A stretch of 64,000 bases of DNA. Origin: Streptomyces sp. NBC_01481 (GTDB lineage Bacteria > Actinomycetota > Actinomycetes > Streptomycetales > Streptomycetaceae). The stretch is taken from contig NZ_JAPEPT010000003.1 in assembly GCF_026339995.1 (NCBI RefSeq), forward strand, positions 620,001-684,000, written 5' to 3'. The notes beneath the pieces were generated by a model, which worked only from the letters and a program-made list of their open reading frames with translations, did not search any database and was not told the DNA's origin. Of the stretch, positions 1 to 64,000 are shown one piece after another (position 1 is the first letter of the stretch; each line of letters opens with the position of its first letter). A program made the position numbers and the translations under genes.

Positions 1-469
1 CGGCGGCTTCCTGCTCCGCCACAAGAAGGCGCTCGGCTACGTCGACCGGGGCTCGATCCTGCTCGTCGTCTACACCGCCTTCAGCGAAGGCATGGTCGCG
101 GGCGTCTGGCACCAGGTCACGCCCCTGCGCCTCGGCGCGCTGCTCCTGGTCGAGGCGCTGCTGCTCGCGGCGATGCTCGCGCTGACCTGGTACGGCGCGA
201 AGCGGCTCGGCTTCGGCCGGGAGGACCGGATCGCGATCCAGTTCGCGGGCTCGAAGAAGAGCCTGGCGGCGGGGCTGCCGATGGCGAGCGTGCTGTTCGG
301 GGCGCAGGCGGCTGTGGCGGTGCTGCCGTTGATGCTTTTCCATCAGATGCAGCTGATGGTGTGCGCGGTGATCGCGAAGCGGCGGGCGCGGGACGTGGTG
401 ACCGCGGTGCCGTTCCCCCACCCCGCCCCTTCCCGAAACTGGGGCAGTCAGACAAAGGAAAGGCCCTAG
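1..469 (+). CDS. Bile acid:sodium symporter-like (YfeH/SBF-like) membrane protein, 3' part
   Basis: Only the last 155 codons lie in the window; the frame is already open at base 2. The protein is hydrophobic with at least three membrane segments. It carries the stretch QFAGSKKSLAAGLPMA, which resembles the GSKKSLA-(S/A)-GLPMA signature of the SBF-like family to which E. coli YfeH belongs. Family members are ten-helix secondary transporters, mostly of unknown substrate. The TAG stop is shared head-on with the convergent gene that follows (the two reading frames overlap by 4 bases), so the transcripts meet here. The C-terminal tail after the last helix (AKRRARDVV...) is unremarkable. Family assignment is fairly secure; substrate cannot be inferred. 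Confidence 0.8.
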   Translation, partial: GGFLLRHKKALGYVDRGSILLVVYTAFSEGMVAGVWHQVTPLRLGALLLVEALLLAAMLALTWYGAKRLGFGREDRIAIQFAGSKKSLAAGLPMASVLFGAQAAVAVLPLMLFHQMQLMVCAVIAKRRARDVVTAVPFPHPAPSRNWGSQTKERP

Positions 470-1440
470 CAGTAACCCGCGTGCAGAAAGCCGCGCCGGC
501 CCGGTGCCCCCAGGTCCAGCGGGATGGTGACATGGCTCGGCAGGGCGGTGAAGGGGGCGTTCGGCAGGATGAACTCGCGGCCGGTGTACCTCTCCCGCAC
601 GCTCTGCCGGTCGGCGGGCTGACACATGAACGGATTGGCGTACGTGTTGTACCCCAGCCCCACACCGGTGTTGAGGAACCCGGCGTCCTGGCACTGGAAC
701 AGCGCGCCCCGCAGCGCCGAAGCGTCCCGGTGGCCCCGGTAGCGCGTCTGGAAGTTCGCGAAGCACGTCCGGGAGTCGCCGCCGTCGTACGGGGACGGGC
801 CAGCCGCCAGCGCGCCGAGGAACGAGCGGTCGCAGCCGATCTCCGCCGAGGGAGCCTCACCCGCGAGCAGTGCGTCGCGGCGGCAGCCGGTGACCTCCTC
901 GAACGCCCCGACGACGTCCTCACCCCGGTCCAGCCGGGAGTACGCGACGACCAGGTCGCGCTGGGCCGCGAGCGGATACGCCCCCGTCGTACCGAACTCC
1001 TCGTCGAGCAGCCGGAACCAGGTCTCGAAGGCCGGCACCTGCGCACGGACGCCGGACGGCAGCGTGTAGACCTCCAGATCGGTCGGCGTCGACCAGTCGT
1101 CCAGTCCCGGGTAGCCGACGTAGGACAGGACGCCGATGCCGACCTTGGCCGGCTGGTCGCCGTACCGCGCGCGCAGCTTCAGGTACTGCTCCAGGTTGGT
1201 GCTGGAGCCGGCCCAGGCGTAGCGGAAGCCGCTCGGGTAGAGGGAGGTCTGGCCCCGGGCGTACGTGGTCCCGAAGAGGGACGGCGCCACGCACCGGACC
1301 TCGCGCGCCTCCCACGCGGCCCGGTACGCGCCCGGTGTGGAGACGCAGCCGGCGGCGACGCTCGCGCCGTCGCGGGAGAGCGGGAACGCGCTCGGTGCGC
1401 CCGCCAGCAGGAACAGTCCCGCCACGAGGGCGGCCAGCAA
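466..1440 (-). CDS. Secreted protein of unknown function, possible N-terminal frameshift
   Basis: A 324-residue frame beginning at a TTG with a hydrophobic start (LLAALVAGLFLLAGAPSAFP) that looks like the core and cleavage region of a Sec signal peptide. The mature part has about eight cysteines and many aromatic residues, as expected of an extracellular disulfide-bonded enzyme or binding protein. I do not recognise the family. The TTG start has no clear ribosome site and lacks the basic N-region of a signal peptide. An ATG at 1480 in another frame encodes MNHRQTIPRIARP and runs straight into the hydrophobic core if one base is shifted near 1440-1445. The real N-terminus may therefore be there, with an indel in this copy or in the sequence. 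Convergent with the symporter gene. Confidence 0.6.
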   Translation of the reverse strand: MLAALVAGLFLLAGAPSAFPLSRDGASVAAGCVSTPGAYRAAWEAREVRCVAPSLFGTTYARGQTSLYPSGFRYAWAGSSTNLEQYLKLRARYGDQPAKVGIGVLSYVGYPGLDDWSTPTDLEVYTLPSGVRAQVPAFETWFRLLDEEFGTTGAYPLAAQRDLVVAYSRLDRGEDVVGAFEEVTGCRRDALLAGEAPSAEIGCDRSFLGALAAGPSPYDGGDSRTCFANFQTRYRGHRDASALRGALFQCQDAGFLNTGVGLGYNTYANPFMCQPADRQSVRERYTGREFILPNAPFTALPSHVTIPLDLGAPGRRGFLHAGYC

Positions 1441-1732
1441 CCGGGCGCGCGATCCGAGGGATTGTTTGTCGGTGATTCATGGGGCTCAGTCTCGAAACGG
1501 GCTCGCGGCCCCGCCAGCCCACTGCTCCACCCGGCTCAGCGGGGCCATTCCCCCGGTCTGTCACACGGGCGGAAGAAAACGGCCGGGCGGCGGACGGACA
1601 ACCGCCGCGCCGGACGACCCCTGGTCGTCCCAGGTGTAGTGATCGCGACGCGTTGTTAGCACTCGCGGGTCTTGATCATGGCAAAGGCCTCCGTGTGTGG
1701 TGGAGGTGTCGAATCTTCACCGCACGGAGGTC

Positions 1733-1890
1733 GTGTCCCACTTTGATGCCCGGCTGACCGTCTTCGGGAGGTGGCTGCTGGTTGAACGTCCGTTCCGGCC
1801 GCCCGGTCGCTCACGTGGCCGCAGAAATGGGCATCTCGGGGGCCACCGCCCACAAGTGGGTCCGCCGGTGGCGGGCGGAGGGAGATGTAA
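1733..1890 (+). pseudogene. IS481-type transposase N-terminal remnant
   Basis: Starting at GTG 1733 the sequence reads VSHFDARLTVFGRWLLVER. After a frame change near 1785 it continues RSGRPVAHVAAEMGISGATAHKWVRRWRAEGD. This is the typical N-terminus of IS481-family transposases, namely the leading helix-turn-helix. Homology stops abruptly after RAEGD, so only about 50 of roughly 320 residues remain and they are split over two frames. No catalytic DDE core and no terminal repeats were found nearby. It is a dead fragment left by an old insertion. Confidence 0.7.
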
Positions 1891-1983
1891 GCGTCCCGGC
1901 TCTACCCCGGAGCGGACCCCAAACGGCCACCGCGCGGCGTCGGGCAGCGTCGCGGCCGGCACCACGGACCCGCCCACCCCGCC

Positions 1984-2120
1984 GCACCGGGTAACCCCGC
2001 ACCCCGTGCCGCCGGACGCCCACCCCGCGGCACCGGGTGACCCCGCGCCCCGCACGGAAACCGCACCGGGTAACGCCGCACCCCGTACCCAATCCGCACC
2101 AGGCAACCCCGCACCGCACC
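1984..2120 (+). repeat. Four imperfect GC-rich direct repeats (about 26 bp core)
   Basis: Cores beginning GCACCGGGTAACCCCGCACC lie at about 1984-2009, 2030-2055, 2063-2088 and 2096-2120. The last three are spaced exactly 33 bases apart, equal to 11 codons. They precede the ferredoxin gene and lie in the same open frame, where they would encode proline/alanine-rich units such as APGNAAPRTQS. They may be non-coding leader sequence or a degenerate low-complexity extension. Confidence 0.6.
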
Positions 2121-2149
2121 CCCCACCCCCCGACTGGCAAGATCGCCAG

Positions 2150-2554
2150 GTGACGACGTACGCGACACGCCCCCACCGCCCCCGCCCCTGCACCCTCGTC
2201 GTATGCCGCGGGTGCTGCTGTGGCGACCCCCGCAAGAACCCCGGCACCGACCACGACGGGCAGTTGGCTCGGCTGCGCGAAGCCGCCGCGGGCTCCGGTG
2301 GGCGACTCGCGGTCCGTACGAGCGACTGCCTCGGCCCCTGTGGTCAGGCGAACGTGATCGTGGTCCAGCCCACCACCGAGGCCCGCCGCCGGGGAGCCCG
2401 TGCGGCCTGGATCGGCTGGGCGCTCGACGACGACGCGACGGACGACGTGCTGGAGTGGGTCGCCGCCGGCGGTCCCGGCGTGGCCGAACCCCCCGCCACC
2501 CTCGCGCTCCAGATGATCCCGCCGCCCTCCGAGGCCCGTCGCCGGGCCCGCTGA
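2150..2554 (+). CDS. Thioredoxin-like (2Fe-2S) ferredoxin
   Basis: The product is about 134 residues. An N-terminal CRGCCCG cluster and a later CLGPCG motif about 36 residues on form the four-cysteine pattern of thioredoxin-fold [2Fe-2S] ferredoxins, followed by the usual hydrophobic strand ANVIVVQP. The role would be soluble electron transfer; the partner is unknown. The GTG at 2150 was chosen because the protein then begins shortly before the conserved TLVVCRG strand. The frame is open further upstream through the repeats at 1984-2120 and the transposase remnant, but that part has no family resemblance. There is no strong Shine-Dalgarno, so the start is uncertain. The C-terminal half (WIGWALDDDATDDVLEWV) is typical of actinobacterial members. 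Confidence 0.75.
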   Translation: MTTYATRPHRPRPCTLVVCRGCCCGDPRKNPGTDHDGQLARLREAAAGSGGRLAVRTSDCLGPCGQANVIVVQPTTEARRRGARAAWIGWALDDDATDDVLEWVAAGGPGVAEPPATLALQMIPPPSEARRRAR

Positions 2555-2690
2555 CCCACCGTCACACGCGGGCCCGCCGCCTCGTTCACCCAGTCTTCGT
2601 CCGGACGTCCCCGCTCCGGCCCCGCCGTGCCCGACCCCTTCGCCTAGCGTGCTCACCGTTCACCCCGACGAACGCACCGCGGAGACGTCC

Positions 2691-3990
2691 ATGTCCAGTC
2701 CCCTCCACCAGCCCGACGGTCCCCTCCCCGCCGCCAGCCGTCGCACGTTCCTGCGTGCCACCGGACTCACGGGCGCGGCCGCCGCGGCCGCGGCAGCGGG
2801 ACTCGCCACCGCCACGCCCGCCGCGGCGCTTCCCCAGCAGAAGTCCGCTGACAACGTTGCCAGTTGGCGTCCCGACCCGGACAGTCAGAGATTCACTTTC
2901 GTCGTCATGCCGGACACCCAGTACCTCTTCGACGGCGCCAGCATCCACGCCGCCCCCGTCAAGGCCTCCCTGCGCTACATCCTCGACCACGGCCGCGACG
3001 AGAACATCGTCTTCCTCTCCCACCTGGGCGATCTCACCGAGAACGGGCAGCCGGGCGAATTCGGGCCGCTGAGCGAGGCGTTCGAGCTCCTGGACCGGCG
3101 CCGCGTCGGCTAAGCGTCGTCGCCGGCAACCACGACATCAAGTCCTCGACCGACGACCAGCGCGGCCGCACCCCCTACCTTGACGCCTTCGGCCCGCAGC
3201 GCCTGCGCCGGCTCCCCACCTTCGGCGGCGCCACGCCCGACGGCTACAACACGTACCACCTCTTCCGCGCCGCCGGCCGCGAATGGCTGGTCCTCGCCCT
3301 GGACTGGCGGCCCTCGGCGGCCTCGCTCGCCTGGGCCAGGGGTGTCAAGGCCGTCTCCCGGACCCGGTCGACACCACCGAGCCGCAGCCCGGCAGCGACT
3401 TCTGGCCGGGCCAGTTCAGCCGTACGCACGTGGGTGTGACCCGCTACGGCTACCGCCATGTGATGGCCGGGCTGCGGGCCGGCCGGGTCTGGGTCGACCA
3501 CGGCCAGCTGCTCGACGGCGTCGACGTACGGGTGAACAGGGAGCACGGCATCGGCCGCGGCGTGACTCTGGGCAGCAGGTTGCGCGTACGCCGCGGCGAG
3601 AAGATCGTCCTCAACGTCACCGTCACCACCGCCACCCGCCCCAACCACCACGGCGAAGTGCCTCGGCTCGCCCACCTCGACGTGATCCGCGGCGCGGTGT
3701 GCGGCCCGGCCGCCGACCGCGACGAGTGGCGCGCACCCGACACCAAGGTCGTGCACACGGCCGATGTCGCTGGCCGCACGGGCCGGTACACGCTGCGCAT
3801 CCCGCTGGGGAAGGCCGAGGAGTCCTTCTACGTACGGCTGCGCGGCAGCGACGGCAAGCGCAACGGCCCCGGCTTCCTGGGCGCGGCGATCGACCCGCAC
3901 GGACCGATTCCGCACGAGCCGGGCAACGGCGACGCGTGGGCGGACACCTGGTGCTACACCAACCCGGTCTTCGTGGACGTCGTCCGCTGA
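2691..3990 (+). pseudogene. Chimeric pseudogene: Tat-exported metallophosphoesterase fused to the end of a PHP-type protein
   Basis: The ATG at 2691 opens a Tat signal (SRRTFLRATGLTGAAAAAAAAG), then a phosphoesterase N-terminus (VVMPDTQY, HLGDLTENG). A premature TAA at 3111-3113 is explained by one missing base: GTCGGCTAAGCGTC would read VGYSV if a C followed GGCTA. The second frame continues VVAGNHDIKSS (the GNHD metal motif) to about 3340. A third frame then begins DPVDTTEPQPGSDFWPGQFSRTH and runs to 3990; to my recollection this resembles the C-terminus of Streptomyces secreted PHP-domain proteins, not of phosphoesterases. So the locus shows at least two frame changes and probably an internal deletion that joined two neighbouring genes. 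No functional product is expected. Confidence 0.7.
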
Positions 3991-4006
3991 CGAAGAGCAC
4001 ACGAAG

Positions 4007-4048
4007 GGACCCGGCCCGCGCACGGGCGCTCCCCGCCTGGCCGGGTCC
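4007..4048. terminator. Bidirectional terminator hairpin
   Basis: Perfect 10-bp inverted repeat GGACCCGGCC (4007-4016) / GGCCGGGTCC (4039-4048), between the pseudogene and convergent fdhD. The right arm is followed by TTGT. Position and symmetry suggest it serves both strands. Confidence 0.65.
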
Positions 4049-4071
4049 TTGTCCCGGCCGGCGGGGGCGTT

Positions 4072-4935
4072 TCAGACCCCGGTGCCCAGGGCGATGCGCT
4101 CGTCGCCCGCGTACACGTTCATATTGGCGCCGCGCAGAAAGCCGACCAGGGTCAGACCCGTTTCGGCGGCCAGGTCGACGGCGAGCGAGGACGGCGCGGA
4201 GACCGCGGCGAGCACCGGGATCCCGGCCATGACCGCCTTCTGCGCCAGCTCGAACGACGCGCGCCCCGAGACCAGAAGGATCACCCGGGACAGCGGCAGC
4301 CGCCCGTCCTGCAGGGCCCGGCCGACGAGCTTGTCGACGGCGTTGTGGCGGCCGACGTCCTCCCGTATGTCGAGCAGCTCGCCCTCCTCGGAGAAGAGCG
4401 CCGCGGCGTGCAGACCGCCGGTCCGGTCGAAGACCCGCTGTGCCGCCCGCAGCCGGTCGGGGAGGGCGGCGAGCAGCGAGGGCTCGACGCGGACAGGGGG
4501 TGTGTCGGCGATCGGGAAGCGGGCGGTGGTGCGTACGGCGTCCAGGCTCGCCTTGCCGCACAGACCGCAGGAGGACGTGGTGTAGACGTTGCGCTCAAGG
4601 GTGATGTCGGGCACGGGCACACCGGGCGCGAGCCGCACGTCCACCACGTTGTAGGTGTTGGTGCCTCCCCCAGCTACCGCTGGGGGTGCCCCCACCGTGG
4701 CCCCGGCGCAGTACACGATCGACTGCAGCTCGTCCGCGGACCCGAGCACACCCTCGCTGACCAGGAAGCCCGCCGCGAGCGCGAAGTCGTCGCCCGGGGT
4801 GCGCATGGTGATCGCGAGCGCTTTGCCGTTGAGACGGATCTCCAGGGGCTCCTCGGCCACGAGGGTGTCCGGGCGGGACGAGACCGCGCCGTCCCTGATG
4901 CGGATGGTGCGGCGGCGCTCGGTGACCCGTCCCAT
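4072..4935 (-). CDS. fdhD: FdhD: formate dehydrogenase accessory sulfurtransferase
   Basis: FdhD passes sulfur from IscS to the molybdenum cofactor of formate dehydrogenase in the cytoplasm. The 287-residue product has the conserved SSCGLCGKASLD motif with the CxxC that receives persulfide, plus the DVGRHNAVDK signature and a FVRG-like C-terminus (GFLRGANMNVYAG). The ATG at 4935 was taken; a TTG three codons upstream is also possible. No formate dehydrogenase gene is in the window. The stretch between TVYCAGA-type sequence and TNTYNVVDV contains an extra 10-11 residues (GAPPAVAGGG) encoded by a GC-rich palindrome (4661-4693) that looks like an inserted intergenic repeat; the frame is kept. 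It sits in a surface loop region before NTYNVV, so function may survive. Confidence 0.93.
   Translation of the reverse strand: MGRVTERRRTIRIRDGAVSSRPDTLVAEEPLEIRLNGKALAITMRTPGDDFALAAGFLVSEGVLGSADELQSIVYCAGATVGAPPAVAGGGTNTYNVVDVRLAPGVPVPDITLERNVYTTSSCGLCGKASLDAVRTTARFPIADTPPVRVEPSLLAALPDRLRAAQRVFDRTGGLHAAALFSEEGELLDIREDVGRHNAVDKLVGRALQDGRLPLSRVILLVSGRASFELAQKAVMAGIPVLAAVSAPSSLAVDLAAETGLTLVGFLRGANMNVYAGDERIALGTGV
4661..4693. repeat. Palindromic repeat inserted inside fdhD
   Basis: The 33-base stretch contains CCCCCAGC ... GCTGGGGG as inverted arms and continues GTGCCCCC. Its length is a multiple of three, which preserves the fdhD frame. Such C5AGC/GCTG5 palindromes are common dispersed elements in Streptomyces intergenic DNA (recollection, not a search). 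Confidence 0.6.
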
Positions 4936-5139
4936 GGCGATCAATTCCGATTCTGTACGGTCGTGCGGCGAGGTGACCTGGAGATCTCATTCTCCTGCAT
5001 GTACAGGGCCCAGCGACTCAGCACCCTTCGGGAAGCTCCAAATTCCGGCCCCCGAATCCTGTGGGATCACATGCCGTCGTACCCGGTGGTAGCCGCCAAG
5101 ACTGGGTAATTCCACTGTCCGCACCCAGGGGGACCGCTC

Positions 5140-6078
5140 ATGACCGGCTCACGCATCGTCGCGCTCGGCCACTACCAGCCCGCAAAGGTGCTCACCAACG
5201 CCGACCTGGCGGAGATGGTCGACACCAGCGACGAGTGGATCCGCAGCCGCGTCGGGATCGAGACCCGGCATGTGGCAGGACCCGACGAGCCGGTCGACGA
5301 GCTGGCCGCGCACGCCGCCGCGAAGGCGCTCGCCTCCGCCGGTCTCACACCGGCCGACATCGATCTCGTACTGGTCGCCACCTCCACCGCGATCGACCGC
5401 TCGCCCAACACGGCCGCCCGCGTCGCGGCCCGTCTCGGCATGGGCTCGCCCGCCGTCATGGACCTCAATGTCGTCTGCGCCGGCTTCACGCACGCGCTCG
5501 CCACGGCCGACCACGCCGTACGGGCCGGGGCCGCCGCCCGTGCGCTGGTCATCGGCGCCGACAAGATGGCGGACATCGTCGACTGGAGCGACCGCTCCAC
5601 CTGCGTGCTCGTCGGCGACGGTGCGGGCGCGGCCGTCATCGAGGCGAGCGCGGAACCGGAGATCGGCCCGGTGCTGTGGGGCTCGGTCCCCGAGATGGGC
5701 CATGCCGTACGGATCGAGGGCACGCCGCCCCGCTTCGCCCAGGAGGGCCAGTCCGTCTACCGCTGGGCCACCACCCAGCTCCCGCCCATCGCCCGCAAGG
5801 TCTGCGAGCGGGCGGGCGTCACCCCCGAGGAACTGGCCGCGGTCGTCCTCCACCAGGCGAACCTGCGGATCATCGAGCCCGTCGCCCACAAGATCGGTGC
5901 GGTCAACGCCGTCATCGCCCGCGATGTTGTGGAGTCCGGCAACACCTCGGCCGCCTCGATCCCCATGGCCTTCTCCAAACTCGTCGAGCGCGGCGAGATC
6001 CGTTCGGGCGACCCGGTGCTGCTCTTCGGCTTCGGCGGCAACCTCTCGTACGCGGGTCAGGTCATCCGCTGTCCCTGA
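5140..6078 (+). CDS. 3-oxoacyl-ACP synthase III (FabH-like ketosynthase)
   Basis: FabH-type enzymes condense an acyl-CoA with malonyl-ACP to start fatty acid or polyketide chains. The 312-residue protein shows the full thiolase-fold triad: Cys113 in VVCAGF, His238 in LHQAN and Asn268 in SGNTSAAS. The GDGAGA loop and the C-terminal FGFGGNLSYAGQ are also present. A good ribosome site (AGGGGGAC) lies 6-12 bases before ATG 5140. It stands apart from any acyl carrier protein or other fatty acid genes, so it is probably a secondary FabH paralogue rather than the housekeeping one. It is divergent from fdhD, with about 200 bases between, and is followed 20 bases later by a Nudix gene likely on the same transcript. 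Confidence 0.88.
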   Translation: MTGSRIVALGHYQPAKVLTNADLAEMVDTSDEWIRSRVGIETRHVAGPDEPVDELAAHAAAKALASAGLTPADIDLVLVATSTAIDRSPNTAARVAARLGMGSPAVMDLNVVCAGFTHALATADHAVRAGAAARALVIGADKMADIVDWSDRSTCVLVGDGAGAAVIEASAEPEIGPVLWGSVPEMGHAVRIEGTPPRFAQEGQSVYRWATTQLPPIARKVCERAGVTPEELAAVVLHQANLRIIEPVAHKIGAVNAVIARDVVESGNTSAASIPMAFSKLVERGEIRSGDPVLLFGFGGNLSYAGQVIRCP

Positions 6079-6097
6079 GCCGGGCACACTGAACGGC

Positions 6098-6574
6098 ATG
6101 GTGGCGAAACGAAGCGCGGGCCTGCTGCTGTACCGCAGGCGGAGTCCGGACATCGAGGTGCTCCTCGGCCATATGGGAGGGCCGTTCTGGGAGGGGCGGG
6201 ACGCCGCGGCCTGGTCCGTGCCGAAGGGGGAGTACACCCCGGAGGAGGAGCCGATGGCTGCCGCCCGGCGGGAGTTCGAGGAGGAACTGGGCCTGGCGCC
6301 GCCCGAGGGCGACTGGCAGCCGCTCGGTGATGCCCGCCAGACCAGCGGGAAGATCGTCACCGCATGGGCGCTGGAGGGCGACCTCGACACGGACCTCGTG
6401 GTGCCGGGGACCTTCACCATGGAGTGGCCGCGCGGCTCGGGCCGTATGCAGGAGTTCCCCGAGATCGACCGGGCCGAGTGGTTCGGCCTGGACGAGGCCA
6501 GGGAGAAGCTGGTGACGGGGCAGCGGGTCTTCATCGACCGGCTGGAGGAGCTGCTCGAATCCGGCCTGACGTGA
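6098..6574 (+). CDS. Nudix hydrolase
   Basis: A 158-residue cytoplasmic hydrolase of nucleoside-diphosphate-linked compounds. The Nudix box is intact: GEYTPEEEPMAAARREFEEE followed by LGL matches Gx5Ex7REUxEExGU, with the metal-binding glutamates in REFEEE. The N-terminus (KRSAGLLLYRR) and the WSVPKGE strand are characteristic of a group related to diadenosine polyphosphate hydrolases, but substrate is not deducible. Start ATG 6098 follows the FabH-like gene by 19 bases, which suggests cotranscription. A cluster of palindromic repeats lies directly downstream. Confidence 0.9.
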   Translation: MVAKRSAGLLLYRRRSPDIEVLLGHMGGPFWEGRDAAAWSVPKGEYTPEEEPMAAARREFEEELGLAPPEGDWQPLGDARQTSGKIVTAWALEGDLDTDLVVPGTFTMEWPRGSGRMQEFPEIDRAEWFGLDEAREKLVTGQRVFIDRLEELLESGLT

Positions 6575-6584
6575 GCCGATCGCT

Positions 6585-6756
6585 GGGGCTCCGCCCCAGA
6601 CCCCGCTCCTCAAACGCCGGAGGGGCTGAATTATTCAGCCCGTCCGGCGTTTGAGGACATGCGGCCGAAGGTCGCATACGGGGGTCTGGGGGCTTGCCCC
6701 CAGTTCGGGATGGGGGTACCTCCCACGGCCGCCAGGCCGTAGGGGGAGGGCGGGGT
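6585..6756. repeat. Cluster of Streptomyces-type intergenic palindromes, including a long terminator-like hairpin
   Basis: Several stem-loops follow each other. The largest is CCTCAAACGCCGG (6608-6620) paired with CCGGCGTTTGAGG (6644-6656), enclosing GGCTGAA/TTCAGCC. Before it is CTGGGGC...GCCCCAG. After it, a 22-base string starting GGGGGTCTGG (6680-6701) recurs exactly at 21022-21043, and a CCTCCC...GGGAGG palindrome ends near 6750. The cluster lies between convergent genes and probably terminates both. Confidence 0.7.
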
Positions 6757-6787
6757 GTGAACAGCCCCGCGCAGCGGAACCTCCCGC

Positions 6788-7618
6788 CTACCCGAACGCC
6801 CCCGCATGCGCCTCCGCCCACGCCCGGAACGTCCCCGGCTCCCGCCCCGTCACCTCCCGCACCGTCCCCATCACCCGCGACTCGTCCAGCGCCCCCGCCG
6901 AGTAGAAGCTGAAGAACGCGTCGACGTACTGCTCCGGCATCGCCGCGCTCATCTCCGCCCGCGCCTCCTCGTCCGACTGCCCCTCGAAGCGCAGTTCACG
7001 GCCGAGCACCTCGCCCAGGATCCGCACCCGGTCCGCCGGGAGGAGTGATTCGGGCCCGGACAGGGCGTAGACGCGGCCCTCGTGGTCGCCGGTGCGCAGT
7101 GCCGCCGCCGCGACCGCCGCGATGTCGGACGGGTCGATGTTCGCGATCCGTACGCCCGCCCACGGCGCGCGCACCACATCCCCCGCGCGCAACTGGGGTG
7201 CCCACTCAAGCGTGTTGGTCATAAAGGCGCTGGGCCGCAGGAAGGTCCAGGGCAGCCCGGACTCCCGTACCGCGGTCTCGGACTCAACCATGTAGCGGGA
7301 GATGGCATTGTCGAGGTCGCTGCTTCCGGCGGAGCTGCCCGACAGCAGCACCACGCGTTCGGCCCCGGCCGCCCTGATCTCGGCCAGCGTCGTGGGCATG
7401 TCCGCGTAGCCCGGCATCAGGAAGACCGCTCGTACTCCGGCGAGGGCGGGGAGCAGCGACTTCGGGTCGTTGAGATCGCCCGCCGCGGCCTCCGCGCCCG
7501 GCGGGAGCTTCGAGGGGTCGCCGCCGCGGCTGAGGCCGCGCACCGGCTCGCCCGCCTCGGCGAGCCGGCGGACCAGCGCCGATCCCACGTTCCCCGTGGC
7601 ACCTGTCACCAGGATCAT
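6788..7618 (-). CDS. NmrA-like NAD(P)-binding protein (atypical SDR)
   Basis: A 276-residue single-domain Rossmann protein. It starts MILVTGATGNVGSALVRRL, giving the TGATGxxG dinucleotide motif. A downstream VVLLSGSSAG strand and W-x-FLRP (LPWTFLRPSAFMTN) are typical of the NmrA/quinone-oxidoreductase-2 group of atypical short-chain dehydrogenases. These act as NADPH-dependent quinone reductases or redox sensors; the classical YxxxK pair is not obvious. A ribosome site GAAGGGAA precedes ATG 7618. It is divergent from the ROK regulator, with a 167-base shared upstream region. Confidence 0.82.
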   Translation of the reverse strand: MILVTGATGNVGSALVRRLAEAGEPVRGLSRGGDPSKLPPGAEAAAGDLNDPKSLLPALAGVRAVFLMPGYADMPTTLAEIRAAGAERVVLLSGSSAGSSDLDNAISRYMVESETAVRESGLPWTFLRPSAFMTNTLEWAPQLRAGDVVRAPWAGVRIANIDPSDIAAVAAAALRTGDHEGRVYALSGPESLLPADRVRILGEVLGRELRFEGQSDEEARAEMSAAMPEQYVDAFFSFYSAGALDESRVMGTVREVTGREPGTFRAWAEAHAGAFG

Positions 7619-7676
7619 GCGATTCCCTTCTCGCAGCTTCTCGACGACCTCGACGATCAGATCTTTGTCCCGAGTG

Positions 7677-7727
7677 TGGAGAAAGTTGTACCAGAACCCC
7701 GCGCAAGTTCTTCCCAGTTGGAGAAAG
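7677..7727. promoter_or_regulatory. Candidate operator region between the NmrA-like and ROK genes
   Basis: Two copies of TGGAGAAAG start at 7677 and 7719, 42 bases apart (about four helical turns). Between them AGAAC (7693) and GTTCT (7707) form a spaced inverted repeat. The arrangement in a divergent regulatory region suggests protein binding, perhaps autoregulation by the ROK protein; this is inference only. Confidence 0.35.
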
Positions 7728-7785
7728 CGCTGCTACGTTCCCCTCGAAAGAAGGACGGACACGGCCGAGAAGGCGGGGAGTGCAC

Positions 7786-8976
7786 GTGAGACGCATGACC
7801 GCTCGACCCGCGAACGCGCACCAGGCGCGACTGCTCCGGCTGTTGCGCGACGGCGGGCCCAACTCCCGTGCCCAGCTGGGCGACCAGGTGGATCTGTCCC
7901 GTTCCAAGCTCGCCGTCGAGGTCGACCGGCTGCTGGAGACCGGGCTCGTCGTCGCCGACGGCCTCGCCGCCTCCCGCGGCGGGCGTCGCTCCCACAACAT
8001 CCGGCTCGCCCCCGCGCTGCGCTTCCTCGGCGTCGACATCGGCGCCACTTCCATCGACGTGGCCGTCACCAACGCCGAGCTAGAAGTGCTCGGCCACCTC
8101 AACCACCCCATGGATGTCCGCGAGGGCCCGGTCGCCGTCTTCGAGCAGGTGCTGTCGATGGCGGCGAAGCTCAAAGCCTCCGGACTCGCCGAGGGCTTCG
8201 ACGGCGCGGGCATCGGCGTCCCCGGTCCGGTCCGTTTCCCCGAGGGCGTGCCGGTCGCTCCGCCGATCATGCCCGGCTGGGACGGCTTCCCCGTACGCGA
8301 GGCGCTCAGCCAGGACCTCGGCTGCCCGGTCATGGTCGACAACGATGTGAACCTGATGGCGATGGGGGAGCAGCACGCGGGCGTCGCACGCTCCGTGGGC
8401 GACTTCCTCTGCGTCAAGATCGGCACGGGCATCGGCTGCGGCATCGTCGTCGGCGGTGAGGTCTACCGCGGTACGACGGGCAGCGCCGGCGACATTGGCC
8501 ATATCCAGGTCGAACCGGACGGTCGTGCCTGCGCCTGCGGGAACAAGGGCTGCCTGGAGGCCCACTTCAGCGGTGCCGCGCTCGCCCGCGACGCCGAGGA
8601 CGCGGCCCGCAGCGGCCGGTCGGAGGAACTCGCCGCCAGACTGGAGACGGCGGGCCGGCTCACGGCGATCGATGTCGCGGCAGCCGCGGCCGCGGGCGAC
8701 GCCACCTCGCTCGCACTCATCCGTGAGGGCGGCAACCGCGTCGGCCAGGTCATCGCCGGACTGGTCAGCTTCTTCAACCCGGGGCTCGTGGTGATCGGCG
8801 GCGGGGTGACCGGCCTCGGCCACACGCTGCTGGCGAGCGTGCGCACCCAGGTCTACCGCCAGTCGCTGCCGCTGGCGACCGGCAATCTGCCCATCGTGCT
8901 GGGCGAGTTGGGCCCGACCGCCGGAGTGATCGGCGCGGCCCGGCTCATCAGCGACCACCTGTTCTCGCCGGCCTGA
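7786..8976 (+). CDS. ROK-family transcriptional regulator
   Basis: ROK repressors couple an N-terminal winged helix to a sugar-kinase-like sensor domain. Here residues about 12-60 form the helix-turn-helix (LLRDGGPNSRAQLGDQVDLSRSK style). From residue 80 the ROK domain begins with LGVDIGATSIDVAV. The conserved VDNDVNLMAMGE segment and the zinc motif CACGNKGCLE (about residues 247-256) are intact. GTG 7786 follows GGGGAG by five bases; ATG 7795 is a possible alternative. It is immediately upstream of the sugar ABC transporter, 87 bases before the ATPase gene, so it most likely controls that operon in response to the imported sugar or a derivative. Confidence 0.9.
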   Translation: MRRMTARPANAHQARLLRLLRDGGPNSRAQLGDQVDLSRSKLAVEVDRLLETGLVVADGLAASRGGRRSHNIRLAPALRFLGVDIGATSIDVAVTNAELEVLGHLNHPMDVREGPVAVFEQVLSMAAKLKASGLAEGFDGAGIGVPGPVRFPEGVPVAPPIMPGWDGFPVREALSQDLGCPVMVDNDVNLMAMGEQHAGVARSVGDFLCVKIGTGIGCGIVVGGEVYRGTTGSAGDIGHIQVEPDGRACACGNKGCLEAHFSGAALARDAEDAARSGRSEELAARLETAGRLTAIDVAAAAAAGDATSLALIREGGNRVGQVIAGLVSFFNPGLVVIGGGVTGLGHTLLASVRTQVYRQSLPLATGNLPIVLGELGPTAGVIGAARLISDHLFSPA

Positions 8977-9062
8977 TCCAGCAGGCCGGTACGTACGACC
9001 CGCACGTGCACCTGGAACCGCCCTGCCCGCTCACCGGCCGCACCCGCCGAGGGGATTTCGTC

Positions 9063-10586
9063 ATGGCACCAGAACCGCCCCTGCTCACCATGTCCGGCAT
9101 CACCAAGTCGTTCCCCGGCGTCCGCGCGCTCGACGGAGTGGACCTGGAGGTCCAGGCCGGCGAGGTCCACTGCCTCCTCGGCCAGAACGGCGCCGGCAAA
9201 TCCACCCTCATCAAGGTGCTCGCCGGAGCCCATCAGCCCGACGGCGGAGAGATCACCTGGCGCGGCGAGGCGGTCTCCCTAAAGTCGCCCATCGCCGCCA
9301 TGCGGCTCGGTATCGCCACCATCTACCAGGAGCTCGATCTCGTCGAAGGGCTCTCCGTCGCCGAGAACGTCTTCCTCGGACACGAGCCGACCTCGGCCGG
9401 TTTTGTCGTACGAGGCACAGAGGCCAGGTCCGCAACTGCCGCCATTCTCAAGCGCCTTGGTCACCCCGAGATCGAGCCGGGCCGTCATGTCGGCGAGCTC
9501 TCGGCCGCCCAGCAGCAGATTGTCTCGATGGCCCGCGCGCTCTCCCACGACGTACGCCTCATCGTGATGGACGAGCCGTCCGCCGCACTCGACCCCGACG
9601 AGGTCGACAACCTCTTCCGTATCGTCGGCGATCTGACCGCCGACGGGGTCGCCGTCGTTTACATCTCCCACCGCCTCGAAGAGATCCGTCGCATCGGCGA
9701 CCGGGTGACCGTCCTCAAGGACGGCAGGGCCGTCGCCGTCGGACTGCCCGCGCGGGACACCCCCACCCGCGACATCGTTGCCATGATGACCGGCCGGAAT
9801 GTCGAGTACGTCTTCCCCGACCGCCCCCACGCCGCACACGCGGCGGGCCGGCAGCCGGTCCTGACGGTCGAAGGTCTCGCCAGGAAAGGGGAGTTCGCGC
9901 CCGTCGACCTCGAACTGCGCCCCGGCGAGATCGTCGGGCTCGCCGGACTCGTGGGCTCCGGGCGCTCCGAGATCCTGGAGACGATCTACGGCGCCCGCAG
10001 ACCCAGCGCCGGACGTGTTCTCGTGGACGGCTGCCCGCTGCGCCCCGTCAGCGTACGCGCCGCCGTACGCGCCGGAATCGGCCTCGCCCCCGAGGAGCGC
10101 AAGGCGCAGGGCCTGCTGATGCTGGAGTCCGTCACCCGCAACGTCTCCGTCTCCTCCCTCTCCCGCTTCTCCCGCGGCGGCTGGCTCGACCGCCGCGCCG
10201 AACGAGCAGCGGCACAGCAGGCGACCAGGGAGCTCTCCCTGCGCCCCGACAACCCCGACGCCCGGATCCGCACCCTCTCCGGCGGCAACCAGCAAAAGGC
10301 CGTGCTCGCCCGCTGGCTGCTGCGCGGCTGCCGGGTGCTGCTTCTCGACGAGCCCACCCGCGGCGTCGATGTCGGCGCGCGCGCCGAACTGTATGCCGTG
10401 ATCCGCCGGCTGGCCGACGAAGGGCTCGCCGTACTGCTCGTATCCAGCGAGGTGCCCGAAGTCCTGGGCCTCGCCGACCGGGTGCTGGTGCTCCGCGAGG
10501 GCAGCGTCGTGCACCGGGCCGACGCCCGGGAGCTGGACGAGCACCGCGTACTCGACCTTGTGATGGAAGGGAGCCCGACGGCATGA
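9063..10586 (+). CDS. Ribose/galactoside-type sugar ABC transporter, double ATPase subunit
   Basis: A 507-residue tandem ATPase of the RbsA/MglA class that powers sugar import at the inner face of the membrane. The first half has Walker A GQNGAGKST (about residue 40), signature LSAAQQQ and Walker B LIVMDEPS. The second half has a degenerate Walker A region (GLVGSGRSE) and signature LSGGNQQKAVLARWL, the usual asymmetry of this class. A purine-rich site (GAGGGGAT) precedes ATG 9063. The stop overlaps the permease start in ATGA, so the two are translationally coupled. It is part of the operon under the ROK regulator. Confidence 0.93.
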   Translation: MAPEPPLLTMSGITKSFPGVRALDGVDLEVQAGEVHCLLGQNGAGKSTLIKVLAGAHQPDGGEITWRGEAVSLKSPIAAMRLGIATIYQELDLVEGLSVAENVFLGHEPTSAGFVVRGTEARSATAAILKRLGHPEIEPGRHVGELSAAQQQIVSMARALSHDVRLIVMDEPSAALDPDEVDNLFRIVGDLTADGVAVVYISHRLEEIRRIGDRVTVLKDGRAVAVGLPARDTPTRDIVAMMTGRNVEYVFPDRPHAAHAAGRQPVLTVEGLARKGEFAPVDLELRPGEIVGLAGLVGSGRSEILETIYGARRPSAGRVLVDGCPLRPVSVRAAVRAGIGLAPEERKAQGLLMLESVTRNVSVSSLSRFSRGGWLDRRAERAAAQQATRELSLRPDNPDARIRTLSGGNQQKAVLARWLLRGCRVLLLDEPTRGVDVGARAELYAVIRRLADEGLAVLLVSSEVPEVLGLADRVLVLREGSVVHRADARELDEHRVLDLVMEGSPTA

Positions 10587-11617
10587 CGCAGCCAGCCTCT
10601 CCGGCGCGGCAGGACGCGCCTATACCCACCGCCAAGTCCGCACCCGCAGGCGGGGGTTGGCGTCGACCGCTGGGACTGCGCGCGGATGTCCGCAATCTCT
10701 CGCTGATCGGCGTCCTCGCCGTACTGATCGCCGTCGGCGGCATCACCAAGCCCGACGAATTCCTCGCCACCAGCAATCTTCAGCTCGTCCTCACCCAGGC
10801 GTCGATCATTGGCGTCGTCACCGTCGGCATGACCTTTGTGATCACCAGCGGCGGCATCGATCTGTCGGTCGGCGCGATCGTGGCACTCGCCTCCGTGTGG
10901 GCGACGACGGTGGCGACGCAGGAGTACGGCTTCACAGGCATCCTCTTCACCGCCGTGATCGTCGGCCTGGGCTGCGGACTGGTGAACGGTCTGCTCATCG
11001 CGTACGGCGGGATGGTGCCCTTCATCGCGACCCTTGCGATGCTCGCATCGGCGCGCGGGCTCGCCCTGCAGATCACCGACGGCAAGACGCAGATGGTCAC
11101 CGTCAACTCCGTGCTGGACCTGGGTATCAAGGACGCGTACATCCTCGGTATCCCGCCGCTCGTGCTCGTCTTCGCGGCCGTCACGGTCGTCGGCTGGCTG
11201 CTGCTGAACCGCACCACCTTCGGGCGGCGGACCGTCGCCGTCGGCGGCAACGCGGAGGCCGCCCGCCTCGCCGGTATCGACGTACGCCGCCAGCGGCTCT
11301 ATCTCTATCTGCTCTCCGGGCTGTGCTGCGGCATCGCCGCGTTCATGCTGATCGTCCTGGCCGGTTCGGGACAGAACACCAACGGCAATCTCTACGAACT
11401 CGACGCGATCGCCGCGGCGATCATCGGCGGCACGCTGCTCAGCGGCGGCCGGGGCACCATCGTCGGCTCGGTGCTCGGCGTCCTCGTCTTCACCACGATC
11501 ACCAACATCTTCGCCCTCAACAATCTGGAGAGCGCCGTCCAGCAGATCGCGAAGGGCGCGATCATCGTCGCCGCCGTTCTCGTGCAGCACCGCACCCTGC
11601 GCGGCGCCGAACACTGA
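10583..11617 (+). CDS. Ribose-type sugar ABC transporter permease
   Basis: A 344-residue inner-membrane permease of the BPD_transp_2 (RbsC) family with about ten hydrophobic segments. Typical motifs are GMTFVITSGGIDLSVGAIVAL, close to the start, and later TVAVGGNAEAARLAGIDV followed by AAAIIGGTLLSGGRGT. It overlaps the ATPase gene by 4 bases and precedes the binding-protein gene. Together they form a complete three-component importer for an aldose, polyol or cyclitol; specificity cannot be read from sequence. Confidence 0.93.
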   Translation: MTQPASPARQDAPIPTAKSAPAGGGWRRPLGLRADVRNLSLIGVLAVLIAVGGITKPDEFLATSNLQLVLTQASIIGVVTVGMTFVITSGGIDLSVGAIVALASVWATTVATQEYGFTGILFTAVIVGLGCGLVNGLLIAYGGMVPFIATLAMLASARGLALQITDGKTQMVTVNSVLDLGIKDAYILGIPPLVLVFAAVTVVGWLLLNRTTFGRRTVAVGGNAEAARLAGIDVRRQRLYLYLLSGLCCGIAAFMLIVLAGSGQNTNGNLYELDAIAAAIIGGTLLSGGRGTIVGSVLGVLVFTTITNIFALNNLESAVQQIAKGAIIVAAVLVQHRTLRGAEH

Positions 11618-11685
11618 CCCCGGTCGCACCCCCACCACTTCCCCCCTCCCCATCTGTCGCCCCCCAGCCGAAGGGTTGATCCGTC

Positions 11686-12732
11686 ATGCCAGAAATCCCA
11701 GCCACCAGCCGCAGAGGACTGCTCTTCGGCACTGCCGCCGTCTCCGCCGGTGCGCTGCTGACCGCCTGCACCAGCAATGAGCCCAAGAAGTCGCAGACGG
11801 CAAGCAACAACGTGCCCGCGGCCGACGACAAGCCGGGCAAGGCCGTCACCATCGGCTTCGCCGGACCGCAGGCCGACCACGGCTGGCTCAACGCGATCAA
11901 CGAGAACGCGAAGTCGCGTGCCAAGAAGTACTCCGAAGTAACGCTGGAAATCACCGAGGGCTCCAACGACACCGCCGCCCAGATCGGCCAGGTCCAGACG
12001 CTGATCAACAAGAAGGTCGATGTCCTCGTCATCCTCCCCGCCGACGGCAAGGCCCTCACCCAGGTCGGCCTGCAGGCCATGAAGGCGGGCATCCCCGTCA
12101 TCAACCTGGACCGGATCTTCGCCTCCCCGCAGGCGTACCGCTGCTGGATCGGCGGCGACAACTACGGCATGGGCCTCAACGCCGGGAACTACATCGGCGA
12201 GCAGCTCAAGGACAAGCCGAATGCCAAGGTCATCGAGCTGGCCGGACTCGACAATCTGGAACTCACCAAGCAGCGCACTCAGGGCTTCGACGACGCCTTG
12301 AAGAACTACCCCAACATCAAGAAGGTGGCCCGCCAGGCGGCCGACTTCACCGTCGAGTCCGGCCAGGCGAAGATGGCACAACTCCTCCAGGCCCAGAGCC
12401 AGTTCGATGCGTTGTGGAATCACGACGACGACCAGGGCGTGGGCGCACTGCGGGCCATCGCGCAGGCGGGCCGCAAGGACTTCCTCATGGTCGGGGGCGC
12501 CGGAGCCAAGTCCGCGATGGACGCCATCAAGGCCGACAACAGCGTCCTGAAGGCCACCGTCCTCTATCCGCCGACCATGGCCGCGTCCGCCATCGACCTC
12601 GCCCGCGCGCTCGGCCAGGCCAAGGGCGTCAGCGGAATGTCGGAACTGGAGATCCCCGCTTCGATCACCCTGTACTCCGCCGTCGTGACCAAGGAGAACG
12701 TCGAGGAGTACCTGCCCACGGGGTTCAGCTGA
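11686..12732 (+). CDS. Sugar-binding lipoprotein of the ABC importer
   Basis: A 348-residue periplasmic-binding-protein-like domain (Peripla_BP_4 type) that delivers sugar to the permease. The N-terminus has twin arginines (SRRGLLFG) and a lipobox LLTAC with Cys28, so it is a Tat-exported lipoprotein anchored in the membrane. The mature protein begins VTIGFAGPQADHGWLNAINENAK. ALWNHDDDQGVGALRAI is a typical hinge-side motif of ribose/xylose binders. It is 68 bases downstream of the permease on the same strand. A ribosome site (GAAGG) lies before ATG 11686. Confidence 0.92.
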   Translation: MPEIPATSRRGLLFGTAAVSAGALLTACTSNEPKKSQTASNNVPAADDKPGKAVTIGFAGPQADHGWLNAINENAKSRAKKYSEVTLEITEGSNDTAAQIGQVQTLINKKVDVLVILPADGKALTQVGLQAMKAGIPVINLDRIFASPQAYRCWIGGDNYGMGLNAGNYIGEQLKDKPNAKVIELAGLDNLELTKQRTQGFDDALKNYPNIKKVARQAADFTVESGQAKMAQLLQAQSQFDALWNHDDDQGVGALRAIAQAGRKDFLMVGGAGAKSAMDAIKADNSVLKATVLYPPTMAASAIDLARALGQAKGVSGMSELEIPASITLYSAVVTKENVEEYLPTGFS

Positions 12733-12776
12733 CCGGCCTGCCCGCCCCACCGAGCAACCGACGAGGAGGAACCCGT

Positions 12777-14042
12777 ATGGAACAGAGGGACAGTGAGGCC
12801 GCAACGACAGTCGGTCCGCCGGCCGCCGGTCCGCCGGCGCAGGACCTAGGCGTCGGCATGGTCGGATACGCGTTCATGGGCGCCGCCCACTCGCAGGGGT
12901 GGCGCACCGCCGGACGCGTCTTCGACCTGCCGCTGCGGCCGGTCCTCGCCGCGATCGGCGGCCGTGACGCAGCGGCCGTGCGGGCCGCCGCCGACAGACA
13001 CGGCTGGGCGGCGGCGGAGACCGACTGGCGCCACCTCGTGACCCGCGACGATGTGCAGCTGGTCGACATCTGCACGCCGGGGGACAGCCATGCGGAGATC
13101 GCCGTTGCCGCTCTGGAGGCGGGCAAACACGTCCTGTGCGAGAAGCCGCTGGCCAATTCGGTCGCCGAGGCAGAGGCGATGGTCGCGGCCGCCGAAGCGG
13201 CCAGGGAGCGCGGTCAGTTGGCGATGGTCGGCTTCAACTACCGGCGGGTGCCCGCGATCGCGTACGCCCGCCGGCTGATCGCCGACGGCAGGCTGGGCAC
13301 CCTGCGGCATGTGCGCTTCACCTATCTCCAGGACTGGCTGGTCGACCCGGAGTTCCCCCTCACCTGGCGGCTCCGGCGCGAGCAGGCGGGCTCCGGCGCG
13401 CTCGGCGATCTGGGCGCGCACATCGTGGACCTCGCGCAGTATCTGGCGGGGGAGCCGCTGGTGGGCGTCTCGGCGCTCGCGGAGACCTTCGTACGGGAAC
13501 GCCCGCTGCTCGCGGGGACGTCGGCCGGTCTTTCCGCGGCGGGCGGTCCTTCCGTGACGGGCGGGGCCGAGCGCGGGCCGGTCACCGTGGATGACGCGGC
13601 GGTGTTCACCGGGCGCCTCGCTTCGGGAGCCCTCGCCTCCTTCGAGGCCACCCGGATGGCGTCGGGACGCAAGAACGCCCTGCGACTGGAGATCAACGGC
13701 GAGCTCGGCTCGCTCGCCTTCGACCTGGAGCGGCTGAACGAGCTGTTCTTCCACGACCACACCGAGCCCGCCGCGTCAGCCGGCTTCAAGCGCATCCTGG
13801 TCACCGAGCCCGAGCATCCGTATCTGGCGGCGTGGTGGCCGCCCGGCCACGCGCTCGGCTACGAGCACACCTTCGCCCACCAGGCCCGCGATCTGGTCGA
13901 GGCGATCGCGGCGGGCACCGACCCGGCGCCGTCGTTCGCGGACGGGCTGCAGGTGCAGCGGGTGCTCGCGGCGGCGGAGGAGAGCGCCGGGAAGAACGCC
14001 GTCTACACCCCCGTACCGACATCCGTGCAGACACAGCCCTAG
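12777..14042 (+). CDS. Gfo/Idh/MocA-family sugar or cyclitol dehydrogenase
   Basis: A 421-residue NAD(P)-dependent oxidoreductase. A roughly 25-residue low-complexity N-terminal extension precedes the Rossmann start VGMVGYAFMGAAHS. The catalytic/cofactor signature CEKPLANSVAEAE and the C-terminal GFO_IDH_MocA domain with GALGDLGAHIVDLAQYL are clear. Family members oxidise hydroxyls of inositols, glucosides or sugar acids. The RBS GAGGAGGA lies before ATG 12777. Its place between the binding protein and a sugar isomerase indicates that it acts on the imported compound, possibly producing a keto-sugar. Confidence 0.9.
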   Translation: MEQRDSEAATTVGPPAAGPPAQDLGVGMVGYAFMGAAHSQGWRTAGRVFDLPLRPVLAAIGGRDAAAVRAAADRHGWAAAETDWRHLVTRDDVQLVDICTPGDSHAEIAVAALEAGKHVLCEKPLANSVAEAEAMVAAAEAARERGQLAMVGFNYRRVPAIAYARRLIADGRLGTLRHVRFTYLQDWLVDPEFPLTWRLRREQAGSGALGDLGAHIVDLAQYLAGEPLVGVSALAETFVRERPLLAGTSAGLSAAGGPSVTGGAERGPVTVDDAAVFTGRLASGALASFEATRMASGRKNALRLEINGELGSLAFDLERLNELFFHDHTEPAASAGFKRILVTEPEHPYLAAWWPPGHALGYEHTFAHQARDLVEAIAAGTDPAPSFADGLQVQRVLAAAEESAGKNAVYTPVPTSVQTQP

Positions 14043-14051
14043 GAGGTCCGC

Positions 14052-15056
<1,005 letters not shown>

Positions 15057-15086
15057 CGCTGTAGGGCACATTGCCGCAGCTCCAAG

Positions 15087-15110
15087 CCCGGCGGCGGATC
15101 CGTCGCCGGG
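15087..15110 (+). terminator. Hairpin at the end of the sugar operon
   Basis: CCCGGCG (15087-15093) pairs with CGCCGGG (15104-15110), extended by further partial pairing inside. It lies 30 bases after the isomerase stop. There is no T-run, as usual in high-GC actinomycetes. Confidence 0.5.
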
Positions 15111-15152
15111 CCGGTCCCAGCTGCTCGGGTTCGCCTTTGTCCTGCGGTAGGA

Positions 15153-15167
15153 AGAAGTTGAACTTCT
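15153..15167. promoter_or_regulatory. Perfect 15-bp palindromic operator candidate
   Basis: AGAAGTTGAACTTCT is a perfect odd-centre palindrome, about 170 bases upstream of the 1227-residue exoprotein gene and about 100 bases after the sugar operon. Its AT-rich, symmetrical nature in very GC-rich DNA suggests a binding site for a dimeric repressor, possibly the ROK protein. Confidence 0.5.
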
Positions 15168-15338
15168 CTACTGCACAAGGGCTTTCCGTCCCGGACGAAC
15201 CCGACTACGGTCCATGAGGTGTACAGGACAAAGGTGGTCTCGGTGTGACGGCGCACTCCGGTTCCACGGACAGGCCCGCCCCGCGACCGGGGGCAGGGCA
15301 CAGCCAGCCCGTTCGACCGGCTATCCCGGAGGACATTC

Positions 15339-18300
15339 GTGCACAGGAAACTGCACAGAGCCCGCAAGGCACTCGCACTCCTCACCGGCGGCCTTCTCGC
15401 CGCCGGCTCGCTCGCCCTCACCGCGCCGCAGGCTGCACCCACCGCCGACGCAGCCCCGGCCGCCGAGGAATTCCAGCAGGTCACCCTCGCCAAGGGCGTT
15501 GAGGAGACCGGTGAACCCATGTCGCTGGCGGTCCTTCCCGACCGCAGCGTGCTGCACACCTCCCGCAACGGCGAGCTGAGGATGACCGACAGCGCGGGCA
15601 ACACCCGCGTCGTCGGCACCATCCCCGTCTACTCGCACGACGAGGAAGGCCTCCAAGGCATCGGTCTCGACCCCAAGTTCGGCGAGAACCGCTTCGTCTA
15701 CCTCTACTACGCGCCCCCGCTGAGCACCCCCGCGGGCGATGCCCCCAATGAGGGCACCGCCGAGGACTTCGCGAAGTTCGACGGCGTCAACCGGCTTTCG
15801 CGCTTCGTCCTCAAGGCGGACGGAACCCTCGACAACGCCAGCGAGAAGAAGATCATCGACATTCCCGCGACCCGTGGCATCTGCTGCCACGTCGGCGGCG
15901 ACATCGACTTCGACGCGCAGGGCAACCTCTATCTGTCGACCGGCGACGACTCCAACCCCTTCGCCTCTGACGGATACACCCCGATCGACGAACGCCCGGG
16001 ACGCAATCCCGCGTACGACGCACGCCGTACCTCGGCAAACACCAACGACCTGCGCGGGAAGATCCTGCGGATCAAGGTCAACGACGACGCGAGCTACTCG
16101 ATCCCCGACGGCAACCTCTTCGCGCCGGGGACGGCCAAGACCCGGCCCGAGATCTACGCCATGGGCTTCCGCAATCCCTTCCGGTTCAGCGTCGACAAGA
16201 AGACCGGGATCGTCTACGTCGGCGACTACGGCCCCGACGCGGGCGCGGCCGACCCCAAGCGCGGCCCCGGTGGCCAGGTCGAGTTCGCCCGGATCACCAA
16301 GCCCGGCAACTTCGGCTGGCCCTTCTGCACAGGCAAGAACGACCCATACGTCGACTACGACTTCGCGACGAAGACATCCGGAGCCACCTTCGACTGCGCG
16401 GCCCCCAAGAACGAGTCGCCGTACAACACCGGCCTGGTCGACCTGCCGCCCGCGCAGCCGGCCTGGATTCCCTACGACGGCGGTTCCGTCCCGGAGTTCG
16501 GCACCGGCTCCGAATCCCCGATGGGCGGGCCCGTCTACCGCTACGACGCGGCATCCACGTCCCCGGTGAAGTTCCCCGAGGCGTACGACGGAGACTTCTT
16601 CGCCGGTGAGTTCGGCCGCCGCTGGATCAAGCGGATCAAGCAGGGCGAGGACGGCGCGGTCCAGTCCATCAACCCGCTCCCGTGGACCGGCACCCAGGTC
16701 ATGGACATGGCCTTCGGTCCCGATGGCGCGCTGTACGTACTCGACTACGGCACCGCCTATTTCGGCGGCGACAAGAACTCCGGCCTCTACCGCATCGAGA
16801 ACGCGACCGGCGGACGCTCCCCGGTGGCCGAGGCGGCCGCCACCAAGACGTCGGGCCAGGCACCGCTGCGGGTCGGCTTCTCCTCGGCAGGCACCTCGGA
16901 CGCCGACGGCGACGCGCTCACCTACGCCTGGGACTTCGGCGACGGCGGCACCTCCACCGACGCCAACCCCACGTACACGTACAAGAAGAACGGCAACTAC
17001 ACCGCGACCGTCACCGCCAAGGACCCCGGCGGCCGCACCGGCTCCGCGAGCGTCCATGTCGTGGTCGGCAACACCGCACCCAAGGTGGTCCTGCAACTCC
17101 CCGTCGAGGGCCAGCTGTTCAGCTTCGGCGACGAGATCCCTTTCAAGGTCACGGTCACCGATCCCGAGGACGGGACCATCGACTGCGCGAAGGTCAAGGT
17201 GACGTACGTCCTCGGCCATGACAGCCACGGCCACCCCGTCACCTCGGCCCACGGCTGCACCGGCACCATCAAGACCTCCGCCGATGGCGGACACGACCCC
17301 AACGCCAATATCTTCGGGGTCTTCGACGCCGAGTACACCGACGGCGGTGGCGGCGGCCAGGCCGCGCTCACCAGCCACGACCAGTCGCAGCTCCAGCCCC
17401 GTCACCGGCAGGCCGAGCACTTCACCACCTCCTCGGGCATCAAGCTCTACGACAAGGCCACCGCCCACGGCGGCAAGACGGTCGGCGACATCGACAACGG
17501 CGACTGGATCGCCTTCAAGCCGTACAACCTGACCGGCTCCACCAAGCTCACCGCCCGGATCTCCTCGGGCGGAGCGGGCGGCATCCTGGAGGTGCGCACC
17601 GGATCGGCGAGCGGTCCGCTTCTCGGTTCCGTACCCGTGCCGGTCACCGGCAGCTGGGAGACCTTCCAGGACGTCGACATCCCGCTGCGGGCCGTACCGA
17701 GGAAGACCACCGAACTGTTCCTGGCCTTCAAGGGCGGACAGGGAGCGCTGTACGACGTGGACGACTTCGAGCTCTCCAACACGCCCGTCGACCGGACCGC
17801 CAAGCGAGTCCTGGTCTTCTCCAAGACCGCCGGCTTCCGCCACGACTCCATCCCGACGGGCATCGCGGCTCTCAAAGAACTCGGCGCCAGCAGCAACATC
17901 ACGGTCGACGCCACCGAGGAGGCGGCCCAGTTCACCACCAGCAACCTCGCCCGCTACGACGTCGTGGTGTTCCTGTCGACCACGGGGGATGTCCTGGGCG
18001 CCGACCAGCAGAAGGCGTTCGAGAACTATGTCGCCGCAGGCGGCGGCTACATGGGCGTGCACGCCGCGGCCGACACCGAGTACGACTGGGCCTTCTACGG
18101 CGGGCTCGTCGGCGCGTACTTCCAGTCGCACCCGCAGATCCAGCCCGCGACCGTGCGGGTCGAGGACCACACCCATCCCTCGACCAGCCATCTCGACGAC
18201 GCCTGGGAGCGCACCGACGAGTGGTACAACTACCGCACCAACCCCCGTGCACAGGCACGGATCCTCGCCACCCTCGACGAAACCACCTACCAGGGCGGCA

Positions 18301-19022
18301 CCATGAAGGGCGACCACCCGATCGCCTGGTGCCAGACCTACGAGGGCGGCCGCGCCTTCTACACCGGAGGCGGCCACACCAAGGAGTCGTACGCCGAACC
18401 GGCCTTCCGACAGCACCTGCTCGGCGGACTGCGCTACGCCACGGGACAGGTCGCGGCCGACTGCAGGCCGAAGACCGGATACCGGCCGATCTTCAACGGC
18501 AGGACCCTGGACGGCTGGAAGCAGGCGGGGCCCGGAAAGTTCACTGTCGTCGACGGTGAACTGCGCACCGAGGGCGGCATGGGCATGCTCTCGTACCAGG
18601 CCAAGGAGCTGAAGTCCTACTCGCTCAAGCTCGACTGGAAGCTGGACGGCGACGACAATTCCGGAGTCTTCGTGGGCTTCCCGGCCTCCGACGACCCCTG
18701 GTCGGCGGTGAACAACGGCTACGAGGTGCAGATCGACGCGACCGACGCACCCGACCGCACGACAGGCGCCGTCTACGGCTTCAAGTCGGCAGACCTCGCG
18801 GCTCGCGACCGTGTCCTGCGACCGCCCGGCCAGTGGAACAGCTACGAACTCCGGGTGCAGGGGGAGCGGCTGCAGGTCTTCCTCAACGGTGTGAAGATCA
18901 ACGACTTCATCAACACCGACCCGGCGCGCAGCCTCAAGGAAGGCTATATCGGCCTCCAGAATCATGGCGCCGACGATCAGGTGTCCTTCCGCGACATCCA
19001 ACTCAGGGAGCTGCCCTCATAG
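15339..19022 (+). CDS. Secreted multidomain carbohydrate protein: sorbosone/glucose dehydrogenase-PKD-CBM6-ThuA-DUF1080
   Basis: A 1227-residue exoprotein. A Sec signal peptide (RKALALLTGGLLAAGSLALTAPQ) is followed by a PQQ-type glucose/sorbosone dehydrogenase beta-propeller (about 45-490; DEEGLQGIGLDPKF, AMGFRNPFRF, GNFGWPFC). A PKD domain comes next (about 491-575; YAWDFGDGGTS), then a short Ig-like stretch and a CBM6-like domain (about 689-812; DNGDWIAFKPYNL). A ThuA glutamine-amidotransferase-like domain (about 817-1035; FSKTAGFRHDSIP, GGGYMGVHAAADTEY) leads to a DUF1080 3-keto-glycoside hydrolase/lyase domain (1045-1227; FNGRTLDGW, EVQIDATD). GTG 15339 is preceded by CGGAGGA. The domains are those of keto-sugar chemistry: oxidation, binding and cleavage. 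It fits the adjacent importer, dehydrogenase and isomerases. It ends 15 bases before a strong terminator. Confidence 0.92.
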   Translation: MHRKLHRARKALALLTGGLLAAGSLALTAPQAAPTADAAPAAEEFQQVTLAKGVEETGEPMSLAVLPDRSVLHTSRNGELRMTDSAGNTRVVGTIPVYSHDEEGLQGIGLDPKFGENRFVYLYYAPPLSTPAGDAPNEGTAEDFAKFDGVNRLSRFVLKADGTLDNASEKKIIDIPATRGICCHVGGDIDFDAQGNLYLSTGDDSNPFASDGYTPIDERPGRNPAYDARRTSANTNDLRGKILRIKVNDDASYSIPDGNLFAPGTAKTRPEIYAMGFRNPFRFSVDKKTGIVYVGDYGPDAGAADPKRGPGGQVEFARITKPGNFGWPFCTGKNDPYVDYDFATKTSGATFDCAAPKNESPYNTGLVDLPPAQPAWIPYDGGSVPEFGTGSESPMGGPVYRYDAASTSPVKFPEAYDGDFFAGEFGRRWIKRIKQGEDGAVQSINPLPWTGTQVMDMAFGPDGALYVLDYGTAYFGGDKNSGLYRIENATGGRSPVAEAAATKTSGQAPLRVGFSSAGTSDADGDALTYAWDFGDGGTSTDANPTYTYKKNGNYTATVTAKDPGGRTGSASVHVVVGNTAPKVVLQLPVEGQLFSFGDEIPFKVTVTDPEDGTIDCAKVKVTYVLGHDSHGHPVTSAHGCTGTIKTSADGGHDPNANIFGVFDAEYTDGGGGGQAALTSHDQSQLQPRHRQAEHFTTSSGIKLYDKATAHGGKTVGDIDNGDWIAFKPYNLTGSTKLTARISSGGAGGILEVRTGSASGPLLGSVPVPVTGSWETFQDVDIPLRAVPRKTTELFLAFKGGQGALYDVDDFELSNTPVDRTAKRVLVFSKTAGFRHDSIPTGIAALKELGASSNITVDATEEAAQFTTSNLARYDVVVFLSTTGDVLGADQQKAFENYVAAGGGYMGVHAAADTEYDWAFYGGLVGAYFQSHPQIQPATVRVEDHTHPSTSHLDDAWERTDEWYNYRTNPRAQARILATLDETTYQGGTMKGDHPIAWCQTYEGGRAFYTGGGHTKESYAEPAFRQHLLGGLRYATGQVAADCRPKTGYRPIFNGRTLDGWKQAGPGKFTVVDGELRTEGGMGMLSYQAKELKSYSLKLDWKLDGDDNSGVFVGFPASDDPWSAVNNGYEVQIDATDAPDRTTGAVYGFKSADLAARDRVLRPPGQWNSYELRVQGERLQVFLNGVKINDFINTDPARSLKEGYIGLQNHGADDQVSFRDIQLRELPS

Positions 19023-19036
19023 GCGTCCCCCGAGAC

Positions 19037-19076
19037 GACGGCGGGCGGGGAGGCGCCGTACCCCCCGCCCGCCGTC
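19037..19076 (+). terminator. Strong GC hairpin terminator
   Basis: A perfect 14-bp stem, GACGGCGGGCGGGG (19037-19050) with CCCCGCCCGCCGTC (19063-19076), and a 12-base loop. It separates the exoprotein gene from the Ebo-type operon, which suggests that the latter has its own control or is expressed by read-through. Confidence 0.7.
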
Positions 19077-19107
19077 CCCACCACACCGAGAGGCAGGGAG
19101 GCAGCCC

Positions 19108-20235
19108 GTGACGAACGGGAATGACCGCACGACACGCACCGGAGTCTGGTTCGTGGGAGCGCGTGGTTCCGTGGCCACCACGGCCGTCGCGGGGTGCGCG
19201 GCGATCGCTGCCGGACTGCATCCCCCGAACGGCATGGTCACGGAAACCAGGCCGTTCGCCGGATCGGGGCTGCCTCCCCTGTCGTCGCTGGTCTTCGGCG
19301 GCCACGACATCGCGCACGGCCCGCTGCCCAAGCGGGCCGAGGCGCTTGCGGCCGGGGGAGTGCTGCCGCACGGGCTGACCGCTGCCGTACGAGGTGAACT
19401 GGCCGCCGCCGACGCGGAGATACGCCCCGGTGGGCCACAGTCCGGCGACGCGCGGACCGACGAGGAACTGATCGCCGCCTTCGCCTCGGACATGAGCGAC
19501 TTCCGGGACCGGCACGGGCTCGCCCGCGTCGTCGTCGTCAATGTCTCTTCCACCGAGCCGGTGCCCGAGCCCGACGCTGTACGTCTGCCGCCCAGCTCGA
19601 TCTACGCTGCCGCGGCGCTGCGGGCAGGGTGCCCCTTCGTCAACTTCACCCCCTCCACCGGGCTGCGCACCGCGGCCCTCACCGACGCCGCCGCGGCACG
19701 TGGACTTCCCCACGCGGGCCGTGACGGCAAGACGGGCCAGACGCTGCTCCGTTCCGTGCTCGCCCCGATGTTCGTGCAGCGCGCCCTGACGGTACGGGCG
19801 TGGTCGGGCACCAACCTGCTGGGCGGCGGGGACGGAGCGGCGCTGGCCGATCCGGGCGCGGCGGCCGCGAAGAACGCGGGCAAGGAGCGGGTTCTCAGCG
19901 ACACCCTGGGCATCGTGCCCGAAGGCGAGGTCCATATCGACGACGTCCCGGCGCTCGGCGAGTGGAAGACGGCCTGGGATCACATCGCGTTCGAGGGTTT
20001 CCTCGGCTCGCGGATGATCCTCCAGACGATCTGGCAGGGCTGCGACTCGGCGCTCGCGGCCCCCTTGGTTCTGGATCTGGCACGGCTGGTGGCCCGCGCG
20101 CATGAGGTGGGCCTGGCGGGCCCGCTGCCGGAACTGGGCTTCTACTTCAAGGATCCGGACGGCGGTTCGGCGGCGCTGGGGGAGCAGTTCGAGGCGCTGC
20201 TTTCCTTCGCCGACCGGCTGCGGGAGGCGCGATGA
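19108..20235 (+). CDS. Inositol-3-phosphate synthase homologue at the head of the Ebo-type operon
   Basis: Myo-inositol-phosphate synthases cyclise glucose-6-phosphate in an NAD-dependent reaction. The 375-residue protein begins with a Rossmann motif (VWFVGARGSVATTAVAGCAAI). It contains the catalytic-domain stretch RAWSGTNLLGGGDGAALADP and, near the C-terminus, GSRMILQTIWQGCDSALAAPLVLDLARLV, matching the SLLAAPIILDL region of the family. A lysine in GEWKTAWDH corresponds to the region of active-site lysines. GTG 19108 follows GGCAGGGAGG. It overlaps the prenyltransferase gene in ATGA. The housekeeping enzyme is normally elsewhere and about 360 residues with a different N-terminus, so this is a specialised paralogue, likely supplying a cyclitol phosphate to the operon. 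Confidence 0.82.
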   Translation: MTNGNDRTTRTGVWFVGARGSVATTAVAGCAAIAAGLHPPNGMVTETRPFAGSGLPPLSSLVFGGHDIAHGPLPKRAEALAAGGVLPHGLTAAVRGELAAADAEIRPGGPQSGDARTDEELIAAFASDMSDFRDRHGLARVVVVNVSSTEPVPEPDAVRLPPSSIYAAAALRAGCPFVNFTPSTGLRTAALTDAAAARGLPHAGRDGKTGQTLLRSVLAPMFVQRALTVRAWSGTNLLGGGDGAALADPGAAAAKNAGKERVLSDTLGIVPEGEVHIDDVPALGEWKTAWDHIAFEGFLGSRMILQTIWQGCDSALAAPLVLDLARLVARAHEVGLAGPLPELGFYFKDPDGGSAALGEQFEALLSFADRLREAR

Positions 20236-21389
20236 CCTGGCGGGCCTGGGCGGAACTGCTGCGGGTGTCGGCGCTGTTCACGGTGCCGGGGGATGCGCTG
20301 GCGGGAGCGGCGGCGGTGGGGCTGCGACCCAATGGCCGGACCCTGCTGGCCGTCGGCAGCTCGCTGTGTCTGTACGAGGCGGGCATGGCGCTGAACGACT
20401 GGGCGGACCGGGAGGTGGACGCGGTGGAGCGCCCGCACCGGCCGATTCCGTCGGGGCGCCTCAGCGCCGGGGCTGCGCTGGGGGCGGCGGGTGCGCTGAC
20501 TGGCGCGGGCCTGGTGCTGGCTTCCCGCGCGGGCCGCCCGGCTCTGGCGGTGGCGTCGGCGTTGTCGGTGACCGTCTGGTCGTACGACCTCTACTTCAAG
20601 CACACGGCGGGTGGCCCGGCGGCGATGGCGGCGGCGCGGGGGCTGGATCTGGTGCTGGGCGCGGTCGCGACGGGATCGGGCGCGGCCCGGCTCGGCGACG
20701 CTCGCGAGGCGGGGGTCCCCGGCGCGTCGTGGGGCGCGTTCGCCGCGGGCGGCGGCCGGCCGGGGATTCTCGCCGCGGTGCCGTCCGCCGCCGTGCTGAG
20801 CGCCCACACATATGCGGTGACATCGGTGTCCCGTCACGAGGCGCAGGGAGGATCAACTGCGGTGCCGCTTGCGGCGCTCACGGCGACCATCGGGCTGGGC
20901 GCCCTCGCGACGAGAGGCGCGTGGGGTGGCGGGGTCCATGCCGTGCCGGAGGTACCAGACCCCGCGCCGCGAAGCAGGCGCGGTCGGGGGCGGGGGCTGC
21001 CCCGACTGTCCCTCCCGCCCCGGGGGTCTGGGGGCTTGCCCCCCACGCGGCGGAGCCGCACATCGACACAGCCGGGAAGGGGCGGGTCAGGGGAGAGCTT
21101 CAAGCGGTCACCGCGACCGCCCGCACCCCGGGCCCCGCTCACCCCGGCCCACCTCGCCACCACCGCGTTCGCCGCCGCCTACATCCGTACCGCCGCCAAG
21201 CCCCTCCTGCACGCCGCCCTCAACCCCTCCCCGCCCCTCACCCAGCGGGCCGTCGGTGGTGGCATCCGGGCCATGATCCCACTGCAGGCGACCCTCGCCG
21301 CCCGCACCGGCGCCGGTGCCACGGCCCTCGCGGTGATGGCACTGGTCCCGCTCGCCCGCAAGTTCGCACGGAAGGTCAGCGTCACATGA
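20232..21389 (+). CDS. eboC: UbiA-type prenyltransferase (EboC-like), with inserted repeat
   Basis: An integral membrane prenyltransferase of 385 residues. The first aspartate-rich motif is NDWADREVDAVERPHRPIPSG (NDxxDxxxD), and a second region is YDLYFKHTAGGP. UbiA enzymes attach a prenyl chain to an acceptor within the membrane. Between about residues 235 and 300 the protein contains an odd Pro/Arg/Gly-rich, non-membrane stretch (VPEVPDPAPRSRRGRGRG...). It is encoded by a GC palindrome also found in intergenic DNA at 6680; after it the normal sequence resumes (AAYIRTAAKPLLHAALNPSPP). The frame is kept. The gene overlaps both neighbours by 4 bases, so it is certainly cotranscribed. Confidence 0.85.
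   Translation: MTWRAWAELLRVSALFTVPGDALAGAAAVGLRPNGRTLLAVGSSLCLYEAGMALNDWADREVDAVERPHRPIPSGRLSAGAALGAAGALTGAGLVLASRAGRPALAVASALSVTVWSYDLYFKHTAGGPAAMAAARGLDLVLGAVATGSGAARLGDAREAGVPGASWGAFAAGGGRPGILAAVPSAAVLSAHTYAVTSVSRHEAQGGSTAVPLAALTATIGLGALATRGAWGGGVHAVPEVPDPAPRSRRGRGRGLPRLSLPPRGSGGLPPTRRSRTSTQPGRGGSGESFKRSPRPPAPRAPLTPAHLATTAFAAAYIRTAAKPLLHAALNPSPPLTQRAVGGGIRAMIPLQATLAARTGAGATALAVMALVPLARKFARKVSVT
21022..21043. repeat. Dispersed 22-bp palindromic repeat inside the prenyltransferase gene
   Basis: Identical over 22 bases to 6680-6701 (string beginning GGGGGTCTGG and ending GGCTTGCCCCC). It is embedded in a larger stretch, about 20940-21125, whose translation is alien to a membrane protein. The same string is intergenic in its other copy here. 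Confidence 0.75.
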
Positions 21390-22255
21390 ACCCCGCCCCC
21401 ATCCGCCTCGGCTACGGCACCAACGGGCTCACCGATCTCCGCCTCGGCGACGCCCTCGCCCTCCTCGCGGACCTCGGCTACGACGGCGTCGGTCTCACCC
21501 TCGACCATATGCACCTGGACCCGCTCGCCCCGAACCTGGCCTCCCGCACCAGCCAAGTGGCCGCCACATTGGGCAAGTTAGGACTGGGCGTCACCGTCGA
21601 GACCGGCGCCCGCTACGTCCTCGACCCCCGCCGCAAACACGGCCCCTCCCTCCTCGACCCGGACCCCGACGGCCGTGCGGCCCGTACCGCCCTGCTCACC
21701 ACCGCCGTGCAGGTCGCCGCCGACCTCGGCGCCCACGCCGTGCACTGTTTCAGCGGCATCACCCCCGCCGACACCACGCCCGACACGGCCTGGAAGCGGC
21801 TCGAAGAGTCATTCACCCCCGTCCTGGAGGCGGCCGCCGACGCCGACGTCCCCCTTGCCATCGAGCCCGAACCCGGACACCTCCTCGCCACCCTCGCCGA
21901 CTTCCACCGCCTCCGCGGCATCCTCGGCGACCCCGAACCTCTCGGTCTCACCCTCGACATCGGCCACTGCCAGTGCCTCGAACCGGCCCCGCCCGCCGAC
22001 TGCGTGCGCGACGCCGCCCCCTGGCTGCGCCATGTCCAAATCGAGGACATGCGCCGCGGCGTCCATGAACACCTCCCCTTCGGAGACGGGGAGATCGACT
22101 TCCCGCCTGTACTCGAAGCCCTCGCCGCCACCGGCCACCAGGGCCTGACCGTCGTCGAACTGCCCCGCCACTCGCACGCGGGACCCGAACTCGCCCGCGC
22201 CTCGATCGAGTTCCTCCGCTCGCAGGCCCCACTGAAGGGAGCACCGACATCGTGA
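21386..22255 (+). CDS. Sugar phosphate isomerase/epimerase TIM-barrel protein of the Ebo-type operon
   Basis: A 289-residue AP-endonuclease-2-like TIM barrel. Conserved elements are LGYGTNGLTDL at the start, LAIEPEPGHLL and LGLTLDIGHCQCL with metal-ligand Glu/Asp/His, HVQIEDMRRGVHEHLPFGDGEIDF and a terminal ELPRHSH. The FGDGEID motif is typical of hydroxypyruvate isomerase/inosose-type members. The ATG overlaps the upstream stop (ATGA) and its own stop overlaps the eboA GTG (GTGA). The substrate is unknown; by position it would act on the cyclitol or sugar derivative handled by the operon. Confidence 0.85.
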   Translation: MNPAPIRLGYGTNGLTDLRLGDALALLADLGYDGVGLTLDHMHLDPLAPNLASRTSQVAATLGKLGLGVTVETGARYVLDPRRKHGPSLLDPDPDGRAARTALLTTAVQVAADLGAHAVHCFSGITPADTTPDTAWKRLEESFTPVLEAAADADVPLAIEPEPGHLLATLADFHRLRGILGDPEPLGLTLDIGHCQCLEPAPPADCVRDAAPWLRHVQIEDMRRGVHEHLPFGDGEIDFPPVLEALAATGHQGLTVVELPRHSHAGPELARASIEFLRSQAPLKGAPTS

Positions 22256-22914
22256 CGCCGACCCACAAGGAACTCGACCGGCAGCTCCCCGACGACGCAC
22301 GCGCCTGGCTCGACGAAGCACTTGCCGAGGCCGCCGAAGCCGAGGCCGCACGTCCCGCCGCCGGGGCCGCGCGTCCCGGCGCCGAGACGCCTCCGGCCGA
22401 GCCGTCCCCGTACGCCGTACCCCTCTGGGAGCTCCGTTTCGCCTCAGCAGGCCGGGCCTGTGGCCAGCACTACGCCGACTCCGTACGCACCCTGCTCCTC
22501 GTCGAGGCCCGCGCCGACAGCGCCACCCTCACCCGCCTCTATCAGCAGGGCACCGCCGCCGAGCGTCGTGCCGTGCTCCTCGCCCTGCACCAACTCCTCG
22601 AAGGGCCCGTCGCCCTTCCGCTCGTCGAGGACGCGCTGCGTACCAACGACACGCGGCTGGTCGCCGCCGCGGTGGGCCCGTACGCCGCCGAGCACCTCGA
22701 TCCGCACGCCTGGCGGCACGCCGTCCTCAAGTGCCTGTTCACCGGTGTGCCCGTCGATGCCGTCGCCGACTTGGACAGCCGGGCCGCGGGCGACGACGAG
22801 CTGGCCAGGATGCTCGCCGACTACGCCGCCGAGCGCACCGCCGCCGGCCGCGCAGTGCCCCCCGACCTCAACCACGTGCTGACCCTGACCGGCGAGCAGT
22901 CCGAGGAGTTCTGA
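22252..22914 (+). CDS. eboA: EboA domain protein
   Basis: A 220-residue soluble, mostly helical, Ala/Leu-rich protein without known catalytic motif. Its assignment rests on the family-like stretches LLVEARADSATLTRLYQQGTAAERRAVLLAL and DALRTNDTRLVAAAVGPYAAEHL, and on its exact place before the TatD and EboE genes, as in known ebo clusters. In cyanobacteria the ebo genes are needed to move the scytonemin monomer to the periplasm; the biochemical role of EboA is not known. GTG start, overlapping both neighbours (GTGA upstream, TGATG downstream). Confidence 0.8.
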   Translation: MTPTHKELDRQLPDDARAWLDEALAEAAEAEAARPAAGAARPGAETPPAEPSPYAVPLWELRFASAGRACGQHYADSVRTLLLVEARADSATLTRLYQQGTAAERRAVLLALHQLLEGPVALPLVEDALRTNDTRLVAAAVGPYAAEHLDPHAWRHAVLKCLFTGVPVDAVADLDSRAAGDDELARMLADYAAERTAAGRAVPPDLNHVLTLTGEQSEEF

Positions 22915-23762
22915 TGCGTATCTTCGACCCCCATATCCATATGACCTCCCGTACCACCGACGACTATCAGGCGATGTACGACGCGGGTGTGCGTGCGGTG
23001 GTCGAACCGTCCTTCTGGCTGGGCCAGCCCCGCACCTCGCCCGCCAGCTTCTTCGACTACTTCGACGCCCTGCTCGGCTGGGAGCCGTTCCGCGCATCCC
23101 AGTACGGCATCGCCCACCACTGCACGATCGCCCTCAACCCCAAGGAAGCGAACGACCCCCGCTGCACTCCCGTCCTCGACGCGCTGCCCCGTTATCTCGT
23201 CAAGGACTCCGTCGTCGCCGTCGGCGAGATCGGCTACGACTCCATGACCCCCGCCGAAGACGCCGCACTCGCCGCCCAGCTCCAGCTCGCCGCCGAGCAC
23301 GGCCTGCCCGCCCTCGTCCACACCCCGCACCGCGACAAGCTCGCGGGCCTCCACCGCACGGTCGACGTCATCCGCGAATCCGCGCTGCCCACGGACCGCG
23401 TGCTGCTCGACCACCTCAATGAGACGACCGTAAAGCACGCCACTGACAGCGGCTGCTGGCTGGGCTTCTCCATCTACCCGGACACCAAGATGGACGAGGA
23501 CCGGATGGTCGCGATCCTCAAGACATACGGAACCGAGAAGGTGCTGGTCAACTCGGCCGCCGACTGGGGCAAGAGCGACCCGCTCAAGACCCGCAGGGTC
23601 GGCGACGCGATGCTCGCCGCAGGCTTCACGGAAGACGACGTGGACCAGGTCCTGTGGCGTAACCCCGTCGCGTTCTACGGCCTCAGCGGCCGCCCCCAGC
23701 TCGACATCCCCGAACCGGAGTCCCTCCACGAGGGCAACTCCATCCTCCGCGGCGGGGAATGA
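22914..23762 (+). CDS. eboB: TatD-family metal-dependent hydrolase (EboB-like)
   Basis: A 282-residue TIM-barrel hydrolase. The N-terminal MRIFDPHIHMTSRTTDDY has the HxH metal pair. VGEIGYDSM supplies the glutamate ligand, LVHTPHRDK a histidine, LLDHLNE another and VNSAADWGKSDP the aspartate, giving a complete TatD-type metal site. TatD relatives act on nucleic acids or small phosphorylated or amide compounds; in ebo clusters the substrate is unknown. It overlaps eboA by TGATG; EboE follows after 12 bases. Confidence 0.88.
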   Translation: MRIFDPHIHMTSRTTDDYQAMYDAGVRAVVEPSFWLGQPRTSPASFFDYFDALLGWEPFRASQYGIAHHCTIALNPKEANDPRCTPVLDALPRYLVKDSVVAVGEIGYDSMTPAEDAALAAQLQLAAEHGLPALVHTPHRDKLAGLHRTVDVIRESALPTDRVLLDHLNETTVKHATDSGCWLGFSIYPDTKMDEDRMVAILKTYGTEKVLVNSAADWGKSDPLKTRRVGDAMLAAGFTEDDVDQVLWRNPVAFYGLSGRPQLDIPEPESLHEGNSILRGGE

Positions 23763-23774
23763 GGAGGCCGACGC

Positions 23775-24944
23775 ATGCGCTTCCGCCACCCCGACGGCAC
23801 CACCGTCCACCTCTCCTACTGCACCAACGTCCACCCCGCGGAGACCCTCGACGGCGTCATCGCCCAACTGCGCGACCACTGCGAGCCGGTACGCAAACGC
23901 CTCGGCCGCGACCGCCTCGGGATCGGCCTGTGGCTCGCCAAAGACGCGGCCGGCGCCCTGGTCGGCGACCCGGCGGCGCTGCGGGGACTGGCTGCCGAGC
24001 TCGACCGCCGCGGCCTGGAAGTCGTCACCCTCAACGGCTTTCCCTATGAAGGGTTCGGCGCCGAGGAGGTCAAGTACCGGGTCTACAAGCCGGACTGGGC
24101 CGATCCCGAACGGCTCGCCCACACCACCGACCTGGCCCGCCTCCTCGCCTCCCTCCTTCCCGAAGATGTCACCGAGGGCAGCATCTCCACCCTGCCGCTG
24201 GCCTGGCGTACCCCCTTCGGCGACACGGCGGCCGGGGCCGCGCACACCGCACTGGTCACCCTCGCCGAGCGCCTGGACGCCTTGGAGGAGCTGACCGGGA
24301 AGTCGATACGCATCGGTCTGGAGCCGGAGCCCGGCTGCATCGTCGAGACCACCGCGGACGCGATACGTCCCCTGGCCGCGATCGCCTCCCGCCGCATCGG
24401 CATCTGCATCGACACCTGCCATCTCGCAACCTCCTTCGAAGATCCACAGACTGCCCTGGCCGCACTCACCGCGGCGGGCATCGCCATCCCCAAAGCGCAG
24501 CTGTCCGCCGCGCTGCATGCCGAAGAACCCCACCTTCCCGAAGTACGGGCGGCGTTGGCCGCCTTCGCCGAACCGCGTTTCCTGCACCAGACCCGCACCC
24601 GCACCGCCGCAGGTCTGCGTGGCACGGACGACCTGGACGAAGCCCTCGCCGGCCAGACGCTGCCCGAGGCCGCCCCCTGGCGCGCTCACTTCCATGTCCC
24701 CCTGCACGCCCGGCCCGCTCTTCCGCTCACCTCCACCCTCCCGGTGCTCCGGGACACGCTGACCCTGCTGGTCGGCGGCCCGGTCCCGCTGACCCGGCAC
24801 CTCGAGGTCGAGACCTACACCTGGCAGGCGCTGCCTCCCGAGCTGCGCCCGCGCAACCGCACCCAGCTCGCCGACGGCATCGCCGCCGAACTCGCTCTTG
24901 CCCGTGATCTGTTGACCGACCTCGGACTCAAGGAGCTGCCGTGA
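23775..24944 (+). CDS. eboE: EboE: xylose-isomerase-like metabolite traffic protein
   Basis: A 389-residue TIM-barrel protein. It begins MRFRHPDGTTVHLSYCTNVHPAETLDGV, a hallmark start of proteins called metabolite traffic protein EboE. Metal-ligand-type motifs are IGLEPEPGCIVE, RIGICIDTCHLATSFE and HFHVPLHA. The C-terminal HLEVETYTWQALP is also characteristic. GGAGG precedes the ATG, and the stop overlaps the EboF GTG. Together with EboA, B, C and F it defines the operon. Confidence 0.88.
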   Translation: MRFRHPDGTTVHLSYCTNVHPAETLDGVIAQLRDHCEPVRKRLGRDRLGIGLWLAKDAAGALVGDPAALRGLAAELDRRGLEVVTLNGFPYEGFGAEEVKYRVYKPDWADPERLAHTTDLARLLASLLPEDVTEGSISTLPLAWRTPFGDTAAGAAHTALVTLAERLDALEELTGKSIRIGLEPEPGCIVETTADAIRPLAAIASRRIGICIDTCHLATSFEDPQTALAALTAAGIAIPKAQLSAALHAEEPHLPEVRAALAAFAEPRFLHQTRTRTAAGLRGTDDLDEALAGQTLPEAAPWRAHFHVPLHARPALPLTSTLPVLRDTLTLLVGGPVPLTRHLEVETYTWQALPPELRPRNRTQLADGIAAELALARDLLTDLGLKELP

Positions 24945-26335
24945 CCGTCGCCGAACAGCCAGCGCCCACCCCCCTTCTCGTCCTGGACGTCGTCGGTCTC
25001 ACCCCCCAGCTGCTGGCCCACATGCCCCACCTCCAAGCCCTCGCAGACAAGGGATCGAGCGCCCCCCTCTCCACCGTGCTGCCCGCCGTCACCTGCGCCG
25101 CCCAGTCGACCTTCCTCACCGGCGCACTGCCGGCCGAGCACGGCATCGTCGGCAACGGCTGGTACTTCCGCGAGCTCGGCGAGGTGCTGCTGTGGCGCCA
25201 GCACAACGGCCTGGTCGGCGGCGACAAACTCTGGGACGCCGCCCGCCGCACCCACCCCGGCTACACCGTCGCCAACATCTGCTGGTGGTACGCCATGGGC
25301 GCCGACACCGACTTCACCGTCACCCCCCGCCCCGTCTACTACGCCGACGGTCGCAAAGAACCCGACTGCTACACCCGGCCCCCGGCCCTCCACGACGAAC
25401 TCACCGGCACACTCGGCACCTTCCCCCTCTTCCACTTCTGGGGTCCCGGCGCCGACTTGGTCTCCAGTCAGTGGATCATCGACGCCACCCGGCACATCAT
25501 GCGCACCCGCCACCCCGACCTGACCCTGTGCTACCTCCCCCACCTCGACTACGACCTGCAGCGCTTCGGACCGGACGACCCCCGCTCCCACCAGGCCGCC
25601 ACCGACCTCGATGCCGCCCTCGCCCCCCTCCTCAACGACGCCCAGCAGGAGGGCCGCACGGTCGTCGCGCTGTCCGAGTACGGCATCACCCCCGTCAGCC
25701 GTCCCGTCGACATCAACCGCGCGCTGCGCCGCGCGGGCCTCCTCGAGGTCCACACCCAGGACGGCATGGAATACCTCGACCCGATGACCTCCCGCGCCTT
25801 CGCCGTGGCCGATCACCAGCTCGCCCACATCTACGTCCGCTGTCCCGAAGACCTCGACGCCGCCCGCCAAGCCCTCGCGGACCTGCCCGGCATCGAGCAA
25901 CTTCTCGACGACGAGGGCAAGAAGACCCACGGCCTGGACCATCCCCGCTCCGGCGAACTCGTCGCCGTCGCCGAGCCGGATGCCTGGTTCACGTACTACT
26001 ACTGGCTCGACGACACCCGCGCCCCCGACTTCGCACAGCTCGTCGAGATCCACCGCAAACCCGGCTACGACCCGGCCGAGCTGTTCATGGACCCGCTCGA
26101 CCCCTACGTACGCGTCAAGGCCGCGAAGGCGATCGCCCGCAAGAAGCTCGGCATGCGCTACCGCCTCGCGGTCGTACCCCTGGACCCCTCACCTATTCGC
26201 GGCAGCCATGGCCGCCTCCCCACGAGCGACGACGAAGGTCCGCTCATTGTGTGCTCCACCCCCCGCGCTGTAAGCGGCCGCGTGAAAGCGACCGAAGTGA
26301 AGTCCCTGCTGCTTCACCTCGCTGGATTCCACTGA
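24941..26335 (+). CDS. eboF: EboF: nucleotide pyrophosphatase/phosphodiesterase-family protein
   Basis: A 464-residue alkaline-phosphatase-superfamily enzyme. The N-terminal strand LLVLDVVGLTPQLL carries the first metal aspartate. The nucleophile region PAVTCAAQSTFLTGALPAEHGI has the Thr used by nucleotide pyrophosphatase/phosphodiesterases. Later LPHLDYDLQRFGPDD and DHQLAHIYV give further metal ligands. There is no signal peptide, so it acts in the cytoplasm, cleaving a phosphodiester or pyrophosphate. GTG 24941 overlaps eboE (GTGA). The last strictly overlapping member of the operon; the next gene starts 47 bases later. Confidence 0.88.
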   Translation: MTVAEQPAPTPLLVLDVVGLTPQLLAHMPHLQALADKGSSAPLSTVLPAVTCAAQSTFLTGALPAEHGIVGNGWYFRELGEVLLWRQHNGLVGGDKLWDAARRTHPGYTVANICWWYAMGADTDFTVTPRPVYYADGRKEPDCYTRPPALHDELTGTLGTFPLFHFWGPGADLVSSQWIIDATRHIMRTRHPDLTLCYLPHLDYDLQRFGPDDPRSHQAATDLDAALAPLLNDAQQEGRTVVALSEYGITPVSRPVDINRALRRAGLLEVHTQDGMEYLDPMTSRAFAVADHQLAHIYVRCPEDLDAARQALADLPGIEQLLDDEGKKTHGLDHPRSGELVAVAEPDAWFTYYYWLDDTRAPDFAQLVEIHRKPGYDPAELFMDPLDPYVRVKAAKAIARKKLGMRYRLAVVPLDPSPIRGSHGRLPTSDDEGPLIVCSTPRAVSGRVKATEVKSLLLHLAGFH

Positions 26336-26382
26336 AGCAGACGCCACTGACAACCAGGCACGGACATCAAGGAGTTATCCAC

Positions 26383-27426
26383 ATGAGCCGCTCCACCACG
26401 AACAGCGACCCCGAACTCGCTCACAGGCTCAGCAGACGCGGCATGCTCGGCGTCGCCGCCGGTGCGACCGCCGCCGCCCTCATCGGCGCCGCCGCGGGCC
26501 CGGCCGCCGCCGCCCCGACGACGACAACCGCCGCCCCCGCCCGGGGCCGCCCCGTTCTTCCCCCCGGCCGCCTCGGCACCCAGCTCTACTCTCTCCGCGA
26601 CAAGGTCTCCACGCTCGGCTTCGCACCGGTCTTTGCCGAGCTCGAGCGCTACGGTTACGACGAGATCGAGTTCGCCGGGTACACCCAGGGCTCCGCGGGC
26701 CCCATCACGCTCGCCCAGTTGAAGCAGCTCGCCTGTGACCACGGCCTGAACCCCATCGGCAGCCACGTCGGCTACTACTCGAGCGACCCGTACGCTTACA
26801 CCTTCGCGCAGAACCTGACCCAGGTCCTCGACGACGCCCAGGCCCTCGGCCTCAAGCACATAGGCACCGCCTCGGGCCCCTTCCGCTACGGCGCCACCGT
26901 CGACGCCTGGAAGCGGGCGGCCGAGGAGTTCAACAGCTATGGAGCCGCGGCCCGTGCCCGCGGCATGAAGTTCTACCAGCACAACCACGCGGAGGAGTTC
27001 TCCTTCGCCACCGACCAGCCGAACGTCCGCCTCTATGACGTTCTGCTCGCCGAGACCGACCCCGAACTGGTCCATCTTGAGATGGACATCTACTGGGCCT
27101 ATGTGGGCCAGTTCCGCTTCAGCAAGCGCGTCGACGGCACGCCCGCGCCCTTCGACCCCCTGCGCTATGTGCTGAAGCAGCCTCACCGCTACCCGCTCTT
27201 CCATGTCAAGGACGGCGTCCACGACGAAGCCGCCCGCGACGGCTACCGGATGGTGGACGTCGGGGACGGCGACATCGACTACAAGCGCTTCATTTCTTCG
27301 GTGAACCAGACCCCGGGCGGCTACCGCGAGCACCACTGGCAGACCGAACACGACAACCCCGTCGAGTCGTTCGCGTTCGCCCGCAAGTCCAGCGAGCACC
27401 TCCACTCGCTCCGCGAGAACTGCTAG
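26383..27426 (+). CDS. Tat-exported sugar isomerase/epimerase-like protein
   Basis: A 347-residue AP-endonuclease-2-like TIM barrel with a Tat signal (LSRRGMLGVAAGATAAALIGAAAG). After it come GTQLYSLRDKVSTLGFAPVFAELERYGYDEIEF, FYQHNHAEEF, VHLEMDIYWAYVG and PLFHVKDGVHD, the motifs of secreted isomerase-like proteins that recent work links to 3-keto-glycoside cleavage. AAGGAG precedes ATG 26383. It follows eboF by 47 bases and may be cotranscribed. It is the third isomerase-type protein in 12 kb and the only exported one, so it probably works with the DUF1080/sorbosone-dehydrogenase exoprotein outside the cell. Confidence 0.87.
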   Translation: MSRSTTNSDPELAHRLSRRGMLGVAAGATAAALIGAAAGPAAAAPTTTTAAPARGRPVLPPGRLGTQLYSLRDKVSTLGFAPVFAELERYGYDEIEFAGYTQGSAGPITLAQLKQLACDHGLNPIGSHVGYYSSDPYAYTFAQNLTQVLDDAQALGLKHIGTASGPFRYGATVDAWKRAAEEFNSYGAAARARGMKFYQHNHAEEFSFATDQPNVRLYDVLLAETDPELVHLEMDIYWAYVGQFRFSKRVDGTPAPFDPLRYVLKQPHRYPLFHVKDGVHDEAARDGYRMVDVGDGDIDYKRFISSVNQTPGGYREHHWQTEHDNPVESFAFARKSSEHLHSLRENC

Positions 27427-27439
27427 AGGAGGCGAAGGC

Positions 27440-27830
27440 CCGCCACCGGGCGGCGGTCACCTCATCGTGATCACCGCGTCCGGGTCGGCCAACGCAGACC
27501 CCAGGAATAGTGCCCTGCTTCACTGTCGAGCCGCCTGCCTTGGAGGCCGTCCAGCCGTCCAGCGTCTTGCCGTCGAACATCGACATCAGGCCGCCCACCG
27601 CCGTAGCCGATGCGGTCATCGTCATCGTCGAGGTCGACCCGCGTGTGACCGACGTGGGATCGAAGCTCACACCGACCCCGGACGGTGCGCCGGTGGCGGA
27701 GAGCGTCACCGGCTCGGCGGACCCGGAGAGCACAGCCGCGTTCACCGTCGACGTCAGTTGGTTGCCCCATTGCTGCCGCCGTTCGAGCCCCATCCGCAGG
27801 GCGGCGGCACCGCATCGTGCGATGAGCGGG
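27440..27830 (-). pseudogene. Remnant of a secreted Ig-like/DUF1080 protein
   Basis: On the minus strand a frame reads TLSATGAPSGVGVSFDPTSVTRGSTSTMTM (a bacterial Ig-like strand pattern), then LMSMFDGKTLDGWTASKAGG, the start of a DUF1080 domain. It is lost after about 20 more residues; ADPDAVITMR followed by a stop appears in another frame. No start codon with a signal peptide precedes it. It is a decayed piece of an extracellular sugar enzyme related to the one ending at 19022. Confidence 0.55.
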
Positions 27831-27959
27831 CCGTGTTCACGGCGATGGCGTCGGCGGTGCACTGAAGAGCTCCGCTGATGCTGACTCCCGAGTCTCCCTC
27901 CTGTGTCCGCACAGACCCCGGAGTCCGACTTCAACGTCGGGAACGTCTGCTCATTTATC

Positions 27960-27989
27960 TTGCGGTGCAAGGTAGTCGCTGACTATCAT
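27960..27989 (+). promoter_or_regulatory. Candidate promoter, possibly leaderless, for padR
   Basis: TTGCGG (27960-27965), an 18-base spacer and TATCAT (27984-27989). Transcription would then start about at the ATG at 27997, and no ribosome site is visible, so a leaderless message is plausible. Confidence 0.4.
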
Positions 27990-27996
27990 GTACCGC

Positions 27997-28377
27997 ATGA
28001 CAAAGGAGCAGGGGACGTCCGGCGACCCGCGACGCAGTCAGCTCCTGCGCGGAGCGCTCGACATCTGCCTGCTCGCTCTGATCGCTGAACGTCCACGCTA
28101 TGGATACGAGTTCGTGGAAGCGCTCACCGAATGTGGGCTGGAGCTCGTCAGCGAGGGCAGCATCTATCCACTGCTTGCCCGGATGGAGCGGGCCGGACTC
28201 GTCGAGTCCCATCGTGCGCCGTCGTCCAGCGGTGGGGCACCGCGCAAGTACTACCGGCTGACCCGGGCGGGCGGAGCGGAACTGACACGTGGCCGCACCG
28301 TCTGGCGAGACTTCACGGCCCATGTGAACGCGATCCTGACCAACACCGAGCCATCCACGGGGAGAGCAAGACCATGA
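27997..28377 (+). CDS. PadR-family transcriptional regulator
   Basis: A 126-residue winged-helix repressor: LLRGALDICLLALIAERPRYGYEFVEAL, then SEGSIYPLLARMERAGLVES and PRKYYRLTRAGG, the core PadR pattern. The ATG at 27997 is preferred because of the promoter spacing; the ATG at 27988 is also in frame. It overlaps the following membrane-protein gene in ATGA. PadR proteins paired with a short HAAS/DUF1700-like membrane protein form a common stress-response pair, which this most likely is. Confidence 0.88.
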   Translation: MTKEQGTSGDPRRSQLLRGALDICLLALIAERPRYGYEFVEALTECGLELVSEGSIYPLLARMERAGLVESHRAPSSSGGAPRKYYRLTRAGGAELTRGRTVWRDFTAHVNAILTNTEPSTGRARP

Positions 28378-28940
28378 CGACCGAACGGATCCTTGCGATC
28401 TGCCGCAGCAACTGGGAGTACCGGGGCGTCGATGACGAGGCCGTCCGGGACATGCTGGCCGAGCTCTCCGCGCACCTCGAGGACGCGGCGGCTGCGGGAC
28501 GTGTACCCCAGGATGTCGTGGGCGACGACGTCAAGGCGTTCGCCGCGGCCTGGGCACGGGCCAGGATGCCACTGCGCCTACGGTTGCTGCGGATGGCGGT
28601 GCTGGTGCCGTCCGCGATGGGTGGACTCCTGCTCGTCGCGCACCTTATTCGGTGGGAGGAAGCAATTCCCGTCACCCCGGGCCGCCTTGCCTTCTGGCTC
28701 ACCATCAGCTCGGTCACCGTCGCGGTGGAAATACGGCGCGGGACCTTGGGCCTGGGCAAAGGATGGTTGGTTGCGGTGGGCGCCGGCCTGCCGGTCTTGA
28801 TCCTCACCGAGTGGCTGGCCGGCGACGAGCCGCTCTTCCACGTAGCCCTGTGGGCCTCAGTCCTCCTGACCCTGCCGGGCGCCGCATACGCTATCGCCAG
28901 GCGCACCCGCATACAGATGGACAAGCCGCGGGCCAAGTGA
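28374..28940 (+). CDS. PadR-partner membrane protein (HAAS-domain-like)
   Basis: A 188-residue protein with an N-terminal helical domain of about 65 residues (EYRGVDDEAVRDMLAELSAHLEDAAAAG), resembling the HAAS signalling domain, and about four membrane segments after residue 70. It is translationally coupled to padR. The function is unknown; by analogy it is a membrane sensor or target of the PadR regulon. The C-terminal tail is basic (ARRTRIQMDKPRAK). Confidence 0.65.
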   Translation: MTTERILAICRSNWEYRGVDDEAVRDMLAELSAHLEDAAAAGRVPQDVVGDDVKAFAAAWARARMPLRLRLLRMAVLVPSAMGGLLLVAHLIRWEEAIPVTPGRLAFWLTISSVTVAVEIRRGTLGLGKGWLVAVGAGLPVLILTEWLAGDEPLFHVALWASVLLTLPGAAYAIARRTRIQMDKPRAK

Positions 28941-28959
28941 CACCACGCCCACACTTCCG

Positions 28960-29125
28960 CGTTTGGCCGCCGACCCCATCGACAGCCCTGCCCCGACGAC
29001 CAGGATGCGCATCTTCAGCCCCTTGTCTCGCATGGTGAGTTTGGCGAGCTTCTTGTAGCAGGTCAGCGCGGCGGCGAGGCCCAGAAGGCGAGGAAGTGGC
29101 TGCCCTTGCGTTCGTCCTGCCCGGA
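28960..29125 (-). pseudogene. Remnants: IS5-type transposase C-terminus and the start of a Rossmann oxidoreductase
   Basis: On the minus strand DERKGSHFLAF in one frame is followed in the next by LGLAAALTCYKKLAKLT. This resembles the C-terminus of IS5-family transposases (recollection) with a one-base shift near 29080. Directly after it comes LKMRILVVGAGLSMGSAAKR, which looks like a truncated FAD/NAD-binding N-terminus. Neither has an intact gene. The stretch 28941-29252 otherwise contains nothing I recognise. Confidence 0.45.
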
Positions 29126-29252
29126 CAGCGCGTGCAGCTTGCAAGGTCGCCCCTGACGTCGTACCGCACCGCGATGCTGTCACACGTGCCCCGCTCCCTA
29201 TCCCGCCGGTCCTCATGATCGGCGGGCGGAGATCACGTTGTCCTGGCCGACG

Positions 29253-31415
29253 TCAGGAGCTCGTGAGGATGACGAGTTGCCGGGTCGCTCGGGTCATCGC
29301 GACGTAGCGGTCGACCGCTGCTTCGATGCCCTTGCCGAACGCCTCTGGGTCGATGAGGACGACCAGGTCGAACTCGAGCCCCTTCGACAGCTCCGGGGTC
29401 AGCGACCGGACGCGGGACGTCGCCCGGAACGTGCCCTCTCCGATGTCACCACTGCCGATGACGCAGGCGGTCCCGTCGGCATGTGCGGCGAGCCAGGTGT
29501 CGAGGATCGAGTCCAGATCCGCAACAGATCCGTGTACGACGGGGACGCCGCTGCTGCGGATGGAGGCCGGCACATTGGCGTCCGGGAGCACGGCTCGGAT
29601 GACCGGCTCGGCTTCCGACATGACCTCTTCCGGCGTCCGGTAGTTGATGCTCAGGGAGGCCAGGTTCATCCGGTCGAGCCCGATCCGCTCGAGCCGTTCC
29701 TGCCACGACTCCGTGAACCCGTGCCTGGCCTGGGCGCGGTCCCCGACAATGGTGAAGCTCCGGGACGGGCAGCGGAGCAGCAGCATCTGCCACTCTGCGT
29801 CGGTCAGTTCCTGAGCCTCGTCCACGACGACGTGCGCGAACGGGCCGGCTAGCAGGTCCGGTTCGGTGCCGGGCAGTGCGGTCTCGTCGATCAGGGTGTC
29901 CTTGAGGTCCTGTCCGCGCAGCATCGTCACCGCACCCTCACCGTCGGCATCGGCCTCCAGAAGGTTGTCGATGACGCCCGCCCTGCGCTCGCGTTCGGCG
30001 GCGACAGCGGCGTCGTGCCGACGCTTGCGCCGCGACGCCTCCGGGTCGCCGAGCCGCTGCCGTGCCGCGTCCAGGAGCGGCAGGTCGGACACCGTCCATG
30101 CCTGGGCGTCCGCGCGCTGCAGCTTGCGGACGTCATCGGGGCCGAGCCAGGGAGCACACATCCGCAGGTAGGCGGGTACCGACCACAGGTCTCCGACGAG
30201 GTCGGCCGCTTCAAGCAGCGGCCACGCGCTGTTGAGGGTCGTGACCAGCTCGTTGTCCCGCAGCAGCGACTTGCGGAACAGTTCGGGCGGGACGTCGCCG
30301 TCGTGCTTGTCCATCAGGATCGTGACCAGCTCCTCCCAGACCTGGTCGCGTGCCTCGTTGTGCGGAGTACCTGCTCCTGGTGCCTCGAACGCCACGGCCC
30401 ACTCACCGGCGCTCAGCCAGATGTCGGACCAGTCGGTCGTGACCGTCATCCCCTTGGTGGGCGGCTCCTCGTAGAACCTGACCGCCTTCTCGATCGCCTT
30501 CACCATGTCCGCGGACGACTTCAGGAGGGCCACATCCGGGTCGGTCTCGCTCGCCGCTGCGGCTCCCTCGGCGACGAGGTCACGCAGGATGCAGGTCTGC
30601 ACGCCCTCCTCGCCGAGGCTGGGGAGGACGTCGGCGACGTAGGCCAGGTAGGGCCGGTGCGGACCGACGAAGAGCACGCCGCCCCGGCGGCGTGCGAGGT
30701 GGGGGTCGGAGTAGAGGAGATAGGCGGAGCGGTGCAGCGCGACGACGGTCTTCCCTGTACCCGGACCGCCGTCGACGACGAGAGCGCCGCGGGATCCCGC
30801 CCGGATGATGGCGTCCTGGTCGGCCTGGATGGTGCCGAGCACGTCTCGCATCCGGGGCGATCGATTGCTGCCCAGGCTGGCGATGAAGGCTGACTGGTCG
30901 TCGAGCGCGGCGTGCCCGGCAAACCCGTCCGAAGTGAACACCTCGTCCCAGTAGTCGCTGATCCGGCCGCGGGTCCAGCGATACCTGCGGCGGCTTGTCA
31001 GACCCATCGGGTTGGCATGGGTGGCTCCGAAGAACGGCTCGGCCGCGGGGGAGCGCCAGTCGATCAGCAGCCGACGGCCCGCGCTGTCGGTGAGGCCGAG
31101 CCGTCCGACGTACACGGGCTCGGGGTCGTCCGCGCCGACCATGTGTCCGAGGCACAGGTCCAGACGGAAGCGCCGCAGTGTGCGCAGGCGAGCGGTAAGG
31201 CGGTGGATCTCCATGTCCCGGTCCATCGCCTGCTGGCCTACGCCGCCGGGCGCCTTACGCGTGGCCTCGAGGCGGTCGGACAGTTCTGCGATCGACTGCT
31301 CGAGGCACTCCGCGACGGCCGCGAAGTGCTGCTCGTCGCCGGCGATCAGCGTTGGGTCGGCCTTGGGGGAGAGGCGGTCGGGAAGGTCGAACGCGCTGGT
31401 GGTCAGAGGGTTCAT
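29253..31415 (-). CDS. helR: HelR: RNA polymerase-recycling helicase-like ATPase, rifamycin resistance
   Basis: A 720-residue UvrD/HelD-like ATPase. HelR proteins in Streptomyces and mycobacteria bind RNA polymerase, displace rifamycin and recycle stalled enzyme. Visible are an N-terminal coiled coil (about 30-75), DPEPVYVGRLGLTD and LIDWRSPAAEPFF, typical of HelD-like proteins. Walker A GGPGTGKT (about residue 215), Walker B VVVDEAQELTDAEW (about residue 530), the GDRAQARHGF motif and a C-terminal VAMTRATRQLVIL helicase motif VI follow. ATG 31415 starts MNPLTTSAFDLPDRLSPKA; a longer frame upstream has no homology. The rifamycin-associated element at 31624-31643 supports the specific HelR call and predicts induction by rifamycins. 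No rifamycin-modifying enzyme is nearby. Confidence 0.9.
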   Translation of the reverse strand: MNPLTTSAFDLPDRLSPKADPTLIAGDEQHFAAVAECLEQSIAELSDRLEATRKAPGGVGQQAMDRDMEIHRLTARLRTLRRFRLDLCLGHMVGADDPEPVYVGRLGLTDSAGRRLLIDWRSPAAEPFFGATHANPMGLTSRRRYRWTRGRISDYWDEVFTSDGFAGHAALDDQSAFIASLGSNRSPRMRDVLGTIQADQDAIIRAGSRGALVVDGGPGTGKTVVALHRSAYLLYSDPHLARRRGGVLFVGPHRPYLAYVADVLPSLGEEGVQTCILRDLVAEGAAAASETDPDVALLKSSADMVKAIEKAVRFYEEPPTKGMTVTTDWSDIWLSAGEWAVAFEAPGAGTPHNEARDQVWEELVTILMDKHDGDVPPELFRKSLLRDNELVTTLNSAWPLLEAADLVGDLWSVPAYLRMCAPWLGPDDVRKLQRADAQAWTVSDLPLLDAARQRLGDPEASRRKRRHDAAVAAERERRAGVIDNLLEADADGEGAVTMLRGQDLKDTLIDETALPGTEPDLLAGPFAHVVVDEAQELTDAEWQMLLLRCPSRSFTIVGDRAQARHGFTESWQERLERIGLDRMNLASLSINYRTPEEVMSEAEPVIRAVLPDANVPASIRSSGVPVVHGSVADLDSILDTWLAAHADGTACVIGSGDIGEGTFRATSRVRSLTPELSKGLEFDLVVLIDPEAFGKGIEAAVDRYVAMTRATRQLVILTSS

Positions 31416-32020
31416 GTCATCAGCTCCGATCCGAGGTAGATCCCGCGAAGTCCGGCCGCGCGCACACCCGCACGTCGGCGCCGAGTGCCCGCGACCGCAG
31501 CGCGGGTCCCACCACCGGCTCGACGTCACCGCACGACCTATGAACCGACAACAACAAACGCACTTTGTGAATCTCCCATTTCCGCAGGTCCTGGCCCTAG
31601 GCCAGCGATTCTGCGGCACGACCGGGGCCTTGCCGCAAGCCCCCCGGTGCGCTATATGTTGAGAGTGGAAAGGAGTGGGTACTCCCCTTTCCCTTGATCG
31701 TCCGCTCCGGGCGGACATCTCCTCGCACAGCGGCGACGCGCCACGGCCGCGGTTTCGGCTGACTGTCAACTCATGTACGAGCTGCGGGACATAGGTTTCT
31801 CGTCCGACGTCGGCATCGGCGCGGCGCACATCGCCGACCTCACTGACAGGGCCACGCGGTCGCGTTGACGTCCCGCTGACGTCGTGACGCGGCCGCGTTG
31901 ACGCAGTCCCGCACTCCGTGGTCCCGTTGGCGTCACCGCCCAATGACGCCGAGTGCGTGCCACACACTCATGGCCCACCGTCCGGCCCCTCCCGCCCCCT
32001 TTCGAGCGGAGACCACCTTC
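31416..32020. other. 605-bp intergenic region, divergent helR/aldehyde dehydrogenase
   Basis: Besides the RAE it holds an imperfect palindrome (GGAAAGGAGT ... ACTCCCCTTTCC, 31667-31690) and two copies of ACGCGG(T/C)CGCGTTGACG at 31854 and 31887. A 31-codon open frame (31773-31868, MYELRDIGFSSDV...) looks like a coding scrap. I found no complete gene. Confidence 0.5.
31624..31643. promoter_or_regulatory. Rifamycin-associated element (RAE)
   Basis: The minus strand reads GGGGCTTGCGGCAAGGCCCC. This contains the 19-base inverted-repeat consensus remembered for the RAE found upstream of actinobacterial rifamycin-inactivating genes and helR. It lies 209 bases upstream of the helR ATG on the coding strand. 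The RAE mediates rifamycin-dependent induction. Confidence 0.85.
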
Positions 32021-33580
32021 ATGGCACCCACCCTCACCGCAGCATCCACCCTCATCCTCAAGCCCGGCACCGCCTGGTCCGACGCCTGGCAGCGCGCTCT
32101 CGCCGTCGCCCCCGAGGCCTTCCGGGACGAGCGCGTGCTCAACCTCTGGTCCGCGCAGTGGCAGGCCGACGGCAGCGCCTTGTCCGCCACCAGCCCCGTC
32201 GACGGCAGCCCCATCGCGGGCCCGCCGCGCCTGGACGCCGAGACCGCCCAACAGGCGGTACGCGCATCGCTCGACCAGCACCGCGCCTGGCGGCACGTCC
32301 CCCTCGAAGAGCGCAGGGCCCGCGTCGGTGCCGCGCTCGACGCCCTCACCGAACACCGCGAGCTGCTGGCCCTGTTGCTGGTCTGGGAGATCGGTAAGCC
32401 GTGGCGGCTCGCCCAGGCCGACGTCGACCGTGCGATCGATGGCGTGCGCTGGTACGTCGACGGCATCGAGCCGATGCTTCAGGGCCGCACTCCGCTGCCC
32501 GGCCCGGTCTCCAACATCGCCAGCTGGAACTACCCGATGTCCGTGCTGGTCCACGCCATGCTGGTGCAGGCACTGGCGGGCAACGCGGTCATCGCCAAGA
32601 CCCCGACCGACGGCGGCGTCGCCTGCCTCACCCTGGCCTCCGCGCTCGCCGCCCGCGAGGGCATCCCGATCACTTTGGTCAGCGGCAGCGGCGGCCAGCT
32701 CTCCGAAGCGCTGGTCCGCTCCCCGGAGATCGGCTGCGTCTCCTTCGTCGGCGGCCGCGACACCGGGGCCCGTATCGCCACCGCGGTCGCCGACCTCGGC
32801 AAGCGGCACATCCTGGAGCAGGAGGGCCTGAACACCTGGGGCCTGTGGAACTTCAGCGACTGGGACTCACTCACCGCCGTGATCCCCAAGCTCTTCGACT
32901 ACGGCAAGCAGCGCTGCACCGCATACCCGCGATTCGTCGTCCAGCGCGAGCTGTTCGCCGACTTCCTGGCGGCCTACCTGCCCGCCGTACGCTCCATCCG
33001 TACGGGGCACCCCCTTGCCGTCGAGAAAGCGTCCGACCCGCTGCCGAACCTCGACTTCGGCCCGCTGATCAACGCGGCGAAGGCCAAGGAACTGGGCGAC
33101 CAGGTCGCCGAGGCGATCGACCGCGGGGCTGTGCCGCTGCACCGGGGCACGCTGTCCGACGGCGCGTTCCTGTCCGGCCAGGACACCTCGGCGTATGTCC
33201 CGCCGGTGACGCTCCTGGGCCCGCCGCCCTCCTCGCCCCTGCACCACGCGGAGCCGTTCGGCCCGGTCGACACGATCGTCCTCGTCGACACGGAGGCCGA
33301 ACTGCTCGCCGCGATGAACGCCTCCAACGGCGCGCTCGTGGCGACCCTGTCGACCGACGACCCGGAGACGTACGAGCGTCTGGCCCCGCAGATCCGCGCC
33401 TTCAAGGTCGGCCAGGGCAAGCCCCGCTCGCGCGGCGACCGCGACGAACTCTTCGGCGGCTTCGGGGCGTCGTGGCGCGGTGCCTTCGTCGGCGGCGAAC
33501 TGCTGGTGCGGGCCGTGACCGACGGTCCGGCGGGGGAGCGGTTGCCGGGCAACTTCCCCGACTACCACCTGATGCCGTAA
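32021..33580 (+). CDS. Aldehyde dehydrogenase family protein
   Basis: A 519-residue NAD(P)-dependent aldehyde dehydrogenase. The N-terminal part has VDGSPIAGPP and SLDQHRAWRHVPLEERR. The oxyanion Asn is in ISWNYPM-type sequence (IASWNYPMSVLVH). The glutamate base is in HILEQEGLNTW and the catalytic cysteine in YGKQRCTAYPRFVV; the usual GQxC is KQRC here. AEPFGPVDTIV near the C-terminus is also typical. It ends FPDYHLMP and is slightly longer than the 480-500 residue norm. Substrate unknown. Three tandem octamers (CCGTAAGT) follow its stop. Confidence 0.88.
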   Translation: MAPTLTAASTLILKPGTAWSDAWQRALAVAPEAFRDERVLNLWSAQWQADGSALSATSPVDGSPIAGPPRLDAETAQQAVRASLDQHRAWRHVPLEERRARVGAALDALTEHRELLALLLVWEIGKPWRLAQADVDRAIDGVRWYVDGIEPMLQGRTPLPGPVSNIASWNYPMSVLVHAMLVQALAGNAVIAKTPTDGGVACLTLASALAAREGIPITLVSGSGGQLSEALVRSPEIGCVSFVGGRDTGARIATAVADLGKRHILEQEGLNTWGLWNFSDWDSLTAVIPKLFDYGKQRCTAYPRFVVQRELFADFLAAYLPAVRSIRTGHPLAVEKASDPLPNLDFGPLINAAKAKELGDQVAEAIDRGAVPLHRGTLSDGAFLSGQDTSAYVPPVTLLGPPPSSPLHHAEPFGPVDTIVLVDTEAELLAAMNASNGALVATLSTDDPETYERLAPQIRAFKVGQGKPRSRGDRDELFGGFGASWRGAFVGGELLVRAVTDGPAGERLPGNFPDYHLMP

Positions 33581-33598
33581 GTCCGTAAGTCCGTAAGT
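33575..33598 (+). repeat. Three tandem copies of CCGTAAGT
   Basis: Perfect octamer repeats at 33575, 33583 and 33591 span the TAA stop of the aldehyde dehydrogenase gene. Probably replication slippage; in-frame stops are repeated (TAA at 33578). Confidence 0.7.
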
Positions 33599-33608
33599 CC
33601 GTGATGCC

Positions 33609-34913
33609 TCAGCCGATCCCCTGGCGGTCGGGCAGGAGCGCGAACTCCCGCTCGGCCGCCTCGGGCACGGTCCGCTCCACCGCCTGAACCAGCAGCGCAC
33701 GATGCCTGATCAACGGTTCCTTCCGCTCCTCGGGCGCGATCAGCAGCAGATCGTCGATTCCGGCCAACAGCCGTCGGCTGACCTGTGGATTGCCCGCCGA
33801 GTGCAGCCGTACCTCGGCGAGAGCGAGATCCACGAGATCGGTCCACCCGGGCACGTCCTGCACCAGCCGCACCTCGCCCTTGCCGTCCCGGTGGTGCACC
33901 GCCCCGAGCGGTTTCTTCGCCACCACGGTCAGGAACTGCACGATCCGGTCCAGACACTGCACCGCGGTCGTCGGATCGTTCACGGCGGCGGACAGGGCGC
34001 GCAGCGCGATGTCCGACAACTGCCGCAGCCCGAACCCGAGATCCTGAGGAAAGGTCCGCTCGACCCCCACGGACACGGTGTAACTCAACGCTCGCCGCGA
34101 GAGCTCCGCCGTCCCGTGCACCGCCAGCATCGGCGTCCCCGGCACGACGAAGTCCCCGATCCGGGGGATCAGCCGCAGCACGACCCCCTGCCGCCTCGCG
34201 ATCCGTACGAGCCGCGCGACATTCACATCCCGCAGCACCCCGGCCCGCCCGTTGTACGGAACCCACGCACTCTCCACCGCGAGCGGTGCCGGTTCCCGCT
34301 CACCGCCCGGCTGTCTCACCACCGCGTGCATGGCCTCCCGGGCGATGCGGTCGACGACGGGCCCGACCTGCATCAGCCGCAGCATCGACGTCACGAAGGC
34401 GATGAAGAGCAGCACGCTCAGCCCGACCATCACCATGGTCAGCACGCCCTGCACGAACGGCACCGAGGTGACGAGGCGCGGATCGGTTTTGCTCTCGAAC
34501 GAAGTCAGCACCAGCAGCGACAGCAGAAACGTCGCCAGGAACACCGTGAAGGTGGCCTTGGTGATCCGGCTCCGTACGAAGATCCGCACCACGCGGGGAG
34601 TGAGCTGCCCGCTCGCCATCTGGACGGCCACCAGCGAGATGCTGAAGACGACGCCGATGAAGGTCATCATTGCCGAGCTGATCGTGGTGACGATCGTCTT
34701 GGCATCATTGGCGAGCTCGATGAGATCCTTGATGATCTCGTACTCCTGCTGGTCCTGCAGAGACGAGATGATCTCCGCATCCAGCTCCGCGGCCACACCC
34801 CACAGCACGAGGACGCAGACCAGCCCCGCGGTCGGCGCGAACCAGAAGGTGTCCCGCAGATGCTCGCGCAGTTGCGAGAGGACGCGGGGTCGTCGATAGC
34901 TGCGATCACTCAC
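33609..34913 (-). CDS. DUF2254 membrane protein
   Basis: A 434-residue protein with four N-terminal membrane segments (FWFAPTAGLVCVLVLWG; TIVTTISSAMMTFIGVVFSISLVAVQMAS; TFTVFLATFLLSLLVL; GVLTMVMVGLSVLLFIAFV) and a soluble C-terminal half with DFVVPGTPMLAVHG and DIALRALSAAVNDPTTAVQCLDRI. This is the standard DUF2254 layout. GTG 34913 (VSDRSYRRPRVL) is preferred; the upstream extension in the same frame is not conserved-looking. The biological role is unknown. The gene converges on the aldehyde dehydrogenase gene with only 28 bases between stops. Confidence 0.88.
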   Translation of the reverse strand: MSDRSYRRPRVLSQLREHLRDTFWFAPTAGLVCVLVLWGVAAELDAEIISSLQDQQEYEIIKDLIELANDAKTIVTTISSAMMTFIGVVFSISLVAVQMASGQLTPRVVRIFVRSRITKATFTVFLATFLLSLLVLTSFESKTDPRLVTSVPFVQGVLTMVMVGLSVLLFIAFVTSMLRLMQVGPVVDRIAREAMHAVVRQPGGEREPAPLAVESAWVPYNGRAGVLRDVNVARLVRIARRQGVVLRLIPRIGDFVVPGTPMLAVHGTAELSRRALSYTVSVGVERTFPQDLGFGLRQLSDIALRALSAAVNDPTTAVQCLDRIVQFLTVVAKKPLGAVHHRDGKGEVRLVQDVPGWTDLVDLALAEVRLHSAGNPQVSRRLLAGIDDLLLIAPEERKEPLIRHRALLVQAVERTVPEAAEREFALLPDRQGIG

Positions 34914-35098
34914 GCAGCCGACGGTAGCGTTACGGTGCGCAGGCGTACGGGTACACGCGGTAGCTGTGCCTGGTGGGTGCGGGAAACGGGCTCTCATCGA
35001 GCTTCCGGCACCCCGCTGACCACCGGATATATAGGTGAGGGGCGCTTCAAACCCCTGGTATTGTTGTCCCTGTCGCCGCGGGAGACCGCGGTCACCTT

Positions 35099-35186
35099 GT
35101 CCGGGTGGCGGAATGGCAGACGCGCTAGCTTGAGGTGCTAGTGCCCTTTATCGGGCGTGGGGGTTCAAGTCCCCCCTCGGACACCA
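35099..35186 (+). tRNA. tRNA-Leu (anticodon GAG)
   Basis: An 88-base type II tRNA with encoded CCA. The acceptor GTCCGGG pairs with CTCGGAC. The anticodon arm is CTAGC-TTGAGGT-GCTAG, giving GAG. A long variable arm (TGCCCTTTATCGGGCG) and T arm GGGGG-TTCAAGT-CCCCC complete a leucine tRNA. It reads CUC/CUU codons. A terminator hairpin follows 20 bases later. Confidence 0.95.
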
Positions 35187-35205
35187 TCAATGACAATACG
35201 GCGAT

Positions 35206-35235
35206 GAGGGCCGCGACCTTAGGGTTGCGGCCCTC
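35206..35235 (+). terminator. Terminator of tRNA-Leu
   Basis: GAGGGCCGCGACC (35206-35218) pairs with GGTTGCGGCCCTC (35223-35235) through 13 positions with one G-T, around a four-base loop. Confidence 0.75.
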
Positions 35236-35363
35236 GTTGCATGTTCCCTGCCGCAAGGGCAGCCAGGTCCGTGGCTGAGCGCATAGTCACTAATATGGAT
35301 GGCCAGTGTGTGGTCACGGGAGTACGGGCTCTGCGGTTCGGGGCCTGTGGTGGAGGAGACAGG

Positions 35364-36059
35364 ATGTCGGTCGCGGAGCGCTCCGGTTTGTCCCATGCGG
35401 AAGAGGCGCGTGATGCCCGGCTCGAGGACGAGTCGCCGACGCTGTGGGGGCAGGGGTTCAGTGAGGTGGGCCAGAGCATGCTCACCTCAGCGGTGCGATG
35501 CTTCGCGGCGAAGGGCTTCCAGGCCACCAGGACGAGGGACATCACGGCGGGCGCCAAGTTGAGCCCAGCCTCGCTGTACGTCCATTTCGCCTCGAAGGAG
35601 GACGTGCTGTTCACGATCTCCCGGTTCGGACACGAGCGGGCCCTCGCGGCACTGCAGGGCCCCGAGGACCCTGACGCGGCGGCGCATCTCCGGTCGGTCT
35701 TCTCGCGATTCGTGGCCTGGCACGCCCGCCACCATGTGGCCGGCCGGGTCAACCAGTACGAGATGTTCTCCCTCACCCCGGAGCACTACGAGGAGGTGCT
35801 CGGCATCCGTCAGCAGACCACCGAAGTGTTCCGGAAGGCAGTCCTTCGGGGTATCGCGGACGGTTCCTTCGTGAAGGTCGACGTGAACCGGGTCGTGCGG
35901 GCCATGCTGTCCCTGGCGGTCGACCTCGTCCGCTGGTACCGGCTCGACGGTCCGGACTCGCCCGAGCAACTTGGTGAGTTCTACGCCGAGTTGGCCCTCG
36001 GCATGGTGACAAACCCCGCCATCGCGAAAGCTTCTGGCGAGTCTCGCTGGACCGGCTGA
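35364..36059 (+). CDS. TetR/AcrR-family transcriptional regulator
   Basis: A 231-residue repressor with a long N-terminal tail of about 35 residues, then the TetR helix-turn-helix: LTSAVRCFAAKGFQATRTRDITAGAKLSPASLYVHFASKEDVLF. The C-terminal ligand domain contains HARHHVAGRVNQYEMFSLTPEHYEEVL, of the TetR_C type found in KstR/FadR-like lipid regulators. TGGAGGAGACAG precedes ATG 35364. A thiolase remnant lies immediately downstream, suggesting that a lipid-degradation gene once followed. Confidence 0.88.
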   Translation: MSVAERSGLSHAEEARDARLEDESPTLWGQGFSEVGQSMLTSAVRCFAAKGFQATRTRDITAGAKLSPASLYVHFASKEDVLFTISRFGHERALAALQGPEDPDAAAHLRSVFSRFVAWHARHHVAGRVNQYEMFSLTPEHYEEVLGIRQQTTEVFRKAVLRGIADGSFVKVDVNRVVRAMLSLAVDLVRWYRLDGPDSPEQLGEFYAELALGMVTNPAIAKASGESRWTG

Positions 36060-36067
36060 TCCACGAG

Positions 36068-36209
36068 GGACCGGTCGGCGCCGAAGCTGCGCTGCCGTGA
36101 CCGGCTCGGCATCGACCCCGACGGGCTCAACGTCAACGGTGGAAGCATCGCCGTCGGCCACCCCACGGGCGACGGCGCCGTGGGGCGCACCGTCCAGTAC
36201 CGCGCATGA
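36068..36209 (+). pseudogene. Acetyl-CoA acyltransferase (thiolase) C-terminal remnant
   Basis: The frame reads DRLGIDPDGLNVNGGSIAVG then HPTGDGAVGRTVQYRA and a stop. This is the conserved NxNGGxIAxGHPxG region of thiolases with the active-site His. Only about 45 codons remain and the downstream Cys motif is missing, so it is a truncated piece. Confidence 0.7.
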
Positions 36210-36213
36210 CGAC

Positions 36214-36245
36214 GATTGCCCGTCAGCCGGGGCTGACGGGCAATC
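36214..36245. terminator. Perfect 15-bp hairpin terminator
   Basis: GATTGCCCGTCAGCC (36214-36228) and GGCTGACGGGCAATC (36231-36245) with a two-base spacer. It lies between the thiolase remnant and the convergent DUF805 gene. Confidence 0.75.
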
Positions 36246-36304
36246 GGGCGGACGGTGAGTCCACCGGTCGGCAGGGAGCGGTCCCGCCGGTCGGGGTGTC
36301 AGCG

Positions 36305-36658
36305 TCAGAAGGCCGCGACGGCCTTCGGGTCCGGGCCGTGCGCGTTGTCGTGCGACTTGCCCTCGGTGGCCAGGAAGACCACCAGGGTGATGAAGCCCAC
36401 CAGCGGGACCAGCCCGAAGAGGACCCACCAGCCCGAGCGGTCCGTGTCGTGCAGTCGGCGGATCGTGACGCCGAGGCTCGGGAGGAACACGCCGACCACG
36501 TAGATCAGCTGGAGGAAGCTGGTGCCCAGCACCCGGTCGAGGACCATCAGCACGAGGCTGATGACGGCGCTGAAAAGGGTGAACATCCAGAATTCCTGCC
36601 GGCGCGCACGCCCGCTGAATACCGCATATTTCTTGAGTACGTCCACGTACCAGTTCAC
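36305..36658 (-). CDS. DUF805 membrane protein
   Basis: A 117-residue small membrane protein: VNWYVDVLKKYAVFSGRARRQEFWMFTLF, then three or four hydrophobic segments and the signature TIRRLHDTDRSGWW between them. The length and motif are standard for DUF805. GTG 36658 is preceded by GGGGGGA. The function of the family is unknown. Confidence 0.9.
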   Translation of the reverse strand: MNWYVDVLKKYAVFSGRARRQEFWMFTLFSAVISLVLMVLDRVLGTSFLQLIYVVGVFLPSLGVTIRRLHDTDRSGWWVLFGLVPLVGFITLVVFLATEGKSHDNAHGPDPKAVAAF

Positions 36659-36880
36659 TGCGTCCCCCCAAAGGACCGCGATGGGGCCTGTCCTCTTGGA
36701 GCAAGCCGGTGCGCAGAAGGTAGTGGCTTGAAGTGAGCGGGTCAAACCGTTACCTGTGACGATTGATCAGCGGCGTGAGCGGCGGTTCCTTCGGTTCCGG
36801 TGAGCCGACCTGCAGCGCATGATGCTGACTGGTTCCGTTCGCTCCGGAACTCAGGTCGCTCAACTGACGCCACACCCGCC

Positions 36881-38710
36881 TCAGCGCATGTACAGCGCGT
36901 CGATGTCCGCCGCGTACGCCCCTGTAATCGCTCGTCGCTTGAGCTTCAGTGTCGGCGTCATCAGGCCGTCGTCCTGACTGAACTCGTTCGGTAGGATCCG
37001 GAACGCCCGGATGGATTCCGCCCTCGAGACCCGGGTGTTCGCCCGCGAGATCGCCCGCTGGATCTGGGCCCGGAGCTCCTCGTCGTCCGTCATCGCGGAG
37101 ACGTCCGCCGGCTGCTTGCCCTTGAGGCTCTGCCAGTGCGCCAGCGCCTCCGGGTCCACCGTGATCAGGGCCGCGATGTAGGGCTGGTCGTCGCCCACGA
37201 CCAGGCACTGCGAGATCAGTGGGTGGTGGCGCAGCTGTTCCTCCAGGGGGAGGGGGGCCACGCTCTTGCCGCCGCTGGTGATGATGATGTCCTTCTTGCG
37301 GCCCGTGATGACGAGGTAGCCCTCGTCGTCGAGATGGCCCATGTCGCCGGTGGCGAACCAGCCGTCGCGCAGGACCGCCTCGGTGGCCTTGGGGTTGTTG
37401 AGGTATCCGGCGAAGACCGTGTCGCCGCGGACCCATACCTCACCGTCGTCCGCGATGTGTACCGCGGAGCCGGGGATCGGGCGGCCCACGGTGCCGAAAC
37501 GGACCGCTCCCGGGGGCTGGGCCGTGATCGCGCCGGAGGTTTCGGTGAGGCCGTAGCCGTCGTAGACCGTGATACCCGTGCCCGCGAAGAAGAGCCCCAG
37601 TTCCCTGCGGAGCGTGGAGCCGCCGGAGACCGCGTTGCGCACCTGGCCGCCCAGGACGGCGCGCAGTTTGCCGTACACCAGGCGGTCGTACACCGAGTGC
37701 AGGACCTTCAGCGACGGGCTCGGGCCGTGGCCCGAGCCGGTGGCGTGGCGTTCCACGGCTTCGGCGTAGCGCACCGCGACGGCGGCGGCCTTGTCGAAGA
37801 GGCTGACGTTGCCCGCGTCCTCGGCGGCGCGGCGGGCCTTGTGGAAGATCTTCTCGAAGATGTACGGGACGGCGAACAGGAACGTCGGCCGGAAGGTGGC
37901 CAGGGCCGGGAGCAGCGTCTCGGGTGTCAGATCGGGCTGGTGGCCGAGCCGGATGCCGCCGCGCAGACAGCAGACGACGACCGCCAGCCCGTAAATGTGC
38001 GCGACGGGAAGGAAGTTGAGGATCGACGGCTGCACGCCGGGCTCGGCGAGGATCCCGCCCCAGCCTTCGAGGAGGATGTCGCACTCCGCGGCCAGATTGG
38101 CGTGCGTGATGAGGCAGCCCTTGGGAGTGGCGGTGGTGCCGGAGGTGTAGCTGATCGCGGCGACCTGGTCGGACATCACGGCAGCGCGGTGACGGTGAAT
38201 CAATTCGTCGTCCACATCGATGCCCTGGTCCATCAGGGACTCCACACAGCCCAGGTCCATCTGCCAGATCGCGAACAGCGGCGTCTCGGTGTCAGTGGCC
38301 GCCGCCACGGTCATCGCATGGTTCTCGTGCTCGACGACGATGGCCCGGACCTGGGCGTCGTACAGGATCCAGCGCACCTGCTCGATGGACGACGTGGGGT
38401 AGACGGGAATGATCTCGACGCCGATGGACCACAGTGCGTACGCCAGAACCGTCCACTCGTAGCGGGTACGGGACATGAGCGCGACCCGGTCGCCGAAGCG
38501 GATGCCGTTGGCCAGGAATCCCTTGGCCACGGCCATCACGTCGTCGCGGAACTGCTGCGCGCTGACCGGTTCCCAGGTCTCCGGCCGCATGTCGGTCAGT
38601 CGGGAGAGCTGCACCAGGGAGGGGTCGCGCTCGGCGGTCTTGTACACCGAGTCGGCGAGGCCGCCTGACCGAAGCCGTTCGGTACGGAGGGGAGGACCGT
38701 TTCCTTGCAT
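36881..38710 (-). CDS. Long-chain fatty-acid-CoA ligase (AMP-forming)
   Basis: A 609-residue adenylate-forming enzyme that activates fatty acids to acyl-CoA. Motifs in order are ISYTSGTTATPKGCLITH (P-loop A3), LPVAHIYGLA, VYDGYGLTETSG (A5), GWFATGDMG (A7), GRKKDIIITSGGKSVAPLPLE (A8) and, near the end, TPTLKLKRRAI with the catalytic lysine. GAAGGGAAGGG lies eight bases before ATG 38710. The length and motif spacing match bacterial FadD15-type ligases. Transcribed alone; substrate chain length not deducible. Confidence 0.92.
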   Translation of the reverse strand: MQGNGPPLRTERLRSGGLADSVYKTAERDPSLVQLSRLTDMRPETWEPVSAQQFRDDVMAVAKGFLANGIRFGDRVALMSRTRYEWTVLAYALWSIGVEIIPVYPTSSIEQVRWILYDAQVRAIVVEHENHAMTVAAATDTETPLFAIWQMDLGCVESLMDQGIDVDDELIHRHRAAVMSDQVAAISYTSGTTATPKGCLITHANLAAECDILLEGWGGILAEPGVQPSILNFLPVAHIYGLAVVVCCLRGGIRLGHQPDLTPETLLPALATFRPTFLFAVPYIFEKIFHKARRAAEDAGNVSLFDKAAAVAVRYAEAVERHATGSGHGPSPSLKVLHSVYDRLVYGKLRAVLGGQVRNAVSGGSTLRRELGLFFAGTGITVYDGYGLTETSGAITAQPPGAVRFGTVGRPIPGSAVHIADDGEVWVRGDTVFAGYLNNPKATEAVLRDGWFATGDMGHLDDEGYLVITGRKKDIIITSGGKSVAPLPLEEQLRHHPLISQCLVVGDDQPYIAALITVDPEALAHWQSLKGKQPADVSAMTDDEELRAQIQRAISRANTRVSRAESIRAFRILPNEFSQDDGLMTPTLKLKRRAITGAYAADIDALYMR

Positions 38711-38902
38711 ATCGCCCTTCCCTTCCCCGTGTTGGGGCGCCGCGCTGTGCAACATAGGGAGCGAAAGGTACATGCAGGGAGTAGTTGCTGCCTAGCTTTC
38801 GGACACATCAGCAGGTGGCGCTCTGCACCAGCGCCTTGCGTGGGCGGCTGCCCGTACGCAGGCGTGCTGTACGACCTCACCCTCTGGACGGTACGAGTAA
38901 CC

Positions 38903-38937
38903 CAACGTGAACATGGGGTCGTTGTACAGGTGCAACG
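38903..38937. promoter_or_regulatory. CAACG/CGTTG inverted repeats upstream of the HTH gene
   Basis: CAACG (38903), CGTTG (38920) and CAACG (38933) make two overlapping inverted pairs 35-65 bases before the regulator start. They may be an operator for the regulator itself; weak evidence. Confidence 0.25.
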
Positions 38938-38970
38938 AGTGCGACAAGCGCGACAAGGGGGTCGCCACCC

Positions 38971-39792
38971 ATGGCGAACAGCAGTGCACCCGAACAGTCC
39001 GACAGCCTCAAGGCGTTCGGAGCCGTCCTCAAGGTCTTCCGTGAACGGGCCTCGCTCACGCAGGAGCAGCTTGCGCCGCTGGTCTGCTATTCGCATGCGT
39101 GCGTTGCCTCGATCGAGCAGGGGCGGCGCATGCCGCCCGGTGATTTCGTCGAGCGGGCGGAGGAGGCACTGGACTCGTTCGGCGTGCTGCGGGCGGTGGC
39201 CCAACATGTGTCGCGGCGGCCGGGTCTGGCCGCGTGGTTCCGGCTGTGGGCCCAGTTGGAGTCCGCGGCCGTCAGCCTCTGCACATACGAATGCCGGGTG
39301 ATGCCCGGTCTGTTGCAGACCGAGGCGTACGCGCGTGCCGTGATGCTCAACGTCCCACCGCCGCCCACCGAGGCGGAGGTCGTGGAGCGGATCGCCGCGC
39401 GCATGGAGCGGCAGGAGCTGTTGACCCGTACGCCACCGATCGCGTTCAGCTTCATCGTCGAGGAGTCGGTGCTGCTGCGGCACACCGGCGGTGAGGGTGT
39501 CACACGGGAACTCCTCGACCACCTCATCGCCTGCGCCGAGTTGTGGAATGTCGAGCTGCAGATCATGCCGCTGCGGCAGCCGTATCACGCTGGTACGGAC
39601 GGCCCGATGCAGCTCCTGGAGACGCCCGACAACAAGTGGCTGGGCTACTCGGAGGGCCAGCAGACCGGACAGCTGAACTCTGGCCCGAAAGACGTCAGCC
39701 TGATGCAGATGCGCTATGCCAAGATGCGCTCACAGGCCCTGTCCCCAGCGGACTCGGCGGAGCTGTTGCAGCGGATGCGAGGAGCGCGATGA
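38971..39792 (+). CDS. Helix-turn-helix regulator with DUF5753 domain
   Basis: A 273-residue Streptomyces-type regulator. An N-terminal XRE-like helix-turn-helix (FGAVLKVFRERASLTQEQLAPLVCYSHACVASIEQGRRMPP) is followed by the DUF5753 domain (CRVMPGLLQTEAYARAVM, FIVEESVLLRHTGG, LQIMPLRQPYHAGTDGPMQLLE). AAGGGGG lies 11 bases upstream. It overlaps the DUF397 gene in ATGA. Such pairs (AbaA/WhiJ type) influence development and antibiotic production. Confidence 0.92.
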   Translation: MANSSAPEQSDSLKAFGAVLKVFRERASLTQEQLAPLVCYSHACVASIEQGRRMPPGDFVERAEEALDSFGVLRAVAQHVSRRPGLAAWFRLWAQLESAAVSLCTYECRVMPGLLQTEAYARAVMLNVPPPPTEAEVVERIAARMERQELLTRTPPIAFSFIVEESVLLRHTGGEGVTRELLDHLIACAELWNVELQIMPLRQPYHAGTDGPMQLLETPDNKWLGYSEGQQTGQLNSGPKDVSLMQMRYAKMRSQALSPADSAELLQRMRGAR

Positions 39793-39974
39793 GCACCAAC
39801 GACAAGCTGGACTGGTTCAAGAGCAGCTACAGCGGTTCCCAGGGTGACAGCTGCGTAGAGGTCGCGTGCCGACCGGACGCCGTCCACGTCCGTGACTCCA
39901 AGGAGAAGGACGGGCCGCGGTTCGCGGTTTCTCAGGCTGCGTGGGTCGCATTCATCGAGTTCGCCGGAGTCTGA
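39789..39974 (+). CDS. DUF397 small protein
   Basis: A 61-residue protein: LDWFKSSYSGSQGDSCVEVA, then VHVRDSKEKDGPRFAVSQAAWVAFIEF. This is the complete DUF397 domain. It is coupled to the HTH gene by an ATGA overlap and is probably its antagonist or partner. Its 3' end overlaps the convergent CDP-alcohol phosphotransferase gene by 43 bases. Confidence 0.93.
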   Translation: MSTNDKLDWFKSSYSGSQGDSCVEVACRPDAVHVRDSKEKDGPRFAVSQAAWVAFIEFAGV

Positions 39975-40753
39975 AGCGCCTGCGGGCGGTTGGAGGCGGG
40001 GGACAGGTCGGGCGACCGGCTGACGTCCGTAGCCGCCTCCCCGTCCCGCACCTGCCACAGCCACCTGATGTCCCGTCCGAAGGACCACACCAGCAACATC
40101 AGTGCCACAAGTACCGCCGCGAAGGCAGGCAGGACCGGCAGGATCCCCGCGCCCACCACCAGCAGCACGATCCCCTGCAGCGCCGCCACCGTCTTGCGGG
40201 CCGTGCTCGGCGGCAGGGTTCCGTTGAGCCACGGCAGGACCCGCGCCACCGCGACGAACGCGTAGCGCATGGTGCCGATCAGGAGCACCCAGGGGCCCAG
40301 GGACATGGCGACGTAGATGCTGAGCACCAGGATGAGGAACGCGTCGACCTCCATGTCGAAGCGTGCCCCCAGCGGGGACGACGTGCCGGTGTGCCGGGCG
40401 ACCTTGCCGTCGACCGCGTCGAGGATCAGGGCGACCGTGGTGAGGGCGACCAGGACCGTGACCGGGGGCGGGCTTTCGAAGGAGTCCGCGACCAGCGCTG
40501 TCACGCCGCCGACGAGCGTCGCGCGGGCCAGGGTCACACGATTGGCCGGTCCGAAGGACTCGAGCCAGGAGCGGCGCAGGGCGCGGGTCAGGGCCGCCCA
40601 GGTGGCGACCCCGAAGGCCAGGCCCGTCAGCCAGCCCGCGGGCCCCAGGCCGATCACCATGCCGAGCAGACCCAGCAGGGCGAGCTGTGCGCCCGCTCCC
40701 ACAGCCGTCTCGTGCCGCAGCGGCCTCATGTCGTACGCGTTGTTCAAGGCCAC
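39932..40753 (-). CDS. CDP-alcohol phosphatidyltransferase family membrane protein
   Basis: A 273-residue integral membrane enzyme that joins a CDP-activated lipid or group to an alcohol. The family motif is complete: LDAVDGKVAR then GARFDMEVD, matching DxxDGxxAR(x8)GxxxDxxxD. About six membrane segments follow or surround it. GTG 40753 (VALNNAYDMRPLRHE) is preceded by GGAGG. It is divergent from the Zn-type dehydrogenase that opens the pyrimidine-nucleotide cluster, so it probably belongs to it. Confidence 0.9.
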   Translation of the reverse strand: MALNNAYDMRPLRHETAVGAGAQLALLGLLGMVIGLGPAGWLTGLAFGVATWAALTRALRRSWLESFGPANRVTLARATLVGGVTALVADSFESPPPVTVLVALTTVALILDAVDGKVARHTGTSSPLGARFDMEVDAFLILVLSIYVAMSLGPWVLLIGTMRYAFVAVARVLPWLNGTLPPSTARKTVAALQGIVLLVVGAGILPVLPAFAAVLVALMLLVWSFGRDIRWLWQVRDGEAATDVSRSPDLSPASNRPQALQTPANSMNATHAA

Positions 40754-40861
40754 CGTGCGCAACCTCCGGGTGAGTGACAGAGTCGATCATTCCCGCGTAC
40801 CGTGGCCGCGGCTTCAGTGACCAGTACGTTAATCACCGCGCGATCGTTCAGGAGGACGCCG

Positions 40862-41839
40862 ATGCAGCGCGTCGCCCGTGCCTTCTGGCTCCGCTCTCCC
40901 GGCCACGGCGAGGTCCGGGAGGTCGCCCTTCCGGACCCCGCCGCCGGCGAAGTGCTGGTGCGCACGCTCTTTTCCGGCGTGAGTCGCGGCACCGAGACCC
41001 TTGTCTTCCGCGGGGGTGTGCCGGAGAGCCAGTACGGCGTGATGCGCGCGCCGTTCCAGGAAGGCGACTTCCCCGGGCCAGTCAAGTACGGCTATCTCAA
41101 CGTGGGTCTTGTGGAGGAGGGGCCGCGGGAGTTGGTAGGCCGTACGGTCTTCAGCCTCTATCCGCACCAGACGCGGTTCGTGGTCCCCGCCGGTGCCGTC
41201 ACTCCAGTGCCGGACAGCGTCCCCGCCTCCCGGGCGGTGCTGGCCGGGACGGTGGAGACGGCGGTGAACGCCGTGTGGGACGCGGCACCGATGCTCGGCG
41301 ACCGCATCGCAGTCGTGGGCGCGGGCATGGTCGGCGCGAGTGTCGCCGCCGTACTCGCGCGGTTCCCCGCCGTCCGCGTCCAGCTCGTCGACGCCAATCC
41401 CGCGCGGGCGGACATCGCCAGGGCGCTCGGCGTCGACTTCGCGCTCCCCGAGGAGGCCGCAGGCGACTGCGATCTCGTAGTCCACGCCAGTGCCACCGAG
41501 GAAGGACTGGCGCGCTCACTGGAACTCCTCGCTCCGGAGGGCACGGTCCTCGAACTGAGCTGGTACGGAGACCGGCGCATCAGCCTGCCGCTGGGGGAGG
41601 CCTTCCACTCCCGCCGCCTCGTTGTACGCAGCAGCCAGGTCGGCACGGTGTCCCCGGCCAGGGGTTCGCGCCGGACCTTCGACGACCGGCTCGTTCTCGC
41701 GCTCGATCTGCTCGCCGATCCCGCCTTCGATGCGCTGATCACTGCGGAGTGTGCTTTCGACGAGTTGCCGGATGTGCTGCCGAGGCTTGCTTCGGGCGAT
41801 CTTCCGGGGTTGTGTCTGCGCGTACGGTACGACCGCTGA
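40862..41839 (+). CDS. Zinc-type medium-chain dehydrogenase
   Basis: A 325-residue MDR-family oxidoreductase. The N-terminal GroES-like part has LVRTLFSGVSRGTETLVFRG. The Rossmann part has RIAVVGAGMVGASVAAVLARF. The usual structural-zinc cysteines and the GHE zinc motif are absent, so it may be a zinc-independent member. AGGAGG lies six bases before ATG 40862. First gene of five tightly spaced genes that include a PTPS-like, a glycosyltransferase and a methyltransferase gene. It likely reduces or oxidises an intermediate of that pathway. Confidence 0.85.
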   Translation: MQRVARAFWLRSPGHGEVREVALPDPAAGEVLVRTLFSGVSRGTETLVFRGGVPESQYGVMRAPFQEGDFPGPVKYGYLNVGLVEEGPRELVGRTVFSLYPHQTRFVVPAGAVTPVPDSVPASRAVLAGTVETAVNAVWDAAPMLGDRIAVVGAGMVGASVAAVLARFPAVRVQLVDANPARADIARALGVDFALPEEAAGDCDLVVHASATEEGLARSLELLAPEGTVLELSWYGDRRISLPLGEAFHSRRLVVRSSQVGTVSPARGSRRTFDDRLVLALDLLADPAFDALITAECAFDELPDVLPRLASGDLPGLCLRVRYDR

Positions 41840-41902
41840 ACAGGGCGGACCGTTCGGCCGTACTACAGGTCAGATGTGCCACCGCACCTGGAGGGTCGTC
41901 CT

Positions 41903-42301
41903 TTGTTCAGCATCACCGTCCGTGATCACATCATGATTGCTCACAGCTTCAGCGGGGAGGTTTTCGGACCCGCGCAGCGCCTGCACGGAGCTACGTTCCT
42001 CGTGGACGCCACCTTCCGCCGCCCCGAACTGGACGCGGACAACATCGTCGTCGACATCGGCCTGGCCACCCAGGAACTCGGCACCGTCGTGGGCGAGCTG
42101 AACTACCGCAATCTCGACGACGACCCCGACTTCGCCGGCATCAACACCAGTACGGAATTCCTGGCCAAGGTCATCGCCGACCGCCTCGCGGACCGGGTGC
42201 ACGCGGGGGCCCTGGGCGAGGGCGCCCGCGGCCTGGCCGGGATCACGGTCACCCTGCATGAGTCGCATGTCGCCTGGGCGAGTTACGAGCGATCGCTATG
42301 A
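41903..42301 (+). CDS. 6-pyruvoyl-tetrahydropterin synthase/QueD-like protein with altered active site
   Basis: A 132-residue T-fold protein. TTG 41903 follows GGAGGG and gives [15 protein letters not shown], the expected first strand. The fold markers [15 protein letters not shown] and [13 protein letters not shown] (with Glu) are present. However the zinc/catalytic motif HGHxY reads LHGATF, the LDHxxLN catalytic His segment reads LNYRNLD, and no nucleophilic Cys precedes LHG. So the canonical PTPS mechanism is not possible; another reaction or a binding role is likely. It overlaps the glycosyltransferase gene by 4 bases. Confidence 0.85.
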
Positions 42302-43392
42302 GCCGCTCGGTGCACATCGTCATGCCGGGCGGGGTCGACGATCCGGCCGCGCCCAGTGGCGGCAACGTCTACGACCGCCGCCTGTGCCGGGACCTGCCCG
42401 GCACCGGCTGGCAGGTCCGCGAGCACACCGTCGCGGGCAGCTGGCCGCAGCCCGGAGCGGACGCCCGGGCCGAGCTGGCCCGCATCCTGGCCAGGGCCGC
42501 GGACGGCGCCGTCGTCCTCCTCGACGGACTCGTCGCCTGCGCCGTTCCCGACATCGTCGTCCCCGAGACCGGACGGCTGCGCATCGCGGTACTGGTGCAC
42601 CTGCCGCTGGGCGACGAGACAGGGCTCGCACCATCGCGGGTGACCGAGCTCGACGCTCTGGAGCGCAGGACCCTGCGTTCCGTGCCCGCGGTCGTGGCGA
42701 CCAGCGAATGGGCGGCCCGCAGGCTTGTGGCCCACCACGGGCTCGACCCCGGCCGGGTCCATGTCGCGGCCCCCGGCGCCGACATCGGGCCCCAGGCCTC
42801 CGGCACCGACGGCGCCTCGCGGCTGGTCTGCGTCGCCTCGGTGACCCCGCGCAAGGGGCAGCTCCGGCTGGTGGAGGCTCTGGCCGACGTCGCGGACCTG
42901 CCCTGGACGCTCGTGTGCGCCGGAGGCCTCGGCCAGGACCCCGCATACGTCGCCCAACTGCGCGCCCTGATCGAAAAGTCCGGCCTCGACGGCCGGGTGC
43001 ACCTCGTCGGGCCGCAGAGCGGCGCGGAGCTGGACGCGACCTACGCCGATGCCGACCTCCTGGTGCTCACCTCGTACGCGGAGACGTACGGCATGGCGGT
43101 GACCGAGGCGCTCGCCCGCGGCATTCCCGTACTGGCAACGACCGTCGGCGGGCTCCCGGAGGCCGTCGGGCACGCGCCCGACGGCACTGTGCCGGGCCTG
43201 CTCGTACGGTCGGAAGACGCCGGGGCGCTCGCGACGGCGCTGCGCCGCTGGTTCGGCGACCCCGCCCTGCGCCGTCGGCTGAGGGCGGCCGCGGGTGCCC
43301 GGCGCGCCGCGCTGGACGGGTGGGAGACCACGGCCCGCAATCTGGCGGGCGCTCTGGAACACGTCCGACTCGATCCCCGGAGGGCCGCGTGA
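42298..43392 (+). CDS. GT4-type glycosyltransferase
   Basis: A 364-residue GT-B enzyme. The N-terminus [29 protein letters not shown] is the typical acceptor-domain start with SGGN. The C-terminal domain has [65 protein letters not shown], i.e. the EX7E donor-binding motif of GT4 enzymes. It is coupled to neighbours on both sides (ATGA upstream, GTGA downstream). It probably glycosylates the product of the pyrimidine/pterin pathway. Confidence 0.92.
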
Positions 43393-44228
43393 ATACGACC
43401 GACGCACCCCGTTACGCCCCCGAGTGGCTCGAGCTGCGGGAGGGCGCCGACGCCGCCGCCCGCGCGACCGAACTCCTCGATCCGCTGCGAGACCGGCTGG
43501 CGGACCACAAGGCCGGCGGTCTGGTGATCCGCGATCTCGGCTGCGGCACCGGCTCCATGGGGCGCTGGCTCGCACCCAGGCTCCCCGGCCCCCAGCACTG
43601 GATCCTGCACGACCACGACCCCGAACTCCTCCGCCTGGCGGCCGCTCACACTCCCCGTACGGCAGCCGACGGCAGCGGCGTCACGGTCACCACGGAACGC
43701 GGCGACATCGCCCACCTGACGGCTGACCTCCTGGCCAGTGCCTCGCTGGTGACGGCCTCCGCGCTGCTGGACGTACTCACCCGGGACGAGGTGACGGCGC
43801 TCGCCCGGGCCTGCGCAGGGGCCCGTTGCCCGGCGCTGCTGGCGCTGTCCGTGGTGGGGCGCGTCGAGCTGACACCGGCCGAGCCGCTGGACGACCAGAT
43901 CGCCGAAGCCTTCAACGAACACCAGCAACGCGAGGGTCGACTGGGGCCCGACGCCGTCACGTTCGCCGCCGAAGCCTTCGTACGGCAGGGCGCGACGGTA
44001 CGGATGCACGCCAGCCCCTGGCAGCTCGGCGCCGACGACGCGCTGCTGACGGCACAGTGGCTGCGCGGCTGGGTCGGCGCCGCCTGCGAGCAGCGCCCCT
44101 CCCTGGCACCCCGCGCCCAGGCGTATCTGCGCCGCCGCCTGGCGGCTTGCGCGGCGGGCGAGTTGACAGTGGTGGTGCAGCACAGCGATCTGCTGGCACT
44201 GCCCAGCGCGACGGGCGGAAATTCATGA
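43389..44228 (+). CDS. Class I SAM-dependent methyltransferase
   Basis: A 279-residue methyltransferase. Motif I is IRDLGCGTGSMGRWLAPRL, followed by HDHDPELLRLAA (motif II acidic residue) and ASLVTASALLDVLTRDEVTALA. GTG start overlapping the glycosyltransferase stop (GTGA). The acceptor is unknown; by position it modifies the same metabolite as the neighbouring glycosyltransferase. Confidence 0.88.
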   Translation: MNTTDAPRYAPEWLELREGADAAARATELLDPLRDRLADHKAGGLVIRDLGCGTGSMGRWLAPRLPGPQHWILHDHDPELLRLAAAHTPRTAADGSGVTVTTERGDIAHLTADLLASASLVTASALLDVLTRDEVTALARACAGARCPALLALSVVGRVELTPAEPLDDQIAEAFNEHQQREGRLGPDAVTFAAEAFVRQGATVRMHASPWQLGADDALLTAQWLRGWVGAACEQRPSLAPRAQAYLRRRLAACAAGELTVVVQHSDLLALPSATGGNS

Positions 44229-45517
44229 GCGGGCGGACGAGGGCCCGCATCGGCACGCTCGCCGGAGCGGGCATCCTGGCCGTGCTGGTGTGGCGTCTTG
44301 GCACCGGCGCCTTCCTGGACGGACTCCGCAGGATTGACGGACCGACACTTCTGGCCGCCCTCGGGCTGGGCCTGCTCACCACCGTGTTCAGCGCCTGGCG
44401 CTGGCGCCTGGTGGCCCGCGGCATGGACATCCGGTTGCCGCTGGGCAGCGCCGTCGCCGACTACTACCGGGCCCTGTTCCTGAACGCGGCGCTGCCCGGT
44501 GGCGTACTCGGCGATGTGCACCGCGCGGTACGGCACGGGCAGAACACCGGTGACATCGGCCGGGGCGTCCGCGCGGTCGTCCTCGAACGGACCGCGGGTC
44601 AGGTCGTCCTCATCGCCGTCGGCGGGGTGGTGCTGCTCGTCCAGCCGTCCCCGGCGCTGACAGCGGCCCGCAACCTCGCCACCGTGCCGGTTTTCGCCGC
44701 GGCCGTCGCCGTCGTCGGCGCGCTGATGATCACGGTCGCCGTCCGGCGGCGCGGGAAGCCCGGCACCTCGCGATGGCACCGGGCGACCCGCACCGCGCTG
44801 GCCGAAGCACGCCTCGGACTGCTTGCCCGCGCCAGCTGGCCGGGAGTGGTGATCTCGTCCGTCGCGGTGCTGGCGGGGCATCTGGGCATGTTCCTGCTCG
44901 CCGCCCGGGCAGCGGGGTCAACGGCTCCGTTCGCCCAGTTGGCTCCCCTGATGGTGCTCGCTCTGCTCGCCATGGCGCTGCCGCTGAACGTCGGTGGCTG
45001 GGGGCCGAGGGAAGGCGTCACCGCCTGGGCCTTCGGCGCCGCCGGACTGGGCGCCGCCCAGGGCCTGACCGTCGCCGTGGTCTACGGAGTCCTCACCTTC
45101 GCCGCAAGCCTGCCCGGTATCGGCGTGCTCCTCGGCCCCTGGCTCGCCCGTCTACGTCGCCCGCAGGTCGAACTCGAAGAGCGTGTCCTCGCCGAGGAAG
45201 GCGCGTCGGACCGGTGGGCGAAGCGCGTCGCGCATCACCGGCTGTCCGGCGAAGCGCAGCCCGGGGATGCCGTCACCGATCAGGACCGGCGCCACGGTGA
45301 CGTACAGCCGGTGCAGCGCCTGCTCGTGAAGGAAGCGCGACACGGTGACGCCGCCGCCCTCGACCAGCACCCGGCCGAGGCCGCGTCGCGCGAGCGAGTC
45401 CAGCAGGCGCCCCGGGGCGAACGCGTCCTGGTCCGGCAGGGTCAGAACCTCGACACCGTCGGGGACGGCCTTGTCGCGGCCACTGCCGGCGCCCACCACC
45501 CACAGAGTGGGGGCTGA
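44225..45517 (+). CDS. Lysylphosphatidylglycerol-synthase-type flippase-like membrane protein, with antisense C-terminal extension
   Basis: A UPF0104/LPG_synthase_TM protein with about eight membrane segments in the first 315 residues. ALPGGVLGDVHRAVRHGQ and RAVVLERTAGQVVLI are family motifs. The family usually ends soon after the last helix (here LLGPWLARLRR, about 45155). In this sequence the frame continues for a further 115 residues, exactly antisense to the convergent RibD-like gene, with no hydrophobic or recognisable content. Either the stop has been lost or the overlap is a conserved arrangement. ATG 44225 overlaps the methyltransferase stop. Confidence 0.82.
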   Translation: MSGRTRARIGTLAGAGILAVLVWRLGTGAFLDGLRRIDGPTLLAALGLGLLTTVFSAWRWRLVARGMDIRLPLGSAVADYYRALFLNAALPGGVLGDVHRAVRHGQNTGDIGRGVRAVVLERTAGQVVLIAVGGVVLLVQPSPALTAARNLATVPVFAAAVAVVGALMITVAVRRRGKPGTSRWHRATRTALAEARLGLLARASWPGVVISSVAVLAGHLGMFLLAARAAGSTAPFAQLAPLMVLALLAMALPLNVGGWGPREGVTAWAFGAAGLGAAQGLTVAVVYGVLTFAASLPGIGVLLGPWLARLRRPQVELEERVLAEEGASDRWAKRVAHHRLSGEAQPGDAVTDQDRRHGDVQPVQRLLVKEARHGDAAALDQHPAEAASRERVQQAPRGERVLVRQGQNLDTVGDGLVAATAGAHHPQSGG

Positions 45518-45976
45518 CCCATCGGTGAACACCCGGCGCCCCAGCGGCACCCGGCCGCGCGGATCGAGAATGACGCGCACCGGGTTGGCCCCGGCGCAGG
45601 CACGCACGGTCAGCTGAGGATCGTCCGCAACGGCCGTGCCCGCCCCGACGACCACCGCGTCGGCCAGGGCACGCAGATGGTGCAGATGGCTGCGGTCCTC
45701 CTCGCCGGTGACATAGTCGGCGTCGCCGGTACGGGTCGCGATGAAACCGTCCAGGCTCTGCCCGAGCTGCGCGAATGCCACGCGCGGACCGGCCAGGCAC
45801 AGCGGCAGATAGCGCTCCGCGAGCCACTCGGCCTCGGGCGAGGCGTCCTGCGTCCAGCGCCCGCCGCTCTTCGGGTCCAGGACCAGTCCCGCGGCCTCCG
45901 CGTCCGCCCCGGACCGTACGGCTCGCAGCCGCTTCCAGGCCTCCGCCGCGTCCAGCACACCACCGGGGCCGCTCAT
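45152..45976 (-). CDS. RibD C-terminal-type pyrimidine/dihydrofolate reductase
   Basis: A 274-residue NADPH-dependent reductase. A 65-residue N-terminal part precedes VAFAQLGQSLDGFIATRTGDADYVTGEEDRSHLHHLRALADAVVVGAGTA, the standard RibD_C start. VRVILDPRGRVP and VLVEGGGVTVSRFL near the end complete the domain. Relatives reduce the ribosyl side chain of aminopyrimidinone phosphates in riboflavin synthesis. It overlaps the creatininase-like gene by ATGA, so the two act in sequence, and it overlaps the flippase gene antisense over 366 bases. Confidence 0.88.
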   Translation of the reverse strand: MSGPGGVLDAAEAWKRLRAVRSGADAEAAGLVLDPKSGGRWTQDASPEAEWLAERYLPLCLAGPRVAFAQLGQSLDGFIATRTGDADYVTGEEDRSHLHHLRALADAVVVGAGTAVADDPQLTVRACAGANPVRVILDPRGRVPLGRRVFTDGSAPTLWVVGAGSGRDKAVPDGVEVLTLPDQDAFAPGRLLDSLARRGLGRVLVEGGGVTVSRFLHEQALHRLYVTVAPVLIGDGIPGLRFAGQPVMRDALRPPVRRAFLGEDTLFEFDLRAT

Positions 45977-46722
45977 CGCGTCCCCCGCCCGGAGAGCAGC
46001 GAGACGTACTCACCGAAGGATTCGACAAGCGAGGCCAGCAGTTCCTTTCCCTTGTCGGCGGATGCCATGGACGGACGGCCGATGACTCCGGAGTCCGTGT
46101 ATGCCTCCATACCGAGAGTGAGGAGATGCTTACGCTCGTCGGCAAGGAAATCGGATGTCTCAAAGCCGGGGCGGACGAGTTCGGGATGCGCGTGCAACAG
46201 GATGGAAGTCTCCACTTCGCCCGCGTGCATATCGCTGTGCGACGGGGTCTGCACACCGGCTCTTGCCCGGGCGGCGTCCCAGTCCGCCGTGCCCGGGAAA
46301 AGCGCCATGCGGATACCGTTGCTCTCGGATTCCTGAACCACATTGCGCAGTACGTAATTTCCGCCGTGGCCGTTGAGCAGAATGAGGGCGCCGATACCGG
46401 ACCGGCTCAGCGAGTCGGCGATGTCCCGTACCACCGCGTTGAGGGTCGCGGCGGAAATACTGACGGTGCCCGGCCAGGCGGCATGCTCGTGGGAGCAGGA
46501 GACGGTCAGCGGAGGAAGGTGGAGTACCGGATGAGCTGCGGCGACCTCACGCGCGATGGTGCAGGCGACGACCGTGTCGGTCACCAAGGGAAGGTACGCA
46601 CCGTGCTGCTCGAAGCTGCCGATGGGAAGGATGGCGATGTCGGCCCCCTCGGCCCTCACATCCTCCGTGGAGTGCGACGGCAACAGTCCCGCTGCCTGCC
46701 GTGGCGTTCCCGAACTGCTCAT
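45973..46722 (-). CDS. Creatininase-family amidohydrolase (likely formyl-pyrimidine deformylase)
   Basis: A 249-residue metal-dependent amidohydrolase. Metal ligands are in LPIGSFEQHGAYLPLVTDT (Glu, His, Asp), LNGHGGN (His) and MHAGEVETS (Glu), all intact. In archaea a creatininase-family enzyme (ArfB) removes the formyl group from the GTP-derived formylamino-pyrimidine. Here the gene is divergent from a GTP cyclohydrolase II predicted to make that very compound and is coupled to a RibD-like reductase. Deformylation is therefore the most likely reaction; this is inference from context. Confidence 0.87.
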   Translation of the reverse strand: MSSSGTPRQAAGLLPSHSTEDVRAEGADIAILPIGSFEQHGAYLPLVTDTVVACTIAREVAAAHPVLHLPPLTVSCSHEHAAWPGTVSISAATLNAVVRDIADSLSRSGIGALILLNGHGGNYVLRNVVQESESNGIRMALFPGTADWDAARARAGVQTPSHSDMHAGEVETSILLHAHPELVRPGFETSDFLADERKHLLTLGMEAYTDSGVIGRPSMASADKGKELLASLVESFGEYVSLLSGRGTR

Positions 46723-46847
46723 GTCTTTCCGGCCTTTCGTCGTTCGCTCTGCGCGCCGATGGTCGAACGTGATGAATCGGGCGCCCAGTTGTGCCCTTCG
46801 TCATTTTCCCTCACACCACCCGCAGTCTGCCAGATAGGATCGGGCGC

Positions 46848-47498
46848 ATGACAGAAAGTGATGGCGCGTTCCGCGGAAGTGTTCGTCCATCAGGTGTCGA
46901 ACGAGTGGTGGATGTCCAACTGTCCACCGTGCACGGCGATTTCGTCGCGATCGGCTACCTGGACCGCAATAGCGGCGAGGAACAAATGGTGCTGGTATTC
47001 GGCGATGTCGAGCGAGAAGGAGCGCTTACCCGCGTGCATTCGGAGTGTCTGACCGGAGATGTCTTCGGTTCCAAACACTGCGAGTGCGGCGATCAACTGT
47101 CCGCCGCGCTGGGCGCCATCGTGCAGGAAGGGCACGGCATTCTCGTGTACCTCCAGGGCCATGAGGGGCGCGGAATCGGCCTGCTGGCCAAACTCCGGGC
47201 GATGAAGCTCCAGGCGGAGGGCCTCGACACGGTCGAGGCGAACATCGCCCTCGGGCTCCCCGTCGACGCCCGCGACTACCAGGTGGCGGCGGACATCCTG
47301 CACGATCTCGGCGTCCAGTCGGTGCGGCTGCTGTCGAACAACCCGCTCAAGCGCGAGGCGCTGCTGCGGCACGGCATCAAGATCGCCGATCTGGTACCCC
47401 TGCTGATACCGCCGCGCGCGGAGAACAGGTCCTATCTCTGGACCAAGCGGGACCGCCTCGATCATTATCTGCCGCACCTGGACGGCGTGGCCGACTAG
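46848..47498 (+). CDS. GTP cyclohydrolase II homologue, formyl-product (Tyr-to-Met) variant
   Basis: A 216-residue RibA-type enzyme. Zinc cysteines are in HSECLTGDVFGSKHCECG, the catalytic region in GHEGRGIGLLAKLRAMKLQ, and VRLLSNNPLKREALLRHGI and the SYLWTKRDRLDHYL end follow. In E. coli RibA the residue after IRA is Tyr105; here it is Met119. In S. coelicolor a paralogue (remembered as SCO6655) with the same Tyr-to-Met change releases 2-amino-5-formylamino-6-ribosylaminopyrimidinone phosphate rather than the deformylated compound. ATG 46848 has a weak ribosome site. Divergent from the creatininase-family gene by 125 bases. Confidence 0.92.
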   Translation: MTESDGAFRGSVRPSGVERVVDVQLSTVHGDFVAIGYLDRNSGEEQMVLVFGDVEREGALTRVHSECLTGDVFGSKHCECGDQLSAALGAIVQEGHGILVYLQGHEGRGIGLLAKLRAMKLQAEGLDTVEANIALGLPVDARDYQVAADILHDLGVQSVRLLSNNPLKREALLRHGIKIADLVPLLIPPRAENRSYLWTKRDRLDHYLPHLDGVAD

Positions 47499-47539
47499 TC
47501 TCGAGGCCGTGTGGTCAGCCGCCGACCGTGGTTGGCAAG

Positions 47540-47860
47540 GTGGCGTGAAAATGCCGATTGCACCACGACCGGCGGCGGCCTGGCCGCGCAGGAGATCGCT
47601 GTATCGCGCGCCATGCGGTACGGGTCTTCCGGGCGCCCGAGCCCGAACAGGCTGAACGCGAGGCTGTGACGGCAGCGCAAGGTGTCCGGGTGGTCGGGGC
47701 CCATGGCGCGCTCCCGCGCGTCGAGCGCACTGTGGTGCACATCTGATGTGCCTCGAAGTGGCGGCCCAACTGGCCCAGCGCGTAGGCCATTTCCCGGAGG
47801 GCTGCGAGGTGTGCCGGGGTGATCGGCACCTGCTGATGCTCGCGCGAGGCGTCGGCAGGC
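47540..47860 (-). pseudogene. Tetratricopeptide-repeat protein remnant
   Basis: Minus-strand frames read AHLAALREMAYALGQLGRHFEAHQMCTTV and, after a shift near 47745, LDARERAMGPDHPDTLRCRHSLAFSLFGLGRPED. These are the TPR units of large Streptomyces NB-ARC/TPR proteins. The frame is broken and no start or ATPase part exists. The surrounding 47499-48034 interval contains no other gene I can support. Confidence 0.6.
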
Positions 47861-48034
47861 CGCCCGGTGTGGGGGACAAGACCCCGCCTTCTCCCGGCGC
47901 CGGAGCGTGCTCTGGAAGGCTCCGGCTCGTTTCGTCCACCTCACACTGCGTGCCCACGGGACTGCGAGATGTGTGATTTGCGTCCTTGACATACGCGCAA
48001 TTCCACCGTCGCCGGGCACCCATACCTTCTGGCC

Positions 48035-49267
48035 ATGGAAAACAACCTCGGGCGTAGAGGCTTCCTCCGCCTCTCTGGAACAGCCGCCCTTACCGCCTCG
48101 CTCGGCAGCGCGCTCACCGCGTGTGGATCGGCCGACAAGAAGTCCTCATCAGCCAAGCCCGGCCGTACCGTGCGACTTGGATTCATCGCGTTGACCGACT
48201 GTGCGCCCCTGGTGATGGCGGAGGAACTCGGGTACTTCGCCGAGCGTGACCTCAATGTTGAATTGATCAAGCAGGCATCTTGGCCCGCCACCCGGGACAA
48301 CCTGCTCAATGGGCAGATCGATGCCGCACATGCCCTCTTCAGCCTCCCTCTGTCCGTTGCAACGAAGATCGCGGGCAAGGGTTCCACCGACCTCAAGATC
48401 GCCATGGTGCTGAACAACAACGGCCAGGCCATCACCCTCAAGAAGGACTTCGCCGACGCCGGCTACGCGGACCTGAAGGCCGCCAAGGCACTCCTTGAGA
48501 AGAAGTCCCCGACCCTGGCCATGACCTTCCCCGGTGGTACGCACGACACCTGGCTGCGCTACTGGCTCAAGGCGACCAAGGCCGATTCCTCGAAGGTCAA
48601 GATCGTTCCGATCCCGCCGCCGCAGATGGTCGCCAACATGAAGGTCGGCAACATGGACGGCTACTGCGTCGGCGAGCCCTGGAACGCCGTCGCCGTCAAG
48701 CAGGACATAGGCTTCACCCACATCACGACCCAGGACATCTGGCAGCACCACCCGGAGAAGGCCCTGGTCGCGGGCGCCAAGTTCGCCGCGGAGAAGAAGG
48801 ACGTCCTGGCCGATGTGATGGGGGCCGTCCTCAAGGCGTGCAAGTGGCTCGACGACTTGGACAACCGGGCCAAGGCGGCGACGACGATCGGCGCCCCTCA
48901 GTACGTGAAGGCACCGGCCAAGGAGATCGAGGGCCGACTGCTCGGCAGCTACGAGCTGGGGGCGGACCTGGGCGAGAAGAAGTTCAGCGGCGACCAGATG
49001 ATGTTCTTCCGCGACGGACAGACCTGCGCGCCCCGGCGCGGGCACGCGATCTGGTTCATGAGCCAGTACCAGCGCTTCGGGCTCCTCAAGGAGGCGCCTC
49101 CGTACACCAAGATCGCTGACGAGATCATCCTGCGCGACCTCTACGAGGAGGTCGCCGCCAAGGAGGGCATCGATGTCCCGGCAGACGATATGAGCCCGTT
49201 CCACGTGAAGCTCGACGGCACGATGTTCGACCCCAAGAAGCCGCAGGAGGAGGCGAAGCGGCCATGA
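48035..49267 (+). CDS. Nitrate/sulfonate-type ABC importer substrate-binding lipoprotein
   Basis: A 410-residue binding protein of the NrtA/CmpA/SsuA group. The N-terminus has twin arginines (GRRGFLRLSG) and a lipobox LTAC with Cys30. VRLGFIALTDCAPLVMAEELGYFAERDLNVELIKQASWPATRDNLLNGQIDAAHAL is the characteristic ligand-domain start, and the protein is long as in nitrate binders. ATG 48035 lacks a clear ribosome site. It overlaps the permease gene in ATGA. The ligand could be nitrate, nitrite, cyanate or a sulfonate; no reductase is linked. Confidence 0.88.
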   Translation: MENNLGRRGFLRLSGTAALTASLGSALTACGSADKKSSSAKPGRTVRLGFIALTDCAPLVMAEELGYFAERDLNVELIKQASWPATRDNLLNGQIDAAHALFSLPLSVATKIAGKGSTDLKIAMVLNNNGQAITLKKDFADAGYADLKAAKALLEKKSPTLAMTFPGGTHDTWLRYWLKATKADSSKVKIVPIPPPQMVANMKVGNMDGYCVGEPWNAVAVKQDIGFTHITTQDIWQHHPEKALVAGAKFAAEKKDVLADVMGAVLKACKWLDDLDNRAKAATTIGAPQYVKAPAKEIEGRLLGSYELGADLGEKKFSGDQMMFFRDGQTCAPRRGHAIWFMSQYQRFGLLKEAPPYTKIADEIILRDLYEEVAAKEGIDVPADDMSPFHVKLDGTMFDPKKPQEEAKRP

Positions 49268-50160
49268 CGAGCTCGCTGACGCATACGGACCGGGCAGAAC
49301 CGGCTGAGACGGATGCCCAGCCCGAGCCGCCCGGCCCCCCCGCCGCCTCCCGGTCGCCCATCAGCGGCGGTTGGGGGAGTCGGCTTGCCGAGCTGGGCCG
49401 CGGCATCGGATGGGCCGTGCTCGGTACTGCAATCGTGGTGCTGCTGTGGCAGCTGGCCGCATCCCGGTCCACCGACGTCCCGGCCCCGCTCGACGGGGCA
49501 CGGACGCTGGTCGACCTCCTGGGGGATCCGTTCTACGACAACGGCCCGAACGACAAGGGGGTAGGTCTTCAGCTGGCCACCTCGCTGCAGCGGGTGTTCA
49601 CCGGCTTCGCTCTGGCCGCCGTGGTCGGGGTACTGGCAGGGCTGCTCCTCGGCGCGAGCCGCCGGGCCTGGCTGGCATTCAACCCGGTGGTGCAGGTGCT
49701 GCGTCCCGTGTCGCCGCTGGCCTGGTTTCCGATCTGGCTGGCCGTGTTCAAGGACGCTTCCCAGGCCTCGATATTCGTGATCTTCATTACCGCGCTGTGG
49801 CCCACGCTCATCAACACCGCGGCCGGTGCGGCGGACATCCCTCACGATCACCGCAATGTCGCGCGGGTCTTCCGCTTCGGTCGCATCGCCTACCTGAGGC
49901 ATGTGCTTGTGCCGAACGCCCTGCCGTCGATCATCACCGGTCTGCGGCTGTCGATGGGCATCGCCTGGATGGTCATCGTGGCGGTCGAGATGCTCTCCGG
50001 CAATTCCGGGATCGGGTTCTTCGTGTGGGACTCGTACAACGCCGGCAACCTCAGCTCGGTCGTCGCCGCGATCGTCCTCATCGGTCTTGTCGGTCTGATC
50101 CTTGACGCGATCCTCGTACGGCTCTCGCGCAAGGTGGCCATCGAGGAGGTTAAGTCGTGA
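49264..50160 (+). CDS. Nitrate/sulfonate-type ABC importer permease
   Basis: A 298-residue BPD_transp_1 permease. After a 50-residue Pro-rich cytoplasmic tail it has about six membrane segments and the EAA loop NTAAGAADIPHDHRNVARVFRFGRIAYLRHVLVPNALPSIITGLR, which contacts the ATPase. It is coupled to both neighbours (ATGA and GTGA overlaps). Confidence 0.92.
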   Translation: MTSSLTHTDRAEPAETDAQPEPPGPPAASRSPISGGWGSRLAELGRGIGWAVLGTAIVVLLWQLAASRSTDVPAPLDGARTLVDLLGDPFYDNGPNDKGVGLQLATSLQRVFTGFALAAVVGVLAGLLLGASRRAWLAFNPVVQVLRPVSPLAWFPIWLAVFKDASQASIFVIFITALWPTLINTAAGAADIPHDHRNVARVFRFGRIAYLRHVLVPNALPSIITGLRLSMGIAWMVIVAVEMLSGNSGIGFFVWDSYNAGNLSSVVAAIVLIGLVGLILDAILVRLSRKVAIEEVKS

Positions 50161-50945
50161 CCGTCGAGATCCGCGGGGTGCACAAGTCGTTCCGCCGAAG
50201 GGGATCAGCCGCTCAGCACGTTCTACGAGGGATCGATCTGACAGTCGAGGAAGGGGAATTCGTCTCCTTCATCGGCCACTCGGGCTGCGGCAAGTCGACG
50301 CTGCTCAATCTGGTCGGCGGACTTGACCGCCCAAATGCGGGTGAGATCGTCGTGGACGGTCAGGCCGTAACGGGGCCGGGTCCGGAACGGGCGATGGTCT
50401 TCCAGAACTACTCACTGCTGCCCAGACTGAGCCTTCTCGCGAATGTGCGCGAAGCCGTCCGCGCGGCACGGCCGGACTGGTCCCGGACAAAGGCCGACGA
50501 CATGGTCGAGCGGTATCTGACCGCCGTCGGGCTGTGGGAGCACCGCGACAAGCGCCCGGGCCAGGTGTCGGGCGGCATGGCTCAGCGCGCCGCGGTCGCC
50601 AGGGCCTTCGCCGTGGGACCCCGTACTCTGCTGCTGGACGAGCCGTTCGGTGCGCTGGACGCGCTCACCCGCTCGCGATTGCAGCAACAACTCGTCGAGC
50701 TGTGGGGTAGCGAGTCGGAGACCGAGAAGGTGCTCATGGTCACGCACGGGCTCGATGAGGCCATTCTGCTCGCCGACCGGATCGTGGTCATGTCCAATCC
50801 GCCGCAGCCGTCGGTGCGCACGATCATCCCGGTGCCGATCCCGCGTCCTCGGGACCGCGCGACGATCACCAGCCACCCGGCATACGCCCGTACCCAGGAG
50901 CAGTTGGCCGACCTGCTGCTCGCCGACAACACGGCGGCCGCATAG
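50157..50945 (+). CDS. Nitrate/sulfonate-type ABC importer ATPase
   Basis: A 262-residue ABC ATPase. Walker A is GHSGCGKST, the Q-loop is VFQNYSLLPRLSLLANV, the signature is VSGGMAQRAAVARAF and Walker B is LLLDEPFGALD, with THGLDEA as the H-loop. It is of the NrtD/SsuB/TauB type with a C-terminal PIPRPRDR tail. GTG start in GTGA overlap with the permease. It ends the three-gene operon, just before a set of long inverted repeats. Confidence 0.93.
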   Translation: MTVEIRGVHKSFRRRGSAAQHVLRGIDLTVEEGEFVSFIGHSGCGKSTLLNLVGGLDRPNAGEIVVDGQAVTGPGPERAMVFQNYSLLPRLSLLANVREAVRAARPDWSRTKADDMVERYLTAVGLWEHRDKRPGQVSGGMAQRAAVARAFAVGPRTLLLDEPFGALDALTRSRLQQQLVELWGSESETEKVLMVTHGLDEAILLADRIVVMSNPPQPSVRTIIPVPIPRPRDRATITSHPAYARTQEQLADLLLADNTAAA

Positions 50946-50989
50946 CCCCGGCCGGTCCCCCGGGCCGGTGCACGTCTGGCGAGCCATCT

Positions 50990-51015
50990 AGGGCCTGTTG
51001 TTTGGATCAGGCCCT
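50990..51015. repeat. Dispersed hairpin repeat, copy 1
   Basis: AGGGCCTG (50990-50997) and CAGGCCCT (51008-51015) flank TTGTTTGGAT. A near-identical element lies at 62334-62363. Confidence 0.75.
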
Positions 51016-51020
51016 GGGGA

Positions 51021-51184
51021 GTGTCTTCAAAGTAGCGTCGTCCGCCCGAAGGGCGGGCCTGGCGGCGTCTGGTGCGTGCGATCGCAAGGCGGAGGATGGA
51101 GCCCACGCGGAGCGTCGGCGACTGACGACAACGCAGCGAGCGTGCGTGCCAGACGCCGCCAGGCAGACGGGACTTTGAAGACAC
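51021..51184. repeat. 164-bp MITE-like imperfect inverted-repeat element
   Basis: The ends GTGTCTTCAAAGT (51021-51033) and ACTTTGAAGACAC (51172-51184) are perfect 13-bp inverted repeats. Inside, GCCTGGCGGCGTCTGG (51057-51072) pairs with CCAGACGCCGCCAGGC near 51149-51164. No coding capacity. The structure is that of a small non-autonomous element or a very long termination structure. Confidence 0.65.
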
Positions 51185-51192
51185 GACCTAGG

Positions 51193-51270
51193 GGTGAGGT
51201 GGCTGCGGGTGGTGGTCTCAGCCTTGTCGCCTCCACGCGGGCTGAGACCACCGCCCGCGGCCACCTCACC
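51193..51270. terminator. 31-bp long hairpin between convergent operons
   Basis: The arms 51193-51223 and 51240-51270 match at 29 of 31 positions (GGTGAGGTGG ... CCACCTCACC) around a 16-base loop; the two mismatches are G-T type on one strand. It lies 58 bases from the end of the bacteriocin-export ABC gene and probably terminates that transcript. Confidence 0.7.
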
Positions 51271-51328
51271 GAACAACGCGGCATCGGGCACCGTCGCCGG
51301 TCCAGCCCGGTCCCGAACTGCTGTTGAA

Positions 51329-54220
51329 TCACGTCATCTGGCGCCGTACGAGTTCGTGAAGATGCCCGCCCGCATGGGCGAGCAGATCGGACGGCCGGCC
51401 CTGCTCCACGATCCGGCCGTCCGACATCACGATCACGCGGTCGGCGTCCATCACGGTCGAGAGCCGGTGGGCGATCACGACGCGGCTTGCGCTCAGGCGG
51501 CGGGTGGACTCGATCACGATGCGCTGGGCCTCGTTGTCCAGCGCACTCGTGGCCTCGTCGAAGAAGAGGATGCGGGGGCGGCGGACGATGGCCTGGGCGA
51601 TCATCAGGCGCTGGCGCTGGCCGCCCGATATCGCGCCGCCGCCCGCGATCATCGTGTGCAGGCCCATCGGCATGCGCCTGATGTCCTCGGCCAGGCCCGC
51701 CATCTCGGCCGCCTCCCAGGCCTCTTCCTGGGTGAAGGCCTCGGTGCCGCAGATGCAGTCCAGGATCGATCCGGTCAGCGGCTGTGCGTTCTGCAGGACG
51801 ACTCCGCACTGGCGGCGTACGGCGGCCTGGTCCAGGGCCGCCAAGTCCTGGCCGTCGTACAGGACACTGCCCGAGGTCGGCCGGTCGAAGCCGATGAGGA
51901 GGCGCAGCAGCGTCGACTTGCCGCAGCCGCTGGGGCCGACGATCGCCACGAACTCGCCCGGCCGCACCTGGAGGGACACGTCGTCGAGGACGAGCGGGCC
52001 GTCGTCGGCGTAGCGGAAGCTGAGCTTTCTGGTCTCGATCCCGCCGGACAGGGTGCCGGGCTGGGCGCTGGCCCCGCGGACCTCGGGGGCCTCGTCGAAG
52101 ACCGGCCTGATCTGCTCGAACATCGGCAGTGCGGCGGCGGACGACACCAGCACCCCCGACAGCTGGGTGACCGAGGTCAGCAGCATGGTCACGGAGGTGT
52201 TGAAGGTCAGGAACTCACCCGCCGACATGCTCCCGCGCGCGGGACCGGCCAGCAGCATGAACATGGTGAGCGAACAGAGCGGCAGATAGACCGCGTCGAG
52301 GACCGTCGTCAGGTTCTTGATCCGCCCCGCCCGCTGCTGGAGTTCCCGGGAGCGGGCGAACTCCCGCGCCCACGCGGCGTACGCGAAGCTCTCCGCCGCC
52401 GCGACCCGCAGCTTGGGCAGTCCGCGCAGGGTCTGGAAGGCCTGGTTGTTGAGTTTGTTGCCGAGTTCGACCAGCTCCCGCTGCCAGCGCAGCTGCCACA
52501 GTCCCATCCCGAGGAACACGGCTCCGATGACGACGAGCATGGCGATGGCCGTGAGCGCCAGCGGCACGCTGTAGCAGAGCAGCAGTACGAGGTTCATCCC
52601 GCCGACCGTGCCCGCCTGCAGGGCCACCGGGCCGATGCCGGAGAGCAGCCGCCGGACGGCGCTGACGCCCATCGCCGCACTGGCCAGCTCCCCGGTGGAT
52701 CGCTCGGTGAAGAACCTGGTCGGCAGCCGCAACAGCCGGTCCCACACAGCCGGTTGGAGCGCGCTCTCCATACGGCCCTCCATCCGCAGGACCGTGAGGT
52801 TCTGCAGCAGCATGAACGCGGCCGAGACGATGCCGGCGATCATCACGGCCAGGGCGACCTGGACGATGAGGCTCTTCTCGGCGGTCGGTACGTACACGCC
52901 GAGCACCTGGCCGGTCGCGATCGGCACCAGCGCGCCGAGGGCGACGGTCACCAGTCCGCCGATCGCCAGATTGCGTACGTCCGATGCGGCACCGCGCAGG
53001 CTGAAGCGAAGGAGGCGCCAGGGGGTCATGGGCCGTTCCGGCAGCGGGCGGTAGAACATCACGGCACGCGGCTCGAGTTCCTCCGCCTGGTTCTCGCCGA
53101 TCCGGATGCGCAGGCCGGAGGCCGGGTTCACCGCCTCGTAGCGGCCACGCCGCCACAGAAGGGCGACCGGGGCGCCGGACTTGGCCCAATGGCCTACCAG
53201 GGGACCGGTGTTCGTACGCCACCAGCGTCCCTCCAGCCGGACCGCGCGGGTACGGATCCGGGAGCCGGTCGCGATCCGCTCGACGGGACTGATGCGGTCG
53301 TTGACCGGGCCGCTCTTCGGCGGCTCGGTGAGCGTGATCCCGGCGGCTTCCGCGACGCGTCGGCAGACGGCGAAGGTCGCGTCGTCGTCGGCCCCGTCCG
53401 CTCCGGCGGAAGCCCGCCCGGCCCGCTCGGGCCTGCCGATGGAGGCCAGCAGCGCCTGGTCGGCTCGGGCCCGGACGGTCTCGCCCGCCTTGATGCCTGC
53501 GGCCGTACGGTCCTCGTGGGCGCGCTCAAGGGTTTCGATCCAGCGGTCCACCGCGGACAGCAGCCGGTACTGCTGGTTGACCATCTGCTGCCACAGTGCG
53601 GCGTCGACGAGCAGATCGCCCGCGGCCTGCGCGCTGTACATCGCGCCGTACTGGACACTGCCGGAAGGGACCGGCATCCACAGGATGTCGTCGTCGGCCA
53701 TGGCCTCGTCGGTGGCCCGGCCCTCCAGCGGAGCCTGGAACAGGACGCCGAGGCCACGTCCGGTGCCGAGGGCGAAGGCGTGCTCCAGCGGGGTCGGCGC
53801 CTCGTACCCCGTCTCGTACCCGGTCCCGTACCCCGTCTCGTACCCCGTCGGATACTGGGACCCGTACGCCGGGTACTCGCCGCTGTACTCCGGCCGGTAC
53901 AGCTCCCGCAGTGGGATCCGGCGCAGCAGACAGTCCTGCGAGGGCCTGCCGAGCAGGGTGTGCCGGGGGCCCTCGACCGGGCCCAGCAGCAGGGTGCCCG
54001 CTTCCAGGCGGCCGAGGAAGTGCCAGTGCCCCTGCTGGACGGCGTCGACCGCGAAGAGATCCAGGGTGCCGCCGACGACGAGCCACAGCACGTGCGGCCC
54101 CTCCAGCGGCAGACTGCGCAGGCCCGTGCAGTCGACGGGCGTGCCCAGGCCGCCCAGGGCATGGGTCACGGCGTCGCTCTCGCCCGGTCCCACGACCGCG
54201 GCCGGGTGAACGGATGCCAC
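51329..54220 (-). CDS. NHLM/NHLP bacteriocin-export ABC protein (permease/ATPase, no peptidase)
   Basis: A 963-residue half-transporter. The N-terminal ~380 residues form the variable soluble part of NHLM ABC2 proteins. Six membrane segments follow from about residue 410 (LAIGGLVTVALGALVPIATGQVLG onwards), then an ATPase with GPSGCGKSTLL, ISGGQRQRLMIAQAI and ILFFDEATSALD. About residues 125-142 carry a GYETGYGTGYETGY tandem repeat. GTG 54220 is one base after the upstream stop. It acts with the peptidase-type transporter and the HlyD-like protein to export the leader peptide encoded at 57675. It contains no C39 Cys/His. Confidence 0.9.
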   Translation of the reverse strand: MASVHPAAVVGPGESDAVTHALGGLGTPVDCTGLRSLPLEGPHVLWLVVGGTLDLFAVDAVQQGHWHFLGRLEAGTLLLGPVEGPRHTLLGRPSQDCLLRRIPLRELYRPEYSGEYPAYGSQYPTGYETGYGTGYETGYEAPTPLEHAFALGTGRGLGVLFQAPLEGRATDEAMADDDILWMPVPSGSVQYGAMYSAQAAGDLLVDAALWQQMVNQQYRLLSAVDRWIETLERAHEDRTAAGIKAGETVRARADQALLASIGRPERAGRASAGADGADDDATFAVCRRVAEAAGITLTEPPKSGPVNDRISPVERIATGSRIRTRAVRLEGRWWRTNTGPLVGHWAKSGAPVALLWRRGRYEAVNPASGLRIRIGENQAEELEPRAVMFYRPLPERPMTPWRLLRFSLRGAASDVRNLAIGGLVTVALGALVPIATGQVLGVYVPTAEKSLIVQVALAVMIAGIVSAAFMLLQNLTVLRMEGRMESALQPAVWDRLLRLPTRFFTERSTGELASAAMGVSAVRRLLSGIGPVALQAGTVGGMNLVLLLCYSVPLALTAIAMLVVIGAVFLGMGLWQLRWQRELVELGNKLNNQAFQTLRGLPKLRVAAAESFAYAAWAREFARSRELQQRAGRIKNLTTVLDAVYLPLCSLTMFMLLAGPARGSMSAGEFLTFNTSVTMLLTSVTQLSGVLVSSAAALPMFEQIRPVFDEAPEVRGASAQPGTLSGGIETRKLSFRYADDGPLVLDDVSLQVRPGEFVAIVGPSGCGKSTLLRLLIGFDRPTSGSVLYDGQDLAALDQAAVRRQCGVVLQNAQPLTGSILDCICGTEAFTQEEAWEAAEMAGLAEDIRRMPMGLHTMIAGGGAISGGQRQRLMIAQAIVRRPRILFFDEATSALDNEAQRIVIESTRRLSASRVVIAHRLSTVMDADRVIVMSDGRIVEQGRPSDLLAHAGGHLHELVRRQMT
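53800..53860 (-). repeat. Short tandem repeat encoding GY(E/G)T units
   Basis: Four successive 12-base units in the ABC gene encode TGYETGYGTGYETGYE. On the plus strand the unit resembles CGTACCCCGTCT. The number of units may vary between strains. Confidence 0.65.
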
Positions 54221-54221
54221 G

Positions 54222-56492
54222 TCAGTGCTCCTTGACCAGCTGGGCGTACGCGCCCCCGGCGGCCACCAGGTCCTCGTGACGGCCGCGTTCGACGACCGAA
54301 CCGTGGTCGAGCACCACGATCTCGTCGCTGTCGCGCACCGTGCTCAGCCGGTGGGCGATGACGACGCAGGCACACCCGCGGCGCCGCAGATTGTCGATGA
54401 TGATCCGCTCGGTCTCGGCGTCCAGGGCGCTCGTCACCTCGTCGAGCACCAGAATGCTGGGCCGCCGCACCAGTGCCCGGGCGATCTCGAGTCGCTGCCG
54501 CTGCCCGCCGGAGAAGTTGCGGCCGTCCTGCTCGACCCTGCTGTGGATGCCGTCGGGACGCCGTGCGATCACGTCGTAGAGTGCCGCGTCCTTCAGGGCG
54601 GTGACGACGGCGTCGTCCGCTATCGAGGGGTCCCACAGCGCCACGTTGTCCCGGACGGTGCCCTCGAAGAGGAAGACGTCCTGGTCGACGAAGGAGACCG
54701 ATGCGGCAAGCGAGCTGCGGGAGATGTCCTCGAGTCGCTGCCCGTCGATGCGGATCGTCCCCTCCCACGGGCTGTACAGACCGGAGATCAACCGCGAGAC
54801 GGTGGACTTGCCGCTGCCGGACCCGCCGACGAGCGCGACCTGCCGGCCGGGTCCGACCGTCAGGGAGAAGTCGCTGAGCAGCGGCTTGTCGAGCGGGCTG
54901 TAGCCGAAGGTGATGTTCTCCAGGGACACATGGCCCTTCAGCCTGCGTGTACGCGCGTCGGTCTCCCGGCGCGAGTAGAGCGAGTCCACGGGGAAGCTCT
55001 CGACGTCCTTGAGGCGGGCCACGTCGGCGGCGAAGTCCTGGATTCTGCCCGCGACGCCGTTGAGGCGTGTGATGGGCGCGGTGAAGCGGGTCACCAGCGC
55101 CTGGAAGGCGACGAGCAGACCGATCGAGATATGGCCCTCCACGGCCCGCAGACCGCCGATCCACAGGATCAGCGCGCTGTTGACTGTCGCGAGGGTCGGC
55201 GCGACGACGGCCAGGAACGCGCTCGGCACGCCGAGCCGCTGCTGTTCCTCCAGTGTGGTCGCGTGCTGGCCCGCCCAGCGGCGGAAGTATCCGCTCTCGC
55301 CGCCGGTGGCCTTCATGGTCTCGATGAGCTGAAGACCGGTGTACGAGGTGTTGGTCAGCCTGGCGCTGTCGGCGCGCAGCTTCTGGGTGTGGGTGGCCCG
55401 CAGCCTGATCACGATGCGCATCGCGACCACGTTGAGCAGGGCGATCCCTATGCCGATGACGGTGAGTTGAGGGTCGTACGTCCACAGCAGGAGGGCGTAG
55501 AGGATCACGACGACGCCGTCCACGCCCGCCGCGGCGAGGTCCCGGGCGAGTGTTTCGGCGACCGCGTCGTTGGACTGGAGGCGCTGGACCAGATCGGCCG
55601 GGCTGCGCTGCGCGAAGAAGGTGACCGGCAGCCGCAGCAGGTGCCGCAGGAACCGGGCGCTGCTGAGCGTGGACGAGATGATGCGGCCGCGCAGCAGGTT
55701 CGCCTGTTGCAGTCCGGTCAGCACCGCGGTCAGCGCCACCATCGCCGCCATCGACGCGAACAGCGGTCCGAGCAGCGAGGTCTGATTGCCGATCAGGAAC
55801 ATGTCGATGTACGTACGGCTCAGCGCGGGCACCGCCGCGCCGACCGCGACGAGCAGCAGGCTCGCCAGCAGCGCCGCGAGCAGGGTGCCCGTCGTGCCGC
55901 GCAGCCTCGCGGGCATCGCGCGCATGATCCCGGGCTTGCGGCCGCCGCGGCGGAAGCTGCCGGAGGGCTCGAAGATCAGGGCGACACCGGTGAAGCTGGT
56001 GTCGAAGTCCTCCGTCGCCACGAAGCGGCGGCCCTTGTCGGGGTCGTTGATGTGCACGCCCCGGCGGCCGAACCGCCCGCCCATGCCGTCGTAGACGACA
56101 TAGTGGTTGAACTCCCAGAACAGGATCGCGGGCGCCCGCATCTCGGCGAGTGCCGCGGGTTCCATCTGCATGCCCGTGGCCTGCAGTCCGTAACTGCGCG
56201 CGGCCTTGAGGATGTTGCTGGCCCGCGAACCGTCCCGCGAGACTCCGCACGCGATCCGCAGTTCCTCCAGCGGCACATGCCGTCCGTAGTGCGCGAGCAC
56301 CATGGCGAGCGAGGCGGCGCCGCACTCCAGAGCCTCCATCTGGAGCACGGTCGGCGTGCGAACGGTCTTCTGCTTTACCCGCTTCTTGGGCTTGGGCGCT
56401 CCCCGGCGAGCGCCGCCACGTCGCGGAGCGGGCGCGCTCTCCGGGCGGTGCCGGCCTCGGCCCGCCGACGGCAGTTGCTGCTGCGTGGTCAT
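54222..56492 (-). CDS. NHLP bacteriocin-export ABC transporter with C39 peptidase (peptidase/permease/ATPase)
   Basis: A 756-residue AMS-type transporter. After a basic tail, a C39 peptidase (about 45-175) has the catalytic Cys in LQMEALECGAASLAMVLAHYG, the His in FNHYVVYDG and the Asp in HINDPDKG. Six membrane segments and an ATPase follow with GGSGSGKST, FSGGQRQRLEIARAL and ILVLDEVTSALD. It cleaves Gly-Gly leaders while exporting the peptide. The ATG overlaps the HlyD-like stop (ATGA) and its stop is one base from the next gene, so all three are cotranscribed. Confidence 0.93.
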   Translation of the reverse strand: MTTQQQLPSAGRGRHRPESAPAPRRGGARRGAPKPKKRVKQKTVRTPTVLQMEALECGAASLAMVLAHYGRHVPLEELRIACGVSRDGSRASNILKAARSYGLQATGMQMEPAALAEMRAPAILFWEFNHYVVYDGMGGRFGRRGVHINDPDKGRRFVATEDFDTSFTGVALIFEPSGSFRRGGRKPGIMRAMPARLRGTTGTLLAALLASLLLVAVGAAVPALSRTYIDMFLIGNQTSLLGPLFASMAAMVALTAVLTGLQQANLLRGRIISSTLSSARFLRHLLRLPVTFFAQRSPADLVQRLQSNDAVAETLARDLAAAGVDGVVVILYALLLWTYDPQLTVIGIGIALLNVVAMRIVIRLRATHTQKLRADSARLTNTSYTGLQLIETMKATGGESGYFRRWAGQHATTLEEQQRLGVPSAFLAVVAPTLATVNSALILWIGGLRAVEGHISIGLLVAFQALVTRFTAPITRLNGVAGRIQDFAADVARLKDVESFPVDSLYSRRETDARTRRLKGHVSLENITFGYSPLDKPLLSDFSLTVGPGRQVALVGGSGSGKSTVSRLISGLYSPWEGTIRIDGQRLEDISRSSLAASVSFVDQDVFLFEGTVRDNVALWDPSIADDAVVTALKDAALYDVIARRPDGIHSRVEQDGRNFSGGQRQRLEIARALVRRPSILVLDEVTSALDAETERIIIDNLRRRGCACVVIAHRLSTVRDSDEIVVLDHGSVVERGRHEDLVAAGGAYAQLVKEH

Positions 56493-57295
56493 GGAAGCAG
56501 CCAATCGATCGGATGCTGCTGGGCCAGGCGGACGGAACCGGTGGCCAGGGTCATGGAGTCCACGGCGTACGGAGGGCCCTGCGAAGTGGACCAGGAGTAG
56601 CCGGACTTGGTGCCCGACGACGCATCGAGCCTGACCAGGACCTCGACGGGCTGGCCCGCCTTGGAGAACTGCTCGCCCAGCTGGCTGCTGCCGAGAAAGC
56701 CGGTGATCCGCTGCCGGGTCTGGGCGGTCCGGCCGACCGCCTTCACCCGGCCGCGCAGCACTCCGTACTGCTGTGTGGGCACCGACTGGACCGTGAGATC
56801 CACCGTCGCACCCACGCGCACGGGGGACGCGCTGTCGGCAGGGACATACAGAACCGCCATCAGGGGGTCGTCGGCCTTCTCGACGCGTTCGACGGCCGCC
56901 ATGTCCGCTCCGGTGGTGACCACCGAGCCGATCGTGGTGACCAGCGCTGTCAGCCGGCCCGCGGCGATAGTACGGACGACGGTGCTGCCCTGGGCCGTAC
57001 GGACCTTCACCAGGGGAGCGTTGGCGGGAACCCTCGCGCCCTCTTCGGCAAGCACCTCGGTGACCTGGCCCGAGACGGGGCTCTGCAGGACATAGCTGCC
57101 CTGGGCGTGTGTGAGGATTCCGGGCGCGCGAAGGGTCGAGGTCACGGTGCCGGTCGCGGCCCATACGGCCGCGGCGATCATGACGACGACCGTGACGGCG
57201 AGGACAAGCCGGCCGCGCGGCCGGGCGAAACGCACCGGCAGATCGATTTCCTCGGGCGACTGGAGTTTGGAAAGGGCCTGTTGGCGGAACTGCAC
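56489..57295 (-). CDS. NHLM bacteriocin system HlyD-like secretion protein
   Basis: A 268-residue membrane-fusion-type protein: VQFRQQALSKLQSPEEIDLPVRFARPRG, one membrane helix (LVLAVTVVVMIAAAVWAATG), then the lipoyl-like barrel (ILTHAQGSYVLQSPVSGQVTEVLAEEGARVPANAPL). GTG 57295 is chosen because GAGGA lies six bases before it; an in-frame GTG at 57301 overlaps that site. It connects the ABC transporter with the outside. First of three overlapping genes; the precursor peptide gene is 138 bases upstream. Confidence 0.9.
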   Translation of the reverse strand: MQFRQQALSKLQSPEEIDLPVRFARPRGRLVLAVTVVVMIAAAVWAATGTVTSTLRAPGILTHAQGSYVLQSPVSGQVTEVLAEEGARVPANAPLVKVRTAQGSTVVRTIAAGRLTALVTTIGSVVTTGADMAAVERVEKADDPLMAVLYVPADSASPVRVGATVDLTVQSVPTQQYGVLRGRVKAVGRTAQTRQRITGFLGSSQLGEQFSKAGQPVEVLVRLDASSGTKSGYSWSTSQGPPYAVDSMTLATGSVRLAQQHPIDWLLP

Positions 57296-57438
57296 GGACA
57301 CTCCTCGGGGGGCGGCGACCGAATGCCCCGGACCCGTGGGGGATCCGGGGCACGTGGCCCGGCCGGTCGACAGGGAGGGGAAGCCGACTTGCCGTAGTCA
57401 CCGCAACTGCCTGTGCCGCCCGGCGGCACAGAACCGGC

Positions 57439-57675
57439 TCAGAGACCGGCGGCCAGGCCCGTGATGCCGGAGGTGTTCAGGCCGGTGACGCCCTCGGCGG
57501 TACCGACCAGGGAGCCGACGGTGCCGGACGCGGCGTCGACGATGCCGGAGACGGGGACGAGCGAGTCGGCGGTGCCGAGGACGGCGCCCGCGGCCTGGCC
57601 CACCAGGCCGCCGGACACGTTGTCCAGGTCGGCGTCGGAGATTACCTGGGTCTCAACCTGGGGGGTGGAGTTCAT
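57439..57675 (-). CDS. Gly-Gly leader precursor peptide of the bacteriocin-export locus
   Basis: A 78-residue precursor. The leader MNSTPQVETQVISDADLDNV ends in SGG, the typical double-glycine C39 cleavage site with acidic/hydrophobic positions upstream. The 55-residue core has no Cys and few charged residues and is rich in Gly, Ala, Val, Leu, Ser and Thr, with repeated small-x3-small spacing (VGQAAGAVLG, GSLVGTAEGVTG). It may form a membrane-active helix. GAAGGGAAG lies eight bases before ATG 57675. No lanthipeptide or other modification gene is next to it, although automatic annotation may call such peptides type A2 lantipeptides. Confidence 0.85.
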   Translation of the reverse strand: MNSTPQVETQVISDADLDNVSGGLVGQAAGAVLGTADSLVPVSGIVDAASGTVGSLVGTAEGVTGLNTSGITGLAAGL

Positions 57676-58281
57676 GATGAGCTTCCCTTCGCATGGCTAA
57701 CTCGAATTTCTGCGACCGGGTCTTTCGACTCTCCCGCAGTGCGAAGGATCAAAGCACGCAGGCGTGTTGCGCAGCTAATCGGACAGCGTCGGATCAAGGC
57801 GCTTCCGGTCCGCTGAATTACGTCGCGTGCACGGTCGTCCATGGGTTGGTGCCATCTTCTTCACGTATTCGCCGCGCCTCAATTCCGATGCCCGGGTGCC
57901 TCCTTGGCCGAGGGGAGGACATTCCGCACCAAACAACGGACCAGCAGGTCAGCGCCGGGTTGCGGCGCCGGGGACTGTGTGGCGCCTGGGTATTCGGTGT
58001 GCAGATTCACCGAAGAACGCTTCCTCGTGTCAGGTGGTGCGTGCACCGCCGACGTCCATGTGTAGGGAGTGTTTCCTTCGGGTGTTCACAGGGTGTTCAG
58101 CGCTGCAATCGGCACGGCATTACGGGGGAAATGGTCCGGCCCCCGGTAGAAGCGGAGATAACCGTATAACGGAGGTGCGCCCGACGCGAGCGGAATGGTC
58201 GATTCCGGCGTATACCACGGCGTTTGGCGGTACTCGACCGGGCTTGGGCCATTGACGTCTGACGGCACGTCAGGAACGGTG
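57676..58281. other. 606-bp intergenic region with no recognised gene
   Basis: Noticeably less GC-rich than the surroundings. It lies between divergent genes (peptide precursor and GH5), so it must hold both promoters. I could not assign -10/-35 boxes with confidence and saw no coding homology. Confidence 0.4.
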
Positions 58282-60150
58282 ATGGGCATGGCGATGATGC
58301 GTGCGCGTCTGATCGGTCTGCTCGCCCTCATGACCGCGCCCCTGACCACCGGGGGCACCACGTCCGCCGCCGCGACCCCGCCCGGCTCGCTCTGGTTCGA
58401 CGAGCAGGCCGCCGCCGCGTTCACGGTCGACCACGGCCGCTTCACCGACGGGCTCGGCCGCGAGGTGGTGCTGCGCGGATACAACGTCTCCGGCGAGACC
58501 AAGCTGGAGGAGAACGGCGGACTGCCCTTCGCGTCCGTCGCCGACGCCGAGAAGTCCGCGACAGCCCTGCGCACGCTCGGCGGCGCCAACAGCGTCCGCT
58601 TCCTGCTGTCCTGGGCCCATGCCGAACCCGTCCGCGGCCAGGTGGACAGCGCCTATCTCGCCGCCGTCACCGCGCAGATGCGCGCCTTCCTCGCCGCCGG
58701 CATCCGCGTCTACCCCGACTTCCACCAGGACCTGTACTCGCGGTATCTGTTCAACCCGGGCAGCTGGTACACCGGCGACGGCGCCCCCAAGTGGGCGGTC
58801 GAGGCCGGCGGCTATCCACGGGAGTCCTGCGGGATCTGCCTCTTCTGGGGCCAGAACATCACCCAGAACGAGGCCGTGAAGCGGGCGGCGTACGACTTCT
58901 GGCACAACCGCGGCGGTGTCCAGGACGCCTTCCTCGCGACCGCCCGGACCACCATGGCCTACCTTGCCGACCACCTCACCGACGCGGAGTTCGCGGCCGT
59001 CGCGGGCTTCGACCCGTACAACGAACCGCACGCGGGCTCGTACGACACCGGCCAGACCAGCCGCACGTGGGAGCGCGACCTGCTCTGGCCCTTCTACGAG
59101 AAGTTCCGCGCCCGCATGGACGCTGCTGGATGGCAGTCCAAGCCCGTCTTCGTGGAACCGAACCTCTTCTGGAATGCCAACCTCTCCTTCCAGAAGCAGG
59201 AGGGCGGCCTCCTCGACGCGGGCACCCTCGGCCCGCGCTATGCCTTCAACACCCACTTCTACGACCAGAAGGCCATCTCCGGAATCTTCATGTGGGGCAA
59301 GGCCGCCGACGGGCAGTACGCGCGCGACTTCGGCACCGTCCGGGACCGCGCGGCGGGCGCGGGAACGGCGGCGGTCGTCAGCGAGTTCGGCCATCCCCTG
59401 ACCGGAACGGTCTCCGACAAGGCCCCGACCGTCTACAAGGCGATGTACCAGGCCCTGGACTCCCGGCTGCCGGGCGCCTCCTGGTGGTCCCGGCCACAGG
59501 ACTCGGGCCCGGTCCTGTCCGGTACGCAATGGCAGTGGGACATCTACAACGGCCGCCACCACGAGCTGATGAACGGCAACCCCGACAAGGTCCGCACCAC
59601 CGGCGACGCCTGGAACGACGAGGACCTCTCCGCCGTACGCCTCGACGACTCCGGGACGCCGGTCCTGCGGCAGGACGCCAGACTGCTCGACCGCCTCTAC
59701 CCCAGCGCCACCGCGGGCCGCGCCCTCGCCTTCACGTACGAGGACCGCTCACGGGACGGATCGGCCACCCTCACCTGGAATCCCGTGCCGAAGTCGCTCC
59801 CGCGCGTCCAAGAGCTCGTCGGCTCCGGGCAGTACGGCCTCCTGCTGTGGCGCTCGGACGGCGGCTCGGCCCCCACTGAACTCCACCTCCCGGCCTCCTT
59901 CGAGACCGCCCGGACCACCGTCGTCTCCGACCTCGGCACGGTCAGCGGCCTGCCGTCGTACGGGTCGGATGTGCCGATCGCGGTGGCCCCGGAACCGGGC
60001 GGAACAGGCAGCCGCCGCCTGCTGCTCACGGCCGGGAGCGCCGACGCCCTGCACTACGCGCTCGTCACCAACGGGGCGACGGCGCCCTCGGCGGAGCTAC
60101 TGAGTGCGGCGCGGGCGGAACTGGCGGGGTGGGCGGCGGGGCTCGACTGA
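58282..60150 (+). CDS. Secreted glycoside hydrolase family 5 (endoglycoceramidase-like)
   Basis: A 622-residue secreted GH5 enzyme. A Sec signal (MRARLIGLLALMTAPLTTGGTTSAAA) precedes FTDGLGREVVLRGYNVSGETK, the usual start of endoglycoceramidase-related GH5 proteins. SVRFLLSWAHAEPVRGQVD and YPDFHQDLYSRYLF fit that group. The acid/base Glu is in GFDPYNEPHAG (about residue 250) and the nucleophile in AAVVSEFGHP (about residue 367). A C-terminal beta domain follows. Several ATGs lie close together; ATG 58282 has AGGAA five bases before it. The substrate is probably a glycolipid or beta-glucan. Confidence 0.87.
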   Translation: MGMAMMRARLIGLLALMTAPLTTGGTTSAAATPPGSLWFDEQAAAAFTVDHGRFTDGLGREVVLRGYNVSGETKLEENGGLPFASVADAEKSATALRTLGGANSVRFLLSWAHAEPVRGQVDSAYLAAVTAQMRAFLAAGIRVYPDFHQDLYSRYLFNPGSWYTGDGAPKWAVEAGGYPRESCGICLFWGQNITQNEAVKRAAYDFWHNRGGVQDAFLATARTTMAYLADHLTDAEFAAVAGFDPYNEPHAGSYDTGQTSRTWERDLLWPFYEKFRARMDAAGWQSKPVFVEPNLFWNANLSFQKQEGGLLDAGTLGPRYAFNTHFYDQKAISGIFMWGKAADGQYARDFGTVRDRAAGAGTAAVVSEFGHPLTGTVSDKAPTVYKAMYQALDSRLPGASWWSRPQDSGPVLSGTQWQWDIYNGRHHELMNGNPDKVRTTGDAWNDEDLSAVRLDDSGTPVLRQDARLLDRLYPSATAGRALAFTYEDRSRDGSATLTWNPVPKSLPRVQELVGSGQYGLLLWRSDGGSAPTELHLPASFETARTTVVSDLGTVSGLPSYGSDVPIAVAPEPGGTGSRRLLLTAGSADALHYALVTNGATAPSAELLSAARAELAGWAAGLD

Positions 60151-60475
60151 GGCTCGCCTCAATCACTCCTCGCCCCGAAGCCTGCCCAGTTGCAATTTCA
60201 GGTACGCAACGCACCTCTTTGCTGGGCAACAGACCTTGTTCGGCAGCTCCCTTGCTTGCTCCACTGCTGGTGGACCGTTCCTCGGCCACCCGTCCCTGAT
60301 CCTCAACAGCGCTCATACACGTCGGCTGGGAACCGAGTAGTACCCATTCCGATCCGAATCGAATTCACCGCGTTCGGCAACAAGGGCTTCAGCTTCTCCC
60401 ACAGCCTGGAGAACGCCGCCGGCAACGTCCTAACCGGCATATAGCATCGGCGCAGAACAGCCTTGGAGGACTTGC
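60151..60475. other. 325-bp intergenic region with a possible 3' coding scrap
   Basis: At 60345-60444 a frame reads IPIRIEFTAFGNKGFSFSHS and ends LTGI and a stop. This has a coding feel but no start or homology known to me. Otherwise only the leader of the next gene (GGAGGA at 60465-60470) is identifiable. Confidence 0.35.
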
Positions 60476-61555
60476 TTGACGCGCACCACGCCACCGCGCC
60501 CTGTCGACGTCGAGGCGGTCTTCCCCGCACTCGCCGCCCACCGGCGGACCGCGACACGGCTGCACCCGCGCCCTGGTGCACCCAAGGCGGAGGAGAGTTC
60601 GGTCGCCGGGCCGCTGCTGTGGCCGGCCCACGAACCGTGGCCGGTCTGCACCGCCGTCCACTCCAAGGGCACGGGCCACCTCCTGTCCGACGTGCACCTG
60701 CGGCGGCGCATCCAGGACGAGGCGCGAGGACGGGACTACACCGACGAGGAGCAGCTGCTCCTGGAGGGCATGACGTCCGGACTCCACGTCCCGGATCTGG
60801 GCGACGCCGACCCGTTGCCGCTTCTGGCCGTGGCCCAGCTCTACACACGCGACGTGCCGGACCTCGTCGGGCCCGACGAATGCGACCTGCTCCAGGTGTT
60901 CTGGTGCCCCTTCGAGGTACACGGCCCGGACCGCACGATCGACGTGGTCCTCAAGTGGCGGCGTGCGGAGGATGTCGGCACCGCACTGACGCCGCAGCCC
61001 GAACCGCCGGTTGCCGGCCGCGAGGAGTGCGTCCCGACCACGTGCGTCCTCCACCCGGAGCAGGTCGTGGAGCACGAGTACCTCGGCCTGCTGGGTGAGG
61101 AACTCCAGGAGGAGATCGCCGAGTGGGAAGAGGGACTCCTCGACGAGGAAGACGCCGAGGACGCCTACGACTCCTCAGCTCCGGCGAGCTACGCCACTTA
61201 CGAGGAGTACGAAGCGGCCATGGCCGCCGCCCGCTCCGAGGAACCGGACGAGATCGACTACATGAGCGACCTCTCCATCGCCCCCGGCTGGAAAGTCGGC
61301 GGCTACGCCTCCTGGCACCTGACCGACCCCGCCCCCGTCGACTGCCCCCAGTGCGGGACTCCGATGCCGCCGCTGCTCACCGTCGACAAATGGGAGTGCG
61401 ACGGCGGCTCACGGAGCTGGCTGCCTGTCGAGGAGGGCGCCGACGATGACCCGGGAGTCATCGATCCCGTCGGTGTCTATCTCGGCCGCGGCCAGATGCG
61501 CGTCCACACCTGCCCGACCGACCCAACCCACCCACACCGTCTCAGCTTCCAGTGA
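60476..61555 (+). CDS. YwqG/DUF1963-like protein
   Basis: A 359-residue soluble acidic protein. TTG 60476 lies five bases after GGAGGA. The C-terminal half has SIAPGWKVGGYASWHLTDPAPVDCPQCGTPMPPLLTVD, resembling the PxxKxGGxPxW and CPxCGxxM features of YwqG-like (DUF1963) proteins. WCPFEVHG and acidic stretches (EEDAEDAYD) are also seen. Such proteins occur in many bacteria as uncharacterised or immunity-like proteins. No toxin gene is adjacent. Moderate confidence in family, none in function. Confidence 0.7.
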   Translation: MTRTTPPRPVDVEAVFPALAAHRRTATRLHPRPGAPKAEESSVAGPLLWPAHEPWPVCTAVHSKGTGHLLSDVHLRRRIQDEARGRDYTDEEQLLLEGMTSGLHVPDLGDADPLPLLAVAQLYTRDVPDLVGPDECDLLQVFWCPFEVHGPDRTIDVVLKWRRAEDVGTALTPQPEPPVAGREECVPTTCVLHPEQVVEHEYLGLLGEELQEEIAEWEEGLLDEEDAEDAYDSSAPASYATYEEYEAAMAAARSEEPDEIDYMSDLSIAPGWKVGGYASWHLTDPAPVDCPQCGTPMPPLLTVDKWECDGGSRSWLPVEEGADDDPGVIDPVGVYLGRGQMRVHTCPTDPTHPHRLSFQ

Positions 61556-61913
61556 GCCCCCATCAGGCCGCATGGCAGCAAGCGGACTCTCGACCCCGGC
61601 CAGAAAAGTAAGAGCCGCCCGCACCTCGGTCCGCTCGGGCGTCCTGCGCGACCACCACCGCGGGTACTTCCTTCCCCCAGGACCCTGCGTGCCCAACACC
61701 AACAGCAGCGCCCAGCCTCGACCACAGGCCGCCCGCGAGCGTTGACCCCCTTCTCCCCGTCCGGGAAGCACCGCACGGGAGTCCGGGAACGATCTGAGCA
61801 GCGGCCGTCGGCCGAGGGAGAGGGCCAGGGGGTAGCGGCACCGTTTCGGTCTGCTCGGGTATCCAGAGATGCTTCCGGCCCCCTCGTCGCCTGGGCTTCG
61901 AAGGGGCCGGAGT
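61556..61913. other. 358-bp region with no recognised gene
   Basis: Long open frames exist on both strands but show no motifs and poor start sites. I see nothing specific here apart from the flank of the tRNA gene. Confidence 0.4.
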
Positions 61914-61991
61914 TGGTAGCGGGGGCAGGATTTGAACCATGCGACCTCTGGGTTATGAGCCCAGCGAGCTACCGAGCTGCTCCACCCCGCG
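61914..61991 (-). tRNA. Initiator tRNA-Met (CAT) with one extra base in the T arm
   Basis: Read on the minus strand: CGCGGGGTGGAGCAGCTCGG at the 5' end, anticodon arm CTGGG-CTCATAA-CCCAG with the three G-C pairs of initiators, variable AGGTC, and 3' CCCCGCTACCA with encoded CCA. The 1-72 pair is mismatched (C-U), another initiator feature. The T arm reads GCATGG-TTCAAAT-CCTGC where GCAGG would pair perfectly with CCTGC. So there is one additional T (A at 61940 or neighbouring on the plus strand), giving 78 rather than 77 bases. Confidence 0.85.
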
Positions 61992-62333
61992 TTGGTGGGA
62001 CCACTGTACGTCAACGCCGACCCGCGCGACGGTGAATTTCCCGGCGCACGGGGGAACGAGGGCGAGCACGCTGAAGCCGCGCAGCAGGTTCTTGATCACA
62101 AGCAGAATTGCCCTGGCGTCTCGCTCGGATTCACCCGCCAGACCTCCCAGGAGGTCCCACGTACCCCCGACGGTCTCCCCGTCCACGTCACCCCGGTCCT
62201 GGTCGTTGGCGAGCACTACTACAGCCGGATCAAGAACCGCGCTCGCTGAGCGGGTGCAGGCATCGGCGGTGATCCCGCTTCCACGAAGTGGCTGCCCGGG
62301 GCTGCGGGAGCGCGGCGCGCCCCATGTGCCCGG
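61992..62333. other. Region downstream of the tRNA; possible coding remnant on plus
   Basis: A plus-strand frame ending at 62249 reads TSQEVPRTPDGLPVHVTPVL then VVGEHYYSRIKNRAR and a stop. It looks like the C-terminus of a protein but has no start and I do not recognise it. It could be a piece of a lost integrated element. Confidence 0.3.
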
Positions 62334-62363
62334 CTAGGGCCTGTCGTTCGGATCAGGCCCTAG
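62334..62363. repeat. Dispersed hairpin repeat, copy 2
   Basis: CTAGGGCCTG (62334-62343) and CAGGCCCTAG (62354-62363) enclose TCGTTCGGAT. This is the same element as 50990-51015 (loop TTGTTTGGAT). It overlaps the stop region of the CGNR gene. Confidence 0.75.
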
Positions 62364-62995
62364 CGGCCTTCCTCCTTCGCCTTGCGGCTGCGGTAGGTGC
62401 GCATGGCGACCTGGGCTCCGCATCGATTCGGGCTGCAGTAAGCCGCGGAGGAGTTGCGCGTCCGGTCGTAGAACCCGAGGTGGCACGGCGGGTTCCGGCA
62501 TGCCTTGAGTCGCATCCAGGAGCCGCGCAGGGCTACGTCGGATGCTGCGGCGAGCATCTTCGCGAGCGCGCCCGGTACGCCGCTCTGGGTGGGCGCGAGG
62601 TGTACGCCGGAGGCGGTGATGACAGGAGCCAGGGGATACAGCTCCGCGCTACGGCGCAGATACTCCTCGGCTCCGGCTCGGCCCGGCTCGTCCTGCTCGC
62701 CCGCATGGGCCAGCAGGACGAGGACCAAGGCGTCCCTCAGCTCACGGGCGGCGGCGGCATCGGCATCCGTGACCAGCGACGCGGAGTCGATGAGGTCCTC
62801 CTTCCGCAGCCACCGCGAAAAGGCGGCACCGTCGAGGAGTTCTTCACGACTGCCGTCGATCGCACGGGTGTTGACGAAGGTGAGTACGACCTCCGCCGCC
62901 GCCGAAGGGCTGAGCGTCGTTCGGCTTGCATCCATGGCCATGAAGCCCACAGTACCCGAGGCGAGTGAGGCGTCATTGCTGTCAGGCATAGACAT
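62360..62995 (-). CDS. CGNR zinc-finger (ABATE-domain) regulator
   Basis: A 211-residue protein. The N-terminal ABATE-like domain (LTFVNTRAIDGSREELLD, LRDALVLVLLAHAGE) is followed by a C-terminal zinc finger: LKACRNPPCHLGFYDRTRNSSAAYCSPNRCGAQ. Four cysteines are in place; the CGNR tetrad reads CGAQ. Such proteins are putative transcription regulators. ATG 62995 has a weak ribosome site. It is divergent from the SDR gene, with 52 bases shared, which suggests that it controls it. A dispersed repeat abuts its 3' end. Confidence 0.88.
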   Translation of the reverse strand: MSMPDSNDASLASGTVGFMAMDASRTTLSPSAAAEVVLTFVNTRAIDGSREELLDGAAFSRWLRKEDLIDSASLVTDADAAAARELRDALVLVLLAHAGEQDEPGRAGAEEYLRRSAELYPLAPVITASGVHLAPTQSGVPGALAKMLAAASDVALRGSWMRLKACRNPPCHLGFYDRTRNSSAAYCSPNRCGAQVAMRTYRSRKAKEEGR

Positions 62996-63011
62996 CTGGG
63001 TGCCAGTTTGC

Positions 63012-63040
63012 TTGCCAGTTATGAGTTAAGTGCTTATGGT
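63012..63040 (+). promoter_or_regulatory. Promoter of the SDR gene, probably leaderless
   Basis: TTGCCA (63012-63017), a 17-base spacer and TATGGT (63035-63040). The ATG of the SDR is eight bases after the -10 end, so transcription would begin at or next to the A of ATG and no ribosome site exists. Confidence 0.6.
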
Positions 63041-63047
63041 CCTAACC

Positions 63048-63911
63048 ATGACGAACGACAGTGACACCTCGAACACTGCCCGCACCTGGTTCATCACCGG
63101 CTCCTCTCAGGGCCTCGGTCGTGCACTGGCGATCACCGCCCTCGACCGCGGCGACCGCGTCGCGGCCACTGCCCGCCGCACGGAGTCGCTCGCCGACCTC
63201 GTCGACCGCTACCCCGGCCAGGCCATCGCGCTCGAACTCGACGTCCGAGACGAAAGCGCGGCCCACCGCGCCGTCGAGCAGACCCTCGCTGCCTTCGGCC
63301 GCATCGACGTGGTCGCCAATATCGCGGGATACGGACTGTTCGGCGCCGTCGAGGAGGCAACCGACGCACAGGCCAGGGCCATCTTCGACACCAACGTCTT
63401 CGGCCCGCTGAACGTGCTGCGCGCGACGCTGCCCGTCCTGCGAGGGCAGCGATCGGGCCACATCCTCCAGGGATCCTCGCTCTACGGGCAGTTGGCGCAC
63501 CCGGGCGTCGGTCTGCTTGCCGCCGGCAAGTACGCGCTCGAAGGACTCTCCGACGCACTGGCTGCCGAGCTCGCCCCCCTGGGCATCAAGCTCACGCTGA
63601 TCGAGCCGGGCTACATGGGGACCGGTTTCCTGTCCCACCTGGTCTTCACCGAACCCACCCCTGACTACGACCGGACCGTGCGCGCCGTCCAGAGCTCGCT
63701 CGGTGAACTGTCCCCTGAAGCCTTCCTCGATCCCGCCCGAGTCGCCGCGGCCGTCATCACCGCCGTCGACGCCAAGCAGCCGCCCCCGCGTCTCGCCCTG
63801 GGACGCGCGGCGGAGGACGACATTCGCGGCGCCCTCGCCGCACGCCTGCGCGAACTGGACGACTGGACCGGCGTCACGCGGGGCGTGGACGCCGCTCTCC
63901 AGGAGTCCTGA
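63048..63911 (+). CDS. Short-chain dehydrogenase/reductase-family protein lacking the catalytic Tyr
   Basis: A 287-residue classical-type SDR. The cofactor motif is TWFITGSSQGLGRALA, with NIAGYG and DTNVFGPLNV in place and the catalytic serine in ILQGSSLYGQ. The YxxxK motif reads GVGLLAAGKYALEG: Lys is present but the Tyr four residues before is Leu. Either it is catalytically inactive, perhaps an NAD(P)-dependent sensor, or a different residue serves. ATG 63048 fits a leaderless promoter. Divergent from the CGNR regulator. Confidence 0.88.
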   Translation: MTNDSDTSNTARTWFITGSSQGLGRALAITALDRGDRVAATARRTESLADLVDRYPGQAIALELDVRDESAAHRAVEQTLAAFGRIDVVANIAGYGLFGAVEEATDAQARAIFDTNVFGPLNVLRATLPVLRGQRSGHILQGSSLYGQLAHPGVGLLAAGKYALEGLSDALAAELAPLGIKLTLIEPGYMGTGFLSHLVFTEPTPDYDRTVRAVQSSLGELSPEAFLDPARVAAAVITAVDAKQPPPRLALGRAAEDDIRGALAARLRELDDWTGVTRGVDAALQES

Positions 63912-63963
63912 CCAATCGGCCCTGGCTGCGGCCGGGTTGACGGAGGCACCGCAACGGACTCCA

Positions 63964-63984
63964 GCCCGGCGGCAAAAGCCGGGC
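63964..63984 (+). terminator. Terminator-like hairpin after the SDR gene
   Basis: GCCCGGC (63964-63970) and GCCGGGC (63978-63984) with a GGCAAAA loop, 52 bases after the stop. Confidence 0.5.
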
Positions 63985-64000
63985 AAGGACTGGCGATCCA

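Follow-up and report, generated by a model that had tools for sequence, protein, structure and literature searches.

The window, i.e., the whole stretch of 64,000 nucleotides of Streptomyces DNA that we analyzed, carries an actinobacterial variety of the ebo operon, with EboD probably replaced by a two-gene cassette, made of a dedicated cyclase of the inositol-phosphate-synthase type (INO1) and a TIM-barrel epimerase or isomerase (TIM). The replacement is a trait of nearly all the actinobacterial ebo operons sampled and is not peculiar to this strain. This swap of two unrelated cyclases, with the rest of the operon kept and a probable repetition of the event, is an independent argument for the formation of a ring from a sugar phosphate being a needed step. 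It suggests that a sugar-like ring is what the ebo cluster needs.

Types ABCDEF and EboG of the ebo operon were described in several bacterial phyla and in some algal plastids by Yurchenko et al. (2016, PMC5133447), who already proposed an isoprenoid-cyclitol product on the basis of EboD. In Nostoc, ebo is reported to serve the export of the scytonemin monomer (PMC6282210). Like the operons described in PMC5133447, which have EboA or EboG, that of the window clusters EboA with a TatD-type EboB, a UbiA-type EboC, EboE, and EboF. Those operons encode EboD, a DHQS-like sugar-phosphate cyclase, whereas here we find INO1 and TIM in the order INO1-C-TIM-A-B-E-F. As it lacks EboD, we count the operon as an ebo variant and not as a canonical ebo operon. 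The word "inositol" is absent from the main text of PMC5133447, and a literature search for an INO1-type ebo variant among open-licence PMC papers gave no match.

The operon of the window

Seven open reading frames without internal stops, as translated from the window DNA, occupy positions 19108-26335 of the + strand. They are clustered in one direction, with overlaps of 1-4 bases at five junctions and a 12-base gap between EboB and EboE, in agreement with the earlier note, which had described a seven-gene run with short overlaps and a 12-base gap. The first gene, with a GTG start, encodes the ebo-type INO1 in the place of EboD (19108..20235, 375 aa). It is followed by EboC, a UbiA prenyltransferase of the SCO3242 family with an NDxxDxxxD motif (20232..21389, 385 aa), and by the TIM-barrel protein, assigned to the ketose-3-epimerase/xylose-isomerase-like class (21386..22255, 289 aa). 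Then come EboA (22252..22914, 220 aa), EboB, a TatD-family metal-dependent hydrolase whose position and order are conserved across loci (22914..23762, 282 aa), EboE (23775..24944, 389 aa), and EboF, a type I phosphodiesterase/nucleotide pyrophosphatase (24941..26335, 464 aa).

The identification of the operon as ebo, also made in the earlier note, is supported by matches over the cut-off for EboA (NF035938 domain, 164.8 bits, cut-off 50), EboE (NF035939, 429.9 bits, cut-off 250), EboF (PF01663, 232.4 bits, cut-off 23), EboC (NF045897, the SCO3242 prenyltransferase model, 375.8 bits, cut-off 260), and EboB (PF01026, TatD, 48.4 bits, cut-off 27). For the scoring, longer open reading frames were used for INO1 (18964-20235) and EboB (22731-23762). 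The NCBIfam matches of EboB include no EboB-specific model. The NCBIfam EboC equivalog, NF035940, was missed (122.5 bits, cut-off 250); the EboC of an EboD-type locus (L120) likewise falls under this cut-off, with 96.3 bits.

The cyclase and its TIM-barrel partner

Both domains of the MIPS family are present in INO1 (PF07994, 122 bits, cut-off 25; PF01658, 97.7 bits, cut-off 27). Its nearest solved structure is the archaeal INO1 of A. fulgidus (1u1i, 196 bits), to which it is homologous over most of its length; the difference is that the window protein lies in an ebo operon. The positions aligned with K274, K278, K306, K367, and N255 of the A. fulgidus enzyme, which we take to be catalytic, are invariant among 28 sequences including that of the window. 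There are PDB entries mutated at three of these five residues, which fits a catalytic role. The structure 6k96, which we take to be that of Ari2, an enzyme that uses a ketose phosphate, is more distant than the archaeal enzyme (39.9 bits). The AlphaFold2 model of INO1 is poor (pLDDT 60.8, with residues 199-312 below 50) and was left out of the fold comparison.

The window protein is not the INO1 of mycothiol synthesis (TIGR03450, 25.3 bits vs. a cut-off of 638). The genome of the strain also encodes this housekeeping enzyme (TIGR03450, 725.6 bits), to which the window INO1 is 27% identical over about 200 residues. Hence, inositol phosphate alone would need no second enzyme, a point against our explanation. 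In the INO1 tree, the housekeeping enzyme forms a very long branch, and no root was taken from it.

The TIM protein matches PF01261 (145.6 bits, cut-off 31.1), and its AlphaFold2 model (pLDDT 86.6) has as top Foldseek matches SCO6571 (E 4.6e-17) and ketose 3-epimerases (4.6e-15 and weaker). It fits no named equivalog of the ketose 3-epimerase class, since the best NCBIfam match has 43.2 bits for a cut-off of 353. A fusion of the actinobacterial EboA to a xylose-isomerase-like region was noted by Yurchenko et al. (PMC5133447).

Cyclase type across ebo loci

The earlier note had proposed that the cyclase was replaced, with an additional TIM barrel, and that a DHQS-type EboD retained in the same operon would speak against this. 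The survey of loci and genomes supports the replacement and the TIM barrel as part of it, and no retained EboD was found. In the genome of the strain, the PF01761 matches are a true AroB (TIGR01357, 355.8 bits) and one sub-threshold match (21.6 bits); EboD was found neither in the operon nor elsewhere in this genome with PF01761 and NCBIfam profiles. NF004852, a model for EboD-type cyclases, exceeds its cut-off in none of 394 genomes of the class, including that of the strain, and a search in the phylum found EboD in 0 of 276, with a positive control (G381) scoring 563.7 bits.

We typed the cyclase in the fetched loci of Actinomycetota and plasmid records. Three or more core ebo genes are present in 119 of them, which are a fetched set and no random sample: 90 have INO1, 10 have EboD, 3 have a fragment of INO1, 16 have neither, and none has both. 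This count excludes nine loci below that number of core genes, the loci with a lone INO1 or a paralogue, and 80 loci of named genomes. The order INO1-EboC-TIM-EboA-EboB-EboE-EboF is found in 83 of the 90 INO1-type loci. TIM is present in 87 of these 90 and in none of the 10 EboD-type loci; the three INO1-type loci without TIM count against our explanation.

INO1 also tracks the ebo core across genomes. An ebo-type INO1 (>500 bits) is present in 84 of the 90 class genomes with EboE over the cut-off and in none of the remaining 304 (n=394), an association whose p values ignore the relatedness of the genomes. Out of 61 genomes sampled in the genus, 17 lack a match to the ebo INO1, and these are also the ones that lack a match to EboE. 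We also took the best 80 INO1 loci of named genomes, out of 327 relatives found. At least 6.5 kb are available downstream in 65 of them; the six other genes all follow in 54, and none or remnants in 11. The mutual exclusion of INO1 and EboD in the examined loci, the near-perfect co-occurrence of INO1 with EboE, the tie of TIM to INO1, and the retained catalytic residues thus indicate, at the level of sequence, that the cassette stands in for EboD.

Loci without a cyclase and lone INO1 genes

Some loci do not follow this pattern. Away from contig ends, 12 loci have neither cyclase, which counts against our explanation. For nine of them, the genome has an ebo-type INO1 at another place; two are in genomes (G279 and G477) where such matches are limited to a paralogue (339-344 bits). 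The last is the ebo operon of Streptomyces G408, a genome in which nothing at all matches the ebo INO1 profile, and this too counts against our explanation.

In an INO1-less operon type of Streptomyces, a gene of the inositol-monophosphatase family lies upstream (PF00459, 195 bits), which counts in favor of our explanation. Upstream of EboC, the loci L117, L137, L139, and L142 have a gamma-glutamyltranspeptidase, this phosphatase-family protein, and an FAD oxidoreductase, and L234 has the last two only; Pfam was run on L139, and the other four were assigned by near-identical sequences. The INO1-less loci L231, L232, L233, and L235 have other upstream genes, two of which were run through Pfam. 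A third type of cyclase was sought upstream of EboC in the INO1-less Streptomyces operons, and none was recognized among the open reading frames listed.

These operons also bear on another explanation, which we regard as somewhat unlikely: the second INO1 would be a dedicated supply of ordinary 1L-myo-inositol 1-phosphate, the ebo enzymes would use myo-inositol or an inosose derived from it, and the cyclitol of EboD-type operons would be a different one. The proximity of INO1 to the archaeal MIPS among solved structures and its retained catalytic residues are consistent with this, as are the phosphatase-family gene heading the INO1-less operon type and the operon of this type in G408, a genome with no ebo INO1, which looks as if the housekeeping enzyme could feed it. 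However, the phosphatase family is broad (the best NCBIfam match is histidinol-phosphatase, 125.8 bits, under the cut-off of 275), the genome of the strain already has a housekeeping INO1, and the tie between TIM and INO1 is left unexplained. With such a supply, the core enzymes would tolerate different head groups, and the two operon types would make different products.

Lone INO1 genes were considered as evidence against a link of INO1 to ebo, and this idea was dropped. They are intact in 11 of 11 cases, with a median pN/pS of 0.22 vs. 0.28 for 11 operon copies, and EboE is over the cut-off in 10 of the 11 genomes. In four of these (G810, G814, G815, and G816), the fetched ebo loci (L233, L232, L246, L235, L243, and L236) have no INO1 or a fragment of it, which speaks for the link. 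The remaining six have at least one ebo operon with its own full INO1 and thus a further source besides the lone copy; these genomes are neutral on the link. The INO1 paralogues at 336-364 bits (L261-L264) have no ebo genes in their loci and were treated separately.

The replacement of EboD by INO1 and TIM probably happened more than once. In Gemmatirosa (Gemmatimonadota), INO1 and TIM lie beside the EboB of an EboG-type operon, which points to a repeated swap. When loci were grouped by cyclase type, a single clade of INO1-type rows could be rejected for EboB with p 2.8e-7 and, by a narrow margin, for EboF with p 0.034, in tests on 31 loci (30 for EboF) picked from 60 after the trees had been seen. 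It was not rejected for EboE (p 0.365), which counts against a repeated swap. Repetition is thus clear for EboB and not for EboE.

Proposed function and alternatives

The swap supports the prenyl-cyclitol idea of 2016, with a putative product. We tentatively propose a chain from INO1 to TIM, EboC, and then EboF, EboB, and EboE, which is plausible and would give a prenylated cyclitol in the membrane. INO1 would carry out an NAD-dependent oxidation, a cyclization, and perhaps a re-reduction of a sugar phosphate, giving a cyclitol phosphate of the inositol or inosose type, whose keto form TIM would epimerize or isomerize. EboC, a relative of enzymes forming prenyl ethers on a phosphorylated polyol, would attach a prenyl chain to the cyclitol within the membrane. 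The prenylated cyclitol may then be trimmed or rearranged by EboF, EboB, and EboE, and EboA may keep the complex together. The cleavage of a phosphodiester, suggested for EboF in the earlier note, is a putative step. The product could serve metabolite traffic, as ebo does in scytonemin monomer export in Nostoc, or envelope protection. INO1, with its well-understood mechanism, offers a handle on the ebo product in Streptomyces, a genus with routine methods for knock-outs and lipid analysis; the swap thereby makes the search for this product easier.

Related pathways offer partial parallels. In the BE-40644 pathway, as cited in PMC5133447, a cyclitol-forming cyclase also precedes a UbiA-type prenylation, but this cyclase, an EEVS, is of the DHQS type. 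Ari2, the five-membered-cyclitol-phosphate synthase of aristeromycin biosynthesis, offers a precedent, as an INO1 homologue that has been put to use for another cyclitol in secondary metabolism (PMC11348189). One could imagine that EboD and the cassette are non-homologous but isofunctional and supply one and the same cyclitol for a universal prenyl-cyclitol carrier, which we consider unlikely. In its boldest form, by analogy with Ari2, the ebo INO1 would take sedoheptulose 7-phosphate and join C7 to C2, yielding the C7 ring skeleton of the DHQS-type heptulose cyclases, and TIM would correct the stereochemistry. On this view, the cyclase would be a module that can be exchanged, and eboD would be expected to make up for a loss of INO1+TIM, and vice versa.

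It is also conceivable, but quite doubtful, that EboC acts on an aromatic acid, with the cyclase making its precursor or a separate head group and no cyclitol-lipid pathway at all. An inositol-type cyclase nonetheless replaces EboD, and we know of no route from such a cyclase to aromatic rings. In favor of this possibility, EboC relatives of Bacteroidota farnesylate 8-hydroxyquinoline-2-carboxylic acid in vitro, and one of them, Ubi-297, farnesylated 6 of 14 aromatic acceptors, quinolines best, although the panel reported consisted of aromatics (PMC9235831). This farnesylation of quinolines counts against the prenyl-cyclitol reading. Ubi-297, an EboC of Flavobacteria, resembles our EboC as a homologue within an ebo cluster, but its cluster has EboD and its assayed acceptors were aromatic (PMC9235831); the word "inositol" is absent from that paper.

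It is very improbable that the genes belong with the adjoining keto-sugar genes and that INO1 is there by neighborhood: genes for a Gfo/Idh protein, a TIM, a ThuA/3-keto-disaccharide hydrolase protein, and a second TIM flank the operon in the window, and a gene resembling this second TIM follows in many named Streptomyces loci, but many INO1-type loci of other families have no homologue of it (the one flanking gene surveyed), plasmid-borne operons have different neighbors, and INO1 tracks EboE across genomes.

The replacement of EboD by INO1 and TIM may also extend to a well-studied strain. In S. coelicolor, the genes listed for the calcium-dependent-antibiotic cluster include SCO3242, a putative transferase, and SCO3243, a myo-inositol phosphate synthase (PMC3610822). 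Judging from these names and from the SCO3242 family model, the operon probably begins with these two genes in this model strain.

Organization of the operon

The window carries a seven-gene ebo operon on its forward strand (19108-26335), in the order INO1 (an inositol-phosphate-synthase homologue), EboC, TIM (a TIM-barrel gene), EboA, EboB, EboE and EboF. The translated ORFs have no internal stops in any of the seven genes, which are joined by five overlaps of 1-4 bases and one gap of 12 bases. Curated profiles recognize EboE (429.9 bits, cut-off 250), the EboA domain (164.8 bits, cut-off 50) and EboC, the last through the SCO3242 prenyltransferase family (375.8 bits, cut-off 260), which already exists separately in the NCBI annotation; the same protein scores below the NCBIfam EboC equivalog (122.5 bits, cut-off 250). 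Two Pfam domains identify INO1 as an INO1-type cyclase, and profiles assign TIM to the PF01261 TIM barrels, EboB to the TatD-like hydrolases and EboF to the PF01663 phosphodiesterases.

EboC (20232-21389) has 385 aa for the 287 positions of the SCO3242 model, i.e., nearly 100 extra residues. The region immediately upstream of the operon (12414-19022) encodes a Gfo/Idh oxidoreductase and a TIM-barrel protein, as well as a multidomain protein of 1227 aa that combines glucose/sorbosone dehydrogenase, PKD, CBM6, ThuA and 3-keto-disaccharide hydrolase domains. A second PF01261 TIM-barrel protein comes after it (26437-27426), and its homologue follows many named Streptomyces loci, with an identity of either 68-87% or about 35%.

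Distribution of the cyclase types

We annotated the surroundings of EboE genes with profiles built in this analysis. The loci came from the phylum sample (18 of 19 matching genomes in full, the nineteenth as a shorter contig piece), the genus sample (44 genomes matched, 11 of which were picked for high scores and second copies) and the class sample (every non-Streptomyces genome over the cut-off, 62 in number, and four places below it, Streptomyces being omitted unless already included), together with plasmid records and the genomes of lone INO1 genes. At least three core ebo genes were present in 119 of the 128 classified loci. The cyclase is INO1 (>300 bits) in 90 of these 119, EboD, the dehydroquinate-synthase (DHQS)-like enzyme usual in ebo operons, in 10, an INO1 fragment in 3 and neither in 16 (four ending at a contig edge), while none has both. 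These counts and the profile matches bear out the earlier note, which had placed INO1 in the position of EboD and proposed a survey of actinobacterial clusters, where the INO1 type turns out to be dominant. The extra TIM barrel that it had included in the replacement is found in 87 of the 90 INO1 loci vs 0 of the 10 EboD loci, and the gene order of the window in 83 of the 90. Judging from these sequences, the swap is not particular to a single strain and is lineage-wide in the samples examined.

EboE exceeded the cut-off in 18 of 396 phylum-sample genomes, of which 17 have an INO1-type locus (one, G128, with a second locus lacking a cyclase); the remaining genome, G381, is of the EboD type. 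Starting from INO1, whose best 80 of 327 named-genome relatives are almost all from Streptomyces, all six other genes lie downstream in 54 of 65 loci with enough sequence and none or remnants in the other 11; 15 further loci end too early. In one locus (L184:11480-12628, genome G691), INO1 is followed directly by EboA, EboB and EboE, and neither EboC nor TIM nor EboF was recognized.

A DHQS-type EboD retained elsewhere would argue against a replacement. In the 7.7 Mb genome of the source strain, a DHQ_synthase profile search found no EboD: one match is a real AroB (355.8 bits to TIGR01357) and the single other one is sub-threshold. With NF004852 (cut-off 333), the EboD of two named plasmids and one distant actinobacterium scored 545-572 bits, and none of 394 class genomes passed (top score 219.6). 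The search of 276 genomes of the phylum at E 1e-90 returned no match, a zero flagged for caution by the search tool; G381 (563.7 bits) served as its separate positive control.

Association of INO1 with EboE

In the class sample, EboE exceeded the cut-off in 90 of 394 genomes, counting eight sub-cut-off matches as negative. An ebo-clade INO1 (>500 bits) occurs in 84 of these 90 vs 0 of the other 304, uncorrected for genome kinship; weaker matches (192-336 bits) occur in 4 of the 304. Among the six exceptions, G477 has an ebo operon without INO1 in place and a 344-bit paralogue elsewhere, and G486, G510, G595, G672 and G711 have no other recognized ebo gene near EboE. The EboE homologues of L187, L215, L218, L229 and L230 score 359-419 bits, over the NF035939 cut-off (three were rechecked), and no other ebo genes were recognized within 18 kb. 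The genus sample (61 genomes, also uncorrected for kinship) comprises 43 genomes with both matches, 17 with neither (the same 17 for EboE and INO1) and G408 with EboE only. Among the 43, EboE is limited to fragments in G403 (39.7 bits) and INO1 in G444 (56 bits); INO1 is partial or split in G396, G411 and G448.

The eleven loci with INO1 lacking downstream ebo genes (ten Streptomyces, one Wenjunlia) show short eboF, TIM or eboC remnants in some cases. The lone gene is intact in all 11, its median pN/pS of 0.22 (vs 0.28 for 11 operon copies) indicates purifying selection, and EboE exceeds the cut-off in 10 of the 11 genomes. At least one ebo operon with its own full INO1 is present in G811, G812, G813, G818, G819 and G820. 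In four genomes, the lone gene is the sole full INO1 seen: G816 has an INO1 fragment in its ebo operon (L236), in G814 and G815 one ebo locus carries a fragment (L246 and L243, respectively) and another has no INO1 (L232 and L235), and G810 has a locus that lacks it (L233). Losses that mirror each other in this way suggest a single pathway for INO1 and the remaining ebo genes, even where they lie apart.

In a further type of Streptomyces operon, which lacks INO1, the upstream genes include an FAD oxidoreductase and a member of the inositol-monophosphatase family (Pfam, L139); the latter hints at inositol, though this phosphatase family is broad. G408 (L142) also has an inositol-monophosphatase-like gene upstream of its operon, and no ebo-type INO1 was found in its genome.

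Probable transfer of the cassette

In Gemmatirosa kalamazoonensis (Gemmatimonadota), a plasmid locus (L152) combines INO1 (474 bits) and TIM with EboB, EboC, EboE and EboF. No EboA was found in this locus; another protein resembles a small Deinococcus protein (E 2.7e-17) that we take for EboG, the small protein of EboG-type operons. In the trees, its EboB groups (support 100) with those of Deinococcus and G381, whose loci bear EboD, and its EboF and EboE are placed among EboD-type loci. A single clade of all INO1-type rows was rejected by the EboB data (p 2.8e-7); with EboF the rejection was marginal (p 0.034, one long branch), and EboE gave no rejection (p 0.365). Hence, the two-gene cassette most likely moved at least once, and probably more than once. 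Either cyclase (EboD or INO1+TIM) is seen with either small protein (EboA or EboG).

The two enzymes and their possible product

The nearest solved structure to INO1 is that of A. fulgidus, whose K274, K278, K306, K367 and N255 are kept in the window protein and invariant in 28 sequences 46-83% identical to it. We take the four lysines to be catalytic. The protein is distant in sequence from the mycothiol-type INO1 of its own genome (25.3 vs 725.6 bits to TIGR03450). Ari2 (6k96) provides a precedent of an INO1 homologue serving another cyclitol pathway (PMC11348189).

The predicted structure of TIM is confident (pLDDT 86.6), and its top Foldseek matches are SCO6571 and ketose 3-epimerases. Residues E160, D191, H216 and E258 do not vary among 21 close sequences and are presumably of the metal-binding kind of that epimerase class. 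Structure and sequence matches reached no named function; TIM could act on a keto-cyclitol. A clade of INO1 paralogues (L261-L264, 336-364 bits) has a TIM gene within the same 16 kb and no recognized ebo genes; in L261 the pair accompanies Gfo/Idh, YcaO and glycosyltransferase genes. Such pairing outside ebo loci fits a step shared by INO1 and TIM.

In the pathway we propose, INO1 would form a cyclitol phosphate, or an inosose phosphate if the final reduction were lost, TIM would epimerize a keto form, EboC would add a prenyl chain (geranylgeranylglycerol-phosphate geranylgeranyltransferase is among its next-best profiles) and EboF, EboB and EboE would complete the product. The prenyl-cyclitol idea of the earlier note was already published in general form by Yurchenko et al. 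2016 (PMC5133447), the paper that gave ebo its name; there, EboD was grouped close to sedoheptulose-phosphate cyclases and an isoprenoid-cyclitol product was proposed. Against it, Bacteroidota EboC enzymes are reported to farnesylate quinolines (PMC9235831). PMC5133447 also noted loci without eboD and, in Actinobacteria, EboA fused to a xylose-isomerase-like region; the word 'inositol' is absent from its main text. A listing of the CDA cluster includes SCO3242 and SCO3243 (myo-inositol phosphate synthase) (PMC3610822); the remaining ebo genes may follow them in S. coelicolor. The open-licence literature searched yielded no description of an INO1-type ebo operon. The replacement is more specific than the earlier note could tell, EboD being exchanged for a two-gene INO1+TIM cassette.

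According to a 2018 mBio paper (PMC6282210), the scytonemin monomer stays in the cytoplasm of Nostoc ebo mutants. On a plasmid of Streptomyces sp. NBC_00028, a protein annotated as ScyD/ScyE family (L155:2026-3225) lies immediately upstream of an INO1-type ebo operon, and downstream of the operon is a protein with a multicopper oxidase domain, an arrangement reminiscent of the scytonemin-ebo gene neighbourhood in cyanobacteria.
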